64,000 bases of DNA from Streptomyces sp. Tu6071 (GTDB lineage: Bacteria; Actinomycetota; Actinomycetes; Streptomycetales; Streptomycetaceae), in contig NZ_CM001165.1 of assembly GCF_000213055.1 (NCBI RefSeq), positions 930,001 through 994,000 on the forward strand, read 5' to 3'. Below, in pieces: positions 1 to 64,000 of this stretch. Position numbers and translations under genes: made by a program. Under the pieces are notes generated by a model that was given only the letters and a program-made list of their open reading frames with translations, ran no database searches and had not been told where the DNA came from. Numbering within the stretch: position 1 is the first letter of the stretch; every line of letters starts with the position of its first letter.

Positions 1-324
1 AACTCTGGGGCTTTCGCGTCTCGGGCCGCTCTGAAAAGCTGGGCTCAGAAAGCGAAGGCGAAGCCTAAGCCGTCCGTGCCGAAGGTTCCCGCTTTCCCGG
101 GCGCGAGTAAGTTCGGCCCCGGCTCGAACAATGCCTACGTCACCCAGCTAGGGAAGGCCCTCGTCAAGAAGGGGTACGGCCGTTTCTACAAGGTCGGCCC
201 CGGCCCTCAGTGGGGGCAGGCGGACCATGATGCCACGCAGGCGTTTCAGCGCGCTCAGGGATGGACTGGCCGTGACGCTGACGGCATCCCTGGTAAGGAG
301 ACGTGGGCAAGGCTGATGAAGTAA
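1..324 (+). CDS. Endolysin, C-terminal part (peptidoglycan-binding domain), 5' end outside window
   Basis: The frame is open from the first base, so the gene begins upstream. The visible part has an Ala/Lys/Pro-rich linker (to about residue 25). After it comes a compact domain with NAYVTQLGKALVKKGYG, DATQAFQRAQGW and DGIPGKETWARL, the pattern of a PG_binding_1 repeat that anchors cell-wall hydrolases to peptidoglycan. The catalytic domain must lie left of the window. A holin gene follows directly, which supports a phage lysis role. An internal ATG at 76 is unlikely to be the start because the linker continues upstream in frame. Confidence 0.8.
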   Translation, partial: NSGAFASRAALKSWAQKAKAKPKPSVPKVPAFPGASKFGPGSNNAYVTQLGKALVKKGYGRFYKVGPGPQWGQADHDATQAFQRAQGWTGRDADGIPGKETWARLMK

Positions 325-340
325 CCCCCTCCCCCTCTCC

Positions 341-370
341 CCCATGGGGACATACATATATGTGCCAATT
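341..370 (+). repeat. Dispersed 30-bp motif, copy A
   Basis: This copy has a palindromic core ACATATATGT inside a conserved asymmetric frame (CATGGGGACATAC left, GTGCCAATT right). It sits between the endolysin stop and the holin ribosome-binding site. It matches copies near 11.45, 11.52, 12.04 and 14.28 kb. It could be a repressor or stoperator-like site; no function is proven. Confidence 0.75.
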
Positions 371-382
371 AAAGGAGTACGC

Positions 383-613
383 ATGTTCGAATTCATCAAA
401 GCGCACGCGGTGCGCATTACAGGGCTCCTGACAGCCCTGGTACCTGTCGGAGCCTGGGCCCTCCCAGATGTGGACTGGCAGGAGGTTCTAGGGGCCGTCC
501 TCGTCCTCCTGGGCCTCGGCGAGGCCGTACAGCGCGTCGAGGACAGCAAGACCCGTGAGGCTCTTCTAGAGGAGCCCCCAGAGCTGGCGGAGGTTCACCA
601 GCTCCATGACTGA
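383..613 (+). CDS. Putative holin, 76 aa
   Basis: A small membrane protein directly downstream of the endolysin. The hydrophobic stretch HAVRITGLLTALVPVGAWAL and a second one, VLGAVLVLLGLGEAV, are separated by a short turn. A charged C-terminal tail (EDSKTREALLEEPPELAE) follows. Two short membrane segments with a charged tail and the lysis-cassette position indicate a holin that lets endolysin reach the wall. I chose ATG 383 because AAAGGAG stands 7 nt upstream; an in-frame ATG at 344 lies within repeat copy A and has no ribosome-binding site. A strong terminator follows. Confidence 0.7.
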   Translation: MFEFIKAHAVRITGLLTALVPVGAWALPDVDWQEVLGAVLVLLGLGEAVQRVEDSKTREALLEEPPELAEVHQLHD

Positions 614-647
614 GGCATAGGGGTGTGCCTGAGGGAGAAACAGATAA

Positions 648-680
648 GGGCCCCCGGCAAATGCCGGGGGCCCCTTTTTT
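648..680 (+). terminator. Intrinsic terminator after the lysis genes
   Basis: An 11-bp perfect stem (GGGCCCCCGGC/GCCGGGGGCCC) with an AAAT loop is followed by C and six T. It closes the rightward lysis operon just before the converging leftward gene at 688. It may work in both directions. Confidence 0.9.
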
Positions 681-687
681 GCTCTAA

Positions 688-906
688 TCACTCAGGTGTG
701 GATTCCTGCCCCTTCCGACGCTCAAGGGCATCCGCCATTGGAAGCATGCACTCAAATCGTTCCCGAAACTCAGCGGGAGTGAATACGACTCTCACTTTCC
801 GCCCGAAGTCCGGTCCCGGAGTCGTCACGGTTACCCACATGATAATGTGGCCGTGATTGGTGCTGTATCCAGAGAACCGTGCATCACGAATTGCTTTGTG
901 CCCCAT
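688..906 (-). CDS. Hypothetical phage protein, 72 aa
   Basis: Last gene of the leftward early-type block. The ATG is preceded by AAGGGG at good spacing. The product has a beta-rich middle (HIIMWVTVTTPGPDFGRKVRVVFTP) and a helical, charged C-terminus (EFRERFECMLPMADALERRK). I recognise no family. It converges with the lysis genes across the terminator at 648-680. Confidence 0.6.
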   Translation of the reverse strand: MGHKAIRDARFSGYSTNHGHIIMWVTVTTPGPDFGRKVRVVFTPAEFRERFECMLPMADALERRKGQESTPE

Positions 907-960
907 AACAACCCCTTACCTGTAAGCGCTTCCACGAGATCGTGATACTGCTCTGCCGGA

Positions 961-1167
961 TTACTCGTTTACCGGGCTCCCTTTCTTGCAGTCCGGACAG
1001 GTGACATCCTGTCCAGGTTTCGGGAAGAAGTTGAGGATTACCGCCCCATTGATCCTCAGGTAGATGGATTTCCCGCACAGGGACTTCCCGCGCCTTGCTA
1101 GGTGGATGACGGTACTCAGATCGCCAATGAGCCCCGGAGTCCACTCGCTTGGATTGGAAGGCAGCAT
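961..1167 (-). CDS. Small zinc-ribbon-like protein, 68 aa (paralogue of the 1715 gene)
   Basis: The product has CGKSIYLR followed by VTCPDCKK near the C-terminus, giving cysteines that could bind one zinc. The line-up with the 1715-1933 gene is clear: both have W.PG/AFGIIGD/YxS.VIH..RR, a CGKS box and VTC..C. They are therefore diverged paralogues in the same operon. The ATG at 1167 follows AGAAGTGG; a GTG two codons earlier is also possible. The function is unknown. Such ribbons often bind nucleic acid or a host protein, but nothing here decides that. Confidence 0.6.
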   Translation of the reverse strand: MLPSNPSEWTPGLIGDLSTVIHLARRGKSLCGKSIYLRINGAVILNFFPKPGQDVTCPDCKKGSPVNE

Positions 1168-1185
1168 GACCACTTCTGCCGCAGA

Positions 1186-1536
1186 TCAGATATCCGCAAT
1201 TTCCGCTGTAAGGCGTGACACAGTGTTCCAGTGCTCCGCTGCTTGCGAACTTATGCGGAACATATACTGTCGCAAATCTCCCCAGACATGAATAACCGCA
1301 TCCTTCCTATAGACTTCCGAAGTGGGATCATTTTCTTCTGGCAGTTCGGCCTTTTCCTGCTGCTCTTCACACACCCTGGCCAGGTTTCCGCAGATGACCC
1401 TAATTGCGAGCCATTCCGCATCGGCAGCCTGCGCCGCTTCCAGCCTCTCCGAATATTCACGGGTCTTATCCTCGGCAATCTCCTTGAAGTACTCAGCCAC
1501 TTCTACGCGAGATTGCAGAATCGTGAATTGCACCAT
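1186..1536 (-). CDS. Hypothetical helical phage protein, 116 aa
   Basis: Almost wholly alpha-helical and charged: VAEYFKEIAEDKTREYSERLEAAQAADAEW reads as coiled coil, followed by NLARVCEEQQEKAELPEEND and a C-terminal helix ending HWNTVSRLTAEIADI. GAGGG stands upstream of the ATG. A 60-nt inverted repeat lies immediately upstream and could fold in the leader of this mRNA. No family recognised. Confidence 0.6.
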   Translation of the reverse strand: MVQFTILQSRVEVAEYFKEIAEDKTREYSERLEAAQAADAEWLAIRVICGNLARVCEEQQEKAELPEENDPTSEVYRKDAVIHVWGDLRQYMFRISSQAAEHWNTVSRLTAEIADI

Positions 1537-1555
1537 GAGCCATACCCTCTTTCTT

Positions 1556-1615
1556 TTGGTTGACTACCACCATCTAGGAACCCCTGCGAGTTCCTAAATG
1601 ATGGGCTACAACCAA
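1556..1615. repeat. Long imperfect inverted repeat / RNA hairpin in a 178-bp gap
   Basis: Nested complementary arms: TTGGTTG (1556-1562) with CAACCAA (1609-1615), then a 7-bp arm with one G-U pair on the minus strand, then AGGAAC (1576-1581) with GTTCCT (1590-1595). The whole can fold into one extended hairpin on the leftward transcript about 20 nt upstream of the 1186-1536 start. There is no T-tract on the minus strand, so a leader structure, processing site or small RNA is as likely as a terminator. The remaining 100 bp of the gap (1616-1714) show nothing. Confidence 0.55.
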
Positions 1616-1714
1616 CCGAGTGTGTAGCTAGCGGCAAAAGGAATCACCACGATACAACCGCGCCCAATCTACCTCTAGCGCGCTAATTCCTTTGTTTACC
1701 CGGTAGTCGGCCGC

Positions 1715-1933
1715 TCAGAGACTTTCGTTTTCCATCTTCTTTCGACACTGGAGGCAAGTTACCTTCTTTCCGAACCGCTCGTAAAACTGCTTGGTCTGCC
1801 AAGGGCCCGCCTTCTGGTAAACGGACTTTCCGCACGCAGCCTTATCACGCCGCACAGCGTGAATGACTTCACTGCGATATCCGATAATCCCGAAAGCCCA
1901 CTTATTGGGATTCGCCTGAATCATCCTTCGCAC
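1715..1933 (-). CDS. Small zinc-ribbon-like protein, 72 aa (paralogue of the 961 gene)
   Basis: Shares with its paralogue the order NPNKWAFGIIGYRSEVIH, DKAACGKSVYQ and KKVTCLQCRKK, so three cysteines line up in both. The start overlaps the end of the 1902-2117 gene by 32 nt; a second ATG at 1924 would shorten the overlap. A third CGK-containing protein is encoded at 2081-2353. Function unknown. Confidence 0.6.
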   Translation of the reverse strand: MRRMIQANPNKWAFGIIGYRSEVIHAVRRDKAACGKSVYQKAGPWQTKQFYERFGKKVTCLQCRKKMENESL

Positions 1934-2117
1934 CTCCGCCCAGCTCTTCTCGTACGCGAATGCAATGAGCTTGCGTACTATTTTCTACCACTAGTTCTTG
2001 TTCGTTGGTGTCCCAAAGGGTAGCGAATACGCCATCCCTCCCAATTACGTATCGAGAATTACTCTCCACGATTCTCCATCTCAGATTTCCCGAAGATGCA
2101 TTTTGATGTGCGGCCAC
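1902..2117 (-). CDS. Hypothetical phage protein, 71 aa
   Basis: Begins with GTG inside the end of the upstream gene. The product is a short beta-rich domain (NLRWRIVESNSRYVIGRDGVF, QELVVENSTQAHCI) with an acidic tail (KDDSGESQ). No ribosome-binding site is obvious, so translation may be coupled to the overlapping gene. No family recognised; existence is moderately supported by its place in the packed operon. Confidence 0.45.
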   Translation of the reverse strand: MAAHQNASSGNLRWRIVESNSRYVIGRDGVFATLWDTNEQELVVENSTQAHCIRVREELGGGAKDDSGESQ

Positions 2118-2353
2118 GTAAGCTCTTTACACACCTTGCACGTAGGACCCCTCCAAAGCGAAATCTTCCTTTGGGGGTTCACCAGCCGCTTACCGCAAAG
2201 CGTCACTAATAGAGTGCTATCCCCTAGACGAATCTCAGGCTGGCATTCGGGGCATGTCCTGTGCGATTTGCGCTCTCCCGGCTTGCCCTCTTCTTTTTCT
2301 TCCTCGTTCTCCGACTTGGCTTTTTCCTTTGTCGGCGCGAGTGTGTCCGCCAT
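2081..2353 (-). CDS. Zinc-ribbon-like protein with charged N-terminus, 90 aa
   Basis: The first 30 residues are Lys/Glu-rich and probably disordered. Then come CPEC, LVTLCGKRLVN and CKVCKE, two CxxC pairs plus a CGK box like those in the 961 and 1715 products. ATG 2353 follows GGGGGATTG, a strong ribosome-binding site; the TTG one codon earlier is less likely. Probably a single zinc-binding module. The recurrence of CGK boxes suggests a small phage-specific family. Confidence 0.6.
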   Translation of the reverse strand: MADTLAPTKEKAKSENEEEKEEGKPGERKSHRTCPECQPEIRLGDSTLLVTLCGKRLVNPQRKISLWRGPTCKVCKELTWPHIKMHLREI

Positions 2354-2363
2354 CAATCCCCCG

Positions 2364-2810
2364 TTACTTCTCCACTTGGATTACCGGAGAGGTCCCCTCC
2401 CGGATCACGGCCTTTATGGTGCTGCTGCTTCTGTGCAGAGTGTACGGCAGCCACACGAGCCGCACACCGACTTCGGCAAAATCGCGTTCCCACTGGTCAC
2501 CCCTGGGGGTGCCCCTCCAGTCGTCCCCCTTAAAGAACGCGTCGAACTTGTGTTCTTCCCACGCCTTGATCTTGTCAAGGCCGTAGTCCGGAACGACAGA
2601 GTGTACGAATCGCAGCGACCGCATCAGCTCCATGCGCTCTATCAGAGGGATGATGGGGCGAGAGCCCTTGTGCTTTGCGGCCTCGTCTGTGAGGCAACCG
2701 ACTATCAGTCGGTCGCATCTCTCTGCGGCCCGTTCAAGCAACCGCAGATGTCCGATGTGAAAAAGGTCCCACACGCCGGACGCGTATCCCGTAACAAGCT
2801 CCCCACTCAT
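2364..2810 (-). CDS. Cytidylyltransferase-like nucleotidyltransferase (HxGH family), 148 aa
   Basis: The family transfers a nucleotide from CTP or ATP to a phosphorylated alcohol or sugar. The N-terminal GVWDLFHIGHLRLLERA (residues 12-28) holds the HIGH box. FKGDDW (about 93-98) and RSSSTIK (127-133) match the second-substrate and RxxxIST-type motifs of glycerol-3-phosphate cytidylyltransferases. Length fits that family (about 130-150 aa). I chose ATG 2810 because GGGGGG stands just upstream; the frame runs 32 codons further without motif content. Its role in a phage is unclear; modification of nucleotide, lipid or teichoic-acid precursors is possible. Confidence 0.8.
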   Translation of the reverse strand: MSGELVTGYASGVWDLFHIGHLRLLERAAERCDRLIVGCLTDEAAKHKGSRPIIPLIERMELMRSLRFVHSVVPDYGLDKIKAWEEHKFDAFFKGDDWRGTPRGDQWERDFAEVGVRLVWLPYTLHRSSSTIKAVIREGTSPVIQVEK

Positions 2811-2893
2811 TTTTACCCCCCACAGGTTTTCGTTTTCTGTCCGATTGGACACAACCCCTCCCCCAGCACGGAGAAAGGATTGAATGCAATCGG

Positions 2894-3115
2894 TTAGATG
2901 AACCACGCTTCATCAAAACCGAAAAGCTTGGCTACTCTATCCGCCTGCTTTTTAAGCACCTCCCGGTATGCCTCCTGTTCCCTTGAGGTCCACTGCTCAA
3001 AGTCTTCCGGATAAAAGCCTGAGTCCTTATCAGCACTAAGAGCGGCACCAATGCCATGCATAAGCGCATCTTGGGCCGCTTCCTTCATCCGAGTACGAGT
3101 GACTTTTCCCGGCAC
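2894..3115 (-). CDS. Hypothetical phage protein, 73 aa
   Basis: A charged, mostly helical protein. TRTRMKEAAQDALMHGIGAAL leads into EDFEQWTSREQEAYREVLKKQADRVAKLFGF. It ends 8 nt from the next leftward start on one side and overlaps the long frame upstream of the nucleotidyltransferase on the other. No known family; the compact helical design resembles small actinophage early proteins. Confidence 0.55.
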   Translation of the reverse strand: MPGKVTRTRMKEAAQDALMHGIGAALSADKDSGFYPEDFEQWTSREQEAYREVLKKQADRVAKLFGFDEAWFI

Positions 3116-3123
3116 CAGCCCTC

Positions 3124-3420
3124 CTAATATAGGTTGTCCAACACTTCGATCTCTTGGGACTCAATACGCGCCCAAATGGATTCAAGATGCGCGTACACAT
3201 TTTCAGGTGTCGGCTGTTTCCGCAACGTCAGGTTCTCTTTGCACGCCTCAGGGCTAGTGCGCACCAACACTCCGTCGTCCCGGAATTCTGCGTGAAGAAG
3301 CTTGAATTCCCTCGCGGTCTGATGAACTACCACACCCCACGCCCGCCCACGCCTGTCAAGATGAATTGCAGGCTTGAGCATCAGGAATGGAGCCTTTTTG
3401 GCGCCGGTTACCGCCATCAT
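3124..3420 (-). CDS. Hypothetical phage protein, 98 aa
   Basis: AAGGAG precedes a double ATG. An N-terminal beta part (KPAIHLDRRGRAWGVVVHQTAREFKLLHAEF) is followed by a helical C-terminus (TPENVYAHLESIWARIESQEIEVLDNLY). The terminator at 3447-3468 lies upstream, so this gene may begin a new transcript or depend on read-through. No family recognised. Confidence 0.6.
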   Translation of the reverse strand: MMAVTGAKKAPFLMLKPAIHLDRRGRAWGVVVHQTAREFKLLHAEFRDDGVLVRTSPEACKENLTLRKQPTPENVYAHLESIWARIESQEIEVLDNLY

Positions 3421-3446
3421 CTCTCCTTCTCTTCCTACCCAGAAAG

Positions 3447-3468
3447 CCCCCGCCCTTTCGGGCGGGGG
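3447..3468 (-). terminator. Terminator below the lsr2-like genes
   Basis: Perfect 9-bp stem CCCCCGCCC/GGGCGGGGG with a GAAA loop on the minus strand, followed by CTTTCT. It lies 11 nt after the stop of the 47-aa gene and closes the 3479-6581 leftward group. Confidence 0.8.
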
Positions 3469-3478
3469 TTCTCATGGG

Positions 3479-3622
3479 TCAGTGCTGGCAGCGGGAATGC
3501 CCGTCCGACTGACACGCATTGCACGGGGCGGAATGCCACTGCCAGTCATGCTGCGGGTAGTCCCGCTTACAGTTCAGGCAGTATTGCGAGACCTCCCGCA
3601 CGGTCTCCTGTTTGTCCGTCAT
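3479..3622 (-). CDS. Zinc-ribbon mini-protein, 47 aa
   Basis: Too short for usual gene finders. Its ATG overlaps the TGA of the Lsr2-like gene above it (ATGA), a classic coupled start. The product carries CLNCKRDYPQH and, 16 residues on, CNACQSDGHSRCQH, so two CxxC pairs could bind one zinc. A terminator follows at once. Coupling to an Lsr2-like protein suggests co-expression; the role is unknown. Confidence 0.65.
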   Translation of the reverse strand: MTDKQETVREVSQYCLNCKRDYPQHDWQWHSAPCNACQSDGHSRCQH

Positions 3623-4044
3623 GCGTCCTGAGTCTCTTCCTCTTCTCCAGCGGCCTCATCGGCCTTAGCGGCTTCCGCGCGCATGTGCGCCTCATACTGA
3701 CGGATGAAGCCAGCCCCGATGCGTCCACGTTCGCTGATGGGCTTTCCATCAACCTCGGCGCCGGTCTCCAATGCCCACGCGCGTACAGCCTGCTTGAACT
3801 CCGCGCTGTAGCCGTCTCCCTGATCCTTCTTTGCCGCAGCCCCACGAGCAACAGGGATTTGAGTCTGTTCCGGCTGCTCGCGCTTACGCGCGACGGCAAC
3901 GTACCGCCCGGTGAATTCCAGGTACTCCTTGTACTCCTTCTCCGTCAGGTCGATGTCATACACGGCACCCCCAATCTCAAGGGTGAATCCCGAAACCTCA
4001 TCTCCAGTTGCGTCCGACAAATCCGACTGACGAATGAGCGCCAT
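3619..4044 (-). CDS. Lsr2-like nucleoid-associated protein, divergent, 141 aa
   Basis: Lsr2 is the actinobacterial H-NS analogue: it dimerises, bridges AT-rich DNA and silences foreign genes. Residues 15-55 (GDEVSGFTLEIGGAVYDIDL, then EYKEYLEFTGRYVA) match the dimerisation domain. Residues 82-118 (FKQAVRAWALETG, ERGRIGAGFIRQYEA) match the DNA-binding domain with the RGR minor-groove triad at 106-108. Unlike its neighbour it has a long acidic tail (KADEAAGEEEETQDA). ATG 4044 follows GGGAG; an upstream ATG at 4122 overlaps the preceding hairpin. It could support the neighbouring Lsr2 or antagonise host Lsr2; the sequence does not say which. Confidence 0.8.
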   Translation of the reverse strand: MALIRQSDLSDATGDEVSGFTLEIGGAVYDIDLTEKEYKEYLEFTGRYVAVARKREQPEQTQIPVARGAAAKKDQGDGYSAEFKQAVRAWALETGAEVDGKPISERGRIGAGFIRQYEAHMRAEAAKADEAAGEEEETQDA

Positions 4045-4086
4045 CGCTACTCCCTTGTTCGACTCTGCATCTATGCCCTGCACATT

Positions 4087-4110
4087 CGGGGCCCCGTTTC
4101 CGGGGCCCCG
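4087..4110 (-). terminator. Hairpin between the two lsr2-like genes
   Basis: Two identical self-complementary 10-mers (CGGGGCCCCG) separated by TTTC form a very stable stem-loop 13 nt after the upstream lsr2 stop. No T-run follows on the minus strand, so it may be a partial terminator setting different levels of the two proteins. Confidence 0.55.
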
Positions 4111-4122
4111 AAGCTTCTCCAA

Positions 4123-4464
4123 CTAGTTCGCCTTGAGGTACGCCTCTTCTACCTCACGGGGCACCCGGCCCCTGTTTCCCAGGTTCGGCCAACCGTTCTT
4201 CCTGGCCCACTCCCGGACAGCCGAGCTGTCCCGGCCCACCCCCGTTGCCTTGGCCCCCCGGGCAGACTTCCTACCAGGACCAGAGGACGCCGACAGCTTG
4301 CGCCCCTTCTCCACGTAGGGAGCCAGCACCTCGCGGAGCTGGTCACCGTTAGCCGTGCTCAGGTCGATTTCATACGTCTTCCCGTCCAGGCCGAAAACAA
4401 CGGTTTCGTCGGCCTCCTCCCCCGTGAGATCGTCAACCAACTCGATGATCGTCTTCTGTGCCAT
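4123..4464 (-). CDS. lsr2: Lsr2 nucleoid-associated protein, 113 aa
   Basis: Full-length Lsr2 architecture at the usual size (about 105-115 aa). The N-terminal dimerisation domain has ELVDDLTGEEADETVVFGLD and GKTYEIDLS (residues 8-36). A basic Ser/Gly/Arg linker spans about 55-78. The DNA-binding domain has SSAVREWARKNGW and NRGRVPREVEEAYLKAN, with RGR at 98-100. The ATG follows GAAAGGCGCGAGG. Phage-borne Lsr2 copies are known in actinophages. Here it may silence phage or host AT-rich DNA, or interfere with host Lsr2. A second diverged copy lies directly downstream. Confidence 0.93.
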   Translation of the reverse strand: MAQKTIIELVDDLTGEEADETVVFGLDGKTYEIDLSTANGDQLREVLAPYVEKGRKLSASSGPGRKSARGAKATGVGRDSSAVREWARKNGWPNLGNRGRVPREVEEAYLKAN

Positions 4465-4543
4465 CCTCGCGCCTTTCCAAGAGTGGATTGAGGTAGACGA
4501 ATAGTGTCACACGTACTGCCCGAATTCCAGCCGGACACAGCGA

Positions 4544-4562
4544 GCGCACGGAATCCGTGCGC
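4544..4562. promoter_or_regulatory. Perfect 9-bp inverted repeat upstream of lsr2
   Basis: GCGCACGGA and TCCGTGCGC flank a single A. It lies in the 135-bp gap between the 199-aa gene and lsr2. It may be an operator or terminator; there is no T-tract. Confidence 0.45.
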
Positions 4563-4599
4563 CACTGAGTCTATCCGGACTCCTAGACCATTCTTACTC

Positions 4600-5199
4600 T
4601 CACGCGGACGGACGCGAGGGGTTAGACACGTAGGTGAGGGGTTCCCCCGGCATGCTCACGAAATACCCCACGATCCGGTTTGCGTCCCTGACGTGATACA
4701 CGGGTCGGAGCACACGTTCCCCACCTCCCTCGCCATCGACTAGGGGGAGGTCCATGATGTTGCGGTAGCCGTTAAGGAGTTCGAGGAAGTTGACTGCGTC
4801 AATTTCGTGCCCCCGCATTTCGGAGAAATCACGAAGGATGTCCTTTGCGTCCTTCGTGAATTCCTCCAATGAGTTGAGGCTCACGGACTCCCAACGTTCC
4901 GTGAAGCTACCGGCACGCTCGTTTTGCTGCCCCAATGCCGCGTGCGCCTTGGCAGTGCAGCTCTCAGTGTTCACAGTGGGCGCCCGGTAGAACGCCTTGT
5001 GCTTTTCAGCCTCAACCTTCCCGGCGTCCGTCCATGTGATGGACCAACGACGGCTGTCATCATTGACCCATTCGGCCAAGCCGCGCTTGATCAACGACTG
5101 AGCGGTTTTAATGTTCCGCCCCTTGGCTCGCTTCACCAACCCCGCTTCCTGAGTCAGGTCCCGCAACATTTCCATCTCTTCGGGGGACAGGTCACTCAT
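4600..5199 (-). CDS. Hypothetical protein with winged-helix-like N-terminus, 199 aa
   Basis: The first 60 residues (LSPEEMEMLRDLTQEAG, IKTAQSLIKRGLAEWVND, WSITWTDAGKVEAEK) read like a small winged helix: helix, recognition helix, beta-wing, then a TxAGxxxAE ending common in such folds. The rest (helices, then VLRPVYHVRDANRIVGYFVS) is not recognised. AAGGAG precedes the ATG, which overlaps the stop of the DUF3987 gene (ATGA), so the two are translationally coupled. A DNA-binding partner of the replication-type protein is possible. Confidence 0.6.
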   Translation of the reverse strand: MSDLSPEEMEMLRDLTQEAGLVKRAKGRNIKTAQSLIKRGLAEWVNDDSRRWSITWTDAGKVEAEKHKAFYRAPTVNTESCTAKAHAALGQQNERAGSFTERWESVSLNSLEEFTKDAKDILRDFSEMRGHEIDAVNFLELLNGYRNIMDLPLVDGEGGGERVLRPVYHVRDANRIVGYFVSMPGEPLTYVSNPSRPSA

Positions 5200-6581
5200 G
5201 ATGTCTCCTTCTTCTTCTGTGTTGCCTTCTTAGCGGCAGCCTTACGGGGCTGAGGACGCGCCGAAGCCTTCTTACGGGGCGAGGGTACTACCGACAGACT
5301 TGGGGGGCTGGCGGGGGTTTCTGCGGCCTTCTCGTCCTTGATCACGTAGTGGACTGGTTTGGGGCCCGGTACCCTCGCCTCACGCACCTGCACGTCAATC
5401 CACGGGTACGAACTCATAAGTTCCCGAACCTGCGGTCCCCGAATACCCCGCTGCGCCAAATGGCGAGCCAATCCCGTATGCAGGATCTCCCCGCCTGCCC
5501 TTTCCAGAATGTTCCTCACGAACTGGTCAAGGGGAGTAACCGGGCGCCCCATGCCGCGAGGCACATTGAGGTTCGCCACCTCGGTTGTGATCTTTTCCAG
5601 GCTGCTCATTGAATAGCGCACCAATTCATATGCAGCCTTCACCGCCGCAACGGAAATCTTGGTCTTCTTTTCGCAGGCCGTGTAAGCCATTGCAATGCGT
5701 GCAATGTGTTCCGCTCCCCGGGACAGGAAAACCGATTGGGCGGGGTCCATGTCTTTCACTTCTTCTGCGATCTCAGTGCGAATTTCGAACAGCACATCAT
5801 CGGCCCGGGGAGTCATGCTGATCGTTCGGGGCTTCTCACATGCCCACTGGTACGCGTCTTCCAGTGCGGAAGAGGGGGTGAAGTTACCCCTTGAACGCGT
5901 GTGCAGCATTTTCGAGCGCTGCACGTAAAGGGGAAGCATTCGGTTATAGCTGCCCCCCAGAGCATCATTTCGGGAGAGATACGCCCCCCACTCCCCCGGA
6001 GTGATGTGCGCGTGAAATCCAAGCAACGGACGAGGAACCCCTACGTGCGCTTTGGTCGTGCGATTCTCAATCGGCTTTCCATCCCATGCCTGCCGCAGAC
6101 GCGAGGAGTAGTTTTTATCCCTCGAAGCCGCCCGCAGAACGTCTGCCCATTCCTCCTCCAGGATGAATACACGTCCGTCCGGTTCATCCAAGTTCGCACC
6201 ATCCTGGATGCGCCCGGCAACGGTCGTTACCAGGGCCGCACCCGACGTGATACCAGACCGCCTGCACTCGTGGTAGAAATCCCGCAGGTTGGGGCCGAGA
6301 GCCCCCACAGCGGCCCTTAGAGCGTCCCCCTTGGCGGCATCAGCGGAATGCCCTACCAAAATGCTCCACACGGCAGCGGGGCGGTTCGATTCCTGCTCTG
6401 ACTGGCCCATGTAGACCTTGCCATTGATGCCCGCTGAATAGATCGAAAGGAGGGCCCCGAAAATACCAATGGGGTCACCCTCCGATCCGGGCAAGTTTGC
6501 CTCAACCGCTTCACCGATGGGCCCGTACTTGATTTTTTCCCAACTCACCTTCGTTCCCTTCCCTGTTGCCTGAGATTCCAT
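5196..6581 (-). CDS. DUF3987-type replication/helicase-like protein, 461 aa
   Basis: The N-terminal half resembles DUF3987 proteins of phages and integrative elements: YGPIGEAVEANLPGSEGDP, IGIFGALLSIYSAGINGK, a degenerate P-loop region VWSILVGHSADAAKGDALRA and RRSGITSGAALV. Such proteins accompany primase or helicase functions. The C-terminal 60 residues are Pro/Ala/Lys-rich and basic (RKKASARPQPRKAAAKKA), likely disordered and DNA-binding. The start is uncertain: ATG 6581 has a weak ribosome-binding site, GTG 6548 follows AAGGGAACG, and the frame opens at TTG 6614. It is coupled to the 199-aa gene by an ATGA overlap. Confidence 0.7.
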   Translation of the reverse strand: MESQATGKGTKVSWEKIKYGPIGEAVEANLPGSEGDPIGIFGALLSIYSAGINGKVYMGQSEQESNRPAAVWSILVGHSADAAKGDALRAAVGALGPNLRDFYHECRRSGITSGAALVTTVAGRIQDGANLDEPDGRVFILEEEWADVLRAASRDKNYSSRLRQAWDGKPIENRTTKAHVGVPRPLLGFHAHITPGEWGAYLSRNDALGGSYNRMLPLYVQRSKMLHTRSRGNFTPSSALEDAYQWACEKPRTISMTPRADDVLFEIRTEIAEEVKDMDPAQSVFLSRGAEHIARIAMAYTACEKKTKISVAAVKAAYELVRYSMSSLEKITTEVANLNVPRGMGRPVTPLDQFVRNILERAGGEILHTGLARHLAQRGIRGPQVRELMSSYPWIDVQVREARVPGPKPVHYVIKDEKAAETPASPPSLSVVPSPRKKASARPQPRKAAAKKATQKKKETS

Positions 6582-6630
6582 GGATAGGGCCGGAAACCTT
6601 CCGGCCCGCACCAAAGCACCTCATGCCCCG

Positions 6631-6969
6631 TCAAAGCTCTTTCGGGGGTTCCCCAACACCCTCGAAATCGAACATCTGATTGAGTGCCTGCGCCAAGTGC
6701 TCAAGCCTCACCACCTGTCGGGGCATTTCAACCCTGACCTTGCTGTTGGCGAAGGTCGGAGTATGCAAGGGCACTTGCCCGGCAAGCCTGTCCACAGGGC
6801 CGCTCAGATTGTAGCTCATAAATGCTCGTTGACCCGTGAACTTCACTTCAACGAACGTTTCCGGGATGGCAGAGGGGCGGATAGCTTCAACCTTCCTATA
6901 TCCGTCCCCTGTCACAAGGGTGTCACCCACTCCGATTTCCCGGAAAGTGGTGCGCTCCCAAATGTCCAT
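6631..6969 (-). CDS. Hypothetical phage protein, 112 aa
   Basis: Chosen from ATG 6969, one base after the stop of the upstream gene and behind AGGGAAAC. The longer open frame has no codon bias and overlaps the upstream gene. N-terminal IWERTTFREIGVGDTLVTGD and YRKVEAIRP look like a small beta-barrel. The C-terminus (VVRLEHLAQALNQMFDFEGVG) is helical. Unrecognised. Confidence 0.6.
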   Translation of the reverse strand: MDIWERTTFREIGVGDTLVTGDGYRKVEAIRPSAIPETFVEVKFTGQRAFMSYNLSGPVDRLAGQVPLHTPTFANSKVRVEMPRQVVRLEHLAQALNQMFDFEGVGEPPKEL

Positions 6970-6970
6970 T

Positions 6971-7270
6971 CTAGTTTCCCTGCTTTCCTGTGTGCTGTTC
7001 CTGCCCCAAACCGTTGACGGCCAGACGTGCAGGATCGAGATTCGGGAAGTCCGCCATTGCAACAACGGACGAGAGAGGAAGTTCGCCCAAACTCGTGCTC
7101 CCCTTACGGGCGTCCAGGATGACCGCTTGGAGCATTCCCGCCGCATCCCATCTCAACAGACGCTCGTTCAAATCGATATCGAAACGAGCCGACCCCGCTT
7201 CCTCAAACCCCCCCGCCTCAAAACGGTGCGGCACGTAAAAGATGACATCGACTGTGTGCAGATTAGGCAT
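6971..7270 (-). CDS. Hypothetical phage protein, 99 aa
   Basis: A beta-rich start (LHTVDVIFYVPHRFEAGGF, ARFDIDLNERLLRWD) is followed by a helical middle and a Pro/Asn/Gln tail. The ATG overlaps the end of the upstream gene by 8 nt, as is common in this packed operon. No family recognised. Confidence 0.6.
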   Translation of the reverse strand: MPNLHTVDVIFYVPHRFEAGGFEEAGSARFDIDLNERLLRWDAAGMLQAVILDARKGSTSLGELPLSSVVAMADFPNLDPARLAVNGLGQEQHTGKQGN

Positions 7271-7514
7271 TACACGTCCTCACGTGGCTCGATCGGTTTA
7301 TAAGGTCGCGCTCCTCTTGCCACGCCTCCCCGATGTCATCCATGAACAGACTCAACACAACGCACGGGTCGGGGTACGCACTCGCAGCTATGCCAGCGTC
7401 GCCGTACAGCTCCCCCAGCGCCCGCAAACGTGACCGGGCGGACTTCACCCATGCTATCGCCCTTGCACGCTCCACAAGCGTTTCAGAGTCAATCATGTAC
7501 GTCTTAATTTTCAC
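7263..7514 (-). CDS. Hypothetical helical phage protein, 83 aa
   Basis: GTG 7514 was chosen because GGAGGGGAG stands 8 nt upstream; the frame extends further but without codon bias. The product is mainly helical: IDSETLVERARAIAWVKSAR, LRALGELYGDAGIAA, VVLSLFMDDIGEAWQEERDL. No family recognised. Confidence 0.55.
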   Translation of the reverse strand: MKIKTYMIDSETLVERARAIAWVKSARSRLRALGELYGDAGIAASAYPDPCVVLSLFMDDIGEAWQEERDLINRSSHVRTCNA

Positions 7515-7603
7515 CAACTCAGCTCCCCTCCTGTGTGGCCCGGGTAGGCCAGTGCGGTACGCGGAAGCCTCCCGCTCCTCCGCGTGCCGCACAAACCCCC
7601 GGA

Positions 7604-7990
7604 TCACCGCTGTTGGGCGTCCTCCCGCTCGGCCTCGACCGCTCGGCGCCTCTTGGGGGGGTTGTTGTACGGAGTGCCCTCCCAAACGGGAAAAACCTTG
7701 TCATTCTTAATGATCTGATAGGCCAGAACGGTTGCGGAAATGCCATTAATGCGCCCCGCGACCCAGTTCAGGTAGTCCCACTCGAAAGCCTGTTCGGCAA
7801 TGTCCGAAAGGAGAATCGGGGACGGGTGCAACCCCATGGGTTCCCGTCTTTTTCCGTGTCTCCGGTAGTGCTCTTCTTCCCTTTTCACGACCACGTTTAC
7901 TAGTGGACTCCCCGGAGTCCACTCGATGTAGAATTCCTCGTATCCCATTTTCAAAGCTGTGACACAAACGGCCTGGTGGGTGTACTGCAT
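7604..7990 (-). CDS. Hypothetical phage protein, 128 aa
   Basis: GGGGGA precedes a double ATG; the second is used here. The N-terminal part alternates helix and strand (AVCVTALKMGYEEFYIEWTPG, LVNVVVKREEEHYRRHGKR). The middle is LSDIAEQAFEWDYLNWVAGR and the C-terminus is highly basic then acidic (PPKRRRAVEAEREDAQQR). Not recognised. The 89-bp gap to the 83-aa gene holds nothing clear. Confidence 0.6.
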   Translation of the reverse strand: MQYTHQAVCVTALKMGYEEFYIEWTPGSPLVNVVVKREEEHYRRHGKRREPMGLHPSPILLSDIAEQAFEWDYLNWVAGRINGISATVLAYQIIKNDKVFPVWEGTPYNNPPKRRRAVEAEREDAQQR

Positions 7991-8006
7991 CATTCCCCCT
8001 ATTGAA

Positions 8007-8075
8007 TTACCGGAAGTGGATCACGGACACCAGAAGCGCCATGCTTACCATGAACAGCATAAGAAACGGCCGCAT
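8007..8075 (-). CDS. 22-aa single-span membrane micro-protein
   Basis: The ATG overlaps the TGA of the upstream gene (TGATG) and follows GGAGGG at good spacing. The peptide is one hydrophobic helix (FLMLFMVSMALLVSV) with an Arg near each end, ending IHFR before TAA. So small a gene is easily missed, but the signal, coupling and hydrophobic design support it. It may act on the host membrane or on another phage membrane protein. Confidence 0.5.
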   Translation of the reverse strand: MRPFLMLFMVSMALLVSVIHFR

Positions 8076-8266
8076 CAGATTCCCTCCTCGCGAAGTATTT
8101 CCTGCCTTACTCGGAAGCGTTCCGCTCGCTTTACGTTGCGGCGCTTTCGGCGCCGACCCTTTCCGGGTGCCTCGTTATCCACGCAACTCCGCCCATGCGT
8201 GCACTCGTGGCACGCGGGGCCAATCATCCTCGCCACAACTCCCCTTTTGTTTGCCCCAGTTGGCAT
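8075..8266 (-). CDS. Basic zinc-binding mini-protein, 63 aa
   Basis: From ATG 8266 the product has ACHECTHGRSCVDN (three Cys and a His) followed by a strongly basic helix (KGRRRKRRNVKRAERFRVRQ). This looks like a small nucleic-acid-binding protein. The frame runs 13 codons further upstream but into the hairpin at 8273-8297, so the later start is preferred; a GTG inside the hairpin is also possible. Coupled to the 22-aa gene. Confidence 0.5.
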   Translation of the reverse strand: MPTGANKRGVVARMIGPACHECTHGRSCVDNEAPGKGRRRKRRNVKRAERFRVRQEILREEGI

Positions 8267-8272
8267 GACAAA

Positions 8273-8297
8273 GGGCGGGACACCTGCTCTCCCGCCC
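8273..8297 (-). terminator. Hairpin terminator
   Basis: An 8-bp stem (GGGCGGGA/TCCCGCCC) is followed by TTTGTC on the minus strand, 13 nt after the stop at 8311. It may attenuate the leftward operon. Confidence 0.55.
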
Positions 8298-8310
8298 ATC
8301 ATCAAAACGA

Positions 8311-8466
8311 CTAGCGCACTGCGTTCGGCAACTCGAACTTGGCAGGGAACCTTTCGGAATGCCAGAAGTTCGAGTGCCCCTGTTTGGCTTCCTCCCTGTT
8401 GAGTACGCTAGTTCCGCACACGCAGAGGACCCTTTTAGGCCATGTCCACTGGTCCGGCCCCTTCAT
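8311..8466 (-). CDS. Hypothetical mini-protein with Cys pair, 51 aa
   Basis: ATG 8466 overlaps the TGA of the upstream gene (ATGA) after GGAGAG, so this start is favoured over the longer frame. The product has KRVLCVCGTS and GHSNFWHSERF; CxC with two His could hold a metal. No family recognised. Confidence 0.5.
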   Translation of the reverse strand: MKGPDQWTWPKRVLCVCGTSVLNREEAKQGHSNFWHSERFPAKFELPNAVR

Positions 8467-8690
8467 TCGCTCTCCCCGATAGCGCGAGCTACGCGGCGCT
8501 TGTACTGCATCCAAACGGAATCAAAGTCCCGACTGGGGGAGACGATCTCGCGCTTATCTTTGATCACTCGGGCGTGACGCCCGTCGTACTCGCCATCCGA
8601 CATGGATTCCTGATAACGCAGGCCGGAATCGGGATGCCCTGCCACGGTCCCCCACCTTTCCCCTTCTGGGAAATCCGCTACCTCATGCAT
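8463..8690 (-). CDS. Hypothetical phage protein, 75 aa
   Basis: ATG 8690 follows AAGGGTGAG; a TTG seven codons earlier is possible. Charged, with YDGRHARVIKDKREIVSPSRDF and a C-terminal helix DSVWMQYKRRVARAIGESE. Coupled by overlap to the next gene. Not recognised. Confidence 0.5.
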   Translation of the reverse strand: MHEVADFPEGERWGTVAGHPDSGLRYQESMSDGEYDGRHARVIKDKREIVSPSRDFDSVWMQYKRRVARAIGESE

Positions 8691-8765
8691 AGCCCGCTCA
8701 CCCTTCCTCAACTCGCACTCGCCTTTACCCTCTCGTTTAACGTCGCTCAGACGACGTGTCAGATC

Positions 8766-9014
8766 TCAGAATGGCCTTAGGGGGGTCATGAGGTTAAACC
8801 CTCGCCACAGAGGTTCGGGTACCTGCACAACCACCGTGCCAGAGAATCGGGTAACAGGTTCCCTGAGCCTTGCATCACTTTCCCACCCCATCATTTGTAC
8901 GAATGAAGTCGCACCGTGCAAGTGCGGGAACTCAATATCCATCCAGTCTTCGCATGAGCCGTGCAAGATCGCGTTGAAGTGAACAACGATGTTCGACAAC
9001 TCTTCTTGCGTCAT
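8766..9014 (-). CDS. Hypothetical phage protein, 82 aa
   Basis: Begins 3 nt after the stop of the 53-aa gene. EELSNIVVHFNAILHGSCEDW then FPHLHGATSFVQMMGW, ending with a beta pair GTVVVQVPEPLWRGFNL. No family recognised; codon use and packing support a real gene. Confidence 0.55.
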   Translation of the reverse strand: MTQEELSNIVVHFNAILHGSCEDWMDIEFPHLHGATSFVQMMGWESDARLREPVTRFSGTVVVQVPEPLWRGFNLMTPLRPF

Positions 9015-9017
9015 TGG

Positions 9018-9179
9018 TCAGCCCCTCACCAGGTAGTCAGCCATGTGTGTTTCCGCGCAGTCATCACAGATGGGGCCTACGTGCTGCGCTCGTTTTTCCC
9101 CGGCCTTGGCACGCCCATAGTCGTGCACACCCGGGTTTTGCGTGAAATGCGATTCGTGTTCGCAGTTGCATTGCTTCAC
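9018..9179 (-). CDS. Cys/His-rich mini-protein, 53 aa
   Basis: Below the usual size cut-off. GTG 9179 follows GTAGGGG. The peptide has QCNCEHESH near the start and ICDDCAETHM near the end, a likely zinc site made of two Cys pairs and histidines. It sits 3 nt from the next start and 9 nt from the previous stop. Role unknown. Confidence 0.6.
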   Translation of the reverse strand: MKQCNCEHESHFTQNPGVHDYGRAKAGEKRAQHVGPICDDCAETHMADYLVRG

Positions 9180-9188
9180 CCTTGACCC

Positions 9189-9392
9189 CTACTTCCCTAG
9201 CCACTTGCAGGCATCCGAAAAGCCCTGTGCGCAATCGTCCGCCTTGGCGTCCGAAAACCCCTCATTGAAGGAGCTTACATGGCTATGCCCGGACTCGGAG
9301 GGTGATTCAACACTTTCCCACATCTGCCCCCCGAAAACGCCCAACAGGCAGGCAGCAACGGCCACACTCGCGAACTGAAGAACTCGCCTCAC
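9189..9392 (-). CDS. Small exported or membrane-anchored protein, 67 aa
   Basis: A basic start (MRR) and a hydrophobic helix (VLQFASVAVAACLLGVFGG) form a signal or anchor. A soluble acidic tail has two Cys (DDCAQGFSDACKWLGK). GGGAGGGG precedes the GTG start. A surface protein made early in infection could affect adsorption or superinfection, but that is a guess. Confidence 0.55.
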   Translation of the reverse strand: MRRVLQFASVAVAACLLGVFGGQMWESVESPSESGHSHVSSFNEGFSDAKADDCAQGFSDACKWLGK

Positions 9393-9441
9393 TTGATCCC
9401 CTCCCGTTTAACGTCCAAGGGACGTGACAACTATTGCCACC

Positions 9442-9458
9442 CGCCCCCTGTGGGGGCG
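9442..9458 (-). terminator. Hairpin in the 109-bp gap
   Basis: CGCCCCC and GGGGGCG flank TGT. Located between the 54-aa and 67-aa genes; no T-tract, so only a weak terminator candidate. Confidence 0.4.
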
Positions 9459-9501
9459 ACGCTCACGGCCTAAAGCCTGTTTAGAGTCGCCGTGACGACT
9501 G

Positions 9502-9666
9502 TCAGGAACCTGCCGCACACAGATCCAAATATTCTCGGAACTGGTACCACTCATCTACGCTTCGGAATGTCAACCCATCAACATCAGGGTGAAACAACAT
9601 CCCATTTTCGATACGGACTTCCGGACGGTACTCAGGCGGGTAAATTACCCAATCGTCATTGATCAT
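9502..9666 (-). CDS. Hypothetical phage protein, 54 aa
   Basis: GGGAGG precedes ATG 9666, so the short product is preferred over the open frame that runs into the neighbour. Aromatic and acidic: DDWVIYPPEYRPEVRIENG, then RSVDEWYQFREYLDLC. No family recognised. Confidence 0.6.
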   Translation of the reverse strand: MINDDWVIYPPEYRPEVRIENGMLFHPDVDGLTFRSVDEWYQFREYLDLCAAGS

Positions 9667-9683
9667 GATTCCTCCCTTTCGAG

Positions 9684-9995
9684 TTAGATCCAGTCGGTTG
9701 CCGCATGACGTTCGCCATGCATTGGACTGCCGCACCCCTCGCACATGCTTGTGCTGTAGGTATCCGTTTCGCAGTCGCACTCGCCCCTGTCCGCACCTTC
9801 GGACTTGTGGACGTGGCACTCCTCGTTGTGGTCCTTCCACCCCATTCCGGGGTTGGCCCGGTTGCTGAGCTGGGAAAGCGGCATACCATCCTGGTGTTCC
9901 GGTTCCGTGTGGCAGCCCCCACACTCGCCGTTTGCCAGGTGCCCAATGCAATCCGTGCAAACCCACGCGGTGACCGGCTCAAGCTGCGTACTCAT
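9684..9995 (-). CDS. Cysteine-rich zinc-binding protein, 103 aa
   Basis: Eleven Cys, mostly in pairs: WVCTDCIGH, GECGGCHTE, ECHVH, GECDCETD and MCEGCGSPMHGERH. The first and last pairs look like ribbon knuckles, with several His between, so two zinc sites are plausible. AAGGGGAATAGGG precedes the ATG. It is the largest of the Cys-rich proteins in this operon; no named family recognised. Confidence 0.65.
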   Translation of the reverse strand: MSTQLEPVTAWVCTDCIGHLANGECGGCHTEPEHQDGMPLSQLSNRANPGMGWKDHNEECHVHKSEGADRGECDCETDTYSTSMCEGCGSPMHGERHAATDWI

Positions 9996-10071
9996 CCCTA
10001 TTCCCCTTCATCTGTACCCCCTAGGTGGAGATAAGAGGGCACTCACAGCGTGAGTACCCGATACCTCTAAC

Positions 10072-10302
10072 CTAGCCTTTGCGCCTACTGATAATCCCTT
10101 GCAACTCGGCACACGCGCCTACCACCTCATCTTTACTCATGAGGCTCCCAAGCGAATCCACGCTAACGAGTTGGCGAATCGCTCTTCCGTTCTGCACCCG
10201 AATACCATCGTCCATGATTGTGCAGGACCACCCAGCGGCTTTCAGTCGATTCATTGCCTCACTGAACAGAATGGCGTGACCGTAGTAAAAACGCTCGCCC
10301 AT
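10072..10302 (-). CDS. Hypothetical phage protein, 76 aa; first gene of the leftward block
   Basis: ATG 10302 chosen behind GGAAAGACGG; the frame is open further but loses codon bias. MGERFYYGHAILFSEAMNRL, then AAGWSCTIMDDGIRVQNGRA, and a helical end (SKDEVVGACAELQGIISRRKG). The promoter of the leftward early block must lie upstream, in the gene-poor stretch that follows. Confidence 0.55.
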   Translation of the reverse strand: MGERFYYGHAILFSEAMNRLKAAGWSCTIMDDGIRVQNGRAIRQLVSVDSLGSLMSKDEVVGACAELQGIISRRKG

Positions 10303-10989
10303 AGCCGTCTTTCCGTCCCTAGTAGCGCCGCACTGTGCGACTCCCCTACGCAGGCAGTCTGTCATCCCCTTAGGACAGGAGCCCCGGGCCGGGAGAGTGT
10401 CAGTCCCCCGTGCCCGTGTCCCGCCTGCCGGATCATGTCGCCTGTCTGCGGTAGGCAATCCCAAGTGCTGATCCCGTGGGCGGCTTCCTCACGCCTGATC
10501 ACGGGGTCATGCGAGCTATGCCGACTGGCAGAGCCGATGGCGCCTCTGGCGCCCGCTCACAGCCCCTACAGGGGCCACGCTCGCACGTGTGTGTTGCTGC
10601 GCATAGCCTGTCGATGCGCCTCTCTACCGGCCGTAGGACCCCGCCGGTACAGGTCATCAGGTAATTCAGCGCATGACAGAAAGCGCTATGCGAATCACCC
10701 GGAAGTAATGGGCTCTCTATGGAGTTCTCAAGTCGGCTGCGCTCCCTTTGTACTCACCCTCTCGGGCTTTCCTCTGGTGCCCCCGGGGCCGCTTGCGCTG
10801 CCCCGTTCCGACATGGAGAAAGCTAGCCCTCTAGCCACAAGCTCTCAATCCCCCTCGTGCAACCTGGCGTGCGACAGATGCACGCTGTGTATCAGTGCCC
10901 GCTTGATTGGGGGAAGGAACGCGCACACGAGCGCACGTTGCATAAAGCGCTGTTCTTGTCAAGGGTATATAACGGGCAATCACAAGGTA

Positions 10990-11002
10990 TTCCGTCACGG
11001 AA
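10990..11002. promoter_or_regulatory. 13-bp palindrome, possible operator
   Basis: TTCCGT C ACGGAA, perfect arms of 6, placed 20 nt after an AT-rich GTATATAAC segment in the gene-poor region. A repressor site for early transcription is possible. Confidence 0.4.
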
Positions 11003-11406
11003 AGTAGTCAACCAGTCTTTGCCTGCGCTTTAAGGTGTGTCCGGAATAGGTGGATTCACATATTCACAACCATGCCAGCACTTGGGCATAGCGTGATCCG
11101 TACGTGACAAAAGCACGCGCTTAGCTCCTGATGCCCCCTTCGCAGATCAGGGCAATTAGGGCACGCCCTGTGCTCTGCTATCCCCCTATCCATACCCCCA
11201 ATTCCCACATGCCCTACCTGCCTAGATACGCCCCACTAGTACAAGCCCCCCGCACAGGTATCCCCTATACGGCTATTGCCCCACTAGGCACGTATCCCAA
11301 CCCGTACCCGGCTCCCTGCTAGCCCTCCCTCAAGCACCCCTCCCACCCAAGAGGCACGACACCCAAACGATCCGGCGCGCGCCTTCCGTGCGTCCTCACC
11401 GCCCCT

Positions 11407-11424
11407 TTCATGTATGTGCTCATT
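11407..11424 (+). repeat. Dispersed motif, degenerate partial copy
   Basis: TTTCATGTATGTGCTCATT-like segment aligning with copy E (CATATATGTGCTAATT) with a few changes. Weak alone; listed because two full copies follow within 120 bp. Confidence 0.45.
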
Positions 11425-11440
11425 CCCGCCTCTCAGCTCG

Positions 11441-11468
11441 AATTAGGCACATATATGTATGTCCCCAT
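11441..11468 (-). repeat. Dispersed motif, copy B
   Basis: Read on the minus strand it gives CATGGGGACATAC, the core ACATATATGT and GTGCCTAATT, nearly identical to copy A over 28 bp but in opposite orientation. Confidence 0.75.
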
Positions 11469-11513
11469 GAGGGAGATCTCATCTCCCAAGTCCATGCCCT
11501 GTGCACGCGTATT

Positions 11514-11537
11514 GATAGGCACATATATGTATCCCCC
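11514..11537 (-). repeat. Dispersed motif, copy C
   Basis: On the minus strand GGGGGATAC, core ACATATATGT, then GCCTATC. It has the same orientation as copy B, 73 bp away. A further half-match, GCACACATATGCAT, follows at 11553-11571. Confidence 0.7.
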
Positions 11538-11867
11538 TACCCCTGGGGTAATGCGCACACATATGCATAAAGGACCCACCGGGGGTGCCTTCCTTTGATC
11601 GTGTACGGGTTTCATTATTTTCACAATGGCACAAATCTCTGAGTGCCTTTCTAAGCGCTTCTCGACCCACTAATACACCTGGGACACCAGACAGCACCTT
11701 TTAGGCGCCAGAAGGGCCTTTCAGGGCCTTTTTCGGCAGCGTTAGGCGCCCCAACCGCCTTCAATAACATCTGTCAAGGCATTCGCCTGCCTTTCTTGTG
11801 TGATTTGCAGCACATCATTGAGTGAATGCGTGAATAAAAGTGCTATCTCACACCTACATTACTTATA

Positions 11868-11890
11868 GGGCAGGGTTATATACCCTGCCC
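11868..11890. repeat. Perfect 9-bp inverted repeat with TATAT loop
   Basis: GGGCAGGGT and ACCCTGCCC around TATAT. Located just before a second hairpin (AGGCCCC/GGGGCCT near 11903-11921) and the terminator. It may be part of a structured transcript or an operator. Confidence 0.5.
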
Positions 11891-11943
11891 ATTAGAGGAA
11901 GTAGGCCCCTTCAAGGGGGCCTCTGGTGAATGAACACACAGAT

Positions 11944-11975
11944 AAGCCCCCGCCTTACTGGCGGGGGCTTTTTCT
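11944..11975 (+). terminator. Intrinsic terminator, rightward
   Basis: 11-bp stem AAGCCCCCGCC/GGCGGGGGCTT, loop TTACT, then TTTC. It ends some rightward transcript from the gene-poor region, implying that a plus-strand RNA exists there. Confidence 0.85.
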
Positions 11976-11999
11976 TGTCTGTGATAGGTAAGGGCCCCC

Positions 12000-12025
12000 G
12001 GGATCAGCCGGGGGGCTCTGATCCC
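12000..12025 (-). terminator. Hairpin after the HTH regulator gene
   Basis: GGGATCAG/CTGATCCC with a GC-rich loop, 25 nt past the stop at 12050 on the minus strand. Confidence 0.5.
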
Positions 12026-12054
12026 CCATGGGGACTTACATATATGTGCCTAAC
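12025..12054 (+). repeat. Dispersed motif, copy D
   Basis: CCCATGGGGACTTAC, core ACATATATGT and GTGCCTAACC. It overlaps the stop codon of the HTH regulator gene on the opposite strand. Confidence 0.75.
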
Positions 12055-12811
12055 CCCTTGGGGGCAGGGGCACCCCTCGTTCCCACAGCTCCTCGGCATG
12101 GTCGCGGAAGCGGCTGAACAGGCCCTCAGCGCCCAGGCGCCGCAGGTGCAGCATGGGTGAGTCGTGTCCCACCAGCCGCGCCAGATGCGGCGTCACCAAT
12201 GCATCGTCATCGAACCGAAAAACGGACAGGCCAACATGGTTCACAGCGTCCTCAGGGGAGGAGAACCGCGTCTCCACCCCCGCTAGGGGCCCGAGGCGTT
12301 CTAGGTGCTCCAACGTGATACGCACCCGTGTGGATACCGCCAAGGCCGTATCTTCAATGGCCTCTCGGTTCCGCGTGACTGCCCCCTCAGGGTCCCCCAG
12401 TAGAAACCTGATGCGGCAACCGGTCTCAGATTTCTTTTTCACGATCTCCGGGAACCGGGGAATGGTTGTCCACAGGAAATAGTTCGTATACCCGGCAAAC
12501 AGGATGTCCTTTTTTGCGGCATGAACTAAGTCCGTCCACACCTGATTTGGGCACGCACTGCGATACGGATAGGAGTGCACCAATTCTAGATCCTCACCGG
12601 ACTTGATGCGCTCTTTGACGACCCTGGGCCAGATCATTTCTTCATCCACTTTCAATGCGAGGGCAGCGTCCTGCCGATTTCGTGCATGGGGTATCAAATT
12701 TTCGTCGGCTATCCAGCGCTCAACGGTTTTTTTACTCACCCCTAGGCGTACTCCGAGGCTCCCAGGCGTTTCTCTAGCGGCGTTCATAGCCGATTGCAAA
12801 CGAGTGTTCAA
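12050..12811 (-). CDS. HTH regulator with PLD-like C-terminal domain, 253 aa
   Basis: N-terminal MNAARETPGSLGVRLGVSKKTVERWIADENLIP is an XRE/MerR-like helix-turn-helix (residues 8-42). The remaining 200 residues form the alpha/beta sensory domain often found fused to such HTHs in Streptomyces: AKKDILFAGYTNYFLWTTIP, CRIRFLLGDPEGAVT, VGLSVFRFDDDALVTPHLAR, SPMLHLRR. This domain resembles phospholipase D but lacks an obvious HKD. It is divergent from the RiPP cassette, with four GACGT boxes between, so it probably controls the cassette and itself. A phage immunity role cannot be excluded. Confidence 0.75.
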   Translation of the reverse strand: MNTRLQSAMNAARETPGSLGVRLGVSKKTVERWIADENLIPHARNRQDAALALKVDEEMIWPRVVKERIKSGEDLELVHSYPYRSACPNQVWTDLVHAAKKDILFAGYTNYFLWTTIPRFPEIVKKKSETGCRIRFLLGDPEGAVTRNREAIEDTALAVSTRVRITLEHLERLGPLAGVETRFSSPEDAVNHVGLSVFRFDDDALVTPHLARLVGHDSPMLHLRRLGAEGLFSRFRDHAEELWERGVPLPPRG

Positions 12812-12822
12812 GGCTGCTCCCC

Positions 12823-12882
12823 GAGACGTTTGGGACGTTTCACGGTACCGCCCAGACGTCTCAACTGCCCCTGAACGTCCCC
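12823..12882. promoter_or_regulatory. Cluster of GRGACGTYY boxes between regulator and RiPP cassette
   Basis: GAGACGTTT (12823) and GGGACGTTT (12832) in tandem, a palindrome AGACGTCT (12854-12861), and an inverted GAACGTCCCC (12873-12882). Likely operators for the divergent HTH regulator. A TTGTCA at 12887 could serve as a -35 for the rightward genes, but no good -10 is seen. Confidence 0.55.
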
Positions 12883-12996
12883 CACTTTGTCACCGTTGCG
12901 GCGTCATGATGGTTGCACCTCCCCGGTTAACCCAACCGGAGTGGACCACACGGAGCCCGGCCTAGAGCTACGCTCCAGACAACAGGAAGGACCGCC

Positions 12997-13188
12997 ATGC
13001 CCGCCTTCGCTCTCCTCACTCCGTCTCCCGCTCCCGTCGTCGCCAGCTCTACCCCGGCGCGGACCTACGACTCCGCGCGGCAGCTCAACGTCACCGCGTT
13101 CGGGTCGGCCGTCGTGGACACCCCCGGAGTGCTGTTCGGTGACTCCATGACGATCAACTCTTCTGGCTCCAAGAAGGACGACGACTGA
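12997..13188 (+). CDS. tgmA: ATP-grasp-modified RiPP (graspetide) precursor, 63 aa
   Basis: A short peptide encoded directly before an ATP-grasp ligase. The leader contains RTYDSARQLNVTAFGSAVVD (residues 22-41), matching the RQLNVT-type recognition stretch of TgmA-like precursors. The C-terminal core GDSMTINSSGSKKDDD supplies Ser/Thr donors and three terminal Asp acceptors for side-chain ester links. AGGAAGG precedes the ATG, and the stop is 1 nt from the next ATG. The family is common in Streptomyces chromosomes; here it is prophage cargo. The actual crosslinks are unknown. Confidence 0.85.
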   Translation: MPAFALLTPSPAPVVASSTPARTYDSARQLNVTAFGSAVVDTPGVLFGDSMTINSSGSKKDDD

Positions 13189-13189
13189 T

Positions 13190-14200
13190 ATGCCTCTGCC
13201 TCCAACCGTTCTGGTGGTGTCATCCCCAGGAGACCTTGCCGTTGATCTAGTGGTACGCCATGTGGCCAATCGCAACGTGGACGTACACAGGATCGATCCG
13301 GCAGACCTGACCCGCCCCGGAGTGCTGCGTCTCTCCGGACACTCTGACGATGAGCCGGTCAGGTTCACCCTCAGGGACGAGAACAGAGAGACACTGTCTC
13401 CCTCGATCGTGTCGGTTTTCTGGTGGCATCCCGAACAGCCCGAGGGGTGGGAACAGAGTGAGTCCCGTGTCATTCTCGAAAGCCTGCTGTACGGCCTCGA
13501 AGATGTCATGTGGGTCAATCACCCCCACAAGGCGTTGGCGGCCAGGCCGGGGCCCTCACAGCTCCGGCTGGCCTCAACGCTCGGGTTCTCCACCCCTCCT
13601 GCGCTCTACACGAACGACCCTGAGGAAGCTGCGCGGTTCGCCAACGAACATGGCGGGCGTGTGGTCTGTAAAACCCTCACGGGGCACCCCGACCGTTTCA
13701 TTCCGGCCCGGGTGGTGGACGCGCAGGAAATCAGGGAATCCGGGGACAGCATTCGCCAGGCAGTGCATTGCTTTCAGATGCCTGTGGAAAAGCGGCACGA
13801 CGTCCGTTTGACCGTGATCGGCGAGCGCGCGTTCCCCTGCAAGATCGATGCCTCTGGGGGTATCGACTGGCGGGCAATCCCTGAGGAGGGTACGGCGTTT
13901 GAGGCTACGCCGATGAGTCGCCCGCTAGGCAAGCGTGTTGGTGCACTGATGCAGTCTATGGGGCTGGAGTACGCAGCCCTTGACTTTGCAGTGGATACAC
14001 GCGGAGTGTGGTGGTTCCTGGAGGCCAACCCCTCTGGCCAATTTGGCTTCGTAGAGGCCAAAACCGGAATGGCCATTTCCAGGGCCATTGCTGACCACCT
14101 CACAGAAGCGGCCCTAGCAACAAGGTCGTTCACTCCGGGTGGGGGGCATCGCGCTTCGTCTCCTGCCGCGCCCTGGCCGGGTGGGGAGGTTGAATCCTGA
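13190..14200 (+). CDS. tgmB: ATP-grasp ribosomal peptide ligase (TgmB-like), 336 aa
   Basis: Activates Asp/Glu carboxylates with ATP and joins them to Ser/Thr/Lys side chains of the precursor. Length fits the family (about 310-340 aa). Visible features are an N-terminal Rossmann-like part (TVLVVSSPGDLAVDLVV, VSVFWWHPEQP), ATP-binding GGRVVCKTL with K161, DFAVD (D265), and the metal-binding FLEANPSGQF with E278 and N280. Translation is coupled to the precursor. The methyltransferase (isoAsp-forming) that often completes Tgm clusters is absent. A terminator follows. Confidence 0.9.
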   Translation: MPLPPTVLVVSSPGDLAVDLVVRHVANRNVDVHRIDPADLTRPGVLRLSGHSDDEPVRFTLRDENRETLSPSIVSVFWWHPEQPEGWEQSESRVILESLLYGLEDVMWVNHPHKALAARPGPSQLRLASTLGFSTPPALYTNDPEEAARFANEHGGRVVCKTLTGHPDRFIPARVVDAQEIRESGDSIRQAVHCFQMPVEKRHDVRLTVIGERAFPCKIDASGGIDWRAIPEEGTAFEATPMSRPLGKRVGALMQSMGLEYAALDFAVDTRGVWWFLEANPSGQFGFVEAKTGMAISRAIADHLTEAALATRSFTPGGGHRASSPAAPWPGGEVES

Positions 14201-14212
14201 GGCCGAAAGCTG

Positions 14213-14240
14213 GAAGGGGCACCCCCAGGGGTGCCCCTTC
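14213..14240 (+). terminator. Terminator after the RiPP cassette
   Basis: 13-bp near-perfect stem GAAGGGGCACCCC/GGGGTGCCCCTTC, then TTGTG. It ends the two-gene cassette. Confidence 0.8.
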
Positions 14241-14260
14241 TTGTGTCCTACTCCTCTCCC

Positions 14261-14290
14261 CCATGCCCACTTACATATATGTGCTAATTG
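14261..14290 (+). repeat. Dispersed motif, copy E
   Basis: CCATGCCCACTTAC, core ACATATATGT and GTGCTAATT. Lies between the RiPP terminator and the terminator of the leftward operon. Confidence 0.75.
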
Positions 14291-14304
14291 CGGAACGTGA
14301 ACAG

Positions 14305-14338
14305 CCCCCGCCCAGGGGAGAACGTCACCGGGCGGGGG
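14305..14338 (-). terminator. Terminator of the leftward 14.35-15.88 kb operon
   Basis: 9-bp arms CCCCCGCCC and GGGCGGGGG separated by 16 nt, just past the stop at 14352. Confidence 0.6.
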
Positions 14339-14351
14339 CGGTCAGGGGGGC

Positions 14352-14624
14352 CTAGCCGTCCTGGCCCTGTTCCTTGCGGCCTGCCACGTCACGCAGAAGG
14401 TCTGTTAGTCGTTCTGCCTCACGGAGGGGGAGACGACCGAGGTCAATCAGCCGAGTGTCATCCCGTGAGTCTGTGGTGAGCGAGCAGGACGGAAGGTCCG
14501 CCTGCACGGACGGCAGTCGTATACCGACCGCCTTGAAGGCGTTGTGCAGTCTTGTGGCTACTTCCTGCGCTTCCCACAGGGGGCCATGCACCACGGGTGT
14601 GCGGTCTGCTGTTTCCATGGACAC
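14352..14624 (-). CDS. Hypothetical small protein, 90 aa (paralogue of the 14653 gene)
   Basis: GTG start behind GAAAGG. The stretch VATRLHNAFKAVGIRLPSVQ, then IDLGRLPLREAERLTDLLRDVA, lines up with the next gene's AVEFVNALRRLGVDFPEIHV, then LGNISMADAERLAVRVNEVA. The two are diverged paralogues with the same helix-strand-helix plan. Such proteins occur beside XRE-DUF5753/DUF397 genes in Streptomyces elements; function unknown. Confidence 0.65.
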   Translation of the reverse strand: MSMETADRTPVVHGPLWEAQEVATRLHNAFKAVGIRLPSVQADLPSCSLTTDSRDDTRLIDLGRLPLREAERLTDLLRDVAGRKEQGQDG

Positions 14625-14652
14625 GGGTTTACCTTTCGGGTGAGTGATATTT

Positions 14653-15000
14653 TCAGGATAGGGGGATGTATCCCATCAAATCCGTTTCAGGATTCTCCCA
14701 CTCCCGCTTCTCTGCCTTGCGGGCTTTTTTCCTTTCCCGAGCCTTGTGCCGATCCACGATGTCAGCGACCTCATTGACGCGCACCGCGAGCCGTTCGGCA
14801 TCCGCCATGGAAATGTTTCCGAGACCCACGGAGAAGGTGACATCAGCACTGTCATGCTTGCAGGGCTCTTCCACGTGGATTTCCGGAAAATCCACCCCCA
14901 GGCGCCGAAGCGCGTTCACGAACTCAACGGCTTTCATTACAGCTTCGTCTTTGTCCGTGTAGCTAAAGTACTCGGGGCCGACAGGTTCCAGGTTCACCAT
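14653..15000 (-). CDS. Hypothetical small protein, 115 aa (paralogue of the 14352 gene)
   Basis: ATG 15000 chosen (GAAGAG upstream and 22 nt past the previous stop); the frame extends 16 codons further. The core matches its neighbour. The C-terminus is a charged helix (DIVDRHKARERKKARKAEKREW) and a short tail. No family recognised. Confidence 0.6.
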   Translation of the reverse strand: MVNLEPVGPEYFSYTDKDEAVMKAVEFVNALRRLGVDFPEIHVEEPCKHDSADVTFSVGLGNISMADAERLAVRVNEVADIVDRHKARERKKARKAEKREWENPETDLMGYIPLS

Positions 15001-15022
15001 TCGCTCTTCACTTACTTTGGGG

Positions 15023-15421
15023 TCAGCTCTTGACCCATGCGATTTCACGGGGGGTCATTTCCGTGATTACCTTGATTGGAGTTACAGCGATTACATAATG
15101 AGTGAACTCCTCCCCGGCCCAGACCCTTGCGGGGTCTCCCGCAGTCAAGGTGGCCTCAGCCTGTTTGTGGGCCAGTTCGTTAACCGCCCAATTATAGAAG
15201 AGTCGGCCCGGGTTGTAATTGCTGCCGGACTCTTCCAGGTATCGGGCCGGAATTAGGCTGTCACCGGGAACGGGGTCCAGGACGCGGGCGAACCGGTACG
15301 CCCGTTCCGTCATCCAACGAACAGCCAATTCCGGTGACTGGGCGGCTGCACGGGCGACGATGAACGGACGCCGCCCGTGCACGATCACCGCTTGCTCACA
15401 CAGGAGCCTGACGCGTCTCAC
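15023..15421 (-). CDS. Hypothetical protein, 132 aa
   Basis: GTG overlaps the stop of the upstream gene (GTGA). An Arg/Ala-rich helical N-terminus (RRVRLLCEQAVIVHGRRPFIVARAAAQSP) leads to FARVLDPVPGDSLIPARYLE and a tail with EEFTHYVIAVTPIKVITEM. Not recognised; typical accessory protein of this operon type. Confidence 0.6.
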   Translation of the reverse strand: MRRVRLLCEQAVIVHGRRPFIVARAAAQSPELAVRWMTERAYRFARVLDPVPGDSLIPARYLEESGSNYNPGRLFYNWAVNELAHKQAEATLTAGDPARVWAGEEFTHYVIAVTPIKVITEMTPREIAWVKS

Positions 15422-15693
15422 CGTGCCTCCGCCCCCATGAGGTGAAGGACGTAGCTGGTGTAAGCCCGGAAAACGCTGTGTCCGGTCTCAGCGTGATGCG
15501 CCTCGGCCCAGACCCACGCGCCTTGCCGTGCGGCCTCGTCTGCTGCGCCGTCCACGCTGAAAGGGTCCACGTCCACCCAATCCCCTAGCGCGGGGCAGGA
15601 AGCGCATCCGACCGCGTACCCGTTCGGTTCCGCCTCGGGGCTTTGGTGGGTGATCAGGGCCCGGTGGCGGGGCTTGAAGAGTCTGAGGAGCAT
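15418..15693 (-). CDS. DUF7848-like small protein, 91 aa
   Basis: YAVGCASCPALGDWVDVDP holds a CxxC, and the second half has WVWAEAHHAETGHSVFRAYT, the pattern of small Streptomyces proteins often encoded near XRE/DUF397 loci. GAGGGG stands upstream of ATG 15693. Family assignment is from memory and tentative; function unknown. Confidence 0.6.
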   Translation of the reverse strand: MLLRLFKPRHRALITHQSPEAEPNGYAVGCASCPALGDWVDVDPFSVDGAADEAARQGAWVWAEAHHAETGHSVFRAYTSYVLHLMGAEAR

Positions 15694-15702
15694 GGGGTCC
15701 CC

Positions 15703-15882
15703 TCAGAGGTACTTGCGGTGCTTTTCGTACGCGGCTTGAAAGGCCGTGCACCGGGCGTACAGAGGGTCCTGCGACTCCTCTTCCTCCGGCGGGCCGCCCT
15801 GCTCCTCTTCCACGGGGTCGCTGGGGGCCTCTACGGCAGAGGTGGGGGGAACGTTAGGGGTGGGGTCCGCGTTCGTGGGCAC
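15703..15882 (-). CDS. Hypothetical protein, 59 aa; first gene of the leftward operon
   Basis: GTG 15882 behind GGAAGGAGG is far better supported than the longer frame. N-terminal half Pro/Thr/Glu-rich and disordered; C-terminal DPLYARCTAFQAAYEKHRKYL is a helix. Not recognised. Confidence 0.55.
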   Translation of the reverse strand: MPTNADPTPNVPPTSAVEAPSDPVEEEQGGPPEEEESQDPLYARCTAFQAAYEKHRKYL

Positions 15883-15907
15883 GGCGGGCCTCCTTCCCGA
15901 GTGGGGC

Positions 15908-15927
15908 GAGTTGGTGTGCAACAACTC
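15908..15927. promoter_or_regulatory. Inverted repeat in the divergent promoter region
   Basis: GAGTTG and CAACTC separated by 8 nt, in the 127-bp gap between the leftward operon and the XRE-DUF5753 gene. A natural site for that regulator. Confidence 0.45.
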
Positions 15928-16009
15928 TGGACCCCCCTACGAGGTGCCTCTAGCCTGTTTGGTGGGCAATCTCCACTTGCCCAAAAACGCATATGCCAGA
16001 GGGGATCAC

Positions 16010-16822
16010 GTGTCCGACGACGCCAAACAGATGTTCGCCTCGCGACTGGGGGAGGCCAGGGACCAGTCCGGGGACACGCAAGAGGGCATGGCACGCCTGT
16101 TGAACATGTCCCGACGGGCGTACGGGAGGATTGAGAAGGGTGAGGATCTAGCTCCCCCAAATGTGCCGCCCCTTCTTGACGAACACTTTCGAACAGGAAG
16201 GCTTTTCCAAGAGTTCTTCACCCTGGCCTGCAAGGAGGCGATTCCCGACCAATACAGGGCGCGTATGAAAATGGAGTCGGATGAGGCAACCGAGATAAAA
16301 GAGTACGCAGATACGCTGGTTCCGGGGCTCGTGACTACCGAAGCGTACGCAACAGCTTTTTTCACTGAGGGGCAGCGGCAGCAACCCCACAAAATCGGCG
16401 AGTTGATGACTCTGCGGAGGAAACGACAAGCCAGGCTGGAATCAGACGATCCACCATACCTGAGGATTCTGCTGAGTGAGACCGTTCTACTACGCCCCGT
16501 AGGCGGGGGCGCGGTGATGGCCGAGCAACTTCGGTTCCTGGCCGATCGGGTGGACCTTCCCCGGATCAGCATTCAGGTTGCTCCGCTCAGTCTCGGAGCG
16601 CACCCCCTGCTAGGCGGCACGCTGGTCCTGATGCACCGTGGTGAGGCGCCTCCGATCCTGTGGGAGGAGTCCACTACCACAGGAACTCTGATCCAAGATC
16701 CTAAAACTGTTAGCGAGTCCCTGTGGCTGTATGATCGCCTGTGGGGCATGTCCCTAAGTCCTGTCGAGTCACGGCGGCTGCTACTGCAAGCGGCTAAGGA
16801 AATGGAACAGAACCATGGTTGA
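16010..16822 (+). CDS. XRE-family regulator with DUF5753, 270 aa
   Basis: Helix-turn-helix at residues 8-50 (RLGEARDQSGDTQEGMARLL, MSRRAYGRIEKGED). The DUF5753 domain follows (YADTLVPGLVTTEAYATAFF, LRRKRQARLESDDPPYLRILLSE, QLRFLADRVDLPRISIQVAP). GTG 16010 follows GAGGGG; the open frame upstream has no bias. This is the standard Streptomyces partner of DUF397 proteins (WhiJ-like), which follows with an 8-nt overlap. It is usually a local repressor whose action is relieved by the small partner. Here it lies at the right end of the prophage. Confidence 0.88.
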   Translation: MSDDAKQMFASRLGEARDQSGDTQEGMARLLNMSRRAYGRIEKGEDLAPPNVPPLLDEHFRTGRLFQEFFTLACKEAIPDQYRARMKMESDEATEIKEYADTLVPGLVTTEAYATAFFTEGQRQQPHKIGELMTLRRKRQARLESDDPPYLRILLSETVLLRPVGGGAVMAEQLRFLADRVDLPRISIQVAPLSLGAHPLLGGTLVLMHRGEAPPILWEESTTTGTLIQDPKTVSESLWLYDRLWGMSLSPVESRRLLLQAAKEMEQNHG

Positions 16823-17000
16823 AGAGGGATGGGTCAAAAGTTCTTACAGCAACTCGAACGGGGGCGGCTGTGTGGAATGGGCTAGCAACATCGCACGCAC
16901 TCAGCACGTGGTGCCGGTTCGTGACTCCAAGGATGTCAGCATTCCCGGTTTCACCGTGGCTGGGGCAGCGTGGGGCACGTTCGTGGAGTCCGTGAAGTAA
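16815..17000 (+). CDS. DUF397 protein, 61 aa
   Basis: Typical DUF397 start WVKSSYSNSNGGGCVEWA and the conserved VPVRDSKD, then FTVAGAAWGTFVESVK. It is the small partner of the XRE-DUF5753 regulator, overlapping its stop by 8 nt. Strong bidirectional terminator downstream. Confidence 0.92.
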   Translation: MVEEGWVKSSYSNSNGGGCVEWASNIARTQHVVPVRDSKDVSIPGFTVAGAAWGTFVESVK

Positions 17001-17030
17001 CCTAGTCAAGCCCCTCCCCTCGGGGTGCAA

Positions 17031-17067
17031 GAAGCCCCCTCCCGACTATGACTCGGGAGGGGGCTTC
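17031..17067. terminator. Bidirectional terminator
   Basis: Perfect 15-bp stem (GAAGCCCCCTCCCGA and its complement), loop CTATGAC, followed by T-rich sequence on the plus strand. Separates the DUF397 gene from the converging 77-aa gene. Confidence 0.85.
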
Positions 17068-17085
17068 TCTACTGTCGTAGGGACC

Positions 17086-17319
17086 TTAGAGGGCTGTTCT
17101 AATGGTAAGAGACATTGGCGTTGTAGCTGCCCCAGAAGAGAACCACCAAGGCCGTTCGGGTGCCTGTGGGGCCGGTACTGCGACTGCTGCCCGCTGGGCA
17201 GAGTCAAGGCCCGTGAGCTGTCGCAGCACGGCGCAACGGCGGCCCTGATCCAGCGTCATGAGCGTTGCGCCAAGCTCCTGCAAGGTGCTCTGACCTGCGG
17301 TACTGTCCAGCGTAGGCAT
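17086..17319 (-). CDS. Hypothetical protein next to the attachment site, 77 aa
   Basis: GGAGGGG precedes ATG 17319, a strong signal. TLQELGATLMTLDQGRRCAVLRQLTGLDSAQRAAVA is helical, then Pro-rich. It is the last complete prophage gene before the junction and reads away from it. Not recognised. Confidence 0.5.
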   Translation of the reverse strand: MPTLDSTAGQSTLQELGATLMTLDQGRRCAVLRQLTGLDSAQRAAVAVPAPQAPERPWWFSSGAATTPMSLTIRTAL

Positions 17320-17983
17320 ACCAGTCCCCTCCTGGCCCTACGGTCGTAGAGCCTATCAGCTTCTGATGGTAGAACTTCATGCCGCGACGGCGGGCGGCGG
17401 CGCCGTACTTGTTGAAGTCCGCGGCGGCGCGCTTCCAGGCGTCGACGGTGTCGCCGTAGCGGAAGGGGCCCGAGGCGGTGCCGATGTGGGGCAGGCCGAG
17501 GGTCTGGGCGTCGTCGAGGACCTTCTCCAGGTTCTGGGCGAAGGAGTACGCGTCCGGGTTGTTGTCGTCGTAGTAGTTGACGTGGCTGCCGATGCCCTTG
17601 AGGCCGTGGTCGCGGGCGAGGCGGGCGAGCTGGGGCAGGGTGAGGGAGCCGGTGCCCTGCGTGTAGCCCGCGTACTCGACCTCGTCGTAGCCGAAGCGCT
17701 CCAGCTCGTCGAAGACCTTGGCGAAGCCGAGCGAGGCGACCTTGTCGCGCAGCGAGTAGAGCTGGATGCCGAGCCGGCCCTTCGGCAGGGCGGGGACGCC
17801 CCCGCCGTGGCCGTGACCGTGCCCGTGGTCGTGCCCGTGGCCGTGGCCGCCTCCGTGTGCGGCGGCCTGGCCGGTGCCGAGGCCGAGGAGGGCCGCGGCG
17901 CCGAGACCGGCGCCGACGCCGAGCATCCCTCTTCTGCTGAGGCGGGCGGAGAGTTCCTCGTCCACTGTCTTCTTGCGGCTCAT
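17204..17983 (-). pseudogene. Secreted sugar-phosphate isomerase/epimerase, C-terminus lost at prophage junction
   Basis: A TAT-type signal (RLSRRGMLGVGAGLGAAALLG) and a His/Gly-rich linker precede the TIM-barrel start. The barrel reads LGIQLYSLRDKV, ELERFGYDEVEYAGY, LARDHGLKGIGSHVNYY, LGLPHIGTA, then RRRGMKFYH. Xylose-isomerase-like barrels run on with HNH-type metal ligands for another 100 or more residues. Here the frame enters prophage DNA after about 208 residues and ends in unrelated sequence. CAGGGAG precedes ATG 17983. It lies 64 bp below the Ebo block on the same strand, so it may have been the last gene of that operon. Confidence 0.8.
17340..17376. other. Prophage-chromosome junction (attachment site)
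   Basis: The isomerase reading frame is normal Streptomyces up to GMKFY, then turns to phage codon use (CAT CAG AAG CTG ATA) and has no family similarity. An inverted repeat ATCAG CTT CTGAT (17355-17367) and CTACG..CGTAG (17338-17349) lie at the switch, as expected for arms of a serine-integrase site. The exact crossover cannot be fixed without the other end. Confidence 0.65.
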
Positions 17984-18047
17984 GCGTGGGCTCCCTGGGA
18001 GGAAGAAGGGGTGAGGTGGTGGTGCGGTGGCGCCGGAGGGGACGGGG

Positions 18048-19496
18048 TCAGGACCCGTCCAGACCGGCGAGTCTGAGGAGGAGCGGCTTGACGTCGGTCG
18101 CCGCGAGGCGACCGGTGGCCGCCGCCGGGTCGGAGCTGAGCAGGACCGGGCCCTCGTCGTCGTTCTCGGGCAGCCTCCCGTGGCTGCCCCGGACGGGCGC
18201 GGCGTCGAGCGGGACGACGGCCATGCGGTAGCGCATCCCGAGCTTCTTGCGCGCGAGGGCACCCGCCGCCTTGAGGCGGACATAGGGGTCCTCGGGGTCC
18301 ATGAAGAGTTCGACGGGGTCGTAGCCGGGCTTGCGGTGGATCTCGACGAGCTGGGCGAAGTCCGGGGCGCGCGCGTCGTCGAGCCAGTAGTAGTACGTGA
18401 ACCAGTGCCCCGGTGCCGCGACGGCGACGAGTTCGCCCGCGCGGGCGTGGTCGATGCCGTGCGCCTTCTTGCCCTCGTCGTCGAGGAGTTCGCCGATGCC
18501 CTCGACCCCGGCGAGCGCCGCGCGGGTCGCGTCCAGGTCCTCGGGCCTGCGGACGTAGACGTGGGCGATCTGGTGGTCCGCGACGGCGAAGGCCCGCGAG
18601 GCCATCGGGTCGAGGTACTCCATGCCGTCCTGGGTGTGCACCTCCAGGAGCCCGGCCTCGCGCAGGGCGCGGTTGAGGTGCACGGGCTGGTCGGCCTTGG
18701 TGATGCCGTACTCGGAGAGGACGACGACGGTGCGGCCCTCGCGGCGGGCGTCCTCGATCAACGGGGCGAGCGCGATGTCGAGTTCGGCGGCGGCGGCGTG
18801 GGAACGCGGGTCGTCGGGGCCGAAGCGCTGGAGGTCGTAGTCGAGGTGCGGGACGTAGGCGAGCGCGAGATCGGGCTTGCGGGTGGCGAGGAGGTGGCGG
18901 GTCGCGCCGATGATCCAGCGCGAGGAGTCGAGGCTGGCGCCGGGGCCCCAGAACTGGAAGAGGGGGAACGTGCCGAGTTTCTCGGTCAGTTCGTCGTGGA
19001 GGTCCGGGGGCCGGGTGTAGCAGTCGGGCTCCTTGCGGCCGTCGGCGTAGTAGACGGGGCGCGGGGTGACCGTCCAGTCGGTGTCGGCGCCCATCGCGTA
19101 CCACCAGCAGATGTTGGCGACGGTGTAGCCGGGGTGGGCGCGGCGCGCGGCGTCCCACAGCTTGTCGCCCGCGACGAGGCCGTTGTGCTGGCGCCACAGG
19201 AGGACGTCGCCGAGTTCGCGGAAGTACCAGCCGTTGCCGACGATGCCGTGCTCGGCGGGGAGGGTGCCGGTGAGGAAGGTGGACTGGGCGGCGCAGGTGA
19301 CGGCGGGCAGGACGGTGCCGAGCGGGGCGCGGCTCCCGGAGTCGCCGAGCGCGGCGAGGCGGGGCATGTGGGCGAGGAGGCGGGGGGTGAGCCCCACGAC
19401 GTCGAGGACGAGGAGGGGGGTCGGCCCCGGTCCGGCCGGTTCGGGGGTCACGTGGTCGGGGGTCACGGGTTCTGGGGTCACGGGTTCGGGTGTCAC
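18048..19496 (-). CDS. eboF: Alkaline phosphatase superfamily protein (EboF-like), 482 aa
   Basis: Nucleotide pyrophosphatase/phosphodiesterase fold. LLVLDVVGLTPRLL supplies the first metal Asp; VLPAVTCAAQSTFLTGTLPA carries the Thr nucleophile in the usual AxT context. LAYVPHLDYDLQRFGPDD and VVVLSEYGITKAD give the Asp/His and Glu/His-type ligands, and PGHWFTYYYW follows. Begins GTG within the stop of eboE (GTGA) behind AAGGAG. In Ebo clusters this phosphatase works with EboA-E on an unknown, probably prenylated metabolite moved across the membrane. The repeated VTP at the N-terminus is unusual. Confidence 0.82.
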   Translation of the reverse strand: MTPEPVTPEPVTPDHVTPEPAGPGPTPLLVLDVVGLTPRLLAHMPRLAALGDSGSRAPLGTVLPAVTCAAQSTFLTGTLPAEHGIVGNGWYFRELGDVLLWRQHNGLVAGDKLWDAARRAHPGYTVANICWWYAMGADTDWTVTPRPVYYADGRKEPDCYTRPPDLHDELTEKLGTFPLFQFWGPGASLDSSRWIIGATRHLLATRKPDLALAYVPHLDYDLQRFGPDDPRSHAAAAELDIALAPLIEDARREGRTVVVLSEYGITKADQPVHLNRALREAGLLEVHTQDGMEYLDPMASRAFAVADHQIAHVYVRRPEDLDATRAALAGVEGIGELLDDEGKKAHGIDHARAGELVAVAAPGHWFTYYYWLDDARAPDFAQLVEIHRKPGYDPVELFMDPEDPYVRLKAAGALARKKLGMRYRMAVVPLDAAPVRGSHGRLPENDDEGPVLLSSDPAAATGRLAATDVKPLLLRLAGLDGS

Positions 19497-20671
19497 GGCA
19501 GCTCCTTGAGGCCCATTTCCGTCAACAGGTCGCGGGCGAGGACGAGTTCCCGCGCGATGCCGTCCGCGAGCTGGGCGCGGCTGCGGGGGCGCAGGCCCTC
19601 GGGCAGGGCCTGCCACGTGTACGTCTCGACCTCCAGGTGGCGGGTGCGCGGGTGCGCGCCGCCGACGAGGGTGCGCAGGCAGTCGCGCAGCACGTCGAGG
19701 GTGGAGGTGAGGGGAGCCGCGGGCGGGGCGTGGAGGGGGACGTGGAAGTGGGCGCGCCAGGGCTGGGCGGAGGGGAGGCGGTCGCCGCCGAGAGCCTCGG
19801 CGAGGTCGTCGGTGCCGCGCAGCCCGGCGGGGGTGAGGGTGCGGGTCTGGTGGAGGAAGCGGGGTTCGGCGAAGGCGCCGAGTGCTTCGCGCACCTCGGG
19901 GCGGTCGGGGTGCTCGGCGTGCAGCGCGGCGCTGAGCTGGGTCTTGACGACGGGGACCCCGGCGGCTTCGAGGGCGTCGAGCGCGGTCGCCGGGTCCTCG
20001 AAGGAGGTGGCGAGGTGGCACGTGTCCACGCAGATGCCGATGCGGTCGCGGGCGATCTCGGTGAGCGGGGCGATGGCGTCGGCGGTGGTCTCGACGGTGC
20101 AGCCCGGCTCGGGTTCGAGGCCGACGCGCAGGGAGCGCCCGGTGGTCTCCTCCAGGGCGTCGAGGCGCTGGGCGAGAGTCGTGAGCGCGGTGCGCGCGGC
20201 GCGCGCGGCGTCCGCGTCGTACGCGGTGCGCCAGGCGAGCGGGAGCGTCGAGATGGAGCCCTCGGGCATGTCGTCGGGGAGGAGTCCGGCGAGGAGGCGG
20301 GCGAGGTCGGTGGTGTGCTCCAGGCGCTGCGGGTCGGCCCAGTCGGGTTTGTAGACGCGGTACTTGACCTCGTCGGAGCCGAAGCCGCGGTAGGGGAAGC
20401 CGTTGAGCGTGACGACTTCGAGGCCGCGGGCGTCGAGGTCGGCGCGCAGGGCGCGGAGCGCGACGGGGTCGGTGATGAGGGACTTGGCGGCGTCGCGCGC
20501 GAGCCACAGGCCGATGCCGAGCCGGTCGCGGCCGAGGAGGCGGCGTACGGGCTCGCAGTGGTCGCGGAGTTGCGCGCGGACGCCGTCGAGGGTCTCGGCG
20601 GGGTGGACGTTGGTGCAGTACGAGAGGTGGAGCACCGAGCCGTCCGGGTGGCGGAAGCGCACCTCACTCAC
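19493..20671 (-). CDS. eboE: Metabolite traffic protein EboE, 392 aa
   Basis: TIM-barrel protein of the xylose-isomerase-like superfamily. Diagnostic N-terminal LSYCTNVHPAETLDGVRAQL, then LWLARDAAKSL, VVTLNGFPYRGF, VYKPDW and LLPDDMPEGSISTLPLAWR. The metal-site stretch is VGLEPEPGCTVE, ICVDTCHLATSFE, VVKTQLSAAL and LEVETYTWQALP. GTG start overlaps the end of eboB by 8 nt. Enzyme activity is not established in the family; the cluster is linked to export or maturation of secondary metabolites. Confidence 0.9.
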   Translation of the reverse strand: MSEVRFRHPDGSVLHLSYCTNVHPAETLDGVRAQLRDHCEPVRRLLGRDRLGIGLWLARDAAKSLITDPVALRALRADLDARGLEVVTLNGFPYRGFGSDEVKYRVYKPDWADPQRLEHTTDLARLLAGLLPDDMPEGSISTLPLAWRTAYDADAARAARTALTTLAQRLDALEETTGRSLRVGLEPEPGCTVETTADAIAPLTEIARDRIGICVDTCHLATSFEDPATALDALEAAGVPVVKTQLSAALHAEHPDRPEVREALGAFAEPRFLHQTRTLTPAGLRGTDDLAEALGGDRLPSAQPWRAHFHVPLHAPPAAPLTSTLDVLRDCLRTLVGGAHPRTRHLEVETYTWQALPEGLRPRSRAQLADGIARELVLARDLLTEMGLKELP

Positions 20672-21512
20672 CCCCGCGCAGGATGGAGTTGCCCTCGTGG
20701 AGCGCCTCGGGCGCCTCGCGGTCGAGGTCGAGGCGGCCCGAGAGCCCGTAGAAGGCGACGGGGTTGCGCCACAGCACCTGGTCGACGTCGTCCTCGGTGA
20801 AGCCGGCCGCGAGCATCGCCTCGCCGGTCGTCCGGGTGAGCAGCGGGTCGCTTCTGCCCCAGTCGGCCGCCGAGTTCACGAGGACCTTCTCCGTCCCGTA
20901 CTCCTGGAGGATCGCGACCATGCGGTGCGGGTCCATCTTGGTGTCGGGGTAGATGGAGAAGCCGGTCCAGGCGCCGGAGTCCTTGGCCTCCTTGACGGTG
21001 GTCTCGTTGAGGTGGTCGAGGAGGAGGTGGTCGGCCGCGAGCGGGGACTCGCGGACGACGTCGATCGTGCGGCGCAGTCCGGCGAGCTTGTCGCGGTGCG
21101 GGGTGTGGACGAGGGCGGGGAGGCCGAACTCGTGGGCCAGCGTGAGCTGGAGGGCCAGGGCGTGGTCCTCGGCGGGGGTCATCGAGTCGTAGCCGGTCTC
21201 GCCGACGGCGACGACGTGGTCCTTGAGGAGGTAGCGGGGCAGTTCGTCGAGCACGGGCGTGCAGCGCGGGTCCCCGGCCTCCTTGGGGTTGAGGGCGAGG
21301 GTGCAGTGGTGCGCGATGCCGTACTGCGCGGCACGGAAGGGCTCCCAGCCGAGGAGGGCGTCGAAGTAGTCGTAGAAGCTCTCGGGGCTGGTGCGCGGCT
21401 GGCCGAGCCAGAAGGCGGGTTCGACGACGGCGCGGACACCGGCCGCGTGCATCGCCTCGTAGTCGTCGGTGGTGCGCGACGTCATGTGGATGTGGGGGTC
21501 GAAGATGCGCAT
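20664..21512 (-). CDS. eboB: TatD-family metal-dependent hydrolase (EboB), 282 aa
   Basis: Starts with the amidohydrolase metal motif MRIFDPHIHM. Then come VVEPAFWLGQPR, HHCTLALNPKEAGDP, VVAVGETGYD (metal Glu), LPALVHTPHRDK and LLLDHLNETTVKEA with His ligands, and VLVNSAADWGRSDPLL with the catalytic Asp region. ATG overlaps the eboA stop (TGATG). In Ebo clusters this subunit is constant; its substrate is unknown. Confidence 0.88.
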   Translation of the reverse strand: MRIFDPHIHMTSRTTDDYEAMHAAGVRAVVEPAFWLGQPRTSPESFYDYFDALLGWEPFRAAQYGIAHHCTLALNPKEAGDPRCTPVLDELPRYLLKDHVVAVGETGYDSMTPAEDHALALQLTLAHEFGLPALVHTPHRDKLAGLRRTIDVVRESPLAADHLLLDHLNETTVKEAKDSGAWTGFSIYPDTKMDPHRMVAILQEYGTEKVLVNSAADWGRSDPLLTRTTGEAMLAAGFTEDDVDQVLWRNPVAFYGLSGRLDLDREAPEALHEGNSILRGGE

Positions 21513-22123
21513 CAGTTCTCCTCGCCGTTGAGGGCGCCTGCGGGGACGCCCTCGGGGGCGCCTTCGGTGGGGGCGGCGGTGTGCGCGAGCACGGTGCGCA
21601 GGTCCTGGGGCACGGTGCGCCCCGCCGCGGTGCGTTCCGCGGCGAAGTCGCCGAGCATGCGGGCGAGTTCGGCGTCGCCCCGGGCGCGGTGCGCGAGGTC
21701 GTGCACGGCCGTGACGGGGACGCCGGTGAAGAGGCACTTGAGGACGGCGTGCCGCCAGGCGTGCGCGTCGAGGTGCCGGGCGGCGTAGGGGCCGAGCGCG
21801 GCGGCGACGAGGTGCGTGTCGTTGGTGCGCAGGGCGTCCTCGACCAACGGGAGGGCGGAGTCGTCGGGCACGAGGGCGTCGAGGACGGTGAGGACGGCGC
21901 GACGTTCGGCTCCCGTGCCGTGCCGGTATACGCGGGCGAGCGCGGCGGTGTCCGGGCGGGCCGCGCGCAGGAGCGCGACGCGTGCCGCGTCGGCGCGCTC
22001 GGGGCCGCAGGCGCGCCCGGCCTCGGCGAGCCTGACCTCCCACAACGGGAGCCCGCCGGGCCCGGTCGCCGTGGGGTCGGCGGCCTGGTCGAGTGCGGTG
22101 GCGAGCCAGGTGTCGGGGCTCAT
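21512..22123 (-). CDS. eboA: EboA domain protein, 203 aa
   Basis: Helical protein; the conserved C-terminal part reads LVEDALRTNDTHLVAAALGPYAARHLDAHAWRHAVLKCLFTGVPV. AGGAGGTG precedes the ATG, which overlaps the end of the isomerase gene by 4 nt. EboA is the hallmark of the Ebo cluster, but its biochemistry is unknown. Confidence 0.85.
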   Translation of the reverse strand: MSPDTWLATALDQAADPTATGPGGLPLWEVRLAEAGRACGPERADAARVALLRAARPDTAALARVYRHGTGAERRAVLTVLDALVPDDSALPLVEDALRTNDTHLVAAALGPYAARHLDAHAWRHAVLKCLFTGVPVTAVHDLAHRARGDAELARMLGDFAAERTAAGRTVPQDLRTVLAHTAAPTEGAPEGVPAGALNGEEN

Positions 22124-23034
22124 GCGGGGACACCTCCTGGGGTGACTCGGGCGGCTTCCGCGCCGTCTCCGCCGTTCCCGCCTTCCGCGGCGCGGCGGGC
22201 CGCCTCGCGCAGGAACGGCAGGGAGCGCGCGGCGTGGTGGGGTCCGGCGTGCGAGTGGCGGGGCAGTTCGACGACGGTGAGGCCCCGGTAGCCGGTGGCT
22301 TCGAGCGCGGCGAGCACGGGCGGGAAGTCGATCTCGCCGTCCCCGAAGGGCAGGTGCTCGTGGACGCCCCTGCGCATGTCCTCGATCTGTACGTGCCGCA
22401 GCCAGGGCGCGGCCTCGGCGACGCAGTCGGCGGGCGGCTTCGGTTCGAGGCACTGGCAGTGGCCGATGTCGAGCGTGAGGCCGAGCGGCGCCGAGTCGCC
22501 GAGGAGGCCGCGCAGGCGGTGGAAGCCCGCGAGGTCGCCGACGAGGTGTCCGGGCTCGGGCTCGATCGCGAGCGGCACCCCTGCGGTGCCGGCCGCGTCG
22601 AGGACGGGCGCGAGCGCGCCGAGCAGCCGGTCCCACGCCGCCCCCTCGTCCTGCCCGGAAGGGAGGACGCCGCTGAAGCAGTGCACCGCGTGCGCCCCGA
22701 GCTCCGCCGCCACGCGGACGGCGGTCACGAGGAGCCCCGTGCGCAGCGCGCGGCGCTCCGGGTCGGGGTCGAGGAGCGAGGGCCCGTGCTTGGCGCGCGG
22801 GTCCAGGACGTAGCGGGCGCCGGTCTCGACGGTGACGGAGAGGTTCAGCTCCGCCAGCAGTCCGCCGATGCGGGCGGTGCGGGCGGGCAGGTCCTCGGCG
22901 AGGGGGTCGAGGTGCATGTGGTCGAGGGTGAGGCCGACGCCGTCGTAGCCGAGGTCGGCGAGGAGGCGCAGGGCCTCGGGCAGGCGCACGTCGGTGAGGC
23001 CGTTGGTGCCGTAGCCGAATCGCAGGGTGCTCAT
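22120..23034 (-). CDS. Sugar-phosphate isomerase/epimerase-like TIM barrel, 304 aa
   Basis: Cytoplasmic AP-endonuclease-2/xylose-isomerase fold. FGYGTNGLTDVRLPEALRL, LGYDGVGLTLDH, LNLSVTVETG, VPLAIEPEPGHLV (metal Glu), LGLTLDIGHCQCLE (Asp/His), LRHVQIEDMRRGVHEHLPFG and LTVVELPRHSH. ATGA overlap with eboC and overlap with eboA place it inside the operon. It is a second TIM barrel besides EboE, as usual in actinobacterial versions. Confidence 0.85.
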   Translation of the reverse strand: MSTLRFGYGTNGLTDVRLPEALRLLADLGYDGVGLTLDHMHLDPLAEDLPARTARIGGLLAELNLSVTVETGARYVLDPRAKHGPSLLDPDPERRALRTGLLVTAVRVAAELGAHAVHCFSGVLPSGQDEGAAWDRLLGALAPVLDAAGTAGVPLAIEPEPGHLVGDLAGFHRLRGLLGDSAPLGLTLDIGHCQCLEPKPPADCVAEAAPWLRHVQIEDMRRGVHEHLPFGDGEIDFPPVLAALEATGYRGLTVVELPRHSHAGPHHAARSLPFLREAARRAAEGGNGGDGAEAARVTPGGVPA

Positions 23035-24028
23035 GTGGGGTTCACCCGCCTGGAGAGGGCCTTCGCGAGGGGTGCGAGCGCGGCGGTCGCGAGCGCGGCG
23101 CCGAGGGCGCCGGTGCGGGCCGCGAGGGCGCCCTGCAGCGGGATCATGGCGCGGATGCCGCCGCCGACGGCACGCCCGGTGAGCTGCGGGGACGGGTTGA
23201 GCGCCGCGTGCAGGAAGGGGCGGCCCGCGCTCAGCGCGTACCCGGCGGCGAGCGCGGCGGCGAGGGTGGTGCCCGGCGGGCCGGGGGCGGCTGCTGCCAC
23301 CCGGCCCGCCGGGGGTGCGGGGGTACGGGGGCGCTGTGCCCCGTACGCGGGGTGTTCCTCGTACGGCCGAGCGCGCCCCGTACCAGCGCGGCGCCGAGGG
23401 CCGTGCTCGCCGCGAGCGCCGCGAGCGGGGCACTCGTGGAGCCGCCGCGCACCTCGTGCCGCGAGACGGCGGTGACGGCGGTGGTGTGCGCGGTGAGGGC
23501 GCCCGCCGCCGCGAGGGCGGTGCGCGTGCGGGCTCCGGGCTGGGCCGCCGCGCCGAGGAGCACGTCGAGCCCGCGCGCCGCGCCCATCGCGAGGGGGCCC
23601 CACGGGGTGTGCTTGAGCCGCAGGTCGTAGGCCCACACGGTGCTGGCGAGGGCGCTCGCGAGGAGGAGGGCCGGGCGGCCCGCGCGGGCGGCGAGGGCGA
23701 GTCCGGCGGCCGTGAGGGCGCTCGCGGCGAGGAGCGCGGCGGGCGCCGTGATCCGGCCGGAGGGCAGCGGGCGGTGGGGGCGCTCGGCGGCGTCCTCGGC
23801 GCGGTCGGCCCAGTCGTTGAGGGCCATGCCGGCCTCGTACAGGCACAGCGAGCAGCCGACGGCGAGCGCGGTCGTACGGGGCGTGCCCGCGCCGCTCGCC
23901 GCGGCGCCCGCGAGCGCGTCGCCCGGGACGGTGAACAGCGCCGACACGCGCAGGAGTTCGGCCCAGGCAGCGAGTCGCGCGCGGGTGCCGGGCGCGGGGG
24001 CGGGGGGCGGGACGAGCGCGGGGGTCAC
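23031..24028 (-). pseudogene. eboC: UbiA-type prenyltransferase EboC (SCO3242 family) with apparent 1-nt frameshift
   Basis: The GTG start overlaps ino1 (GTGA). The first frame gives an integral membrane prenyltransferase: LYEAGMALNDWADRAEDAAE (NDxxDxxxD, Mg-diphosphate site), then YDLRLKHTPWGPLAMGAARG and several hydrophobic helices. After GALGRTRNTPRTGHSAPVP the frame turns into low-complexity and stops at 23231. The real C-terminus (TTLAAALAAGYALSAGRPFLHAALNPSPQLTGR, stop at 23031) lies in the next frame. Restoring one C in the C-runs near 23315-23335 joins both and gives about 332 aa. A sequencing slip, a real mutation or programmed slippage are all possible. Confidence 0.75.
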
Positions 24029-25185
24029 CGGGTCTCCCCCAGCCGTCCGGCGAAGGCGAGGAGTTCCGTGTACTGCTCGGCGAGCGAGGAGGAGCCGCCG
24101 TCCGGGTCCTTGAAGAAGAAGCCCAGTTCGGGGCGCGGTCCGCTGAGCCCGGTCTCGTGTGCGCGGGCGAGGAGCCTCGCGAGGTCGAGGACGAGCGGCG
24201 CGGCGAGCGAGGAATCGACGCCCTGCCAGATGGTCTGGAGGATCATGCGGGTGCCGAGGAAGCCGTCGAAGGCGATGTGGTCCCAGGCGGTCTTGAAGTC
24301 GCCCATCGCGGGGACGTCGTCGATGTGCACCTCGCCCTCGGGGGCGGTGCCGAGCGTGTCGGCGAGGACGCGCTCCTTGCCCGCGTTCTTCGCCGCCGCG
24401 GCGGCCGGGTCGGCGAGGGCCGCGCCGTCGCCGCCGCCGAGGAGGTTGCTCCCCGACCAGGCGCGCACGGCGAGGGCGCGCTGGTGGAACATCGGGGCGA
24501 GGACGGAGCGGAGCAGCGTCTGCCCGGTCTTGCCGTCGCGGCCCGCGTACGGGAGGCCGCTCGCCGCCGCGCTCGCGGCGAGCGCGGGGTGGTGGAGCCC
24601 GGTCGACGGGGTGAAGTTGACGTAGGGGCAGCCGGCGGCGAGTGCGGCGGCGGCGTAGAGCGAGCTGGCGGGCAGGCGCGTGTCGTCCGGTCCGGGCGCG
24701 GGCTCGGTGGAGGCGACGTTGACGACGACGACGCGGGCGAGGTCGTGCCGGGTGCGGAAGTCGGTGAGGTCGGCGGCGAGGGCGGCGATCAGTTCCTCGT
24801 CGCTCCGGGTGTCGCCGGGTCCGGGGCCGCCGGGCCTGATGTCCGCGTCGGCCGCGGCGAGTTCGGCGGCGAGGGCGCTGGGCAGGCCGTGCGGGAGGAC
24901 CCCGGCGGCGGCGAGTTGTTCGGCGCGCTTGGGCAGCGGGCACGCGGTGGTGTCGTGGCCGCCGAAGACGAGCGCGGAGAGCGGGGGAAGGCCAGCTTCG
25001 GCGAAGGCGGCGGTCTCGGTGACCATGCCGGTGGCCGGGTGGAGCCCGGCGGCGACGGCGGCGGCACCGGTGACGGTGGTGGTGGCGACGGAACCGCGGG
25101 CACCGATGAGCCAGATGCCGGTACGGGCCGGTACGGGGGAAGGGGTGGGGGGCGTCGTGGGGGTGGGGGTCGGTTCGGCGGACAT
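24025..25185 (-). CDS. ino1: Inositol-3-phosphate synthase-like protein, 386 aa
   Basis: Converts glucose-6-phosphate to inositol-3-phosphate with NAD. The Rossmann start is IWLIGARGSVATTTVTGA, then LVFGGHDTTACPL, VVVVNVASTEP, CPYVNFTPSTGLHHPAL and YAGRDGKTGQTLLRSVLAP (catalytic Lys region). WSGSNLLGGGDGAAL, HIDDVPAMGDFKTAWDHI and FDGFLGTRMILQTIWQGVDSSLAAPLVLDL follow. Length is typical of the actinobacterial group. AGGAGG precedes ATG. It is the first gene of the Ebo block, so the operon likely supplies an inositol-type head group. Confidence 0.88.
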   Translation of the reverse strand: MSAEPTPTPTTPPTPSPVPARTGIWLIGARGSVATTTVTGAAAVAAGLHPATGMVTETAAFAEAGLPPLSALVFGGHDTTACPLPKRAEQLAAAGVLPHGLPSALAAELAAADADIRPGGPGPGDTRSDEELIAALAADLTDFRTRHDLARVVVVNVASTEPAPGPDDTRLPASSLYAAAALAAGCPYVNFTPSTGLHHPALAASAAASGLPYAGRDGKTGQTLLRSVLAPMFHQRALAVRAWSGSNLLGGGDGAALADPAAAAAKNAGKERVLADTLGTAPEGEVHIDDVPAMGDFKTAWDHIAFDGFLGTRMILQTIWQGVDSSLAAPLVLDLARLLARAHETGLSGPRPELGFFFKDPDGGSSSLAEQYTELLAFAGRLGETR

Positions 25186-25329
25186 GGGCAGCCTCCTGTC
25201 ATACGAACCTGCGGGTGCGCCGGGATGGTGCGGCTCGGGGAGCGGTGGGCGGGGGTCCGGCGTCCCCCGCCCACCGCCGTCTCGGGGCGGGCGGGACGCC
25301 GTGCCCGGGGGCCGGCGTCCCGCCCTCGC

Positions 25330-28300
25330 TCAGGGAAGTTCCTTGAGCTGGATGTTGCGGAAGGACACGTGGTCGGCGTCGCTGTGGTTCTGGATGCCGA
25401 TGTAGCCGTCCGCGAGGGAGCGCTCGGGGTCCTTGTTGGTGAAGTCGTTGATCTTCGTACCGTTCAGGTACACCTGGACGCGCTCGCCCTGGACCTTGAT
25501 CTCGTAGGAGTTCCACTGGCCCGGCGGGCGCAGGGCCTGGTCGCGGAGCTTGAGGTTGGCGGATTTGAAGGTGTAGACCGAGCCGGTGGTGCGGTCGTCC
25601 GCGTCGGTGGCGTCGATCTGGATCTCGTAGCCCTTGTTCACGGCCGACCAGGGGTCGTCCGAGGCGGGGAAGCCGATGAAGACACCGGAGTTGTCGTCAC
25701 CCCGCATCCGCCAGTCGAGCTTGAGGGAGTAGCTCTTGAGCTCCTTGGCCTGGTACCACAGCAGGCCCATGCCGCCCTCGGAGTGCAGGGCGCCGTCGGA
25801 GACCGAGAACTTGCCGGGACCGGCCTGCTTCCAGCCGTCCAGGGACTGGCCGTTGAAGAGCGGGCGGTAGTCCTTGTTCGGCTTGCAGTCCGCCTTGACC
25901 TGGCCGGTGGCGTACTTCATGCCGCCGAGCAGGTGGGCGCGGAAGTCGGCCTCGGCGTAGGACTCCTTGGTGTGGCCGAGCCCGGTGTAGAAGGCGCGAC
26001 CGCCCTCGTACGGCTGGCACCAGGCGATCGGGTGGTCGCCCTTCATGTTGCCGCCGCTGTAGCTGGTCTCGTCCACGGTGGCGAGGACCTTGGCCTGGGA
26101 GCGCGGGTTGGTGCGGTAGTTGTACCACTCGTCCGTGTGCTGCCAGGCGTCCTTGAGGCTCTCGGTCGCGGGGTGGTCGTGGCCCTCCGCGCGGACGGTC
26201 GCCTCCTGGATCTGCGGGTGCGAGTCGAAGTAGGCGCCGACGAGGCCGCCGTAGAACTTCCAGTCGTACTCGGTGTCGGCCGCGGCGTGGACGCCCATGT
26301 AGCCGCCCCCGCCCTTGACGTACGCCTCGAAGGCGGCCTGCTGGTCGGCGTCGAGCACGTCACCGGTCGTCGAGAGGAAGGCGACCGCATCGTACTTGGC
26401 GAGGTTGTTCTTGGTGAACTGCCCGGCCTCCTCCGTCGCGTCGACGGTGATGCCGGACTCGGCTCCGAGTTCCTTGAGCGCCTTGATGCCCTCGGGGATG
26501 GAGTCGTGGCGGAAGCCCGCGGTCTTGGAGAAGACCAGGACCCGCTTGCTGCCCTTGACGACCGCGTCCGAGGTGATCTCGAAGTCGTCGACGTCGAAGA
26601 GCGCGCCCTGCCCGGTGGTTCCCTTGAAGACGAGGTAGAGCGAGGTGGTCTTCCTGGGCACCTGGCTGAGCTTGACGTCGACGTTCTGGAAGGTCTCCCA
26701 GCTCCCGGTCTTCGGCACCGCGGTGGAGCCGAGGAGGGTGCCCGTGGGCGAGCCCGTACGGACTTCGAGGTAGCCGCCGGCACCGCCCGAGGCGACGCGC
26801 GCGGTGAGCTTCTTGGCGCCGGTCAGGTTGTACGGGGTGAAGGCGATCCAGTCGCCGTCGTCGATGTCCCCGACCGTCCTGCCCCCGTTGGCCTGCGCCT
26901 TGTCGTAGGTCTTGATGCCGGAGGAGGTGTTGAAGTGCTCGGCCTGGCGGTGCCGGGGCTGGAGCTGGACCTGCGCGTGCCCGGTCAGCTTGGCCTGGCC
27001 GCCGCCCCCGTTGTCCGTGTACTCCGCGTCGATGACGCCGAAGATGTTGGCGTTGGGGTCGTGCTCGGCGTCGGCGGGCGCCGTGATGGTGCCCTCGCAG
27101 CCGGTCGCCGAGGTGATCGGGTGGCCGTGGCTGTCGTGCCCGAGGATGTAGCGGACGGTGACCTTGGAGCAGTCGATCTGGCCGTCCTCGGGGTCGGTGA
27201 CGGTCACCTTGAACGGGATCGTGTCGCCGAACTTGAAGAGCGTGCCGTCGGCCGGGGCCTCCAGCTTGACGGTCGGCGCGGTGTTGCCGACGACGACCTC
27301 GACGCTCGCGGTCGCGGTGAGCCCGGTGGCGTCGGTCGCGGTCACGGTGGCGGTGTAGGTGCCGTCCGTGCGGTAGGTGTGGGCGGCGTCCGCGCCGGCG
27401 ACCTTCTTGGAGCCGTCGCCGAAGTCCCAGCTGTAGCTGATCGCGTCGCCGTCCCCGTCGCTGCCCTTCGCCGAGAAGGCGACGCGCAGCGGGGACTGCC
27501 CGGAGGTCTTGTTGGCGCTCGCGTCCACGACCGGGGCGCGCCCGTCGGTGACGTTCTCGATGCGGTAGAGCGCCGAGTTCTCGTCGCCGCCGAACCAGGA
27601 GAGGCCGTAGTCGAGGACGTAGAGGGCGCCGTCGGGGCCGAAGGCCATGTCCATGACCTGCGTACCGGACCACGGGAAGTCGTTGATCGACTGGACCGTG
27701 CCGTCGGCGTCCTGCTCGATGCGCTTGATCCACTGGCGGCCGAACTCACCCGCGAAGAAGTCCCCGTCGTACTCCTCGGGGAACTTCACCGGCGAGTCGA
27801 GGTTCTCGTCGTAGTGGTAGACCGGGCCGCCCATCGGGGACTCGGAGCCGGAGCCGAACTCGGGCACGGAGCCGCCGTCGTAGGGAATCCACGCCTCCTG
27901 CGCGGGCGGCAGGTCGGTGAGCCCGGTGTTGTGCGGCGAGTCGTTCTTCGGCGCGGCGCAGTCGAAGGTGGCGCCGGACTGGCCGGTGGCGAAGTCGTAG
28001 TCGTTGAAGGCGTCGTTCTTGCCCGTGCAGTACGGCCAGCCGAAGTTGCCGGCCTTCGTCACGCGGGCGAACTCGACCTGTCCGGCGGGGCCGCGGCTCG
28101 GCGAGGCGGCACCCGCGTCGGGGCCGTAGTCGCCGACGTAGACGATGCCGGTCTCCTTGTCGACGTTGAGCCGGAAGGGGTTGCGGAAGCCCATCGCGTA
28201 GATCTCGGGGCGGGCCTTGTCGGTACCCGGGGCGAAGAGGTTGCCCTCGGGGATGTCGTAGCTGCCGTCCTCGTGGACCTTGATCCGGAGGATCTTGCCG

Positions 28301-29007
28301 CGCAGGTCGTTGGTGTTGCCCGCCGAACGCTGGGCGTCGAAGGCCGGGTTGCGGCTCGCGCGCTCGTCGATCGGGGTGTAGCCGTCGGAGGCGAAGGGGT
28401 TGGTGTCGTCGCCGGTCGACAGGTACAGGTTGCCGTCGGCGTCGAAGTCGATGTCGCCGCCGACGTGGCAGCAGGTGCCGCGCGAGGTCTTGACGTCGAG
28501 GATCTTCTTCTCGCTCGCCTTGTCGAGGGTGCCGTCCTCGGCGAGCGTGAAGCGCGAGAGCTGGTTGATGCCGTCGAAGGGCTCGAAGTCGGCGGCGGTG
28601 CCGTTCTCGGGGGCGTCCCCGTCCGGGGTGTCGAGCGGCGGCGCGTAGTACAGGTAGATCGCGCGGTTCTCGGCGAAGTCCGGGTCGACGCCGACGCCCT
28701 GGAGACCTTCCTCGTCGTGCGAGTACACGTCGAGCTTGCCGGCGACCTTGGTGGTGCCGTTCTTGTCGGTCAGGCGCAGCGTGCCGTCCCGCGAGGTGTG
28801 CAGGACACCGAGGTCCGGGAGGACCGCGAGGGACATCGGCTCCCCGGTCTCCGCGGCACCCTTGGCGAGGGTCACCTGCTGGAACTCGGGGGTCTCGGGC
28901 TCGTCGGCGCCCGCGGGCTGCGCGACGAGGGTGAGGGATGCGGCGGTGAGCAGGGTTCCGGTGAAGAGCGCGAGGGTTCTTCGGAACCCCTGACGTTTCC
29001 TGTGCAC
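25330..29007 (-). CDS. Secreted multidomain sugar-active protein: GSDH propeller-PKD-CBM-ThuA-DUF1080, 1225 aa
   Basis: Signal peptide (about 1-34). A glucose/sorbosone-dehydrogenase-like beta-propeller covers about 40-470 (LQGVGVDPDFAENRAIYLYY, GGDIDFDADGNLYLSTGDD, PEIYAMGFRNPFRLNVD). A PKD domain follows (about 490-575, YSWDFGDGSKKV, DGTYTATVTATD), then a CBM6-like module (about 680-800). A ThuA/trehalose-utilisation domain spans about 815-1035 (VLVFSKTAGFRHDSIPEG, GGGYMGVHAAADTEYDW, AFYTGLGHTKESY). A C-terminal DUF1080/3-keto-glycoside hydrolase-like lectin fold spans about 1040-1225 (LFNGQSLDGWKQAG, DNSGVFIGFP). Probably oxidises and cleaves an extracellular sugar through a 3-keto route. 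A palindromic operator lies 208 bp upstream. Confidence 0.88.
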   Translation of the reverse strand: MHRKRQGFRRTLALFTGTLLTAASLTLVAQPAGADEPETPEFQQVTLAKGAAETGEPMSLAVLPDLGVLHTSRDGTLRLTDKNGTTKVAGKLDVYSHDEEGLQGVGVDPDFAENRAIYLYYAPPLDTPDGDAPENGTAADFEPFDGINQLSRFTLAEDGTLDKASEKKILDVKTSRGTCCHVGGDIDFDADGNLYLSTGDDTNPFASDGYTPIDERASRNPAFDAQRSAGNTNDLRGKILRIKVHEDGSYDIPEGNLFAPGTDKARPEIYAMGFRNPFRLNVDKETGIVYVGDYGPDAGAASPSRGPAGQVEFARVTKAGNFGWPYCTGKNDAFNDYDFATGQSGATFDCAAPKNDSPHNTGLTDLPPAQEAWIPYDGGSVPEFGSGSESPMGGPVYHYDENLDSPVKFPEEYDGDFFAGEFGRQWIKRIEQDADGTVQSINDFPWSGTQVMDMAFGPDGALYVLDYGLSWFGGDENSALYRIENVTDGRAPVVDASANKTSGQSPLRVAFSAKGSDGDGDAISYSWDFGDGSKKVAGADAAHTYRTDGTYTATVTATDATGLTATASVEVVVGNTAPTVKLEAPADGTLFKFGDTIPFKVTVTDPEDGQIDCSKVTVRYILGHDSHGHPITSATGCEGTITAPADAEHDPNANIFGVIDAEYTDNGGGGQAKLTGHAQVQLQPRHRQAEHFNTSSGIKTYDKAQANGGRTVGDIDDGDWIAFTPYNLTGAKKLTARVASGGAGGYLEVRTGSPTGTLLGSTAVPKTGSWETFQNVDVKLSQVPRKTTSLYLVFKGTTGQGALFDVDDFEITSDAVVKGSKRVLVFSKTAGFRHDSIPEGIKALKELGAESGITVDATEEAGQFTKNNLAKYDAVAFLSTTGDVLDADQQAAFEAYVKGGGGYMGVHAAADTEYDWKFYGGLVGAYFDSHPQIQEATVRAEGHDHPATESLKDAWQHTDEWYNYRTNPRSQAKVLATVDETSYSGGNMKGDHPIAWCQPYEGGRAFYTGLGHTKESYAEADFRAHLLGGMKYATGQVKADCKPNKDYRPLFNGQSLDGWKQAGPGKFSVSDGALHSEGGMGLLWYQAKELKSYSLKLDWRMRGDDNSGVFIGFPASDDPWSAVNKGYEIQIDATDADDRTTGSVYTFKSANLKLRDQALRPPGQWNSYEIKVQGERVQVYLNGTKINDFTNKDPERSLADGYIGIQNHSDADHVSFRNIQLKELP

Positions 29008-29172
29008 GAGAGTGCCTCCACAGGGGGCCGGTCGTACGGGCGGGTGGTCCCGGGCGCGCCGTCGTCCGGGGCGTGCTACGTCGTGCGTGGTGCGTACTGC
29101 CGTGGTGCCGTGGTGCGGTGTGGTGCCGTGTGTACCGCGTGGTCCTGTACACGCTCAGGGACGGTAGTAGAG

Positions 29173-29237
29173 CTTTGTCCGTGCGGCATAGCCCTTGGAC
29201 GCAGGCTAGTTCGTCTTTTTCCCGCCACAGGACAAAG
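29173..29237. promoter_or_regulatory. Putative ROK-regulator operator upstream of the multidomain gene
   Basis: A 23-bp imperfect palindrome at 29215-29237 with arms CTTTTTCCCG and CAGGACAAAG matches the one at 37112-37134 in 21 of 23 positions. A half-site CTTTGTCC lies at 29173-29180. The rest of the 352-bp gap (29008-29359) is GC-rich with GTGTGGTGCCGTG-type simple repeats and no gene. Confidence 0.65.
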
Positions 29238-29359
29238 ACACGTGCGGGCAGCCCTGACCGGCCCGTGGCGGGTGGTGCCACGGGCCGGGCGGAACCGGGC
29301 GTACCGCCTCGGGACGCACCGGCCGGAAGGCAGGGGGTCCCCGAGCGGGTGCGCCGGGG

Positions 29360-30364
29360 TCAGTCCTTGGTGCTGAAGGCCGCGTCGAAGGACGCCGTGG
29401 GCCGCTCGTAGTCGTACGAGCGCATCCGGGCCAGCGCCTCGGGGGCGCCCTGGAGCCGGTCCATCCCGGCGTCCTCCCACTCGACCGAGATGGGCCCCTC
29501 GTAGCCGATGGAGCCCAGCATCCGGAAGACGTCCTCCCAGGGCACGTCGCCGCGCCCGGCGGAGACGAAGTCCCAGCCCCTGCGCGGGTCGCCCCAGGGC
29601 AGGTGCGAGCCCAGCCGGCCGTTGCGCCCGTCGAGGCGCTTGCGGGCCTCCTTGCAGTCCACGTGGTAGATCCGGTCGCGGAAGTCGTAGAGGAAGCCGA
29701 CCGGGTCGAGGTCCTGCCACACGAAGTGGCTTGGGTCGAAGTTGAGACCGAAGGCCGGGCGGTGGTCGACGGCCTCCAGGGCGCGCACGGTCGTCCAGTA
29801 GTCGTACGCGATCTCGCTCGGGTGCACCTCGTGGGCGAAGCGCACGCCCTCCTGGTCGAAGACGTCCAGGATCGGGTTCCAGCGCGCGGCGAAGTCCTCG
29901 TACCCTCGGTCGATCATGCCGTCCGGGACGGGCGGGAACATCGCGACGAGGTGCCAGATCGAGGAGCCCGTGAAGCCGATGACGGTGTCCACGCCGAGTG
30001 CGGCGGCGGCCCGCGCGGTGTTCTTCATCTCCTCGGCCGCGCGCTGCCGCACGCCCTCGGGCTCGCCGTCGCCCCACACGCGGGCGGGCAGGATGTTCTG
30101 GTGCCGCTCGTCGATGGGGTGGTCGCACACGCCCTGCCCCGCCATGTGGTTCGAGACGGCGAAGACCTTGAGCCCGTACTTGTCGAGCAGCGCCTTGCGC
30201 GAGGCGATGTAGCCGGGGTCGTTCAGCGCCTTGTCGACCTCGAAGTGGTCGCCCCAGCAAGCGAGTTCGAGACCGTCGTAGCCGAAGTCCCGGGCCAGCT
30301 CGCAGACCTTCTCCAGGGGCAGGTCCGCCCACTGGCCGGTGAAGAGGGTGTAGTCACGTGACAT
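29360..30364 (-). CDS. Sugar-phosphate isomerase/epimerase, 334 aa
   Basis: TIM barrel: [94 protein letters not shown] (Glu/His), [16 protein letters not shown] (Asp/His), [12 protein letters not shown] and [12 protein letters not shown] (metal Glu). All four metal ligands are visible, so the protein should be active, probably on a keto or inositol-type sugar. It lies 13 nt below the oxidoreductase gene, an obvious enzyme pair. ATG 30364 chosen; the longer frame overlaps the oxidoreductase. Confidence 0.88.
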
Positions 30365-30377
30365 GCGGGGCCCTTTC

Positions 30378-31598
30378 TCAGGAGGTCTGCTGCGGTACGG
30401 GGGTGTAGACCGAGTTCTTCGCGGCGCTCTCCTCCACGGCGGCGAGCACCCGCTGCACCTGGAGCCCGTCCTCGAAGGTGGGCACCGGCTGCTCGCCCGA
30501 CGCGAGGGCGTGCACGAGATCACGCGCCTGGTGGACGAAGGTGTGCTCGTAGCCCAGGCCGTGGCCCGGCGGCCACCAGGCGTCCAGGTAGGGGTGTTCC
30601 GGCTCGGTGACGAGGATGCGGCGGAAGCCGCTCGTCGCGGCGGGCTCGGTGTGGTCGTGGAAGGACAGCTCGTTGAGCCGCTCCAGGTCGAAGGAGAGCG
30701 AGCCCTTGGAGCCGTTGAGTTCGAGCGTCAGCGCGTTCTTGCGCCCCGCGGCCACGCGCGTCGCCTCGAAAGAGGCGAGGGCGCCCGAGGCGGTGCGGCC
30801 GATGAAGAGGGCCGCGTCGTCCACCGTGACCGGGCCGAGCCGCCCGCCCGCGCCCGTGCTGCCGAGCCAGGCTCCGCTCCCCTCCGGTACGGGACGCTCG
30901 GTCGTGAAGGTCTCGGTGAGCGCGGAGACGCCGACGATCGGTTCGCCCGTGAGGTACTGCGCGAGGTCCACCACGTGCGCGCCGAGGTCGCCGAGCGCGC
31001 CCGAACCGGCCTTGCTCTTGTCCAGGCGCCAGGTGAGCGGGGAGGCGGGGTCGGTCAGCCAGTCCTGGAGGTAGGTGACGCGGACGTGCCGCAGCGTGCC
31101 GAGGCGACCCTCGGCGACGAGCTGCCGGGCGAAGGCCGCGGCGGGTACCCGGCGGTAGTTGAAGCCGACCATGGCGAGCTGTCCGCGCTCCCTGGCGGCG
31201 CGGGCCGCCTCGACCATCGCCTCGGCCTCGGCGACCGTGTTGGCGAGCGGCTTCTCGCACAGCACGTGCTTGCCGGCCTCCAGGGCCGCGACGGCGATCT
31301 CGGCGTGGCTGTCGCCGGGGGTGCAGATGTCGACGAGGTCGACGTCCTCGCGGGCGATCAGCGCCCGCCAGTCCGTCTCGGCCGCCGCCCAGCCGAGCTG
31401 CCGGGCCGCTCGGCCCACGGCCGCCCGGTCACGTCCGCACAGCGCGGCCAGCTCGGGCCGGAGCGGGAGCGCGAAGACCCGCCCCGCGGTGCGCCAGCCC
31501 TGGGAGTGGGCGGCGCCCATGAAGGCGTAGCCGACCATTCCCACGCCGAGGCGCGGCGGGCTCGTGGCCGACTCGTCCTCGTGCTCCGTAGTGCTCAT
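30378..31598 (-). CDS. Gfo/Idh/MocA family NAD(P) oxidoreductase, 406 aa
   Basis: Rossmann start [17 protein letters not shown] (near residue 18), [20 protein letters not shown], the family signature [17 protein letters not shown] with catalytic Lys, and [20 protein letters not shown]. The C-terminal beta-sheet domain has [18 protein letters not shown]. Probably dehydrogenates a sugar or inositol imported by the neighbouring ABC system or released by the large secreted enzyme. Same strand as the isomerase and transporter, forming a catabolic operon. Confidence 0.9.
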
Positions 31599-31675
31599 GC
31601 GGTCTTTCCTCCTTGGCGAGATACGGGTGGGGGGTCGGCCCCCGCCGGGGTCGGCCCCCCTGCTGCCGCGCGGGC

Positions 31676-32716
31676 CTACTTGAAGCCGCTCGACAGGTAC
31701 TGGTCGATGTTGTCCTTGTCGACCACGGCCGAGTACAGGCTCAGCTGGGTCGGGATCTCGGTCTCGGAGAGGCCGGAGATCCCCTTGCCCTGGCCGAGGG
31801 CGCGGGCGAGGTCGATCGCGGACGCCGCCATCGTCGGCGGGTAGAGGACGGTGGCCTTGAGCACGCCGTCGTCCGCCTTGATGTGGTCCATCGCGGAACG
31901 GGCACCGGCGCCGCCGACCATGATGAAGCCGTCGCGCCCCGCCTGCTCGATGGCCTGGAGGGCACCGACGCCCTGGTCGTCGTCGTGGTTCCAGCAGGCG
32001 TCGAAGGACTTCTGCGCCTGGAGGAGCTGGGCCATCTTGGCCTGGCCCGACTCGACGGTGAACTCGGCGGCCTGGCGGGCGACCTTCCGGATGTTCGGGT
32101 AGTTCTTCAGGGCGTCGTCGAAGCCCTTGGTGCGCTGCCGGGTCAGCTCCAGGCTGTCGGTGCCCGCGAGTTCGATGACCTTCGCGTTCTTCTTGTCCTT
32201 GAGCTGCTCGCCGATCCAGTGCCCGGCGTTGAGCCCCATCCCGTAGTTGTCGCCGCCGACCCAGCAGCGGTACGCCTGCGGGGTGTCGAAGATGCGGTCG
32301 AGGTTGACGACGGGGATTCCGGCGCGCATCGCCTTGAGCCCGGCCTGCGTGAGGGCCTTGCCGTCGGCGGGGAGGATGACGAGGACGTCGACCTTCTTGT
32401 TGATGAGGGTGTCGATCTGGCCGATCTGGGTGGCCGTGTCGTTGGAGCCCTCGGTCTTCTCGAAGGTGATGTCGGAGTACTTCTTCGCCCGCTGGTCGGC
32501 CTGGACGTTGATGGCGTTGAGCCAGCCGTGGTCGGCCTGGGGCCCCGCGAAGCCGATCGTGACGTGCTTGCCCGACTCCTCGGCCGCCGGGGCCGCGTCG
32601 GTCTTCTCCTCCTTGGCCTCGGCCGGCTCGTTGCTGGTGCAGGCGGCGAGCAGCGCGGTCGCGCCGACCGCGGCACCGCCGAAGAGGAGTCCTCTGCGGC
32701 TCGTGGCGTGTGACAT
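31676..32716 (-). CDS. Sugar ABC transporter substrate-binding lipoprotein, 346 aa
   Basis: N-terminus SRRGLLFGGAAVGATALLAACTS gives a lipoprotein signal with Cys26 and a twin-Arg start. The mature part is a ribose-type periplasmic fold: VTIGFAGPQADHGWLNAINVQ, INKKVDVLVILPADGKALTQ, GIPVVNLDRIFDTPQAYRCW, WNHDDDQGVGALQAIEQAGR and FIMVGGAGARSAMDHIKADD. Followed upstream in the operon by the permease and ATPase genes. Captures a monosaccharide or cyclitol outside the cell. Confidence 0.9.
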   Translation of the reverse strand: MSHATSRRGLLFGGAAVGATALLAACTSNEPAEAKEEKTDAAPAAEESGKHVTIGFAGPQADHGWLNAINVQADQRAKKYSDITFEKTEGSNDTATQIGQIDTLINKKVDVLVILPADGKALTQAGLKAMRAGIPVVNLDRIFDTPQAYRCWVGGDNYGMGLNAGHWIGEQLKDKKNAKVIELAGTDSLELTRQRTKGFDDALKNYPNIRKVARQAAEFTVESGQAKMAQLLQAQKSFDACWNHDDDQGVGALQAIEQAGRDGFIMVGGAGARSAMDHIKADDGVLKATVLYPPTMAASAIDLARALGQGKGISGLSETEIPTQLSLYSAVVDKDNIDQYLSSGFK

Positions 32717-32826
32717 GGCGGTGACCCTTCCCGTAGGGCGTGTACTGCGCGGGTGGTGGGGTGGTGCGGGACGGTGCGGGGAGTACGCGGTGGGGGGTGG
32801 GGGTGGGGCGGCCCGGTTCCTCGGGG

Positions 32827-33870
32827 TCAGGTGTCGCGTGCGTCGCGGCGCTGGACGAGGACGGCGATGACGATGATGGCGCCCTTGGCGATCTGCTGGA
32901 CGTCCGTCTGGAGGTTGTTGAGCGCGAAGATGTTGTTGATCGTGGTGAAGATCAGCACGCCGAGCACGGAGCCGACGATCGTGCCGCGCCCGCCGCTGAG
33001 CAGGGTGCCGCCGATGATCGCGGCGGCGATCGCGTCGAGTTCGTACAGGTTGCCGTTGGTGCTCTGGCCCGAGCCCACCAGGACGACGAGCAGGAAGGCC
33101 GCGATGCCGCAGCACAGTCCGGAGAGCAGGTACAGGTAGAGGCGCTGGCGGCGGACGTCGATCCCGGCGAGGCGGGCCGCCTCGGGGTTGGAGCCGACCG
33201 CGACGCTGCGCCGCCCGAAGGTGGTGCGGTTCAGCAGGAGCCAGCCGACGATCACGACGGCGAGGAAGACGATGACGAGCGGCGGGATGCCGAGCACGTA
33301 GTTCTCGCGGCGCCCGAGGTCGAGCACGGACTTCACGGAGACGATCTGCGTCTGGCCGTCGGTGATCTGGAGCGCGAGCCCGCGTGCCGAGGCGAGCATC
33401 GCGAGCGTCGCGATGAACGGGACGAGCCGCCCGTACGCGACGAGGACCCCGTTGATGAGCCCGCAGGCGAGCCCGACGAGGAGCGCGGTGAACAGGATGC
33501 CCCAGAATCCGTACTCCTGCGTCGCGACGGTCGTCGCCCACACCGAGGCGAGGGCGACGATCGCGCCGACCGAGAGGTCGATGCCGCCGGAGATGATGAC
33601 GAAGGTGACACCGACCACGACGACCCCGATGACCGAGGACTGGGTCAGGATCAGCTGGAGGTTCGAGGTCGCGATGAACTGGTCCGGCTTGGTGATCGCG
33701 CCGACGAGGGCGAGCGCCGCGAGGACACCGACGAGGGTGAGCGTGCGCCCGTCCCAGCGGACCAGGCGCTTGGCGGGGACGGTCTTCGGGGACGCCTTCG
33801 GGGACGCCTCGGGCGGTGCGGCGGTGGTTCCCGCTCCGTCTTCGCGCGCGGGTGAGGCGGGCTGCGTCAT
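32827..33870 (-). CDS. Ribose-type ABC transporter permease, 347 aa
   Basis: BPD_transp_2 fold with about nine hydrophobic helices: LTLVGVLAALALVGAI, VIGVVVVGVTFVIISGGIDLSVGAIVALAS (the IDLSVG signature), LVPFIATLAMLASARG, LVIVFLAVVIVGWLLL, AAAIIGGTLLSGGRGTIVGSVLGVLIF. The N-terminal 35 residues are Pro/Ala-rich and cytosolic. ATGA overlap with the ATPase gene. Confidence 0.9.
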   Translation of the reverse strand: MTQPASPAREDGAGTTAAPPEASPKASPKTVPAKRLVRWDGRTLTLVGVLAALALVGAITKPDQFIATSNLQLILTQSSVIGVVVVGVTFVIISGGIDLSVGAIVALASVWATTVATQEYGFWGILFTALLVGLACGLINGVLVAYGRLVPFIATLAMLASARGLALQITDGQTQIVSVKSVLDLGRRENYVLGIPPLVIVFLAVVIVGWLLLNRTTFGRRSVAVGSNPEAARLAGIDVRRQRLYLYLLSGLCCGIAAFLLVVLVGSGQSTNGNLYELDAIAAAIIGGTLLSGGRGTIVGSVLGVLIFTTINNIFALNNLQTDVQQIAKGAIIVIAVLVQRRDARDT

Positions 33871-35411
33871 GACGTCGGGCTCCCTTCCATGACGAGGTCG
33901 AGTACGCGGGATTCGTCGAGCTCCTGGGCGGGCGCCGTGTGCACCACGGTGCCTTCGCGCAGGACGAGGACACGGTCGGCGAGCCCCAGGACCTCGGGGA
34001 CCTCGCTGGAGACGAGCAGGACGGCGAGACCGTCGTCGGCGAGCCTGCGGATGACGGCGTACAGCTCGGCGCGCGCGCCGACGTCGACGCCGCGCGTCGG
34101 CTCGTCGAGCAGCAGCACCTTGCAGCCGCGCAGCAACCACCGTGCCAGGACGGCCTTTTGCTGGTTGCCGCCGGAGAGTGTGCGCACCTGCGCGTCGGGG
34201 TTGTCGGGGCGCAGCGACAGTTCGCGGGTGGCCGCGCGGGCCGCCGCGCGTTCCTTGCCGCGCTCGACCCAGCCGGCCTTCGAGAAGCGCGAGAGCGTCG
34301 AGATCGAGACGTTGCGCGTGACGGATTCGAGGCCGAGGAGGGCCTGCGCCTTGCGTTCCTCGGGCGCGAGCCCGATCCCGGCGCGGACGGCGGAGCGCAC
34401 GCTGCCGGGGCGCAGGGCCTGGCCGTCGACGGTGACGGTCCCGCTGGTGGGCTTGCGCGCCCCGTACACCGTCTCCAGGATCTCCGAGCGTCCCGAGCCG
34501 ACGAGGCCCGCGAGGCCGACGATCTCACCGGCCCGCACCTCGAAGTCGACGGGCGCGAACTCCCCTTCCCTGCCGAGGTTTTCCACCTTGAGCACGGTGG
34601 CGCCGGGCTGCTCGGTGGGGCGTGCGGGGAAGACGTACTCGACCTTGCGGCCCGTCATGAGCGAGACGACCTCGCTCGTGGGCGTGGACTCGGCGGGCAG
34701 TCCGCCCGCGACCGCGCGGCCGTCCTTGAGGACGGTGACCCGGTCGCCGATGCGGCGGATCTCCTCCAGGCGGTGCGAGATGTAGACGACGGCGACGCCG
34801 TCGGAGGTGAGGTCCGCGACGATGCGGAAGAGGTTCTCGACCTCGTCCGGGTCGAGGGCCGCGGAGGGCTCGTCCATGACGATGAGCCGTACGTCGTGCG
34901 AGAGCGCGCGGGCCATCGAGACGATCTGCTGGTGCGCGGCGGAGAGCTTGCCGACGAGGACGCCGGGGTCGATCTCGGGGTGGCCGAGGCGGGCGAGGAG
35001 TGCGCTCGCCTCGGCGCGGGCGGACCCGGGGCGCACCACGAAACCGGCGCTGGTGCGCTCGTGGCCGAGGAAGACGTTCTCGGCGACCGAGAGGTGCTCG
35101 ACGAGGTCGAGTTCCTGGTAGATCGTCGCGATTCCCAGTGCCATGGCGGCACTTGGCGACCTGAGGGTCACTTCCTCGCCGCGCCAGACGATGGTGCCCT
35201 CGTCGGGCTGGTGGGCGCCCGCGAGCACCTTGATGAGGGTGGACTTCCCGGCGCCGTTCTGGCCGAGCAGGCAGTGCACCTCCCCCGGGCGCACGTCGAG
35301 GTCGACGCCGTCGAGCGCGCGGACGCCGGGAAAGGCTTTGGTGATGCCGGTCATCGTGAGGAGGCTCGCCTGCGGCGGGCTCTCCCCGGACGGGTGGTGC
35401 GCTGGTGCCAT
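33867..35411 (-). CDS. Ribose-type ABC transporter ATPase (two ATP-binding domains), 514 aa
   Basis: Fused double nucleotide-binding protein. The first half has GQNGAGKSTLIKVLAGAHQP, LSAAHQQIVSMARAL and LIVMDEPSAALDPDE. The second half has the degenerate Walker A GLVGSGRSEIL usual for this family, then LSGGNQQKAVLARWLLRG and VLLLDEPTRGVDVGA. Powers the permease next to it. Overlapping start/stop shows one operon: ATPase-permease-binding protein-oxidoreductase-isomerase. Confidence 0.92.
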   Translation of the reverse strand: MAPAHHPSGESPPQASLLTMTGITKAFPGVRALDGVDLDVRPGEVHCLLGQNGAGKSTLIKVLAGAHQPDEGTIVWRGEEVTLRSPSAAMALGIATIYQELDLVEHLSVAENVFLGHERTSAGFVVRPGSARAEASALLARLGHPEIDPGVLVGKLSAAHQQIVSMARALSHDVRLIVMDEPSAALDPDEVENLFRIVADLTSDGVAVVYISHRLEEIRRIGDRVTVLKDGRAVAGGLPAESTPTSEVVSLMTGRKVEYVFPARPTEQPGATVLKVENLGREGEFAPVDFEVRAGEIVGLAGLVGSGRSEILETVYGARKPTSGTVTVDGQALRPGSVRSAVRAGIGLAPEERKAQALLGLESVTRNVSISTLSRFSKAGWVERGKERAAARAATRELSLRPDNPDAQVRTLSGGNQQKAVLARWLLRGCKVLLLDEPTRGVDVGARAELYAVIRRLADDGLAVLLVSSEVPEVLGLADRVLVLREGTVVHTAPAQELDESRVLDLVMEGSPTS

Positions 35412-35503
35412 AGCGAGGATCCCCTCGGGAATACGGGTGCGCTGTGGGCGTGGCGTGGTGCGGGGTGCCGCGTGCGGGGTGCCCCCGGCCCCATGGGGCC
35501 GGA

Positions 35504-35557
35504 GTGTCCCCCGCCCGTTGCGCGGGGTGTGGGGTGTCCCCCACCCGTTGCGCGGGG
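35504..35557. repeat. Two 24-bp direct repeats in the gap above the ABC operon
   Basis: The segment starting GTGTCCCCC and ending GTTGCGCGGGG occurs at 35504-35527 and 35534-35557 with one mismatch (30-bp period). A CGGGGCTCCGCCCC palindrome follows. The 339-bp gap 35412-35750 is otherwise GC-rich simple sequence. This is of a kind scattered in Streptomyces intergenic DNA; no operator matching the ROK palindrome was seen here. Confidence 0.6.
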
Positions 35558-35750
35558 CTCCGCCCCACGACCCCGCTCGTCAAGCGCCGGAGGGGGCTGA
35601 CTTGGCGGTGCGGGTGGCTTCGCGGGTGCGGCGGATTCCGGGTGCGGCTGTTTTCGGGCGTGACGGAGTGCGGCGCGGCTCGTGCGGTGGTGCGGCTCGT
35701 GCGGTGGTGCGGGGTGGCGCTGTACCTGAGAGGTGCCGGCCCTTTCGGGG

Positions 35751-36941
35751 TCAGGCCGGGGAGAAGAGGTGGTCGCTGATGAGGCGGGCGCCGCCGATGA
35801 CTCCGGAGGCCGGGCCCAGCTCACCGAGGACGATGGGCAGGTTGCCCGTGGCGAGGGGCAGGGACTGGCGGTAGACCTGGGTCCTGATGGCGGCGAGCAG
35901 GGTGTGGCCGAGGCCCGTGACCCCGCCGCCGATCACCACGAGTCCCGGGTTGAAGAAGCTGACGAGCGAGGCGATCACCTGTCCGGTGCGGTTGCCCCCG
36001 GAGCGGATGAGGTCGAGGGCCGCGGGATCGCCCGCCGCCGCTGCCGCCGCCACGTCGGCCGCGTTGAGCGTGCCCTGCGCGCCGAGGCGTTCGGCGAGCA
36101 CGGGCGAGCGGCCCTCGCGGGCCGCGTCCTGCGCGTCGCGGGCGAGCGCCGCACCGCTGAAGTGGGCTTCCAGGCAGCCCCTGTTGCCGCAGGCGCAGGA
36201 CCTGCCCTCGGGCTCCACCTGGATGTGTCCTATGTCGCCCGCGCTGCCCGTGGTGCCCCGGTAGACCTCGCCGCCGACGACGATGCCGCAGCCGATGCCG
36301 GTGCCGATCTTGACGCACAGGAAGTCGCCTGCCGAGCGGGCGACTCCTGCGTGCTGCTCGCCGAGCGCCATGAGGTTCACGTCGTTGTCGACCATGACGG
36401 GGCAGCCGAGTTCCTGGCTCAGGACCTCGCGGACGGGGTAGCCGTCCCAGCCGGGCATGATCGGAGGCGCCACGGGAACGCCCTCGGGGAAGCGGACCGG
36501 TCCCGGGACGCCGATACCGGCGCCGTCGAAGCCGTCCGCGAAGCCCGATGCCCGCAACTTCGCCGCCATGGCGAGGACTTGCTCGAAGACCGCGACCGGT
36601 CCCTCGCGGACGTCCATGGGGTGCGTGATGTGCCCCAGGATCTCCAGCTCGGCGTTGGTCACGGCGACGTCGATCGAGGTGGCCCCGATGTCCACGCCGA
36701 GGAAACGGAGTCCGGGCGCGAGCCGGATGTTGTGCGAGCGACGGCCGCCGCGGGACGCGGCGAGCCCGTCGGCCACGACGAGCCCGGTCTCCAGGAGCCG
36801 GTCCACCTCGACGGCCAGCTTGGACCGCGAGAGGTCGACCTGGTCACCGAGCTGGGCGCGGGAGTTGGGGCCCCCGTCGCGCAGCAGTCGCAGCAACCGG
36901 GCCTGATGCGTGTTGGCGGGTCGTGCTGTCATGCGTCTCAC
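35751..36941 (-). CDS. ROK-family transcriptional regulator, 396 aa
   Basis: N-terminal winged HTH (ARLLRLLRDGGPNSRAQLGDQVDLSRSKLAVEVDRLLETGLVV) and a sugar-kinase-like ROK body: FLGVDIGATSIDVAV, GIGVPGPVRFPEG, NDVNLMALGEQ, CVKIGTGIGCGIV. The zinc site is CACGNRGCLEAHFSG. It should repress the ABC/oxidoreductase/ThuA genes and respond to a sugar. Its own upstream region carries the 23-bp palindrome also found before the multidomain gene. GTG start here; ATG three codons on is also possible. Confidence 0.88.
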   Translation of the reverse strand: MRRMTARPANTHQARLLRLLRDGGPNSRAQLGDQVDLSRSKLAVEVDRLLETGLVVADGLAASRGGRRSHNIRLAPGLRFLGVDIGATSIDVAVTNAELEILGHITHPMDVREGPVAVFEQVLAMAAKLRASGFADGFDGAGIGVPGPVRFPEGVPVAPPIMPGWDGYPVREVLSQELGCPVMVDNDVNLMALGEQHAGVARSAGDFLCVKIGTGIGCGIVVGGEVYRGTTGSAGDIGHIQVEPEGRSCACGNRGCLEAHFSGAALARDAQDAAREGRSPVLAERLGAQGTLNAADVAAAAAAGDPAALDLIRSGGNRTGQVIASLVSFFNPGLVVIGGGVTGLGHTLLAAIRTQVYRQSLPLATGNLPIVLGELGPASGVIGGARLISDHLFSPA

Positions 36942-37111
36942 GCGCCCCTCCCCGCCTCACCGGCTGTCCGATTCCCTCGCCGCCGCCCGCCGCCGCGGCC
37001 CGCTTGCGGCGGGTCGTGGCGTTCTCGCGCTCACGGGCGTTCGCGCTTTCGACGTGGAACGTAGCAGTGGGCTACCGGAAGGGGAAGGACTTGCGCGGGA
37101 ATTGGCCCCTA

Positions 37112-37134
37112 CTTTCTCCCGCCTCAGGACAAAG
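37112..37134. promoter_or_regulatory. Putative ROK operator upstream of the regulator gene
   Basis: Arms CTTTCTCCCG and CAGGACAAAG around CCT; nearly identical to 29215-29237. About 170 bp from the ROK start, between the convergent-side fabH stop and the regulator, suggesting autoregulation. Confidence 0.65.
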
Positions 37135-37196
37135 GAGCGGGCGGCGTGGGTCAATGAGCGCGCGGGGCGGGCGAATCACCCCGGTGGGAGGGGGTT

Positions 37197-38144
37197 TCAG
37201 GGGCAGCGGACGACCTGACCCCCGTACGAGAGGTTTCCGCCGAAGCCGAAGAGGAGGACGGGGTCGCCGCTGCTCAGCTCGCCGCGCTCGACGAGCTTGG
37301 AGAAGGCGAGCGGGATGCTCGCGGCCGAGGTGTTGCCGGAGTCCACGACGTCCTTGGCGATCACGGCGTTGACGGCGCCGAGGCGGCGCACGACGGGTTC
37401 CACGATGCGCAGGTTGGCCTGGTGGAGCACGACGCCCGCGAGGTCCTCGGGGGTGAGCCCGGCGCGCTCGCAGACCTGCCGGGCGATGGCGGGCAGCTGG
37501 GTGGTGGCCCAGCGGTAGACGGTCTGCCCCTCCTGCGCGAAGCGCGCCGGGGTGCCCTCGATACGTACCGCGTTGCCCATCGCCGGGTTCGAGCCCCACA
37601 GCACCGGGCCGATCCCCGGCTCCTCGCCCGGCGCGGTCGCCTCGACGACGGCGGCGCCCGCTCCGTCGCCGACGAGGACGCAGGAGCTGCGGTCGGTCCA
37701 GTCGGTGACGGCGGACATCTTGTCGGCGCCGATGACAAGGGCCTGCCGGGCGCTGCCCGCGCGGACGGTGGCGTCGGCGAGGGCGAGGGCGTGCGTGAAG
37801 CCCGCGCAGACGACGTTGACGTCGAGCACGGCGGGTGAGGGCATCCCGAGGCGCGCGGCGACGCGGGCGGCGGTGTTGGGCGAGCGGTCGACGGCCGTGG
37901 AGGTCGCGACGAGGACCATGTCGACGGCGCCGGGGGTGAGCCCGGCGGCGGCGAGCGCCTTCGCGCCCGCGTAGGCGGCCAGCTCGTCGACCGGTTCGTC
38001 GTCACCCGCGATGTGCCTGGTCCTGATGCCGACGCGGGACGTGATCCACGCGTCGTTGGTGTCGACCATGCCGGCAAGGTCCTCGTTGGTGAGCACCCGG
38101 CCGGGCTGGTAGTGACCGAGCGCGACGATCCGTGAACCGTTCAT
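37197..38144 (-). CDS. fabH: Beta-ketoacyl-ACP synthase III (FabH-like), 315 aa
   Basis: Condenses an acyl-CoA starter with malonyl-ACP. The catalytic triad is visible: C113 in NVVCAGFTHAL, H241 in VVLHQANLRI and N271 in DSGNTSAASIP. The N-terminal GHYQPGRVLTNEDLAGMVDTNDAWI and GIRTRHIA are standard. GGAGGG precedes ATG 38144; a frame 21 codons longer is less likely. It is divergent from the TetR/exporter pair. No ACP or FabD lies nearby, so it may be an accessory copy for a specialised starter rather than the housekeeping enzyme. Confidence 0.88.
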   Translation of the reverse strand: MNGSRIVALGHYQPGRVLTNEDLAGMVDTNDAWITSRVGIRTRHIAGDDEPVDELAAYAGAKALAAAGLTPGAVDMVLVATSTAVDRSPNTAARVAARLGMPSPAVLDVNVVCAGFTHALALADATVRAGSARQALVIGADKMSAVTDWTDRSSCVLVGDGAGAAVVEATAPGEEPGIGPVLWGSNPAMGNAVRIEGTPARFAQEGQTVYRWATTQLPAIARQVCERAGLTPEDLAGVVLHQANLRIVEPVVRRLGAVNAVIAKDVVDSGNTSAASIPLAFSKLVERGELSSGDPVLLFGFGGNLSYGGQVVRCP

Positions 38145-38364
38145 GGGGGTCTTGCCCTCCGTAGCCGTGTTCCGTAGCCGTGAGACGGATTGTTCCAGCG
38201 TGATCACTTACCGACGGGTACGGAGGTGGGTAAAGCGACAGGATTCGGGCGACGGGCTTGGAGAGTTCACCCAGAACCACGGGACACCAGGGGCGTGCGG
38301 GGTGAAAGAGGGGCGCGAAGGAGTGCGGAAACGCTCCCGCGCGGGACCGGCGGGGCCACTTTGG

Positions 38365-38425
38365 AAACGTTTGCGTTTTTCCCGGCGGGCGGGCTACCGT
38401 GACGTCCGTAAAAACGTGAGCGTTT
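38365..38425 (+). promoter_or_regulatory. Promoter with twin TetR-type operators
   Basis: Two copies of the palindrome AAACG-N4-CGTTT lie at 38365-38378 and 38412-38425. Between them TTGCGT (38371-38376) and TACCGT (38394-38399), 17 nt apart, look like -35 and -10 elements. Site 1 covers the -35 and site 2 the start region, so the TetR protein encoded next should repress its own operon. The rest of the 298-bp gap to fabH holds nothing clear. Confidence 0.75.
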
Positions 38426-38442
38426 CTTTTCCGGGGGTCGTG

Positions 38443-39060
38443 GTGAGCGAGGAGTCGGGGGACGGCGCGCGCCCGGCCGGGGCGCGTCCGCCCGTGCGGC
38501 GTCCCCGGCTCACCCCGGAGCGGGAGGACGAGTTCCTCTCGGCCGCCCTCGCCGTCGTACGGGAGACGGGGTACGAGGCGCTGACCATGGAAGGCGTCGC
38601 GGCCCGCGCCCAGTGCGGCAAGGCGACGCTCTACCGGCTCTACCGCACCAAGCAGCACCTCGTGGCCACGGCGCTCTCGCGCACCCGGCCCGCGCGCGGG
38701 CTGCCGCTCGACACGGGCTCGCTCCGGGGCGATCTGCTCGCCGCCGCCCGGCGGGCGTCCTCCGAGTTCGAGGACTCGACGACGCTCGTCTGGGCGGTCG
38801 CGCACGCCTCCATCGAGGACCGGGCCCTGCACGACGCGCTGCGGCTCGCCTTCATCGACCCGGAGACGGCCGAGCTGACCGCCGCCGTGGACCGCGCCGT
38901 CGCGCGCGGGGAGCTGTCGCACCGCCCGGCCGCCGCGCGGCAGCTCAGCGGGCTCCTCTTCGGTGCCGCGCTCGTGCACAGCCTCGACGGCCGGACCGGC
39001 CCCTCGGGACTCGAGGCCCTCGTGGAGGACGTCCTCCTCCCGGCGCTGCTGCACAGCTGA
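38443..39060 (+). CDS. TetR-family transcriptional regulator, 205 aa
   Basis: HTH near the N-terminus: FLSAALAVVRETGYEALTMEGVAARAQCGKATLYRLYRTKQHLVATAL. The ligand domain includes TTLVWAVAHASIEDRALHDALRLAF and ends with LLFGAALVHSLDGRTG. GTG 38443 behind GGGGG is preferred because an earlier in-frame GTG (38416) lies within operator site 2. It precedes a DHA2 exporter by 108 bp, the usual local repressor-pump layout. Confidence 0.85.
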   Translation: MSEESGDGARPAGARPPVRRPRLTPEREDEFLSAALAVVRETGYEALTMEGVAARAQCGKATLYRLYRTKQHLVATALSRTRPARGLPLDTGSLRGDLLAAARRASSEFEDSTTLVWAVAHASIEDRALHDALRLAFIDPETAELTAAVDRAVARGELSHRPAAARQLSGLLFGAALVHSLDGRTGPSGLEALVEDVLLPALLHS

Positions 39061-39168
39061 CCGGTCCGGGCGGCCGGAGGAGTCCGCCCGTGCCCGGCCG
39101 CTCCCTCCTGTTCCCCTCCCACCCGCGAGAGCCCCGCTCCTCCCCTCTCCCACGCAAGGAAGTACCGC

Positions 39169-40674
39169 ATGTCCTCGCCCGCAACCGGCGCTCCGGCACG
39201 TCCCGGAACCGCCGGAACCGCCTCCGGGCCCGTGCCGCACCGCTGGCTGATCATGGTCTTCATCGCCGTGGCCCAGCTGATGGTGGTCCTCGACGCGACG
39301 ATCGTGAACATCGCGCTGCCCACCGCGCAGCGCGACCTCGGCTTCTCCGACGCCGACCGGCAGTGGGTCGTCACGGCCTACTCGCTCGCCTTCGGCTCGC
39401 TGCTGCTCCTCGGTGGCCGCGTCGCCGACCTCTTCGGCCGCAAGAACGCCTTCCTCATAGGTCTCGTCGGCTTCGCGCTCGCCTCCGCGCTCGGCGGTGC
39501 CGCCGGGAGCTTCGAGGTCCTGATCGTCGCGCGCGCCGTGCAGGGCCTCTTCGGCGCCCTGCTCGCGCCCGCCGCCCTCTCGCTGCTCACGACGACCTTC
39601 ACCGACCCGGCCGAGCGCGGCCGGGCCTTCGGCATCTTCGGCGCGGTCGCCGGGTCCGGCGCGGCCCTCGGGCTGCTCCTCGGCGGCATCCTGACCGAGC
39701 ACCTCAACTGGCGCTGGACCCTGTACGTCAACATCGCCTTCGCGGCGATCGCCTTCGTCGGCGGCCTGCTCCTGCTGCGCCGTACCGCCCGCGACCGCAC
39801 GAAGAAGCTCGACGTGCCGGGGACGCTGCTCGCGAGCGCGGGGCTCTTCTGCCTCGTCTACGGCTTCGCGAACGCCGAGACGCACACGTGGTCGTCGGTC
39901 AGCACCTGGGGCTTCCTCGTCGCGAGCGCCCTCCTGCTCGCCGCCTTCTGCTTCTGGCAGACGCGCACCGCCCACCCGCTGCTGCCGCTGCGCATCCTGC
40001 TGCACCGCGACCGGGGCGCCGCCTACACCGCGATGCTCGTCGCGGGCGCGTCGATCTTCGGCATCAGCCTCTTCCTGACGTACTACCTCCAGCAGGTCCT
40101 GGGGCTGTCCCCGGTGCGGACCGGGCTCGCGTTCCTGCCGATGAGCGGCGCCATCATGGTCACGGCGACGACGGGCGCGAGCGTCCTGCTCCCCCGCTTC
40201 GGGCCGAAGCTCGTGGTGAGCGCCGGGATGCTGCTCGGCGGGATCGGCGCGCTGTGGCTCTCGCGGCTGGACGTGGACAGCTCGTACGCGGGCCACGTGC
40301 TGCCGCCGCTCGTCATCGCGGGGCTCGGCATGGGTGCCGTGATGGCGACCGCGATGAGCCAGGCCACGGCGGGAGTCGCGCACAGCGACGCGGGCGCGGC
40401 GGGCGCGCTCGTCAACACCATGCAGCAGGTCGGCGGTTCGCTCGGCACGGCGCTGCTCAACACGATCGTCGCGAGCGGCGCTGCCGACTACCTCGCCGCC
40501 CACGACGCGCGCGACCCGAAGGCGCGGCTCGCCGCCGGGGTGCACGGCTACTCCGACGCGTACGTGTGGACGGCGGTCTTCTTCGCCGTGGGCCTCGTCG
40601 CCGCCGGTCTCCTCTTCCGCCGCCGACGCGCGCACCGCGCCGAGCAGCACGCGGCGGCGGTGGTCCACATGTGA
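39169..40674 (+). CDS. DHA2-family MFS drug exporter (14 TM), 501 aa
   Basis: EmrB/QacA pattern. The first helix and motif D1 are WLIMVFIAVAQLMVVLDATIVNIALPTAQRDL, the antiporter motif A is GGRVADLFGRKNAFLIG, and motif C is GIFGAVAGSGAALGLLLGG. Long hydrophobic segments continue to the C-terminus, fitting 14 spans. AAGGAAG precedes the ATG. Probably proton-driven efflux of a toxic compound sensed by the upstream TetR protein. Confidence 0.9.
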   Translation: MSSPATGAPARPGTAGTASGPVPHRWLIMVFIAVAQLMVVLDATIVNIALPTAQRDLGFSDADRQWVVTAYSLAFGSLLLLGGRVADLFGRKNAFLIGLVGFALASALGGAAGSFEVLIVARAVQGLFGALLAPAALSLLTTTFTDPAERGRAFGIFGAVAGSGAALGLLLGGILTEHLNWRWTLYVNIAFAAIAFVGGLLLLRRTARDRTKKLDVPGTLLASAGLFCLVYGFANAETHTWSSVSTWGFLVASALLLAAFCFWQTRTAHPLLPLRILLHRDRGAAYTAMLVAGASIFGISLFLTYYLQQVLGLSPVRTGLAFLPMSGAIMVTATTGASVLLPRFGPKLVVSAGMLLGGIGALWLSRLDVDSSYAGHVLPPLVIAGLGMGAVMATAMSQATAGVAHSDAGAAGALVNTMQQVGGSLGTALLNTIVASGAADYLAAHDARDPKARLAAGVHGYSDAYVWTAVFFAVGLVAAGLLFRRRRAHRAEQHAAAVVHM

Positions 40675-40822
40675 GGACACGGGGAGCGGGCCGCCGCCGA
40701 GCGGCCCCCTCCCCGTATCGTCCCCACGAGGGCCGTGGCACGCTCGTACCGACGTGCCACCGCACGCATGGGGCGGGCGGGGGCCGCGGCGCACGGGTAC
40801 GGACGGAAAGGGCGGGCCGCTC

Positions 40823-41668
40823 ATGGGACGCGTGACGGAACGGCGGCGGGTCACCCGCGTACGGGCGGGCGTCGTCTCGGCGCGCCCCGACACGCTCGTC
40901 GCCGAGGAACCCCTCGAAATCCGCCTCGCGGGCAAACCGCTCGCCATCACGATGCGCACCCCCGGCGACGACTTCGCGCTCGCCGCCGGTTTCCTCGTGA
41001 GCGAGGGCGTCCTCGCCTCCGCCGACGACGTGCGCTCGATCGTGTACTGCGCCGGGGCGACCGACGACGGCTCGAACACGTACAACGTCGTGGACGTGCG
41101 GCTCGCCGACGGAGTGGCCCTCCCCGACTTCACCCTGGAACGGAACGTCTACACGTCCTCGTCGTGCGGCCTGTGCGGAAAGGCGAGCCTGGACGCGGTC
41201 CGGACGACGACCCGCCACCCCCTCGCCGACACCCCGCCCCTGCGCCTCTCCCCCGCTCTCCTCTCCGCCCTCCCCGACCGCCTCCGCGCCGCGCAGCGCG
41301 TCTTCGACCGCACGGGCGGCCTCCACGCGGCGGCGCTCTTCTCCGAGACGGGTGAACTCCTCGACATCCGCGAGGACGTGGGCCGCCACAACGCGGTCGA
41401 CAAACTCGTGGGCCGCGCCCTCACCGACGCCCGCCTCCCCCTGAGCCGCGCGATCCTCCTGGTCTCGGGCCGCGCCTCCTTCGAACTCGCCCAGAAGGCG
41501 GCCATGGCGGGCATCCCGGTCCTGGCCGCCGTCTCGGCCCCCTCCTCCCTGGCGGTGGACCTGGCGGCGGAGACGGGAATGACGCTGGTGGGGTTCCTGC
41601 GGGGGGAGTCGATGAACGTGTACGCGGGAGAGGAACGGCTGGTGCTGGAGGGGGCGGAGGTCAGCTGA
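40823..41668 (+). CDS. fdhD: Formate dehydrogenase accessory sulfurtransferase FdhD, 281 aa
   Basis: Transfers sulfur to the molybdenum cofactor of formate dehydrogenase. Family motifs are MRTPGDDFALAAGFLVSEG, NVYTSSSCGLCGKASLD with C115 and C118, GGLHAAALFSETGELLDIREDVGRHNAVDKLVG and LLVSGRASFELAQKAAMAGIPVLAAVSAPS. AAAGGGCGGG precedes ATG 40823. No formate dehydrogenase gene is in the window. Confidence 0.93.
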   Translation: MGRVTERRRVTRVRAGVVSARPDTLVAEEPLEIRLAGKPLAITMRTPGDDFALAAGFLVSEGVLASADDVRSIVYCAGATDDGSNTYNVVDVRLADGVALPDFTLERNVYTSSSCGLCGKASLDAVRTTTRHPLADTPPLRLSPALLSALPDRLRAAQRVFDRTGGLHAAALFSETGELLDIREDVGRHNAVDKLVGRALTDARLPLSRAILLVSGRASFELAQKAAMAGIPVLAAVSAPSSLAVDLAAETGMTLVGFLRGESMNVYAGEERLVLEGAEVS

Positions 41669-41734
41669 CGGGATCGGGCGGTCATTCTGCAGGCAAAGCG
41701 GCAATGTGACTCCATGGCATGACTCGACTACCCT

Positions 41735-43324
41735 GTGTGCGGCACTCATGACACGGGGGATAGCTTGCTGCACCGAGACAACCTGCAGTCCTTCAAGGCG
41801 GCCTTGTCCGCCGCGCTGAGGACGACCAACCAAGCCGACGACGCCTTGAGCGACCGTTTCGTGGAGCTCCGTCCGGGCACCGTGGCCACCCTCGAATCAG
41901 CGGTCAACCACCTCATCACCGGCCGGCGGGGAGTGGGCAAATCCACCACGCTCGCCGTCCTCCAGCGCCGCGCGGAGGAGCGTGGCGCCCGGGTCATCTT
42001 CGTCGACGTGGAGACCCACAAGGCCCGTTCCTATCCCGACGTACTCATCGAGATCATCATCGACATCCTCCAAGCGATCGAGCCCAAGGGGTGGAGGAAG
42101 CCACAGCGGGAGCTTCGCACGAGAGTGAAACAGCTCCTCACCATCCTTTACGCTCTCCGCGACACGGGGGCCGAGGTCACCCGGAGCATGGAGTGCGACG
42201 AGGCCCAATCGAACGACCTCGAAGTAAGCCTTCGGGGCAGCGTGGCCAGGCGGTACGCGCGCTTGAGCACATCGGCCGCGGCCTCGCGGTCCAGGCGGAC
42301 GAAGACTTCGGAAAGCTCTACACAGACACGCCGCAAGGAGGATTTTCTCCGCGACCTCGCTCCCGCCATCGCGCAAGCCCTGGAAAAGGCGGCAAATCTT
42401 GACGGCCGGAAGTCACTCCTGGTGGTACTCGACGACTTCTACTTCATCGCGAAGAACAAACAGCCGCTCGTTCTGGATCACCTCCACGGCGTCACGAAGC
42501 GAAGCAATGTGTGGCTCAAAATTGGCAGCGTACATTCACGGACGCAGTCGTTCTCGGATGGTGACCCGCCACTCGGCATGCAGCCACCCCATGATCTTCA
42601 GCATCTCTCGCTGGACGTGGGCCTGACTGATTTCGCGACGGCGCAGACCTTCCTGGAGGAGGTGGCGAACGGCGTGCTCGCGCCTACCGAGTTCAAGATC
42701 CGTGACGTTCTCACGCCAACAGCTCGCGAGCGCGCGGTATTGATCGCGGGTGGCGCTGTGGCCCGCGATTACTTCGACCTGCTCATTGCGGCGGCTGACG
42801 CGGGGTGGGAATCCTCGCAGCGGGGCGAAGGGAGCGACCAGCCATTCGCCATCAGCGCGGAGAACGTCCAATCGGCAGCCGGTCTGCGCCTCCAGCGCAA
42901 GCAGACCGATCTGCGTAACGACGCCGGGCGGGATGCCCCCGCCCTCGAAGCCCGGTTCGACGACCTGGTGCGATTTGTTCGCGATCGCGACACCTTCTTT
43001 TTCCTCGTGCGCCGTGAATACATGGACACCGACTGGGGGCGGGAGATCGTAGAACTTGAGGATCTGCGTTTCGTTCATCGCATCATGACCACAAGGCCCA
43101 ACACCTCGACATGGCGCGGAGTGGAGGCCGTGGTCTTCATGGTGGATTTCGCCGCTTTGGTCTCGAAGCGCATGCGAAAAGCACCCGTGGAGTTCTGGAA
43201 GGCGGGTAGGTCCGACGAGCTCAGACGCGCCGAGTGGGTTTATGATCCGAAATGGTCAGAAACCCCGAAGAAGAGCAAGAAGCGTCAGGTGAAGCCGACC
43301 GCCGAGGAGCTGCCCTTCGGCTGA
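41735..43324 (+). CDS. Lone P-loop ATPase of unknown function, 529 aa
   Basis: Walker A ITGRRGVGKSTTLAVL (residues 61-76), Walker B SLLVVLDDFYFI (227-238), and sensor-like KIGSVHSRTQSF. The STAND/AAA-type layout has an extended C-terminus with FLVRREYMDTDWGREI and a basic tail (KKSKKRQVKP). Base use is less GC-biased than its neighbours. Start uncertain: GTG 41735, or TTG 41765 behind GGGGGA. Residues about 168-199 are Arg/Ser-rich, whereas another frame there reads AVRALEHIGRGLAVQADEDFG, so two compensating indels are possible. A defence role is conceivable but unproven. Confidence 0.7.
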   Translation: MCGTHDTGDSLLHRDNLQSFKAALSAALRTTNQADDALSDRFVELRPGTVATLESAVNHLITGRRGVGKSTTLAVLQRRAEERGARVIFVDVETHKARSYPDVLIEIIIDILQAIEPKGWRKPQRELRTRVKQLLTILYALRDTGAEVTRSMECDEAQSNDLEVSLRGSVARRYARLSTSAAASRSRRTKTSESSTQTRRKEDFLRDLAPAIAQALEKAANLDGRKSLLVVLDDFYFIAKNKQPLVLDHLHGVTKRSNVWLKIGSVHSRTQSFSDGDPPLGMQPPHDLQHLSLDVGLTDFATAQTFLEEVANGVLAPTEFKIRDVLTPTARERAVLIAGGAVARDYFDLLIAAADAGWESSQRGEGSDQPFAISAENVQSAAGLRLQRKQTDLRNDAGRDAPALEARFDDLVRFVRDRDTFFFLVRREYMDTDWGREIVELEDLRFVHRIMTTRPNTSTWRGVEAVVFMVDFAALVSKRMRKAPVEFWKAGRSDELRRAEWVYDPKWSETPKKSKKRQVKPTAEELPFG

Positions 43325-43417
43325 ATCCCCCGTAAGCGGGAGCCGAAAAGGGGCCCTCCATTCGGGCAGCCCAGAGTCCTCGAAAGCAGCGGCTCCAGCA
43401 GGGCCATCTCCTCTCTG

Positions 43418-44659
43418 TCAGCGCGTTCGCTCCCCCCGCTTCCCGAGCTTCACCGGCTCCGGGCCCGGGCCCGGAGCCGCCAGCTCCGCGCGCGGTGCCG
43501 TCGCCGGGGAGATCGCTGCCGCGAGGAGCATCAGGGCCAGGACCGGGAGCATTGCCGCGCGAAGGCCGTTGTGGTCGCCCAGGAAGCCGAGGCACGGGGG
43601 GCCCGCCAGGAGGGCCACGTAGCCGATGCGGGAGGTCAGGGCTACGCGGGCCGCCGTGTCCGGGCCCGATTCGCCCGCCGCTGAGAGGGCCAGCGGGAAG
43701 CCCAGGGAGGTGCCGAGGCCCCACAGGAGGACCGCGCAGCCCGCCGTCGCCGGGTTGTCGACGAAGGAGACCAGGGCGATGCCCAGCGCCGTGAGGAGTG
43801 CTCCGGCGCCCAGGACCGTCGCGCGGCCGAAGCGCGTGACCACCGGGCCCCCGGCGAAGCGGCCCGCCGCCATCGTCGCCGCGAAACCGGTGTAGACGAG
43901 CGAGCCGAGCCCCGCGGGCATGTCGTGGCCGTCGACCATCAGGAGCGGGAGCCAGTCCGTCGCCGCCCCCTCCGCGAGGGTCACGCCGAAGACCACGCCG
44001 CCGATCAGGAGCAGTCGCGGGTCGAGGTGGAGGCGCCGTTCCCGTACCGTCCCGGCCTCGTCCGTGCTCGTGGCGCCGATGCCGGGTCGCAGGCCCGGGA
44101 TCGCGTACGCGAAGAGGCCGAGCACGAGGAGCAGGACGAGGGCCAGGTGCCACGGCACGGGGAAGCCGACCGCCGCCCCCACCACACCGAGGCCCGCGCC
44201 CACCACCGTGCCGAGGCTGTAGCAGCCGTGCATCGCGGGCAGGACCGGGCGCCCCATCTGCCGCTCGACGTGGACGCCCGCGACGTTGCTGGCCACCTCC
44301 GAGAGCCCCACCCCCGCGCCGATGAGCAGGAGGCCGCACGCCACGAGGAGCGCCGCCGACAGCCCCGTACCGAGCGCCACCACCCCGACGCCCGCCAGCA
44401 CGAGCGTCATGCCCGCGATGACGACGGGACGGGTCGCGAAGCGGGCCACGAGGCCGCCCGCCGCCAGGATGCCGAGCATCGAGCCGATCGACATGCCGAA
44501 GAGCACGAGTCCCATCTCGGCGGTCGAGGCGCCGAGGCCGTCGCGTACGTCGGGGGTGCGGGTGACCCACGTGGCGAGCGAGACGCCGGGTATCGCGAAG
44601 CACAGGTTGAGGGCGACGCGGTGGCGGCGGACCAGCGGGTCCACGGGCGCGGAATCCAT
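43418..44659 (-). CDS. MFS transporter, 12 TM, 413 aa
   Basis: ALNLCFAIPGVSLATWVTRTPDVRDGLGAS opens the protein, as in YbjJ-like MFS members. GMSIGSMLGILAAGGLVARFATRPVVIAGM follows (motif A region), then the central loop GIGATSTDEAGTVRERRLHLDP. The second half (LLIGGVVFGVTLAEGAATDWLPLLM, RFGRATVLGAGALLTALGIALVS) repeats the fold. Substrate unknown. Single gene on this strand, tail to tail with the ATPase gene. Confidence 0.85.
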   Translation of the reverse strand: MDSAPVDPLVRRHRVALNLCFAIPGVSLATWVTRTPDVRDGLGASTAEMGLVLFGMSIGSMLGILAAGGLVARFATRPVVIAGMTLVLAGVGVVALGTGLSAALLVACGLLLIGAGVGLSEVASNVAGVHVERQMGRPVLPAMHGCYSLGTVVGAGLGVVGAAVGFPVPWHLALVLLLVLGLFAYAIPGLRPGIGATSTDEAGTVRERRLHLDPRLLLIGGVVFGVTLAEGAATDWLPLLMVDGHDMPAGLGSLVYTGFAATMAAGRFAGGPVVTRFGRATVLGAGALLTALGIALVSFVDNPATAGCAVLLWGLGTSLGFPLALSAAGESGPDTAARVALTSRIGYVALLAGPPCLGFLGDHNGLRAAMLPVLALMLLAAAISPATAPRAELAAPGPGPEPVKLGKRGERTR

Positions 44660-44737
44660 GGCGTGCGGGTCTCCGGAGGGCGGCGCGGCGGGGGACGTAC
44701 TCCCGCACCCTACGCAGCCCCGGCCGCTCCCCCTCGT

Positions 44738-45745
44738 TCAGCCCCCGCCGCTCCCCGTCACGGCCGCCACCTCGGCGCTCTCCGCCGGAGCCGTCTCCGC
44801 CGCGCGCCTGCGGGCGATCACCGCGCACACCATGAGCTGCATCTGGTGGAACACCATCAGCGGCAGCACCGCGAGCGAGGCGTGGGCGCCGAAGAGGACG
44901 CTCGCCATGGGCAACCCCGAGGCGAGGGACTTCTTCGAGCCCGCGAACTGGATCGCGACGCGGTCGGCGCGGGGGAAGCCGAGCCGCCCGGCGCCCCACC
45001 ACGTGAGGCCGAGCATCGCGGCGAGGAGGACCGCCTCGGCGAGGAGCAGGGCGAGGAGGCGCGGCACGGTGACCTGGTGCCAGATGCCCCGCACCATGCC
45101 CTCGCTGAACGCCGTGTAGACGACGAGGAGGATCGAGCCCCGGTCCACGTACCCGAGCACCTTCTTGTGCCGGGTCAGGAAGCCGCCGACCCAGCGGCGC
45201 AGGAACTGGCCGGCGAGGAACGGCAGGAGGAGCTGGACGACGATCTTGCCGAGCGAGGCCGCCGAGAAGCCGCCGCCGCTGTCGCCGAGGAGCGCGGCGG
45301 CGAGCAGGGGTGTGAGGACGATGCCGAAGAGCGAGGAGAAGGAGCCCGCGCAGATCGCGGCGGGCACGTTCCCGCGCGCGAGCGAGGTGAAGGCGATCGA
45401 GGACTGGATCGTGGAGGGCACGAGGGTGAGGAAGAGGAAGCCCGTGAAGAGGTCGGGGCTCAGCAGCCAGGGGCGCAGTGCGTAGGCGGCGAGGCCGAGC
45501 AGCGGGAAGACGACGAACGTCGCGGCGAGGACGGTGACGTGCAGCCGCCAGTGCCGCAGCCCGTCGAGCGCCTCGGCGGTGGACAGGCGCGCCCCGTACA
45601 GGAAGAAGAGCAGTGCCACGGCGGCCGTCGACGCCCCCGATACGCCGCTCGCGGCGCCGCCGCGCGCGGGGAGCAGCGCGGCGAGCAGGACGGTGCCGAG
45701 GAGCGACAGGATGTACGGGTCCAGCGGGAGCCGGAGGCGTTTCAT
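44738..45745 (-). CDS. Bile-acid:sodium symporter-like (BASS/YfeH) transporter, 335 aa
   Basis: About ten hydrophobic segments: YILSLLGTVLLAALLPARG, AAVALLFFLYGARLSTAEALDGLRHWRLH, LFTGFLFLTLVPSTIQSSIAFTSLARGNVPAAICAGSFSSLFGI (the cross-over motifs), LAGQFLRRWVGGFL and VAIQFAGSKKSLASGLPMASVLF. ATG 45745 (MKRLRLPLDPYIL) chosen over a 20-codon longer frame. Divergent from a LysR regulator that may control it. Confidence 0.88.
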   Translation of the reverse strand: MKRLRLPLDPYILSLLGTVLLAALLPARGGAASGVSGASTAAVALLFFLYGARLSTAEALDGLRHWRLHVTVLAATFVVFPLLGLAAYALRPWLLSPDLFTGFLFLTLVPSTIQSSIAFTSLARGNVPAAICAGSFSSLFGIVLTPLLAAALLGDSGGGFSAASLGKIVVQLLLPFLAGQFLRRWVGGFLTRHKKVLGYVDRGSILLVVYTAFSEGMVRGIWHQVTVPRLLALLLAEAVLLAAMLGLTWWGAGRLGFPRADRVAIQFAGSKKSLASGLPMASVLFGAHASLAVLPLMVFHQMQLMVCAVIARRRAAETAPAESAEVAAVTGSGGG

Positions 45746-45764
45746 GGCGGAGGCCGTCCTCGGG

Positions 45765-45833
45765 GTGTACGGGGAAGGATGGGGGCGCCATCGATCGTGC
45801 CGCACCCGGCCGCTGATCGGGAACCCCGTACAC
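45765..45833. promoter_or_regulatory. Long-spaced inverted repeat between transporter and LysR genes
   Basis: Perfect 10-bp arms GTGTACGGGG (45765-45774) and CCCCGTACAC (45824-45833), 49 nt apart, in the 139-bp divergent region. Good candidate contacts for the LysR protein. Confidence 0.5.
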
Positions 45834-45884
45834 CACTCTGACTGTTATCGCGCCCGACGATGACCGTGACTACACTCCCCCACC

Positions 45885-46748
45885 GTGTACGAGCCCTCCC
45901 ACCTGCGCACCTTCCTCACCGTGGCGCAGACGCTCAGCTTCACGCGGGCCGCGCAGCGGCTCGGGGTGCGGCAGTCGACGGTGAGCCAGCACGTGCGGCG
46001 CCTGGAGGAGCAGACCGGGAGGCCGCTCTTCGTCCGGGACACGCACTCGGTCGCGCTCACCGAGGACGGCGAGGCGATGCTCGGCTTCGCGCGGCGCCTC
46101 CTCGCGGTGCAGGAGCAGGCGGCGGCGCACTTCGCGGGGACGCGGCTGCGCGGGCGACTGCGCTTCGGGGCCTCCGAGGACTTCGTGCTGACGCGGCTCC
46201 CGGAGATCCTGGAGTCCTTCCGGCGGGCGCACCCGGAAGTGGACCTGGAGCTGACCGTGGAGCTGTCGGGGACGCTCCACGAGCGGCTCGCCGAGGGGCG
46301 TCTCGATCTCGTGCTCGCCAAGCGGCGGGCCGAGGAGACGCACGGGGTGCTGGTGTGGCGCGACACGCTCGTGTGGGTCGCGGGCGAGCGGCTGCGGCTC
46401 GACCCGGAGCGACCGCTCCCGCTCATCGTGTACCCGCCGCCCGGCATCACCCGCGATCGGGCGCTGCGCGTCCTGGAGCGCGAGGGCCGCGCGTACCGCG
46501 TCGCGTGCACGAGCGGGAGCCTCAACGGGCTCGTCGCGGCGGCCCGCGCGGGCCTCGGGGTCATGCCGCACGCGCGGGGCCTGATCCCGCCGGGCCTCGT
46601 CCGGGTGCCCGAGCGGGCGGGGCTCCCCGCGCTGGGCGACGTCGATTTCGTCCTGGTCCACGACGACCGGCGCGCGGAGGCCCGGGAGCCGGGGCGGGCC
46701 CTCGCGGAGGCGATCCTGGCGAGCGGGGACCGGCTGCACGGGGGGTGA
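45885..46748 (+). CDS. LysR-family transcriptional regulator, 287 aa
   Basis: Winged HTH MYEPSHLRTFLTVAQTLSFTRAAQRLGVRQSTVSQHVRRLEEQTGRPLFVRD (1-51). A periplasmic-binding-like effector domain follows (LRFGASEDFVLTRLPEILESFRRAHPEVDLEL, RLDLVLAKR, CTSGSLNGLVAAARAGLGVMPHARGL). GTG start. Usually controls the divergent neighbour, here the BASS transporter. The next 260 bp (46749-47009) are GC-rich simple repeats of GGAGCGACCG and GCGGCGCGACGGCCT type with no gene. Confidence 0.88.
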   Translation: MYEPSHLRTFLTVAQTLSFTRAAQRLGVRQSTVSQHVRRLEEQTGRPLFVRDTHSVALTEDGEAMLGFARRLLAVQEQAAAHFAGTRLRGRLRFGASEDFVLTRLPEILESFRRAHPEVDLELTVELSGTLHERLAEGRLDLVLAKRRAEETHGVLVWRDTLVWVAGERLRLDPERPLPLIVYPPPGITRDRALRVLEREGRAYRVACTSGSLNGLVAAARAGLGVMPHARGLIPPGLVRVPERAGLPALGDVDFVLVHDDRRAEAREPGRALAEAILASGDRLHGG

Positions 46749-47009
46749 GAAGGGGCGGGGCGCGCAAGGCGACCGGGCTGGGCGGACGGAGTGACCGGAC
46801 CGGCGGAGCGACCGAGCCGGGCGGACCGGGCGGAGCGACCGGACCGGGCGGTACGGCGAAGGGGCCGCCTCGCCAAGCGGCACGCCGACGCGGCGCGACG
46901 GCCTGCGGCGGCACGGCGGCCTGCGGCGGCGCGACGGCCTGCGGCGCCACGGCGGCGCGACGGCGAAACCCCTTTCCGGTCTCCTGACCTCGTATGACAT
47001 ATTCCCGCC

Positions 47010-47579
47010 ATGCGGACAGAGGTGGCGGGAGACGGTACGGGGACGAGCGGCGGGCCCGACGTCGCGGAGTGGGCGCTGCGCGCCGCCACCGCGGCGGATC
47101 TCGACGCCCTCGTGGAGATACGGGCCGAGGTCATGCGCCCGGACCTGGAGCGCCTCGGGCGCTACGACGAGCACCGCGTGCGGCAGCGGCTGCGGGACTC
47201 CTTCTCGCCGGCCCACACCTCGGCGGTCGTGTGCGGCGGGGCGCTCGCGGGGTGCGTCACCTTCCGGCCCGCCGAGGACGGCGGCCACTGGCTCGAACAC
47301 TTCTACCTCGCCCCCCGCCACCAGGGCCGGGGCCTCGGCGGCGCCGTCCTGCGCTCGCTCCTGGGGCGCGCGGACGGGCGGCCCGTGAGCCTGCACGTGC
47401 TGCGCGGCAGCGCCGCCCAGCGGCTCTACGCCCGCCACGGCTTCGCCGTCGAGGACGCGGGCCCGGTCGACGTACTGATGGTCCGACCGGCGGACGGCGC
47501 GAGGCCGAAGGCCGCTCCCGCGACACCGGAGACGGCTCCCACGACGCCGGGGGCCGCCCCCGCGGCGGCTCAGGGCTGA
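47010..47579 (+). CDS. GNAT-family N-acetyltransferase, 189 aa
   Basis: WALRAATAADLDALVEIRAEVM, then HWLEHFYLAPRHQGRGLGGAVLRSLLG with the acetyl-CoA loop RHQGRGLGG, and SAAQRLYARHGFAVEDAGPVDVLMVR. The C-terminal 30 residues are Ala/Pro/Thr-rich and probably disordered. Its end overlaps the converging P450 gene by 10 bp; no evidence links it to the peptide pathway. Confidence 0.85.
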   Translation: MRTEVAGDGTGTSGGPDVAEWALRAATAADLDALVEIRAEVMRPDLERLGRYDEHRVRQRLRDSFSPAHTSAVVCGGALAGCVTFRPAEDGGHWLEHFYLAPRHQGRGLGGAVLRSLLGRADGRPVSLHVLRGSAAQRLYARHGFAVEDAGPVDVLMVRPADGARPKAAPATPETAPTTPGAAPAAAQG

Positions 47580-48616
47580 ACGAGGCGGACCTGGTCCACC
47601 CCCATCAGCCCGGTGAGCGGCACCCGCGCGGTGCGCTGCCCGGGATCGACGACCAGGCCACTGGACCGGATCATGTCGAGGAGCATTTCGGCGAGGGGCA
47701 TGACCATGTGCCGCCCCCAGCAGCGTTCGGACGAATGCCCGAAGGGCAGATATCCGGGGACGCGTTCGGGGTCCAGTTCCTCCCAGCGCTCCGGCCTGAA
47801 TTCCTCGGGGTTTTCCCACAGCGCGGGATCGCGGTGGCTGAGGAAAGGGAGGACCAGAACGTCGTCGGCGGGTGCGATGCGTGCGTCGATCACGGGATAT
47901 TCGGGCGAGGAATTGCGCAGGATATTCCACGAGGGGGGCAGCAGCCGCAGGGACTCGTGGACGAGGTGGCGGCTCGGCACCTCGGCGGCGAAGGGGGCTC
48001 CGAGCCAGAGGGCGTTGGCGACGAGGGTGGAGATCGTGAAGCACACCGGCGCGGCCGTGCGCCGGTAGAGCCCCATCGCGTACCTGCGCTCCTGATACGT
48101 GGCGGCCCCGGTGCTCAGCGCGCCGAGCCGGGTCGTCCCGGTACGGCGGCGCGGTGCGGGGAGGGCGGCTCCGGCGGCGATGACGGTCCAGGTGAGCTTA
48201 GGCGTCAGCTCCAGGGCGCGGTTCATCAGGACGCGCAGGCGGCGCGGATCACCGCCGAGGATCAGGTCCCGGAGGTAGACGTGGCCGACGTGGGGCCACG
48301 GGCCCGAGAGGTCGGGGTCCCGCGGCGCCTCGCGCTTGAGCGCCGCGCGCACGTCGTGGCCGATGGCCTGCATCTGCGTCGCCGCCTGCTGGTGCGGGAT
48401 CGCGCGGCCGAGGAGCGGTTTGAACGTGGGCCGTTCGGTCTTGCCGGCCGGGCGCGCGGCGAGAATCCGGTCGACGAGCGCGGGCCCCGCGACGCCGACC
48501 GTGTCGGGCTCGGGGCGGAAGAGGTCCGCGCCGAGGTGGTCGCGGAGCAGGGCTTCGAGGGGCGGCGCGAAGAGGGTCTCCCGCTCGTGGGGGCGCGTCT
48601 GGGTGTGTGACGTCAT
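47570..48616 (-). CDS. trpB: Cytochrome P450, tryptorubin/atropopeptide-type peptide-crosslinking enzyme, 348 aa
   Basis: Heme-binding loop PFGHSSERCWGRHM with Cys299, ExxR at 221-224 (HESLRLLP) and PERF-like FRPERW (273-278). The I-helix region (about 187-203, TAAPVCFTISTLVANAL) lacks the usual acid-Thr pair, and the protein is shorter than typical 400-residue P450s. CTGGAGC precedes ATG. The 26-codon gene 107 nt upstream ends in AWYIWY, so this enzyme should form the aryl-aryl and aryl-amine bonds of tryptorubin A. The symbol follows tryptorubin usage and is unrelated to tryptophan synthase. Confidence 0.88.
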   Translation of the reverse strand: MTSHTQTRPHERETLFAPPLEALLRDHLGADLFRPEPDTVGVAGPALVDRILAARPAGKTERPTFKPLLGRAIPHQQAATQMQAIGHDVRAALKREAPRDPDLSGPWPHVGHVYLRDLILGGDPRRLRVLMNRALELTPKLTWTVIAAGAALPAPRRRTGTTRLGALSTGAATYQERRYAMGLYRRTAAPVCFTISTLVANALWLGAPFAAEVPSRHLVHESLRLLPPSWNILRNSSPEYPVIDARIAPADDVLVLPFLSHRDPALWENPEEFRPERWEELDPERVPGYLPFGHSSERCWGRHMVMPLAEMLLDMIRSSGLVVDPGQRTARVPLTGLMGVDQVRLVQP

Positions 48617-48723
48617 CCGTGCAGCTCCAGAGAACCGGGAAGGCGGCGCCCGGCGAACCCGTCGCCGGGCGCCGTCCCGGCTCGAAGATGCGCTCCCGGG
48701 AAGAGAACGCGGCCGAGGGGGGA

Positions 48724-48804
48724 TCAGTACCAGATGTACCAGGCGTGAGCCTTCAGGCTCTTCTGCTGGGACATCTTGTTCTTGAGCGAGAAAAGCAGCC
48801 GCAT
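48724..48804 (-). CDS. trpA: Tryptorubin A (atropopeptide) precursor peptide, 26 aa
   Basis: GAAGGAAAG precedes the ATG. The peptide has a basic leader (RLLFSLKNKMSQQKSLKAH) and ends AWYIWY-stop. Ala-Trp-Tyr-Ile-Trp-Tyr is the sequence of tryptorubin A, a hexapeptide whose Trp and Tyr rings are joined by a P450, so the core is residues 21-26 after His20. The P450 gene follows on the same strand. Far below gene-finder size limits, so usually unannotated. No protease or exporter is adjacent, consistent with the minimal clusters known for this family. Confidence 0.92.
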   Translation of the reverse strand: MRLLFSLKNKMSQQKSLKAHAWYIWY

Positions 48805-49383
48805 TTTCTTTCCTTCTTTCCGGGTGGGCGGTCGAGGAAAACCACGCGCCTTCCGGTCGATCGATCGGATTTCCCGTCGGCGCGCTGATGATCAGTGAAG
48901 ACCAGCAATTGATGGCCTGTCAACGCTCCTGGGAAGAATTTGCCACGGGCAGACCTCTCCGGCCTTTTTCCGGGCCCGGTTGTCCGAAAGCGAGCCACCG
49001 GGGTTTATCCGGCTCGCCGGGCGGGGAGTCCGTACGGAATCAGCGCCCGGCGAGCCGGGCCCTCCTCCCCCAGGGCCCCGCGCGCCGTCCCACCCCCACC
49101 TGACACCGTCTCACCTGCGAAAACACGTGCGACTTCGGTACAGATTCCGTGGAGGAGGGCCGCGCGGTACTTACTCCTCAGTCAGTAATCCCCCGCGATT
49201 CTCCTCACCGCCTGTCCCGCTGCGCCCCGGTTGGGGCGGGTTCCGGGGAGAGATCCGGGCATATGCGGGCGGGACCGGCGCCGCGCGAGGGCTCCCCTGG
49301 TGGCGCTTACCTGCGGTAGCGTCTCGGCGCCGTACCCCCGCACCAGCCCGGCGCGAGGGTGCGCGGCGCCACGAGGAGCAGCT
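48805..49383. other. 579-bp gap upstream of the precursor gene
   Basis: Contains the candidate promoter at 48894-48923, a GGTCGATCGATCGG palindromic stretch near 48855 and, towards the right, the region before the acyl-CoA ligase. No further small gene with a convincing ribosome-binding site was found. Confidence 0.5.
48894..48923 (-). promoter_or_regulatory. Candidate promoter of the precursor-P450 operon
   Basis: On the minus strand TTGACA (48918-48923) and TTCACT (48894-48899) lie 18 nt apart, about 90 nt before the precursor ATG. The -35 is consensus; the -10 is weak. Confidence 0.5.
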
Positions 49384-51207
49384 TTGCGCGAGTTCAGTCA
49401 GCCCCCGCTGACCCGGGCGCGGCCGGTGGGCGGCCTCGCCGACTGCGTCTTCGACCACGCGGTCGAGGACCCGGGCCGGGTCGTGCTCGCGCGCAAGAGC
49501 GGCGGGCGCTGGCAGGACGTGACGGCGGCCGGTTTCCGCGATCAGGTGCTCGCGGTCGCGAAGGGGCTGCTCGCCGAGGGCATCCGCTTCGGGGACCGGG
49601 TCGCGCTCATGGCGCCGACGCGCTACGAGTGGACGCTGCTCGACTTCGCGCTGTGGACCGTGGGCGCGCAGGTGGTCCCCGTGTACCCGACGTCGTCGGC
49701 GGAGCAGGTGTACTGGATGCTCCACGACGCGCAGGCCGCCGCCGCGTTCGTGGAGCACGAGGACCACGCGATGACGGTCGGCTCGGTCATCGATCGCCTC
49801 CCCCACCTGCGCCGCCTGTGGCAGTTCGACGCGGGCGCGGAGCAGGAGCTGATGGTGGCGGGCGCGGACATCGCGGACGAGGTGGTGCACCGGCACCGCA
49901 GGGCGGTCACGCCCGACTCGGTGGCCTCGGTCATCTACACCTCGGGCACGACGGGCCGCCCCAAGGGCTGCGTCCTGACCCACGGCAACTTCATGTTCGA
50001 GGCGGACACGCTGCTCGACGCGTGGGAGCCGGTCTTCACGCCGCACCACGGCGAGGAGGCGTCGACACTGCTGTTCCTGCCGCTCGCGCACGTCTTCGGG
50101 CGCGTCGTGGAGGTCGCCGCGGTACGGGGGCGGGTCAAATTCGGGCATCAGCCCCGGCTCAGCGCGGACGCGCTCCTCCCGGAACTGGCGGCGTTCCGGC
50201 CCAGCTTCGTCCTCGCGGTCCCCTACATCTTCGAGAAGATCTACCGCTCGGCGGCGCGCAGGGCGGAGGCCGAGGGGCGCGCCGGGGTCTTCGCGAAGGC
50301 GGTCGAGGTCGCGGTGCGGTACGCGGAGGCGCGCGAGCAGCGGGCGCTGGGGCGGGGCGCCGGGCCGGGGGCCCAGCTGCGGATGCAGCACCAGCTCTAC
50401 GACAAGCTGGTGTACGCGCGGCTGCGCGCGGTGCTCGGCGGCCGCTTGCGGTACGCGATGTCGGGCGGTTCGGGGATGGACCGCAAGCTCGGGCTGTTCT
50501 TCTCGGGCGCTGGCCTGACGGTGTACGAGGGGTACGGGCTCACCGAGTCGAGCGCGGCGGCGACGGCGAACCCGCCGGGCCGGGCCCGCTTCGGCACGGT
50601 GGGACAGCCGCTGCCGGGGACGGCGGTGCGGATCGCGGAGGACGGCGAGGTGTGGCTGCGCGGGGAGCACGTCTTCCAGGGCTACCTCAACACCCCGCGC
50701 AGCGGGCACACGGCGCTGCGCGAGGGCTGGCTCGCGACGGGCGACATCGGGCGGCTCGACGAGGACGGCTACCTCACCATCACGGGCCGCAAGAAGGAGA
50801 TCCTCGTGACCTCGGGCGGCAAGAGCGTCTCCCCCGGGCCACTGGAGGACCGGGTGCGCGAACACCCGCTCGTGGCGCAGTGCGTCGTGCTCGGCAACGA
50901 CCGCCCGTACGTCTCGGCGCTCGTCACGCTCGACGCGGACGCGGTCTCGCACTGGCTGGAGATGCGCGGGCAGCCGGTCCGCGAGCCGGCGGCCGTGGTG
51001 CGCGATCCGGAGCTGGAGCGGGAGGTGCGCCGCGCGGTCGTCGCGGCGAACACGCAGGTCTCGCAGGCGGAGTCGATCCGTACCTTCCGCATCCTGGCGC
51101 GCCCCTTCACCGAGGAGCAGGGCCTGCTCACGCCCTCGCTGAAGCTCAAGCGCAAGGCGATCGAGGAGACGTACGCGCACGAGATCACGGCGCTGTACAG
51201 GGGCTGA
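49384..51207 (+). CDS. Long-chain acyl-CoA synthetase (AMP-forming), 607 aa
   Basis: Activates fatty acids to acyl-CoA through an acyl-adenylate. The P-loop motif is SVIYTSGTTGRPKGCVLTH; TVYEGYGLTESSAAAT and GWLATGDIGRLDEDGYLTITGRKKE follow, and the C-terminal Lys region is SLKLKRKAIEETYAH. TTG 49384 follows GAGGAG; no ATG or GTG fits as well. FAA1-type length. Not obviously tied to either neighbour. Confidence 0.9.
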   Translation: MREFSQPPLTRARPVGGLADCVFDHAVEDPGRVVLARKSGGRWQDVTAAGFRDQVLAVAKGLLAEGIRFGDRVALMAPTRYEWTLLDFALWTVGAQVVPVYPTSSAEQVYWMLHDAQAAAAFVEHEDHAMTVGSVIDRLPHLRRLWQFDAGAEQELMVAGADIADEVVHRHRRAVTPDSVASVIYTSGTTGRPKGCVLTHGNFMFEADTLLDAWEPVFTPHHGEEASTLLFLPLAHVFGRVVEVAAVRGRVKFGHQPRLSADALLPELAAFRPSFVLAVPYIFEKIYRSAARRAEAEGRAGVFAKAVEVAVRYAEAREQRALGRGAGPGAQLRMQHQLYDKLVYARLRAVLGGRLRYAMSGGSGMDRKLGLFFSGAGLTVYEGYGLTESSAAATANPPGRARFGTVGQPLPGTAVRIAEDGEVWLRGEHVFQGYLNTPRSGHTALREGWLATGDIGRLDEDGYLTITGRKKEILVTSGGKSVSPGPLEDRVREHPLVAQCVVLGNDRPYVSALVTLDADAVSHWLEMRGQPVREPAAVVRDPELEREVRRAVVAANTQVSQAESIRTFRILARPFTEEQGLLTPSLKLKRKAIEETYAHEITALYRG

Positions 51208-51361
51208 GCCCTCCGGGCCTCCCGCCGCCCCGGGAACACGTGCCCGCGCGCGCGTCGTTAAAGTCGGTGAGTACGTCCGGCACGGGCCGGGCGGGGCGGA
51301 CGGCGCGGACGCCGGGCCGTCCCCGTACCGGCCTACGAGCGCTTAAGGATCAACAGACGCA

Positions 51362-52198
51362 GTGAGTGCGCACAAGGTGGTTCCCCCGATCGTCCTGAAC
51401 AACGGCGTCGAGATGCCGCAGCTCGGCTTCGGCGTGTGGCAGGTGCCCGACGAGGAGGCGACGACCGCCGTCGGGCTCGCGCTCGACGCGGGCTACCGCT
51501 CGATCGACACAGCGGCGATCTACGGCAACGAACGCGGTACGGGCAAGGCCCTCGCGGCCTCGGGGCTCGCCCGCGAGGAGCTGTTCGTGACGACGAAGCT
51601 GTGGAACGAGGAGCAGGGGTACGACTCGACGCTGCGGGCCTTCGACGCCTCCCTCGACAAGCTCGGCCTCGACTACGTGGACCTGTACCTGATCCACTGG
51701 CCGTGCCCGTCGAAGGACCGCTACGTCGACACGTGGCGCGCCTTCGAGAAGCTTCTCGCCGACGGGCGCACCCGCGCGATAGGCGTCTCCAACTTCACGC
51801 CCGCGCACCTGGAGCGGCTCATCGGGGAGACCTCGGTGATCCCCGCGGTCAACCAGATCGAGCTGCACCCGCACCTGCAGCAGAGCGAGTCGCGCGCCTT
51901 CCACGGCGAGCAGGGCATCGCGACCGAGGCGTGGTCGCCGCTGGGCCAGGGCAAGGGCCTCCTGGAGGTGCCCGCGCTCGTGGCGATCGCCCAGAAGCAC
52001 GGCCGCACCCCGGCGCAGGTCGTGCTGCGCTGGCACGTCCAGCTCGGCAACGTGGTCATCCCCAAGTCCGTGACCCCGTCCCGGATCAAGGAGAACATCG
52101 ACGTGTTCTCCTTCGAGCTGGACGAGGAGGACATGGCCGCGATCCGCGCCCTCAACGAGGAGCACCGGCTCGGCGGCCACCCGGACGAGGTGGGCTGA
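51362..52198 (+). CDS. Aldo/keto reductase, 278 aa
   Basis: NADPH-dependent carbonyl reductase with a TIM barrel. The tetrad is visible: Asp in YRSIDTAAIYGNE with Tyr four residues on, Lys in FVTTKLWNE and His in DLYLIHWPCP. The cofactor end is WHVQLGNVVIPKSVTPSRIKENIDVF. GTG start 51362. The 154-bp gap before it holds nothing decisive. Confidence 0.92.
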   Translation: MSAHKVVPPIVLNNGVEMPQLGFGVWQVPDEEATTAVGLALDAGYRSIDTAAIYGNERGTGKALAASGLAREELFVTTKLWNEEQGYDSTLRAFDASLDKLGLDYVDLYLIHWPCPSKDRYVDTWRAFEKLLADGRTRAIGVSNFTPAHLERLIGETSVIPAVNQIELHPHLQQSESRAFHGEQGIATEAWSPLGQGKGLLEVPALVAIAQKHGRTPAQVVLRWHVQLGNVVIPKSVTPSRIKENIDVFSFELDEEDMAAIRALNEEHRLGGHPDEVG

Positions 52199-52278
52199 CC
52201 CCGCCCGCGGGCACGCGGCACGGAGGGGACGCACGGCGCACGCCGGGCGTCCCCTCCCTCATGTCGCGCGCGGGCGCC

Positions 52279-52995
52279 TCACCCCCGGTTCCGCTTCCGC
52301 AGGGCGAGCAGGGTGTACGTCGGGTCCGGGCGTGGCTCCTCGGGGCGCGGCAGCGCTTCGAGGCGGCGGGCCAGGTCCTCGCCGCCCGCCGCGTACTGGC
52401 TGCCCTCGCGCACCCGGGCGGCGACCTCGCGGGGGCTGCGGCCCTGGCCGTGCCCGGTGAAGCGGGCAGAGCCGTGCGGGCGCAGGTCGTGCGCGGCGGC
52501 GAGCGCGGTCACGCGGCCCGCGCCGTCGGGGAGTTCGACGGGACGGTACGGGTCGAGCAGCGCGTCCATGTCGCTGCCGCGCGCGTGCGCGGCCGATTTG
52601 TCGACAGTCGTCACGAAGAGGCCGCCGGGGCGCAGGACGCGGGCGACCTCGGCGACGAAGGGCGCGGCGTCGTCGACCAGATTGAGCAGCCACACGGCGG
52701 TGACCGCCTCGGCGCTGCCCGGGGCGAGCGGCAGGGCGCGCGCGTCGGCGCGCACGGCCGCGTCCAGGCGTCCCGCCGCCTGGTGGAGCATCCCGGCGGA
52801 GAGGTCCACGCCGAGCACGGTGTACCCGGCCTCGCGCAGGCAGCCGCCGACGATCCCGGTGCCGCAGGCGAGGTCGACGAGGGTGCGCGTGCGGCGCGGC
52901 AGGAGTCCCGCGACGGCCTCGGCGGCGGCGCGGGCGCGCGGGAGGCCGCCCCTGCTCTCGTCGTAGCGGGCGGCCTCGTCGTCGTAGTCGAGCAT
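52279..52995 (-). CDS. SAM-dependent class I methyltransferase, 238 aa
   Basis: Motif I LVDLACGTGIVGGCLREAG, then YTVLGVDLSAGMLHQAAGRL, AVRADARALPLAPGSAEAV and the motif-III-like VARVLRPGGLFVTTVD. Full Rossmann methyltransferase domain (40-150) and a C-terminal cap. Substrate not apparent. It starts 2 nt after the stop of the pterin dehydratase gene, so the two are co-transcribed. Confidence 0.87.
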   Translation of the reverse strand: MLDYDDEAARYDESRGGLPRARAAAEAVAGLLPRRTRTLVDLACGTGIVGGCLREAGYTVLGVDLSAGMLHQAAGRLDAAVRADARALPLAPGSAEAVTAVWLLNLVDDAAPFVAEVARVLRPGGLFVTTVDKSAAHARGSDMDALLDPYRPVELPDGAGRVTALAAAHDLRPHGSARFTGHGQGRSPREVAARVREGSQYAAGGEDLARRLEALPRPEEPRPDPTYTLLALRKRNRG

Positions 52996-52997
52996 CC

Positions 52998-53300
52998 TCA
53001 GCCCCGTACCCCGTGGGCGGCGGAGAGGTCCTCGACGCGGCGCGCGAGGGTGACGTCGAGCGCGGTGATCCTGCCGCCCGCGCTGTGCGTGTGGGTGGCC
53101 ACCTCGACGGTGTTGTAGCCGAGGGTGAGGTCGGCGTGGTGGTCCATGTCCTCCTGGACGGAGGCGATGTGGAGCACGAGAGCGGCTGCGGCGAGGTGGT
53201 TGGGGAGGCGGGTGAGGCGGTCGTCCTCGCTGCTCCAGCCGGGCAGGGTGGCGAGGGCGGTGTCGATCTCGGCGGCGGGCAGCGGGCGGGCGGCGGGCAA
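52998..53300 (-). CDS. phhB: 4a-hydroxytetrahydrobiopterin dehydratase, 100 aa
   Basis: Pterin-4a-carbinolamine dehydratase fold at the usual size. LATLPGWSSEDDRLTR, then ASVQEDMDHHADLTLGYNTVEVATHTHSAGGRITALDVTLAR, which holds the catalytic HH-x-P/D-x9-H pattern in its DHHADL and THTHSAG parts. Recycles pterin cofactor after aromatic amino acid hydroxylation; no hydroxylase gene nearby. Confidence 0.9.
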   Translation of the reverse strand: MPAARPLPAAEIDTALATLPGWSSEDDRLTRLPNHLAAAALVLHIASVQEDMDHHADLTLGYNTVEVATHTHSAGGRITALDVTLARRVEDLSAAHGVRG

Positions 53301-53442
53301 GGCTGCTCCTCGGGGGGGGTACGTCCGGCCGGGGACGGGCCGGTTGATGGCGGCTCAGGCTACCGGCCGGTCCGTGCGCGCGGCCGGGCGGGCACGCGGG
53401 GCCGCCGGGTGACGCTCTTTCACGGGCCGGGTCAAGACTTTC

Positions 53443-53461
53443 TTTTGGTCTAGGCCAATCC
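53443..53461. promoter_or_regulatory. DasR-responsive element (dre)-like box
   Basis: TTGGTCTAGGCCAA at 53445-53458 matches the known dre palindrome (ACTGGTCTAGACCACT-type) in its core. It lies 65 bp before the chitinase ATG. DasR is the GlcNAc-responsive repressor of Streptomyces chitinase genes. Confidence 0.75.
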
Positions 53462-53523
53462 ATTGACGTGTTCGTTACAACGGCGGGAAAGTGAGGCGCC
53501 TCCACACCCCCTGGGAGATCCCC

Positions 53524-54753
53524 ATGAGACGTCTTCGTGCCCTCTTGTGCGGCGCCGCCGCCTCCGCGCTCGCCGCCGCCGGGCTCACCGCGCTGCTGCC
53601 CGCCTCGGCCTCCGGCGCCGAGAGCGCGACGCTGGACAAGCGGTGGTACGCCGCCGCGCCCTACCTCATGCCGCTCGACAACGACCCGCCCAGCGCCACC
53701 GCGATCATGGACGCCTCCGGGCTCAAGGCGTTCCAGCTCGCCTTCGTCCTCGCGCCGAACGGCGGCGGGTGCAGCCCGACGTGGGACGGCACGGCGCCGG
53801 TCTCCTCGGACACCGCCGTCGGCTCCGTCATCAGCGCGATCCGCGCCAAGGGCGGCGACGTGTCCGTCTCGATCGGCGGCTACGGCGGCACCAAGCTCGG
53901 CCAGACCTGTTCCGACGCCGCGTCGACCGCGGCGGCGTACCAGCAGGTCATCACGAAGTACCAGCTCAAGGCCATCGACTTCGACCTGGAGGAGCCCGAG
54001 TACGAGAACACGGCGGCGATCGCCCGGGAGATCGGCGCGGCGAAGATCCTGCAGAAGAACAACCCGGGGCTGTACGTCTCGGTGACGACGGCCGGTACCG
54101 CGGACGGCACCGGCTGGTTCGGCAAGCAGATGCTCAACGAGGCGAAGGCCCAGGGCTTCACGCCCGACAACTTCTCGATCATGCCGTTCGACGGCGGCTT
54201 CAACGGGGCGGCCTCGCAGACCGCCGCGCTCACGGCCTTCAACGGCGTGCTGCGCTCGACCTTCGGGTGGAGCGAGGCGACCGCGTACGCGCACGAGGGC
54301 TTCTCGGGCATGAACGGCCGCAGCGACACGGGCGAGTACTTCAGCCAGGCCGACTTCCAGACGGTCCTGGACTACACGACCACGCACGGCATGGCGCGCT
54401 TCACCTTCTGGTCCCTCAACCGCGACCGGCAGTGCAGCCCCGCCGACAACGGCGGCAGGACCAGCGGTACGTGCAGCAGCGTGCCGCAGTCCGCGTGGGA
54501 CTTCGCCAAGTTCTCCGTGAAGTTCGCGGGCGCGACCCCGCCCACCAACCCGCCGACCGACCCGACCGACCCGCCCACCGACCCCGGCACGGGCCAGTGC
54601 ACGGCGGGCGCCTGGAGCGCGGGCGCGGTGTACGTCAAGGGCGACAAGGTCACCCAGGACGGGCACACGTGGGAGGCGAAGTGGTGGACGACGAACGAGA
54701 AGCCCGGCACGACGGGCGAGTGGGGCGTGTGGCAGGACGACGGCCCCTGCTGA
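53524..54753 (+). CDS. Secreted GH18 chitinase with C-terminal CBM5/12, 409 aa
   Basis: Signal peptide to about residue 33 (LLCGAAASALAAAGLTALLPASASG). The GH18 barrel has VSVSIGGYGGTK and KAIDFDLEEPEY, where DFDLE is the DxDxE catalytic signature with the acid Glu. LYVSVTTAGT and FSIMPFDGGFN follow. A Pro/Thr linker (TPPTNPPTDPTDPPTDPG) joins a chitin-binding module ending DGHTWEAKWWTTNEKPG and WGVWQDDGPC. ATG 53524 chosen behind GGGAG. Hydrolyses chitin outside the cell, with probable DasR control. Confidence 0.9.
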   Translation: MRRLRALLCGAAASALAAAGLTALLPASASGAESATLDKRWYAAAPYLMPLDNDPPSATAIMDASGLKAFQLAFVLAPNGGGCSPTWDGTAPVSSDTAVGSVISAIRAKGGDVSVSIGGYGGTKLGQTCSDAASTAAAYQQVITKYQLKAIDFDLEEPEYENTAAIAREIGAAKILQKNNPGLYVSVTTAGTADGTGWFGKQMLNEAKAQGFTPDNFSIMPFDGGFNGAASQTAALTAFNGVLRSTFGWSEATAYAHEGFSGMNGRSDTGEYFSQADFQTVLDYTTTHGMARFTFWSLNRDRQCSPADNGGRTSGTCSSVPQSAWDFAKFSVKFAGATPPTNPPTDPTDPPTDPGTGQCTAGAWSAGAVYVKGDKVTQDGHTWEAKWWTTNEKPGTTGEWGVWQDDGPC

Positions 54754-54851
54754 GCGGGACCTGAACGGGCCCGGCGGACCGGGTACGGGGCGGGGCGGGC
54801 ACACTGCGTGTGGCCGCCCCGCCCCGTTCGCCGTGCGGCTGGCCCGTTTCC

Positions 54852-55352
54852 TCAGTGCTGGTGATGGGCGTGGACCACCGCGTGGCCCTTGCCCCGTCCG
54901 ATCATCCAGCGGTTGACCGGCGTCGTGACGACGAAGGCGAGGGCGAGCGAGCCCGCGAGCGAGAGCCAGAACAGGACGTCGGCGAGACCCGCGTCCATCG
55001 CGCCCGGGACCGCGACCATCGCGGTGTTGTCGATCAGCTCCATGACCGCGATCGAGACCGTGTCCGCGGCGAGCGCGACCTTGAGGGCGGCGCGCGGGCT
55101 CAGCCCGGCGCGCAGGACACCGCGCATCGTGAGCGCGTAGCCGAAGACGAAGGCGAGGACGATCGACAGGGCGACGGTCGCGCCGTTGTGGAGTCCGGCG
55201 GCCGTCCCGATGACCATGCCGAGGATCTCGCCGATCGCACACCCGGTGAGGCAGTGCAGGGTGGCCTGCGCGGCCAGGGTCCAGGGCGTGCCGGACCAGC
55301 CGGCCCGGCCCTCGTGCGGGGCGTGGTGGCCTTCGTGGTGCGCGTGGTCCAT
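54852..55352 (-). CDS. DUF4396 His-rich membrane protein, 166 aa
   Basis: His-rich N-terminus (MDHAHHEGHHAPHEG) and C-terminus (HAVVHAHHQH) flank four or so membrane helices: TLHCLTGCAIGEILGMVIGTAAGL, VALSIVLAFVFGYALTM, AADTVSIAVMELIDNTAM, LFWLSLAGSLALAFVVT. GGGGGAG precedes ATG 55352. The His clusters, the Cys pair CLTGC and a copper-sensor-like box upstream suggest metal handling; the biochemical role is unknown. Confidence 0.82.
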   Translation of the reverse strand: MDHAHHEGHHAPHEGRAGWSGTPWTLAAQATLHCLTGCAIGEILGMVIGTAAGLHNGATVALSIVLAFVFGYALTMRGVLRAGLSPRAALKVALAADTVSIAVMELIDNTAMVAVPGAMDAGLADVLFWLSLAGSLALAFVVTTPVNRWMIGRGKGHAVVHAHHQH

Positions 55353-55413
55353 CGTGCTCCCCCTTCTCGTGCGTCGTGCCTCGTGCGGAGCGGCTTCCGG
55401 AGGGGAGAACACC

Positions 55414-55430
55414 ATACCCCCCTGGGGTAT
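55414..55430. promoter_or_regulatory. CsoR-like operator
   Basis: ATACCCCCCTGGGGTAT: ATACCCC and GGGGTAT arms, the known pattern of actinobacterial CsoR copper-sensor sites. 61 bp upstream of the DUF4396 start. Confidence 0.6.
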
Positions 55431-55462
55431 TCCCGAGGGGGGTACGGCGGGCGGTTCGCGGG

Positions 55463-58400
55463 TCAGCGCCTCACGGTCACCCGCGCCTCAGTACGTACGC
55501 CCGAGACCGTCACCGCCAGCGTGACCGTCCCCGGGCGCAGCGCCGTGAGCCGTCCCGTCGCCGGGTCGTACGCGGCCGTGTCCCGCGGCCCCGCCGTGCG
55601 CGGCGGGCCCACGTGCAGGCCCCGCGAGGCGGACCAGTCGGCGCTGACGGGCCAGCCGAGCGGGACTGTGCGCGCGCCCTGGGTGAGGCGCGCGGTGACG
55701 GCGGCGTCCTTGCCGGGCGCGAGGCTCGCGGGGGCGTCGAGCCGCAGGGTGTCGGTGTGCGGGCGGGTCTGGACGCCGAGCCAGCCGTCCGGGAGCGCGG
55801 CGCCCGGCCGTGCCGCGCGGTCGACGCCGAGCAGGCTCCAGCCGGTGAAGCCGCCCTCGTCGGCGGGCGTCGCGGGGTTCTTCCCGGAGTTCCCGTTGAC
55901 CAGGTACGGGACCCCCTCGGCGTGCGAGGCGTCGAAGGTGCCGACGTGCCCGGCGACGTACGCGACGCCCTTGCCGCTCGTGCGCCGGAAGTCCGCGAGC
56001 CAGGATTCGACGAGCGCGGCCTCCTTGCGGTCGCCGAGCTGGCTGCCCTTCTGCGGGGTCGGGTCGCGCGGCGGTACGTGCGCGGCGACGACGACCGAGT
56101 CGACCGCGCGGTCCTTCGCCGCGGCGTCGAGCGCGGCGCGCAGGCGGCCGAGCTGCGCGAAGTCCGAGACGCGCAGCCCGAGCCCGGAGGTGTCCAGGGT
56201 CAGGAAGCGGGTGCCCTTGTGGTCGAAGGTCTGCTCCGCCGCGCCGAACTCCTTGGTGAAGTTGGCGATCGAGCCGCCCATCACCTCGTGGTTGCCGGGG
56301 ACGTAGTGCCAGGGCACGGCGTCGCCCAGTTCCTCGTCGAGCATCCGGTGGGCGAAGGCCAGGTCCTCGGGAGAGCCCTCGTCGACGAGGTCCCCGTCGA
56401 TGAGCAGGAAGTCGGGCTTCGCCGCCTTGATCTCGCGCAGCGTGCGCCGCGCCTGCACGGCGTTCTCGCCGTCGGGGTCCCGCGCGACGAACTGCGCGTC
56501 GGACATGACGGCGAACCGCCAGTCCTTGCCCCGGACGTCCCGCGCGGTCGAGATGAGCGGGTCGTGGGGGCGGGCGCTCGCGGGCAGGTCCACCGCGGGA
56601 GGCACCTGCGCGGTGAGGCCGTCGAGTTCGACCTCGCCCTTGTACTGCTTCGTCGCGTCGGTCTCGGCGAGGTAGAAGCGGAAGACGGAGACGGGGTACG
56701 CGACGGACTGCGGCACGGGGAAGGTGACCTTCTTCCACCCGGTCCAGTCCACGTACGGGCCGCGCAGCAACTGGTCCGTCCCGGTCGCGTCCTTGAGGTG
56801 GAGCGTCGCCCAGGCGCCGTGCCCGTCTCCCTTGAGCCACAGCGTGAACGCCTGCGGCTGCCCGGTGACGGGGAGCGGGGCGGGCGGGCTCGCGTAGGCG
56901 GCGCGGGTCGCGGTCGACTGCGTGAAGTCGTACGTCATGCGCAGCCCGGTGCCGTCGTGGCTGTCGGGGACGGCGGCGAGCGCACCGGCGGCGCGGGCCT
57001 GGCTGAACGTCCAGTCGCCCGCGTCGTCGAAGCCGGTGAGGGCCTGGTCCGTGAGCCCGGCGGAGACGGCGAGGGTCGTGGAGTGCCCGGCGACCGTCGC
57101 GGTGACGGTGCCCGCGGCGCCCTCCGCGCGCGCCCGGACGGTGAAGCCGTCCGCGTCGGGGGTGAGGGTGAACAGCTCGTGGTCGTAGGTGAGCCGGACG
57201 TCGGAGGGCTCGACGGGGGCGCTGTTGCCCTCGGCGTCGAGCCCGGTGACGCCGAAGCGGGCGCTCGCCGTGGCGTCGGGGAGCGAGAGGCGCCGGGTAC
57301 CGGTGTCGACGCGGTCGAGGGGTCCGAGGACGGTGAGCTTCGTGGTGCCCTTCGCGCCGCCCCTGCGGGCGGTGATCTCGGCGGTGCCCTTCGCGCGCGG
57401 CGCGGTGTAGCGCCCGTCGCGGTCGACGGTGCCCCCGCCCCGCACCGTCCACGTGGGCGTGCCCCGCGCGGGCCCGTACGTCTCGTCGTGGCCCTCGGCG
57501 GTCAGGCGGCGGTGCAGCCCGGGGAACACGCGGTCGGGGTGGCCCCCGGCGACGGGGTCGGCGGTCGGGGCGCCGAGCGGGTCCATCGCGGTGCTCACCC
57601 AGTAGCCCGTGAGGCGGCCGGAGCCGTCGGGCGCGGTGAGGACGAGGCCGTTGGGGACGGGGCGTTCGGTGCCGTCGGAGGGCTGGTTGCCGACCTGGAG
57701 GGTGTCGGTGCCGGGGGCGCGCGTGAGGAGCGTGGCGGAGCCGCCGCCGTCGAGGTTGACGGCGTTGTAGGCGCCCGCCTTCTTCAGCATCAGGCCGAGT
57801 TCGGTGAGCGTGACGCCGCCGCTGTCGGCCTGGCGGCCGTCGACGGTGACGACGTGCAGGGTACGGCCGTCGCGGCTGAAGCCCACGGCGGTGCGGGGCG
57901 CCGCGGTGTTGTTGCCCTCGCCCGTGTGGTCGACGGGCCTGCCGTCCGTCACGAGGTACTCGTTGGCGCCGATCGCCTCGCGCGGCGGCGCGGAGCCGTC
58001 GCCCGTGCGCGGGTGGTAGCTCCAGCTCACGGGCGCCCCCTCGGGCAGCGCGCGCAGCGCCTCGGCGCCCTTGCCCGCGCCGACGAGAGCGGTCGCCCCG
58101 GCGGGCAGGCGTCCGCTGCCCGGCCGGTGCGCGGTGTCCGTCGTACGGCCCCCGACGACCGTCACCTCGGCGGTGTCGCGGGCGCTGTTGACGGTGAGGG
58201 CGCGGTCGGCCTCGCCCCACGCGGCCGTGTAGGCGCCGATGCCGTCGGCGGGGACGTCGGCCGCGTTGAGCGCGGCGAGCGGGCGGTCGCCCGAGGGGAG
58301 GCTCAGGGTGCCGTCGAAGTAGAGGTCGAGGACGCGGCCCGCCTGCGCGGCGTCGAAGCCGATCGCGCGGGTGTGGGACGGCTGCGGCGAGTTGAGGAGC

Positions 58401-58912
58401 GCGCCCGCGTGCAGCCCGGAGCCCTCGGGGGCGCCCGTCTCGTTGATGTCGAAGAAGTCACCGTTGAGCGCGGCGACCGTGCGCCGTCCCTTGCCCGGGT
58501 CCTGCCCGGCGGCGAGCGCGGAGACGGGCTCGCGCGCGGAGACGCCCTTCGCCGAGCTGAGGTACTGGGCGCGCACGGCGGCGCCGAGGTCGGCGGAGAC
58601 CTCGTGGACGCGCAGCCACTTGTCGCTCTCCAGGCGGTCGTACGAGGTGAGGGAGGCCCCGGGCGCGAGCGGGCGGCGCGTGCGGGCGGTCTCCAGGCCG
58701 TCGCCCTCGGGGTACGCGCGCGGGGCGGGCGTGTCCGTGGCGGCGAGCGTGCTCGCGGGGGGCGGGGCGGCGGGCCCGGCGGTGGCGGGCGGGGCCTCGG
58801 CGGGCGCGGGCTGGGCCGCGTAGGCGCTCTGGAGGCCGGCGCCGGTGCCGAAGAGAGTGAGCGTCAGGGCGAGGGCGCTGAGGGTTCTGGAGCGGGGCGG
58901 GCGTGGGGGCAC
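55463..58912 (-). CDS. Secreted phosphodiester glycosidase (NAGPA-like) plus metallophosphoesterase, 1149 aa
   Basis: Signal peptide (to about 32). The phosphodiester glycosidase domain (about 85-430) has VAALNGDFFDINETGAPEG and the signature GAYNAVNLDGGGSATLL. Ig-like and CBM-like modules follow (to about 760). Then comes a calcineurin-type metallophosphoesterase (about 780-1040) with RFAVMSDAQFV, LLIDGDLVDEGSPED, HYVPGNHEVMGG, VVVAAHVPPRD and VAYVAGHVGTFDASHAEG. The C-terminus is an Ig-like tail. Likely removes sugar-phosphodiesters (wall polymers) and then the phosphate, joining two steps in one chain. Confidence 0.87.
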   Translation of the reverse strand: MPPRPPRSRTLSALALTLTLFGTGAGLQSAYAAQPAPAEAPPATAGPAAPPPASTLAATDTPAPRAYPEGDGLETARTRRPLAPGASLTSYDRLESDKWLRVHEVSADLGAAVRAQYLSSAKGVSAREPVSALAAGQDPGKGRRTVAALNGDFFDINETGAPEGSGLHAGALLNSPQPSHTRAIGFDAAQAGRVLDLYFDGTLSLPSGDRPLAALNAADVPADGIGAYTAAWGEADRALTVNSARDTAEVTVVGGRTTDTAHRPGSGRLPAGATALVGAGKGAEALRALPEGAPVSWSYHPRTGDGSAPPREAIGANEYLVTDGRPVDHTGEGNNTAAPRTAVGFSRDGRTLHVVTVDGRQADSGGVTLTELGLMLKKAGAYNAVNLDGGGSATLLTRAPGTDTLQVGNQPSDGTERPVPNGLVLTAPDGSGRLTGYWVSTAMDPLGAPTADPVAGGHPDRVFPGLHRRLTAEGHDETYGPARGTPTWTVRGGGTVDRDGRYTAPRAKGTAEITARRGGAKGTTKLTVLGPLDRVDTGTRRLSLPDATASARFGVTGLDAEGNSAPVEPSDVRLTYDHELFTLTPDADGFTVRARAEGAAGTVTATVAGHSTTLAVSAGLTDQALTGFDDAGDWTFSQARAAGALAAVPDSHDGTGLRMTYDFTQSTATRAAYASPPAPLPVTGQPQAFTLWLKGDGHGAWATLHLKDATGTDQLLRGPYVDWTGWKKVTFPVPQSVAYPVSVFRFYLAETDATKQYKGEVELDGLTAQVPPAVDLPASARPHDPLISTARDVRGKDWRFAVMSDAQFVARDPDGENAVQARRTLREIKAAKPDFLLIDGDLVDEGSPEDLAFAHRMLDEELGDAVPWHYVPGNHEVMGGSIANFTKEFGAAEQTFDHKGTRFLTLDTSGLGLRVSDFAQLGRLRAALDAAAKDRAVDSVVVAAHVPPRDPTPQKGSQLGDRKEAALVESWLADFRRTSGKGVAYVAGHVGTFDASHAEGVPYLVNGNSGKNPATPADEGGFTGWSLLGVDRAARPGAALPDGWLGVQTRPHTDTLRLDAPASLAPGKDAAVTARLTQGARTVPLGWPVSADWSASRGLHVGPPRTAGPRDTAAYDPATGRLTALRPGTVTLAVTVSGVRTEARVTVRR

Positions 58913-59091
58913 GTGACTCCTCCTCGGGAGAGGCCCCGGGGATGGGGCCGCACCTCACCTTGGCTCCTCCGGCCCTCGCGCACCAGGGATGCCAGAGGAC
59001 ACACCATTGAACAGTGCGTGACGCGGCGGTCCCGGCTGCCCGCTGCGAGGGGGGCGGCCGGGACCGGGCGCGACGGGCGGGTGAGGCCCGT

Positions 59092-59517
59092 TCAGCAGAG
59101 CTTCGCCGAGAGGGTGATGGTGGTGCCGGCCAGGGCCTGGCTCACCGGGCAGTTCGCCTTGGCGTCGTTGGCGGCGGCGGTGAAGGCGGCCTCGTCGATG
59201 CCGGGCACGGTGCCCTCGACCGAGAGGTGGATGCCGGTGATCCCGGTGCCGGGCTGGAAGGTGACGTCCGCCGAGGTGATGAGGCGGGTCGGCGCGTGCC
59301 CGGCCTGGGTGAGGCCGTTGGAGAGCGCCATCGAGAAGCACGAGGAGTGCGCGGCGGCGATCAGCTCCTCCGGGCTGGTCTTCCCGTTCGGCTCCTCGGC
59401 GCGCGAGGGCCAGGAGACGGGGGTCGAGCCGATGCCGGAGGAGTCGAGCGTGACGGTGCCGCTGCCCTTGAGCAGGTCGCCTTCCCAGACGGTGTGCGCG
59501 GAACGGGTGGTGGCCAC
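59092..59517 (-). CDS. OsmC-family peroxiredoxin-like protein, 141 aa
   Basis: TSPEELIAAAHSSCFSMALSNGL carries the first catalytic Cys and NDAKANCPVSQALAGT the second, the pair used by OsmC/Ohr proteins to reduce organic hydroperoxides. Arg in the early WEGDLLKGSG region and length fit the OsmC branch. Lone gene; the 179-bp gap above holds nothing clear. Confidence 0.9.
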   Translation of the reverse strand: MATTRSAHTVWEGDLLKGSGTVTLDSSGIGSTPVSWPSRAEEPNGKTSPEELIAAAHSSCFSMALSNGLTQAGHAPTRLITSADVTFQPGTGITGIHLSVEGTVPGIDEAAFTAAANDAKANCPVSQALAGTTITLSAKLC

Positions 59518-59618
59518 GGTGCGGTCCTTTCGCGAGCGGGGGCCCCGGGACGTTCGCGAGCGCGGGCCCCGGGGCGGGGCCGGTCCGCCCCGGCGGGGGC
59601 GGACCGTGGCCTATACGA

Positions 59619-61742
59619 TCACATTCCGCCCGCGCCGGGCGGAGTTGGCGGCACCGGTACGGGGGCGGCAGCGGCCTCGGCGGGGCGGCTCGGCAGCGGG
59701 ATCTGCGGGCCGTGGCTCTCGCGCAGCCAGCCCCGCAGGACCTCGTGCACCCGCTCGGCGCCGACGAGTTCCCCGCCCTCGGGGACCGGGGCGCTCAGCG
59801 CGAGCGGCGAGAGCAGGAAGGGCCGGGACTGGTCGCCGCCGAGCCCGCCGTGGGAGCCGATCTGCTCCTCGAAGGCGAGGACTTCGCCGGTCTCCGGGTC
59901 GTACCAGGAGTTGACCATGATGTCCGCGCAGTGCGGGAAGGAGTCCGTGCGCCGCACGGCCTCGGCCGCGCCGGGCCCGAAGACGGCGAGCGGGCCCAGT
60001 TCCCCGGCCGTCGGGTGCTCGCCGAGGTCCTCCAGGCGCACCTCGGCCCCGTACGCGCCGAGCACGACGGCGCCGTGGTCCTCGTCGCGTACGAGCAGGA
60101 AGCCGACCCCCGGGTGGTGCGCGAGCGTCGAGAGCAGCGCGGGGTGGCGGCGCTCGATCTCCTGCCGGGTCATGCGGTGCGGGACGTCGGGGAAGGAGAC
60201 GAGGCCGAGGTTGCCCGAGGCGAGGACGACGGGGTCGGAGCGGCGGGGCGCGGCGTGGTGCTCCTCGGCGCGCTCCTCGACGGGGCGGTGCAGCGCCGTG
60301 CGGACCGCGGCGCGCGCCTCGTTGCCCGAGTGCGTACGGCGTACCTTGCGCGGCACGGGCAGGCCGCAGCCCGCCCGGACCAGCTCGCCGAGGCTGAGTC
60401 CGTACCGCATCCGGAAGGTCTCGCCGGGGCTCTGGCCGTGGTCGGACAGGAGGACGATCCGGTAGGGGCGCGGGGCGAGTTCGGCGACCTTGAGGACGAG
60501 CGCGAGGGAGCGGTCGAGGCGGCGCAGGATCTGCTCGGCGTCGCGGCTGCGCGGTCCCGAGTGGTGCGCGACCTCGTCGTAGGCGACGAGGTCGGCGTAG
60601 ATCGCGGTGCGGCCCGCGAGCAGGTCGCTCACGACGGCGGCGACGACGACGTCCCGTTCGACGACGGTCGCGAAGGCGCGGACGAAGGGATAGAGGCCGC
60701 CGCGCCCCATGCGGGGGCGTTCGCGGCGCAGCCGGGCCCGCGTCGACTGGCACATCTCGCGGCCGACCTCGGCGACGAAGGACAGGACCGTGCGCACGGC
60801 GTTCGCGGGGTCGCTGAAGTACGCGAAGTACCCGGCGCGCGAGCGGGTCTCCTTGCCGCGCCGCACGGCGACGGACAGGACGAGCGCGAGCTGGTCGGCG
60901 CCGCCGCCGAAGAGGTTGCCGCGGCTCGCGCCGTCCAGGCTCAGGAGTCCCGAGTCGCCGGTGCGCTCGACGGCCCGGCGTTGCAGTTCGGCCGCGCTCG
61001 CCGGGCGGTTCGACACGACGACCTCGCGGGTCTCCTTCTCGTACCAGCGGAAGGCGGGGACGTCGAAGTTGCTGCCGTGCAGGATGCCGAGCTGGCTCGC
61101 GCCCGTCTGGCTCGACCAGTCGGTGCGCCACGGCGTGAGGCGGTGGCTGGGGAGGCCGCCGAGGAGTCCGGCGACGGTCGGCATGAGGCCCTTGCCGACG
61201 GCGTCCACGAGGACGTCGTGGCCGAGGCCGTCGAGCTGGAGGAAGACCGTGCCCGGCGGGGCGGGGGTGCCGCTCGGGCGGCCGTAGCGGCGGTAGGCGA
61301 GGCGGTGGAGGCGGCGGCGGTAGGCGTTGTCGTCCCGTACCGCGAGCGCGCCGCCGGTCGCCGAGGCGACGGCCGACATGACGGCGGCGACCACGACGGC
61401 GGTCTCCGGGTTGACCTCACCCCTGTTCACCGGGACGAGCCGCAGCGCGAGGAGCAGCAGCGAGCCGTTGAGGAAGAAGACGAGCACCGCGAGGACGAAG
61501 GCGGGCACGAGCAGCAGGGTGCGTACGAGCAGCGGCCACACGAGGGCGCCGAGCAGCCCGAAGACCCCGGCGCCGAGCGCGGCCGTCATGGCGATGCGCG
61601 TCGCGCTGTCCCCGTCGGGCGACTGGAGCTTGAAATCCGGCAGCAGTCCCGCGAGCACCAGCATCGTCAGGGTGCTCACCCCCCAGACCGCGAACATCCG
61701 CAACACGGCGCTCCCGGCCCCGCGCCACCTTTCCTCGTTCAC
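59619..61742 (-). CDS. Membrane-anchored alkaline phosphatase superfamily protein, 707 aa
   Basis: Four N-terminal membrane helices (VSTLTMLVLAGLLPDFKL, GAGVFGLLGALVWPLLV, LLVPAFVLAVLVFFLNGSLLLLAL, AVVVAAVMSAVASATGGAL) resemble the phage-holin-4/PspC-type domain, hence the usual name. It is a host gene, not phage. The soluble part is a phosphodiesterase/pyrophosphatase fold: VFLQLDGLGHDVLVDAV, TDWSSQTGASQLGILHGSNFDV (nucleophile), LVAYDEVAHHSGPRS, RIVLLSDHGQSPGETF. Metal ligands look intact. Likely acts on phosphodiester lipids or nucleotides at the membrane. Confidence 0.85.
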   Translation of the reverse strand: MNEERWRGAGSAVLRMFAVWGVSTLTMLVLAGLLPDFKLQSPDGDSATRIAMTAALGAGVFGLLGALVWPLLVRTLLLVPAFVLAVLVFFLNGSLLLLALRLVPVNRGEVNPETAVVVAAVMSAVASATGGALAVRDDNAYRRRLHRLAYRRYGRPSGTPAPPGTVFLQLDGLGHDVLVDAVGKGLMPTVAGLLGGLPSHRLTPWRTDWSSQTGASQLGILHGSNFDVPAFRWYEKETREVVVSNRPASAAELQRRAVERTGDSGLLSLDGASRGNLFGGGADQLALVLSVAVRRGKETRSRAGYFAYFSDPANAVRTVLSFVAEVGREMCQSTRARLRRERPRMGRGGLYPFVRAFATVVERDVVVAAVVSDLLAGRTAIYADLVAYDEVAHHSGPRSRDAEQILRRLDRSLALVLKVAELAPRPYRIVLLSDHGQSPGETFRMRYGLSLGELVRAGCGLPVPRKVRRTHSGNEARAAVRTALHRPVEERAEEHHAAPRRSDPVVLASGNLGLVSFPDVPHRMTRQEIERRHPALLSTLAHHPGVGFLLVRDEDHGAVVLGAYGAEVRLEDLGEHPTAGELGPLAVFGPGAAEAVRRTDSFPHCADIMVNSWYDPETGEVLAFEEQIGSHGGLGGDQSRPFLLSPLALSAPVPEGGELVGAERVHEVLRGWLRESHGPQIPLPSRPAEAAAAPVPVPPTPPGAGGM

Positions 61743-61900
61743 CGCTCACCTTTTCCTCACGCGATCCGCGCGGAATGCCCTCGAACCGTTCCCCCACCTT
61801 CGCACACCGCCTCCCCCGCCCCGTCCCGGCGGGCGCGCGCGGCGGCGGTGGCAGGGAGGTGTTTCCGCCCGGGAAGGACGCCCGTGAACGGCCCCGGGGT

Positions 61901-62305
61901 TCAGCGGCCGTCGTAGCCGGCGGTCGGCATCGAGAGCCTGCGGTGGATGCGGGCCTTGTGGGCGGCGTCGTAGCGGGGCTCGGGGAGCGCGGCGAGCGCG
62001 AGCGGGACGCCCCGCAGCTCGCACAGGGCGCGGAACTCCTCCGCCGGGTGCACGGCCTCGGCGAGCGCCGCCGCCTCCGCGACGACGAAGAGGTCCGCCT
62101 CGCCGCTGTCGACCGGGTCCCACAGCGCCTCGTGCGCGGGCACGAGCCCGTGCGCGAGCACTTCCCGTACGAGGGTGTGCCCGCGCGCGGCGGCCCACTG
62201 GGCGCAGTGCGCGAACTGGCTGCGGATGTCGACGAGGTACGGCTGCGTGTCGAGCCGTTCCAGGGGTACGAGTGCGGCGATCGCCACCGCGCGGTGCCCG
62301 TTCAC
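61901..62305 (-). CDS. Resolvase-fold-like hypothetical protein, 134 aa
   Basis: Layout like a serine-recombinase N-terminal domain: YLVDIRSQFAHCAQWAAARGHTLVREVL, GEADLFVVAEAAALAEAVHPAEEFRALCELRGVPLALA. The SRxS-type catalytic motif is missing at the start, and no DNA-binding domain follows. Probably a repurposed or inactive fold; function unknown. Confidence 0.6.
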   Translation of the reverse strand: MNGHRAVAIAALVPLERLDTQPYLVDIRSQFAHCAQWAAARGHTLVREVLAHGLVPAHEALWDPVDSGEADLFVVAEAAALAEAVHPAEEFRALCELRGVPLALAALPEPRYDAAHKARIHRRLSMPTAGYDGR

Positions 62306-62472
62306 AGCACTCCCCCGTTCCGCTCCCGGGCCGTTGGCCCGGCCGTGGCGACGGACGGTGCCCGGACGGGCACTGATCCGAATGAGTGCCGACTCTACTG
62401 GAGCCCGTAGGCTCGACGGGAGCCCGCGGACGGTGAAGTGGTCGGCGGCGGTGGCGAGGAGGAGCGGCGACG

Positions 62473-63243
62473 GTGGAGATCACCTGGTGGGGACATGCGA
62501 CCTGCACGGTGGAGGACGCGGGGACACGGCTCCTGACCGACCCGGTGCTCGTGCGGCGGCTCGCTCACCTGCGCCGCCGTCAGGGCGCGCTGCCCACACC
62601 CGTCGCGCTGCGCGCGGACGGCGTGCTCGTCTCGCACCTGCACAGCGACCACCTGCACGTGCCCTCGCTCGCGCGCCTCGCGCCCGGCACGGTGGTGCTG
62701 CTGCCGCGCGGCGCGCTGCGCGCGGTGCCGGGGCTCGGGCGGCGGCTCGCGCGGCTCGAACTCGTCGAGGTCGCGCCGGGCGACAAGCAGCGGATCGGCG
62801 GGCTCGACGTCCGCGCGGTGCCCGCCCGGCACGACGGGCGGCGCTTCCCGGTGGGCCCGCGGCAGGCGCCCGCGCTCGGCTACGTCATCAGCGGCACGGC
62901 CCGCACCTATTTCGCCGGGGACACGGGGCTCTTCGCCGGGATGGCGCGCGAGACGGGCCCCGTCGACGTCGCGCTGCTCCCGGTGGGCGGCTGGGGGCCG
63001 GGGCTCGGGCACGAGCACCTCAACCCGGAGCGCGCCGCGCGGGCGCTGAGCGATCTGCGGCCACGCGCCGCCGTCCCCGTGCACTTCGGCACGTACTGGC
63101 CGATCGGCCTGGGCGCGGTGCGCCCGCACGAGTTCCACTCGCCCGGCGTCGATTTCGTGCGGCAGGCGGGGCGGCTCGCGCCGGACGTCGCGGTGCACCT
63201 GCTCGGGCACGGCGAGAGCGTGCGCCCGCGGGTGGCGCGGTGA
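62473..63243 (+). CDS. Metallo-beta-lactamase-fold hydrolase, 256 aa
   Basis: UlaG/ROMO1-like MBL protein: ITWWGHATCTVEDAGTRLLTDP, then VLVSHLHSDHLHVPSLARL with the HxHxDH metal motif, VPARHDG, YFAGDTGLF and LGHEHLNPERAARAL. GTG start. It overlaps the next gene (GTGA) and is co-transcribed with the membrane protein. Substrate unknown. Confidence 0.9.
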   Translation: MEITWWGHATCTVEDAGTRLLTDPVLVRRLAHLRRRQGALPTPVALRADGVLVSHLHSDHLHVPSLARLAPGTVVLLPRGALRAVPGLGRRLARLELVEVAPGDKQRIGGLDVRAVPARHDGRRFPVGPRQAPALGYVISGTARTYFAGDTGLFAGMARETGPVDVALLPVGGWGPGLGHEHLNPERAARALSDLRPRAAVPVHFGTYWPIGLGAVRPHEFHSPGVDFVRQAGRLAPDVAVHLLGHGESVRPRVAR

Positions 63244-63992
63244 CCGGGCGCGGCGCGGCCTGGGACCTGGCCGTGGAGAACGCGCGGGGCGCGGCGTGGG
63301 ACGGGGCGCGCGTGCTCTCGCAGGCGGCGGACCGTGTCGCGGACAAGGTGCCGGGGGTGACGCAGCAGGCGGTGGGCTATCCCTCGCTGTTCCTCCTCGT
63401 GCTGCTCGGCGCGCTCGTCCCCGTGATACCCACCGGCGTGCTCGTCAGCTCGACGTCCGTGGTGGCCCTCCACCACAACCCGTTCAACCTGCTCCTCGTC
63501 TTCGTGACCGCCGCGCTCGCCGCGTTCCTCGGTGACGTGGCCCTGTACTGGCTCGGGCAGCGCGGGATGCGCTCGAAGAACGGCTCGCGCTGGCTCGACG
63601 CCCTGCGCGACCGGGCCCCCGCCGACCGCCTGACGCAGGCCCAGCGCGGCCTGGAGAGCCGCCGCATCCCGCTGCTCGTCCTCTCGCGGCTCGTCCCCGG
63701 CGGCCGTATCCCGGTCATGCTCGCGTGCCTCATGGCGGAGATGCCGCTGCGGGTCTTCGTGCGCGGCAACGCCCCGGCGTGCCTCGCCTGGGCCGTGACG
63801 TACCAGCTCGTCGGCATCCTCGGCGGCTCCCTCTTCCCGGAGCCCTGGCAGGGCGTCCTCGCCGCGGTCGTGCTGACGCTGCTGATCAGCGGGGGGCCGC
63901 CGGTGTGGCGGCGGCTGCGCGGCGGACGGGGAGCGGACGACGACGGCGGGGCGGGCGCGGGGGAGGCCAAGGAAGGGCGGGCGCGGGCCTGA
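63240..63992 (+). CDS. DedA/VTT-domain membrane protein, 250 aa
   Basis: An N-terminal amphipathic part, then YPSLFLLVLLGALVPVIPTGVLVSST (re-entrant loop), LLLVFVTAALAAFLGDVALYWLGQRG with the DedA acidic/Gly pattern, IPLLVLSRLVPGGRIPVMLACLMAEMPLRVF and two more helices. Basic-acidic C-terminal tail. DedA proteins flip or translocate lipids, often undecaprenyl carriers. Translationally coupled to the MBL gene. Confidence 0.88.
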   Translation: MTGRGAAWDLAVENARGAAWDGARVLSQAADRVADKVPGVTQQAVGYPSLFLLVLLGALVPVIPTGVLVSSTSVVALHHNPFNLLLVFVTAALAAFLGDVALYWLGQRGMRSKNGSRWLDALRDRAPADRLTQAQRGLESRRIPLLVLSRLVPGGRIPVMLACLMAEMPLRVFVRGNAPACLAWAVTYQLVGILGGSLFPEPWQGVLAAVVLTLLISGGPPVWRRLRGGRGADDDGGAGAGEAKEGRARA

Positions 63993-64000
63993 GCGGGGAG

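What the first reader, a model, noticed from the sequence alone, without database searches (positions are those of the whole stretch)
47570..48804. Minimal atropopeptide (tryptorubin) cluster with an unannotatable 26-codon precursor
The sequence shows a ribosome-binding site, a 26-codon frame ending AWYIWY-stop, then a P450 gene on the same strand. AWYIWY is the amino-acid sequence of tryptorubin A, known as a ribosomal peptide whose aromatic residues are crosslinked by a P450. The locus should thus make tryptorubin A or a close relative. Release from the leader after His20 is inferred; no protease gene is adjacent, so a host enzyme must trim it.
Basis: partly seen in the sequence, partly recalled or inferred. 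Interest (0 to 1): 0.95.

Follow-up and report, generated by a model that had tools for sequence, protein, structure and literature searches.

The report
Tryptorubin A atropopeptide gene pair
A Streptomyces chromosome carries the known two-gene recipe for the cross-linked peptide tryptorubin A: a 26-residue precursor and one P450 enzyme, with a strong RNA hairpin between the two genes that recurs in many related clusters.

Summary
On the minus strand, window 48724-48804 encodes MRLLFSLKNKMSQQKSLKAHAWYIWY behind a ribosome-binding site, followed by a 348-aa P450 (47570-48616). It is not chance: the AWYIWY-stop DNA pattern occurs in 14 of 392 Streptomyces genomes, once each, always 65-259 nt upstream of a relative of this P450, and each of the 80 related loci kept (of 115 found) has a Trp-containing precursor before the P450. 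The reading is right too: an atropopeptide cluster with the tryptorubin A core. This RiPP family is published, including the two-gene layout, the KSLK leader motif and an unidentified host protease. A sister locus with a 25/26 identical precursor lies in Streptomyces sp. SPB074. It may keep precursor in excess over enzyme. The cluster is known in kind and in product; only for the hairpin did I find no description.

The parts
48811..48815 (-). ribosome-binding site of the precursor gene (AAGGA)
   Evidence: read from sequence; the 20 nt before the ATG are the same in L005 and differ by one base in L004
48724..48804 (-). precursor peptide gene, 26 codons plus stop; leader 1-20 (KSLK at 15-18), core AWYIWY 21-26
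   Evidence: identical in L004, one residue different in L005; a precursor is present in 80 of 80 relatives, 77 by rule and 3 by eye
48632..48683 (-). stable RNA hairpin between precursor stop and P450 start
   Evidence: whole gap z -3.5 against shuffles, best 50-nt fold z -5.4
48625..48628 (-). GGAG, probable ribosome-binding site of the P450 gene
   Evidence: read from sequence
47570..48616 (-). atropopeptide-type cytochrome P450, 348 aa (ExxR at 221, haem-loop FGHSSERCWG at 292)
   Evidence: that these two motifs are the P450 hallmarks is recalled

Best explanation
A minimal atropopeptide gene cluster. The ribosome makes the 26-residue precursor. Its leader, with KSLK, docks on the neighbouring P450, which oxidatively bridges aromatic residues of the core AWYIWY. 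A host protease then cuts after His20 to release tryptorubin A, and a further loss of Ala21 gives tryptorubin B. A hairpin between the genes may lower P450 expression so that precursor is in excess. Shown here: the genes, their conservation, their linkage and the hairpin. Inferred from the published family: docking, bridging, cleavage, product. Inferred by me: what the hairpin does.
For: Core and KSLK motif as the family is defined. P450 55% identical to the one in L083, which is the published sva locus by accession and whose precursor ends SWYQWL as published, and 67% to a P450 named as from Streptomyces jumonjinensis (P0104; the jum cluster of that species is published to give amyxirubin B; I did not check that P0104 is that very enzyme). 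80 of 80 related loci have a precursor. AWYIWY-stop was found only beside this kind of P450, 14 of 14. The tree groups the window with SID11385 and SPB074, support 100/100. Another family P450, LauB1, gives tryptorubin B from its precursor. Hairpin: z -2 or lower in 64 of 81 gaps against 28 of 107 control co-directional gaps, with covariation in two chosen sets.
Against: No expression or mass data. SvaB makes two bridging patterns from one core, so bridges cannot be read from the core alone. The reference P450 WP_007820080.1 could not be fetched for a direct comparison, and the published classifier was not run. For the hairpin: 17 of 81 loci miss the criterion; control gaps also fold better than their shuffles (co-directional mean z -1.0, convergent -1.9); the loci are related, so the counts are not independent; the second covariation set is weaker.
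Confidence: 0.9

Rival explanations
1. A true atropopeptide cluster, but the P450 sets a different bridge pattern on AWYIWY, giving an isomer of tryptorubin A or a less bridged peptide.
For: SvaB yields varsorubin B1 and B2a from one core with non-overlapping bridges; ScaB gives monocyclic products from many cores. The window P450 and its two sisters sit on a long branch of 0.46.
Against: LauB1 gives tryptorubin B, and jum gives amyxirubin B although its P450 is only 59% identical to the amyxirubin P450: the same core tends to give the same product.
Confidence: 0.12
2. The hairpin is a plain transcription terminator or mRNA 3' end stabiliser for the precursor, and the P450 is transcribed from its own promoter; no ratio control.
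For: It lies in the gap just after the precursor stop. Convergent gaps, where terminators are expected, also often fold well (16 of 47 at z -2 or lower).
Against: No T-run after the stem: the simple scan finds no terminator-like site in 47500-49400. It finds no sigma-70-like site either, but none before the precursor too, so that half of the scan says nothing. Only 15 nt lie between stem and P450 start here, leaving no room for a promoter there; in many relatives this stretch is longer, so the argument is local.
Confidence: 0.35
3. The 26-codon frame is a chance ORF beside an unrelated P450.
For: Short frame; the Pfam match covers only part of the P450.
Against: Co-occurrence 14 of 14, 80 of 80 precursors, codon conservation.
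Confidence: 0.005

Closest known systems
Tryptorubin A cluster (trp/try); reference P450 WP_007820080.1
   Same: Two genes, precursor plus one P450, no protease in the cluster (PMC11450843 sections 4 and 5 read). The paper gives WYIWY for tryptorubin B and Ala as the residue removed from tryptorubin A, hence AWYIWY
   Different: Could not be compared residue by residue: the accession was not retrievable and the founding papers are not held
Loci in Streptomyces sp. SPB074 (L005) and sp. SID11385 (L004)
   Same: Same gene order; precursor 25/26 and 26/26 identical, P450 91% and 96% identical; acetyltransferase, LysR, SBF, MFS, acyl-CoA ligase and AKR neighbours all match in both
   Different: Met11 is Leu in SPB074; other substitutions in the P450
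lau cluster (laurentirubin B), Streptomyces laurentii
   Same: Same pentapeptide sequence as tryptorubin B; LauB1 with LauA gives tryptorubin B (PMC11450843)
   Different: lau has a second P450 adding an ether bridge; here the nearest other P450 match is about 100 kb away
Biarylitides
   Same: Minimal RiPP cluster with a P450 and a tiny precursor (abstract start and passages of PMC13417212 seen)
   Different: Five-residue precursor, tripeptide product

Membership tests
Atropopeptides | Precursor of 10-40 aa with leader and C-terminal core followed by stop, near the P450 | tested here: met
   26 aa, 107 nt upstream of the P450; definition
Atropopeptides | KSLK or near variant before the core | tested here: met
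   KSLK at residues 15-18; the paper puts it at residues 17-20 of its precursors, which I take as alignment numbering
Atropopeptides | Trp at core position 2 | tested here: met
   A-W-Y-I-W-Y; definition
Atropopeptides | P450 of the atropopeptide-modifying kind | tested here: met
   55% identity to the P450 of the published sva locus (L083), 67% to a S. jumonjinensis P450; all 80 tree relatives have precursors. Not compared with WP_007820080.1; the AtropoFinder classifier was not run
Atropopeptides | C-C and C-N bridges, single atropisomer in the product | not testable with these tools
   needs chemistry
Tryptorubin A producer | Product made by this strain or this gene pair | not testable with these tools
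   no expression data
Biarylitides | Five-residue precursor | tested here: not met
   26 residues
Aminopyruvatide P450 ApyO (NF050147) | Score above the curated cut-off of 525 bits | tested here: not met
   71.8 bits over residues 217-328

The most novel reading that the evidence does not exclude
Across the atropopeptide family a very stable, covarying RNA hairpin between precursor and P450 is a conserved regulatory element that throttles the P450 and fixes a high substrate-to-enzyme ratio. This would fit the published report that adding a ribosome-binding site before svaB raised yield 100-fold.
Probability: 0.45. Interest if true: 0.4.

Novelty: already known. Interest (0 to 1): 0.22.

Why it matters
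It gives another strain with the tryptorubin A core, and independent support for the two-gene rule: in 392 Streptomyces genomes the core sequence followed by a stop was found nowhere but beside this kind of P450. The recurrent intergenic hairpin suggests a simple, testable handle on yield in heterologous expression of these clusters.

Tried and rejected
Founding papers (Angew 2022 by DOI and as PMC9826248; PMC5609116; PMC6996792) are not held, so whether SPB074 is one of the reported tryptorubin A producers was not confirmed; I recall it only vaguely. A paper search with strain names did not settle it. A search for the accession WP_007820080 found 3 papers, 2 listed, both family papers.

Adjacent acetyltransferase as a tailoring gene: rejected. 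It is convergent and matches in only 2 of 80 loci at E 1e-15 within the fetched flanks, both sisters of the window in which all six tested neighbours match.

First count of cores mis-split three precursors; replaced. Three loci (L063, L065, L082) missed the motif rule; their precursors were read in the translations (RSFK, KNLK, TSLK variants). Strict P450 motif patterns fit 63, 63 and 61 of 81 proteins; the rest have variants or are incomplete (L040 frame ends at 95 aa, L064 runs off its contig), not resolved further.

Hairpin: in relatives the gap was measured to the start of the tblastn match, not to a verified start codon, so it can include some first codons of the P450. The control gaps come from a rough gene call of my own. 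Covariation was counted on loci chosen by eye (37 of 81 loci folded there) because they share a similar hairpin: 10 of 16 of one set (left out L039, L024, L006, L011, L054, L058) and 8 of 9 of another (left out L021); a third set of 9 was only folded. Seven loci including the window were aligned but not counted, so covariation was not counted for the window's own clade. In the 8-row set the evidence is weaker: 8, 42 and 28 of 500 shuffles reach three of the five measures.

Literature for the hairpin: word searches of two papers and two library searches (5,679 papers with two of six terms, 8 listed, none of these mentions atropopeptides; all six terms, 0 papers). That is not proof that it is undescribed.

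Full report
What is there. On the minus strand of the window, an ATG at 48804 opens a 26-codon frame, MRLLFSLKNKMSQQKSLKAHAWYIWY, stop at 48724-48726. 107 nt on, a P450 gene runs from 48616 to 47570 (348 aa). Both have ribosome-binding sites (read). The window is bases 930001-994000 of contig 1 of a 7.5-Mb genome. The genus is inferred: genome G010, listed as same genus, has its P450 at the coordinates of the Streptomyces sp. SPB074 locus L005. The P450 is the only one of its kind in the genome: two other matches reach at most 49 bits against 785, although the genome has 26 Pfam P450 match segments.

Is it more than chance. The pattern for AWYIWY occurs once in the genome. With a stop (TAA or TGA; TAG not covered) it occurs in 14 of 392 Streptomyces genomes, one hit each, and 0 of 392 for the reversed control. 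Comparing positions with the P450 search of the same 392 genomes (46 with a match at E 1e-80 or better), all 14 hits lie 65-259 nt upstream of the P450 match on its strand. The precursor has 0 of 27 codons changed against L004 and 2 of 27 against L005, while the P450 has 64 and 88 of 349 changed (binomial P over 26 codons 0.005 and 0.024).

Relatives. One scan of a collection of 84,980 species genomes found 115 relatives of the P450 and kept the best 80, 55-96% identical, in Actinomycetota and Pseudomonadota. All 80 have a precursor upstream: 77 by rule, 3 by eye. The core is AWYIWY in 22 of 80; other common ones are AWYLWY 20, AWYFWY 12, AWYGWI 8. L083 is the published sva locus by accession, and my rule recovers its published core SWYQWL. 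In the P450 tree (81 rows) the window groups with Streptomyces sp. SID11385 and SPB074 (100/100), and the AWYIWY label needs 13 changes (gains or losses), at least 11 forced by well supported branches. This agrees with the published remark that the tryptorubin A core falls in several clusters. Six neighbours were sought in the fetched flanks of the 80 loci at E 1e-15: all six match in L004 and L005; in the whole set GNAT, SBF, MFS and acyl-CoA ligase match in 2 of 80 each, LysR and AKR in 4 of 80 each, the two extra ones at 29-41% identity. The functional unit is therefore most likely the two genes.

What is known. Papers seen: PMC11450843 (introduction, the whole results section and passages), PMC12352619 (abstract, sections 6 and 10, passages), passages of PMC12338139, PMC6676996 and PMC13417212. 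They describe tryptorubin A as a hexapeptide from a two-gene RiPP cluster, KSLK as the conserved leader motif, Trp at core position 2 as the only conserved core residue, an unknown ubiquitous protease, and further loss of the N-terminal Ala to the pentapeptide. The window meets each of the sequence criteria that I tested; the published classifier was not run.

What cannot be read from the sequence. Bridges. LauB1 gives tryptorubin B, and two P450s with 59% identity give the same amyxirubin B, so like core tends to give like product. But SvaB gives two bridge patterns from one core, and ScaB gives mostly monocyclic tetrapeptides. Expected masses are 897.393 and 826.356 for minus 4 H; the minus 4 H is inferred from varsorubin B1, which is reported with one C-C and two C-N bonds and a loss of four protons.

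The hairpin. The gap between the genes folds at -63.2 kcal/mol, z -3.5, 0 of 200 shuffles as stable. The local stem spans 48632-48683. Over all 81 loci the most stable 50-nt stretch of the gap has mean z -3.65, 64 of 81 at -2 or lower and 17 not; the stretch upstream of the precursor gives 13 of 81 and P450 coding sequence 2 of 81. Control gaps in the same loci, from a rough gene call: co-directional 28 of 107, convergent 16 of 47, divergent 2 of 39. The loci are related, so the 81 are not independent, and in relatives the gap ends at the start of the P450 match, which may lie some codons inside the gene. Two clade alignments show compensatory change: 7 pairs with both sides changed in 10 sequences, 0 of 500 shuffles as high; 4 pairs in 8 sequences, 8 of 500 (rows were chosen for a shared hairpin, see Tried and rejected; the window's own clade was not counted). 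No terminator-like T-run follows. The published observation that a ribosome-binding site placed before svaB raised yield 100-fold suggests that P450 supply limits one cluster as expressed; L083 (sva) has the hairpin at z -3.9. My inference is partial termination or translational throttling that keeps precursor in excess. I found no mention of it.

Verdict. The observation and the main interpretation hold. The system and the predicted product are already published, so novelty is low. The hairpin is a modest, testable addition.

Noticed in passing
window 9435-9500 (-): A full-length Pistol ribozyme match (Rfam RF02679, 69.4 bits, gathering 34.5) inside a stretch of low GC.
   Followed up: partly
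window 1-18000: GC 56-64% in 2-kb steps against 66-79% in the rest of the window. Of nine ORFs between 1998 and 16822 given to PHROGs and eight of them to Pfam, three show a family match: DUF3987 at 5196-6614, PHROG 2599 at 13190-14200, HTH/DUF5753 at 15746-16822. Of 3001-11000, only short matches to four phage records (two Streptomyces phages); of 1-18000, no plasmid match. Perhaps an acquired element.
   Followed up: partly
L040: In Xanthomonas cucurbitae the P450 frame read from the match start stops after 95 aa although similarity continues, with a precursor ending SWYIWY upstream.
   Followed up: no
plasmid records such as H5-H9 (Streptomyces clavuligerus): Relatives of this P450 lie on 18 plasmid records (16 Streptomyces, 2 Embleya) at 60-80% DNA identity; 5 were listed, matching inside the P450 gene. 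The precursor was not looked for there.
   Followed up: no
L065 and L079: Streptomyces sp. A 4/2 holds two different atropopeptide loci, cores AWYIWY and AWYGWI.
   Followed up: no
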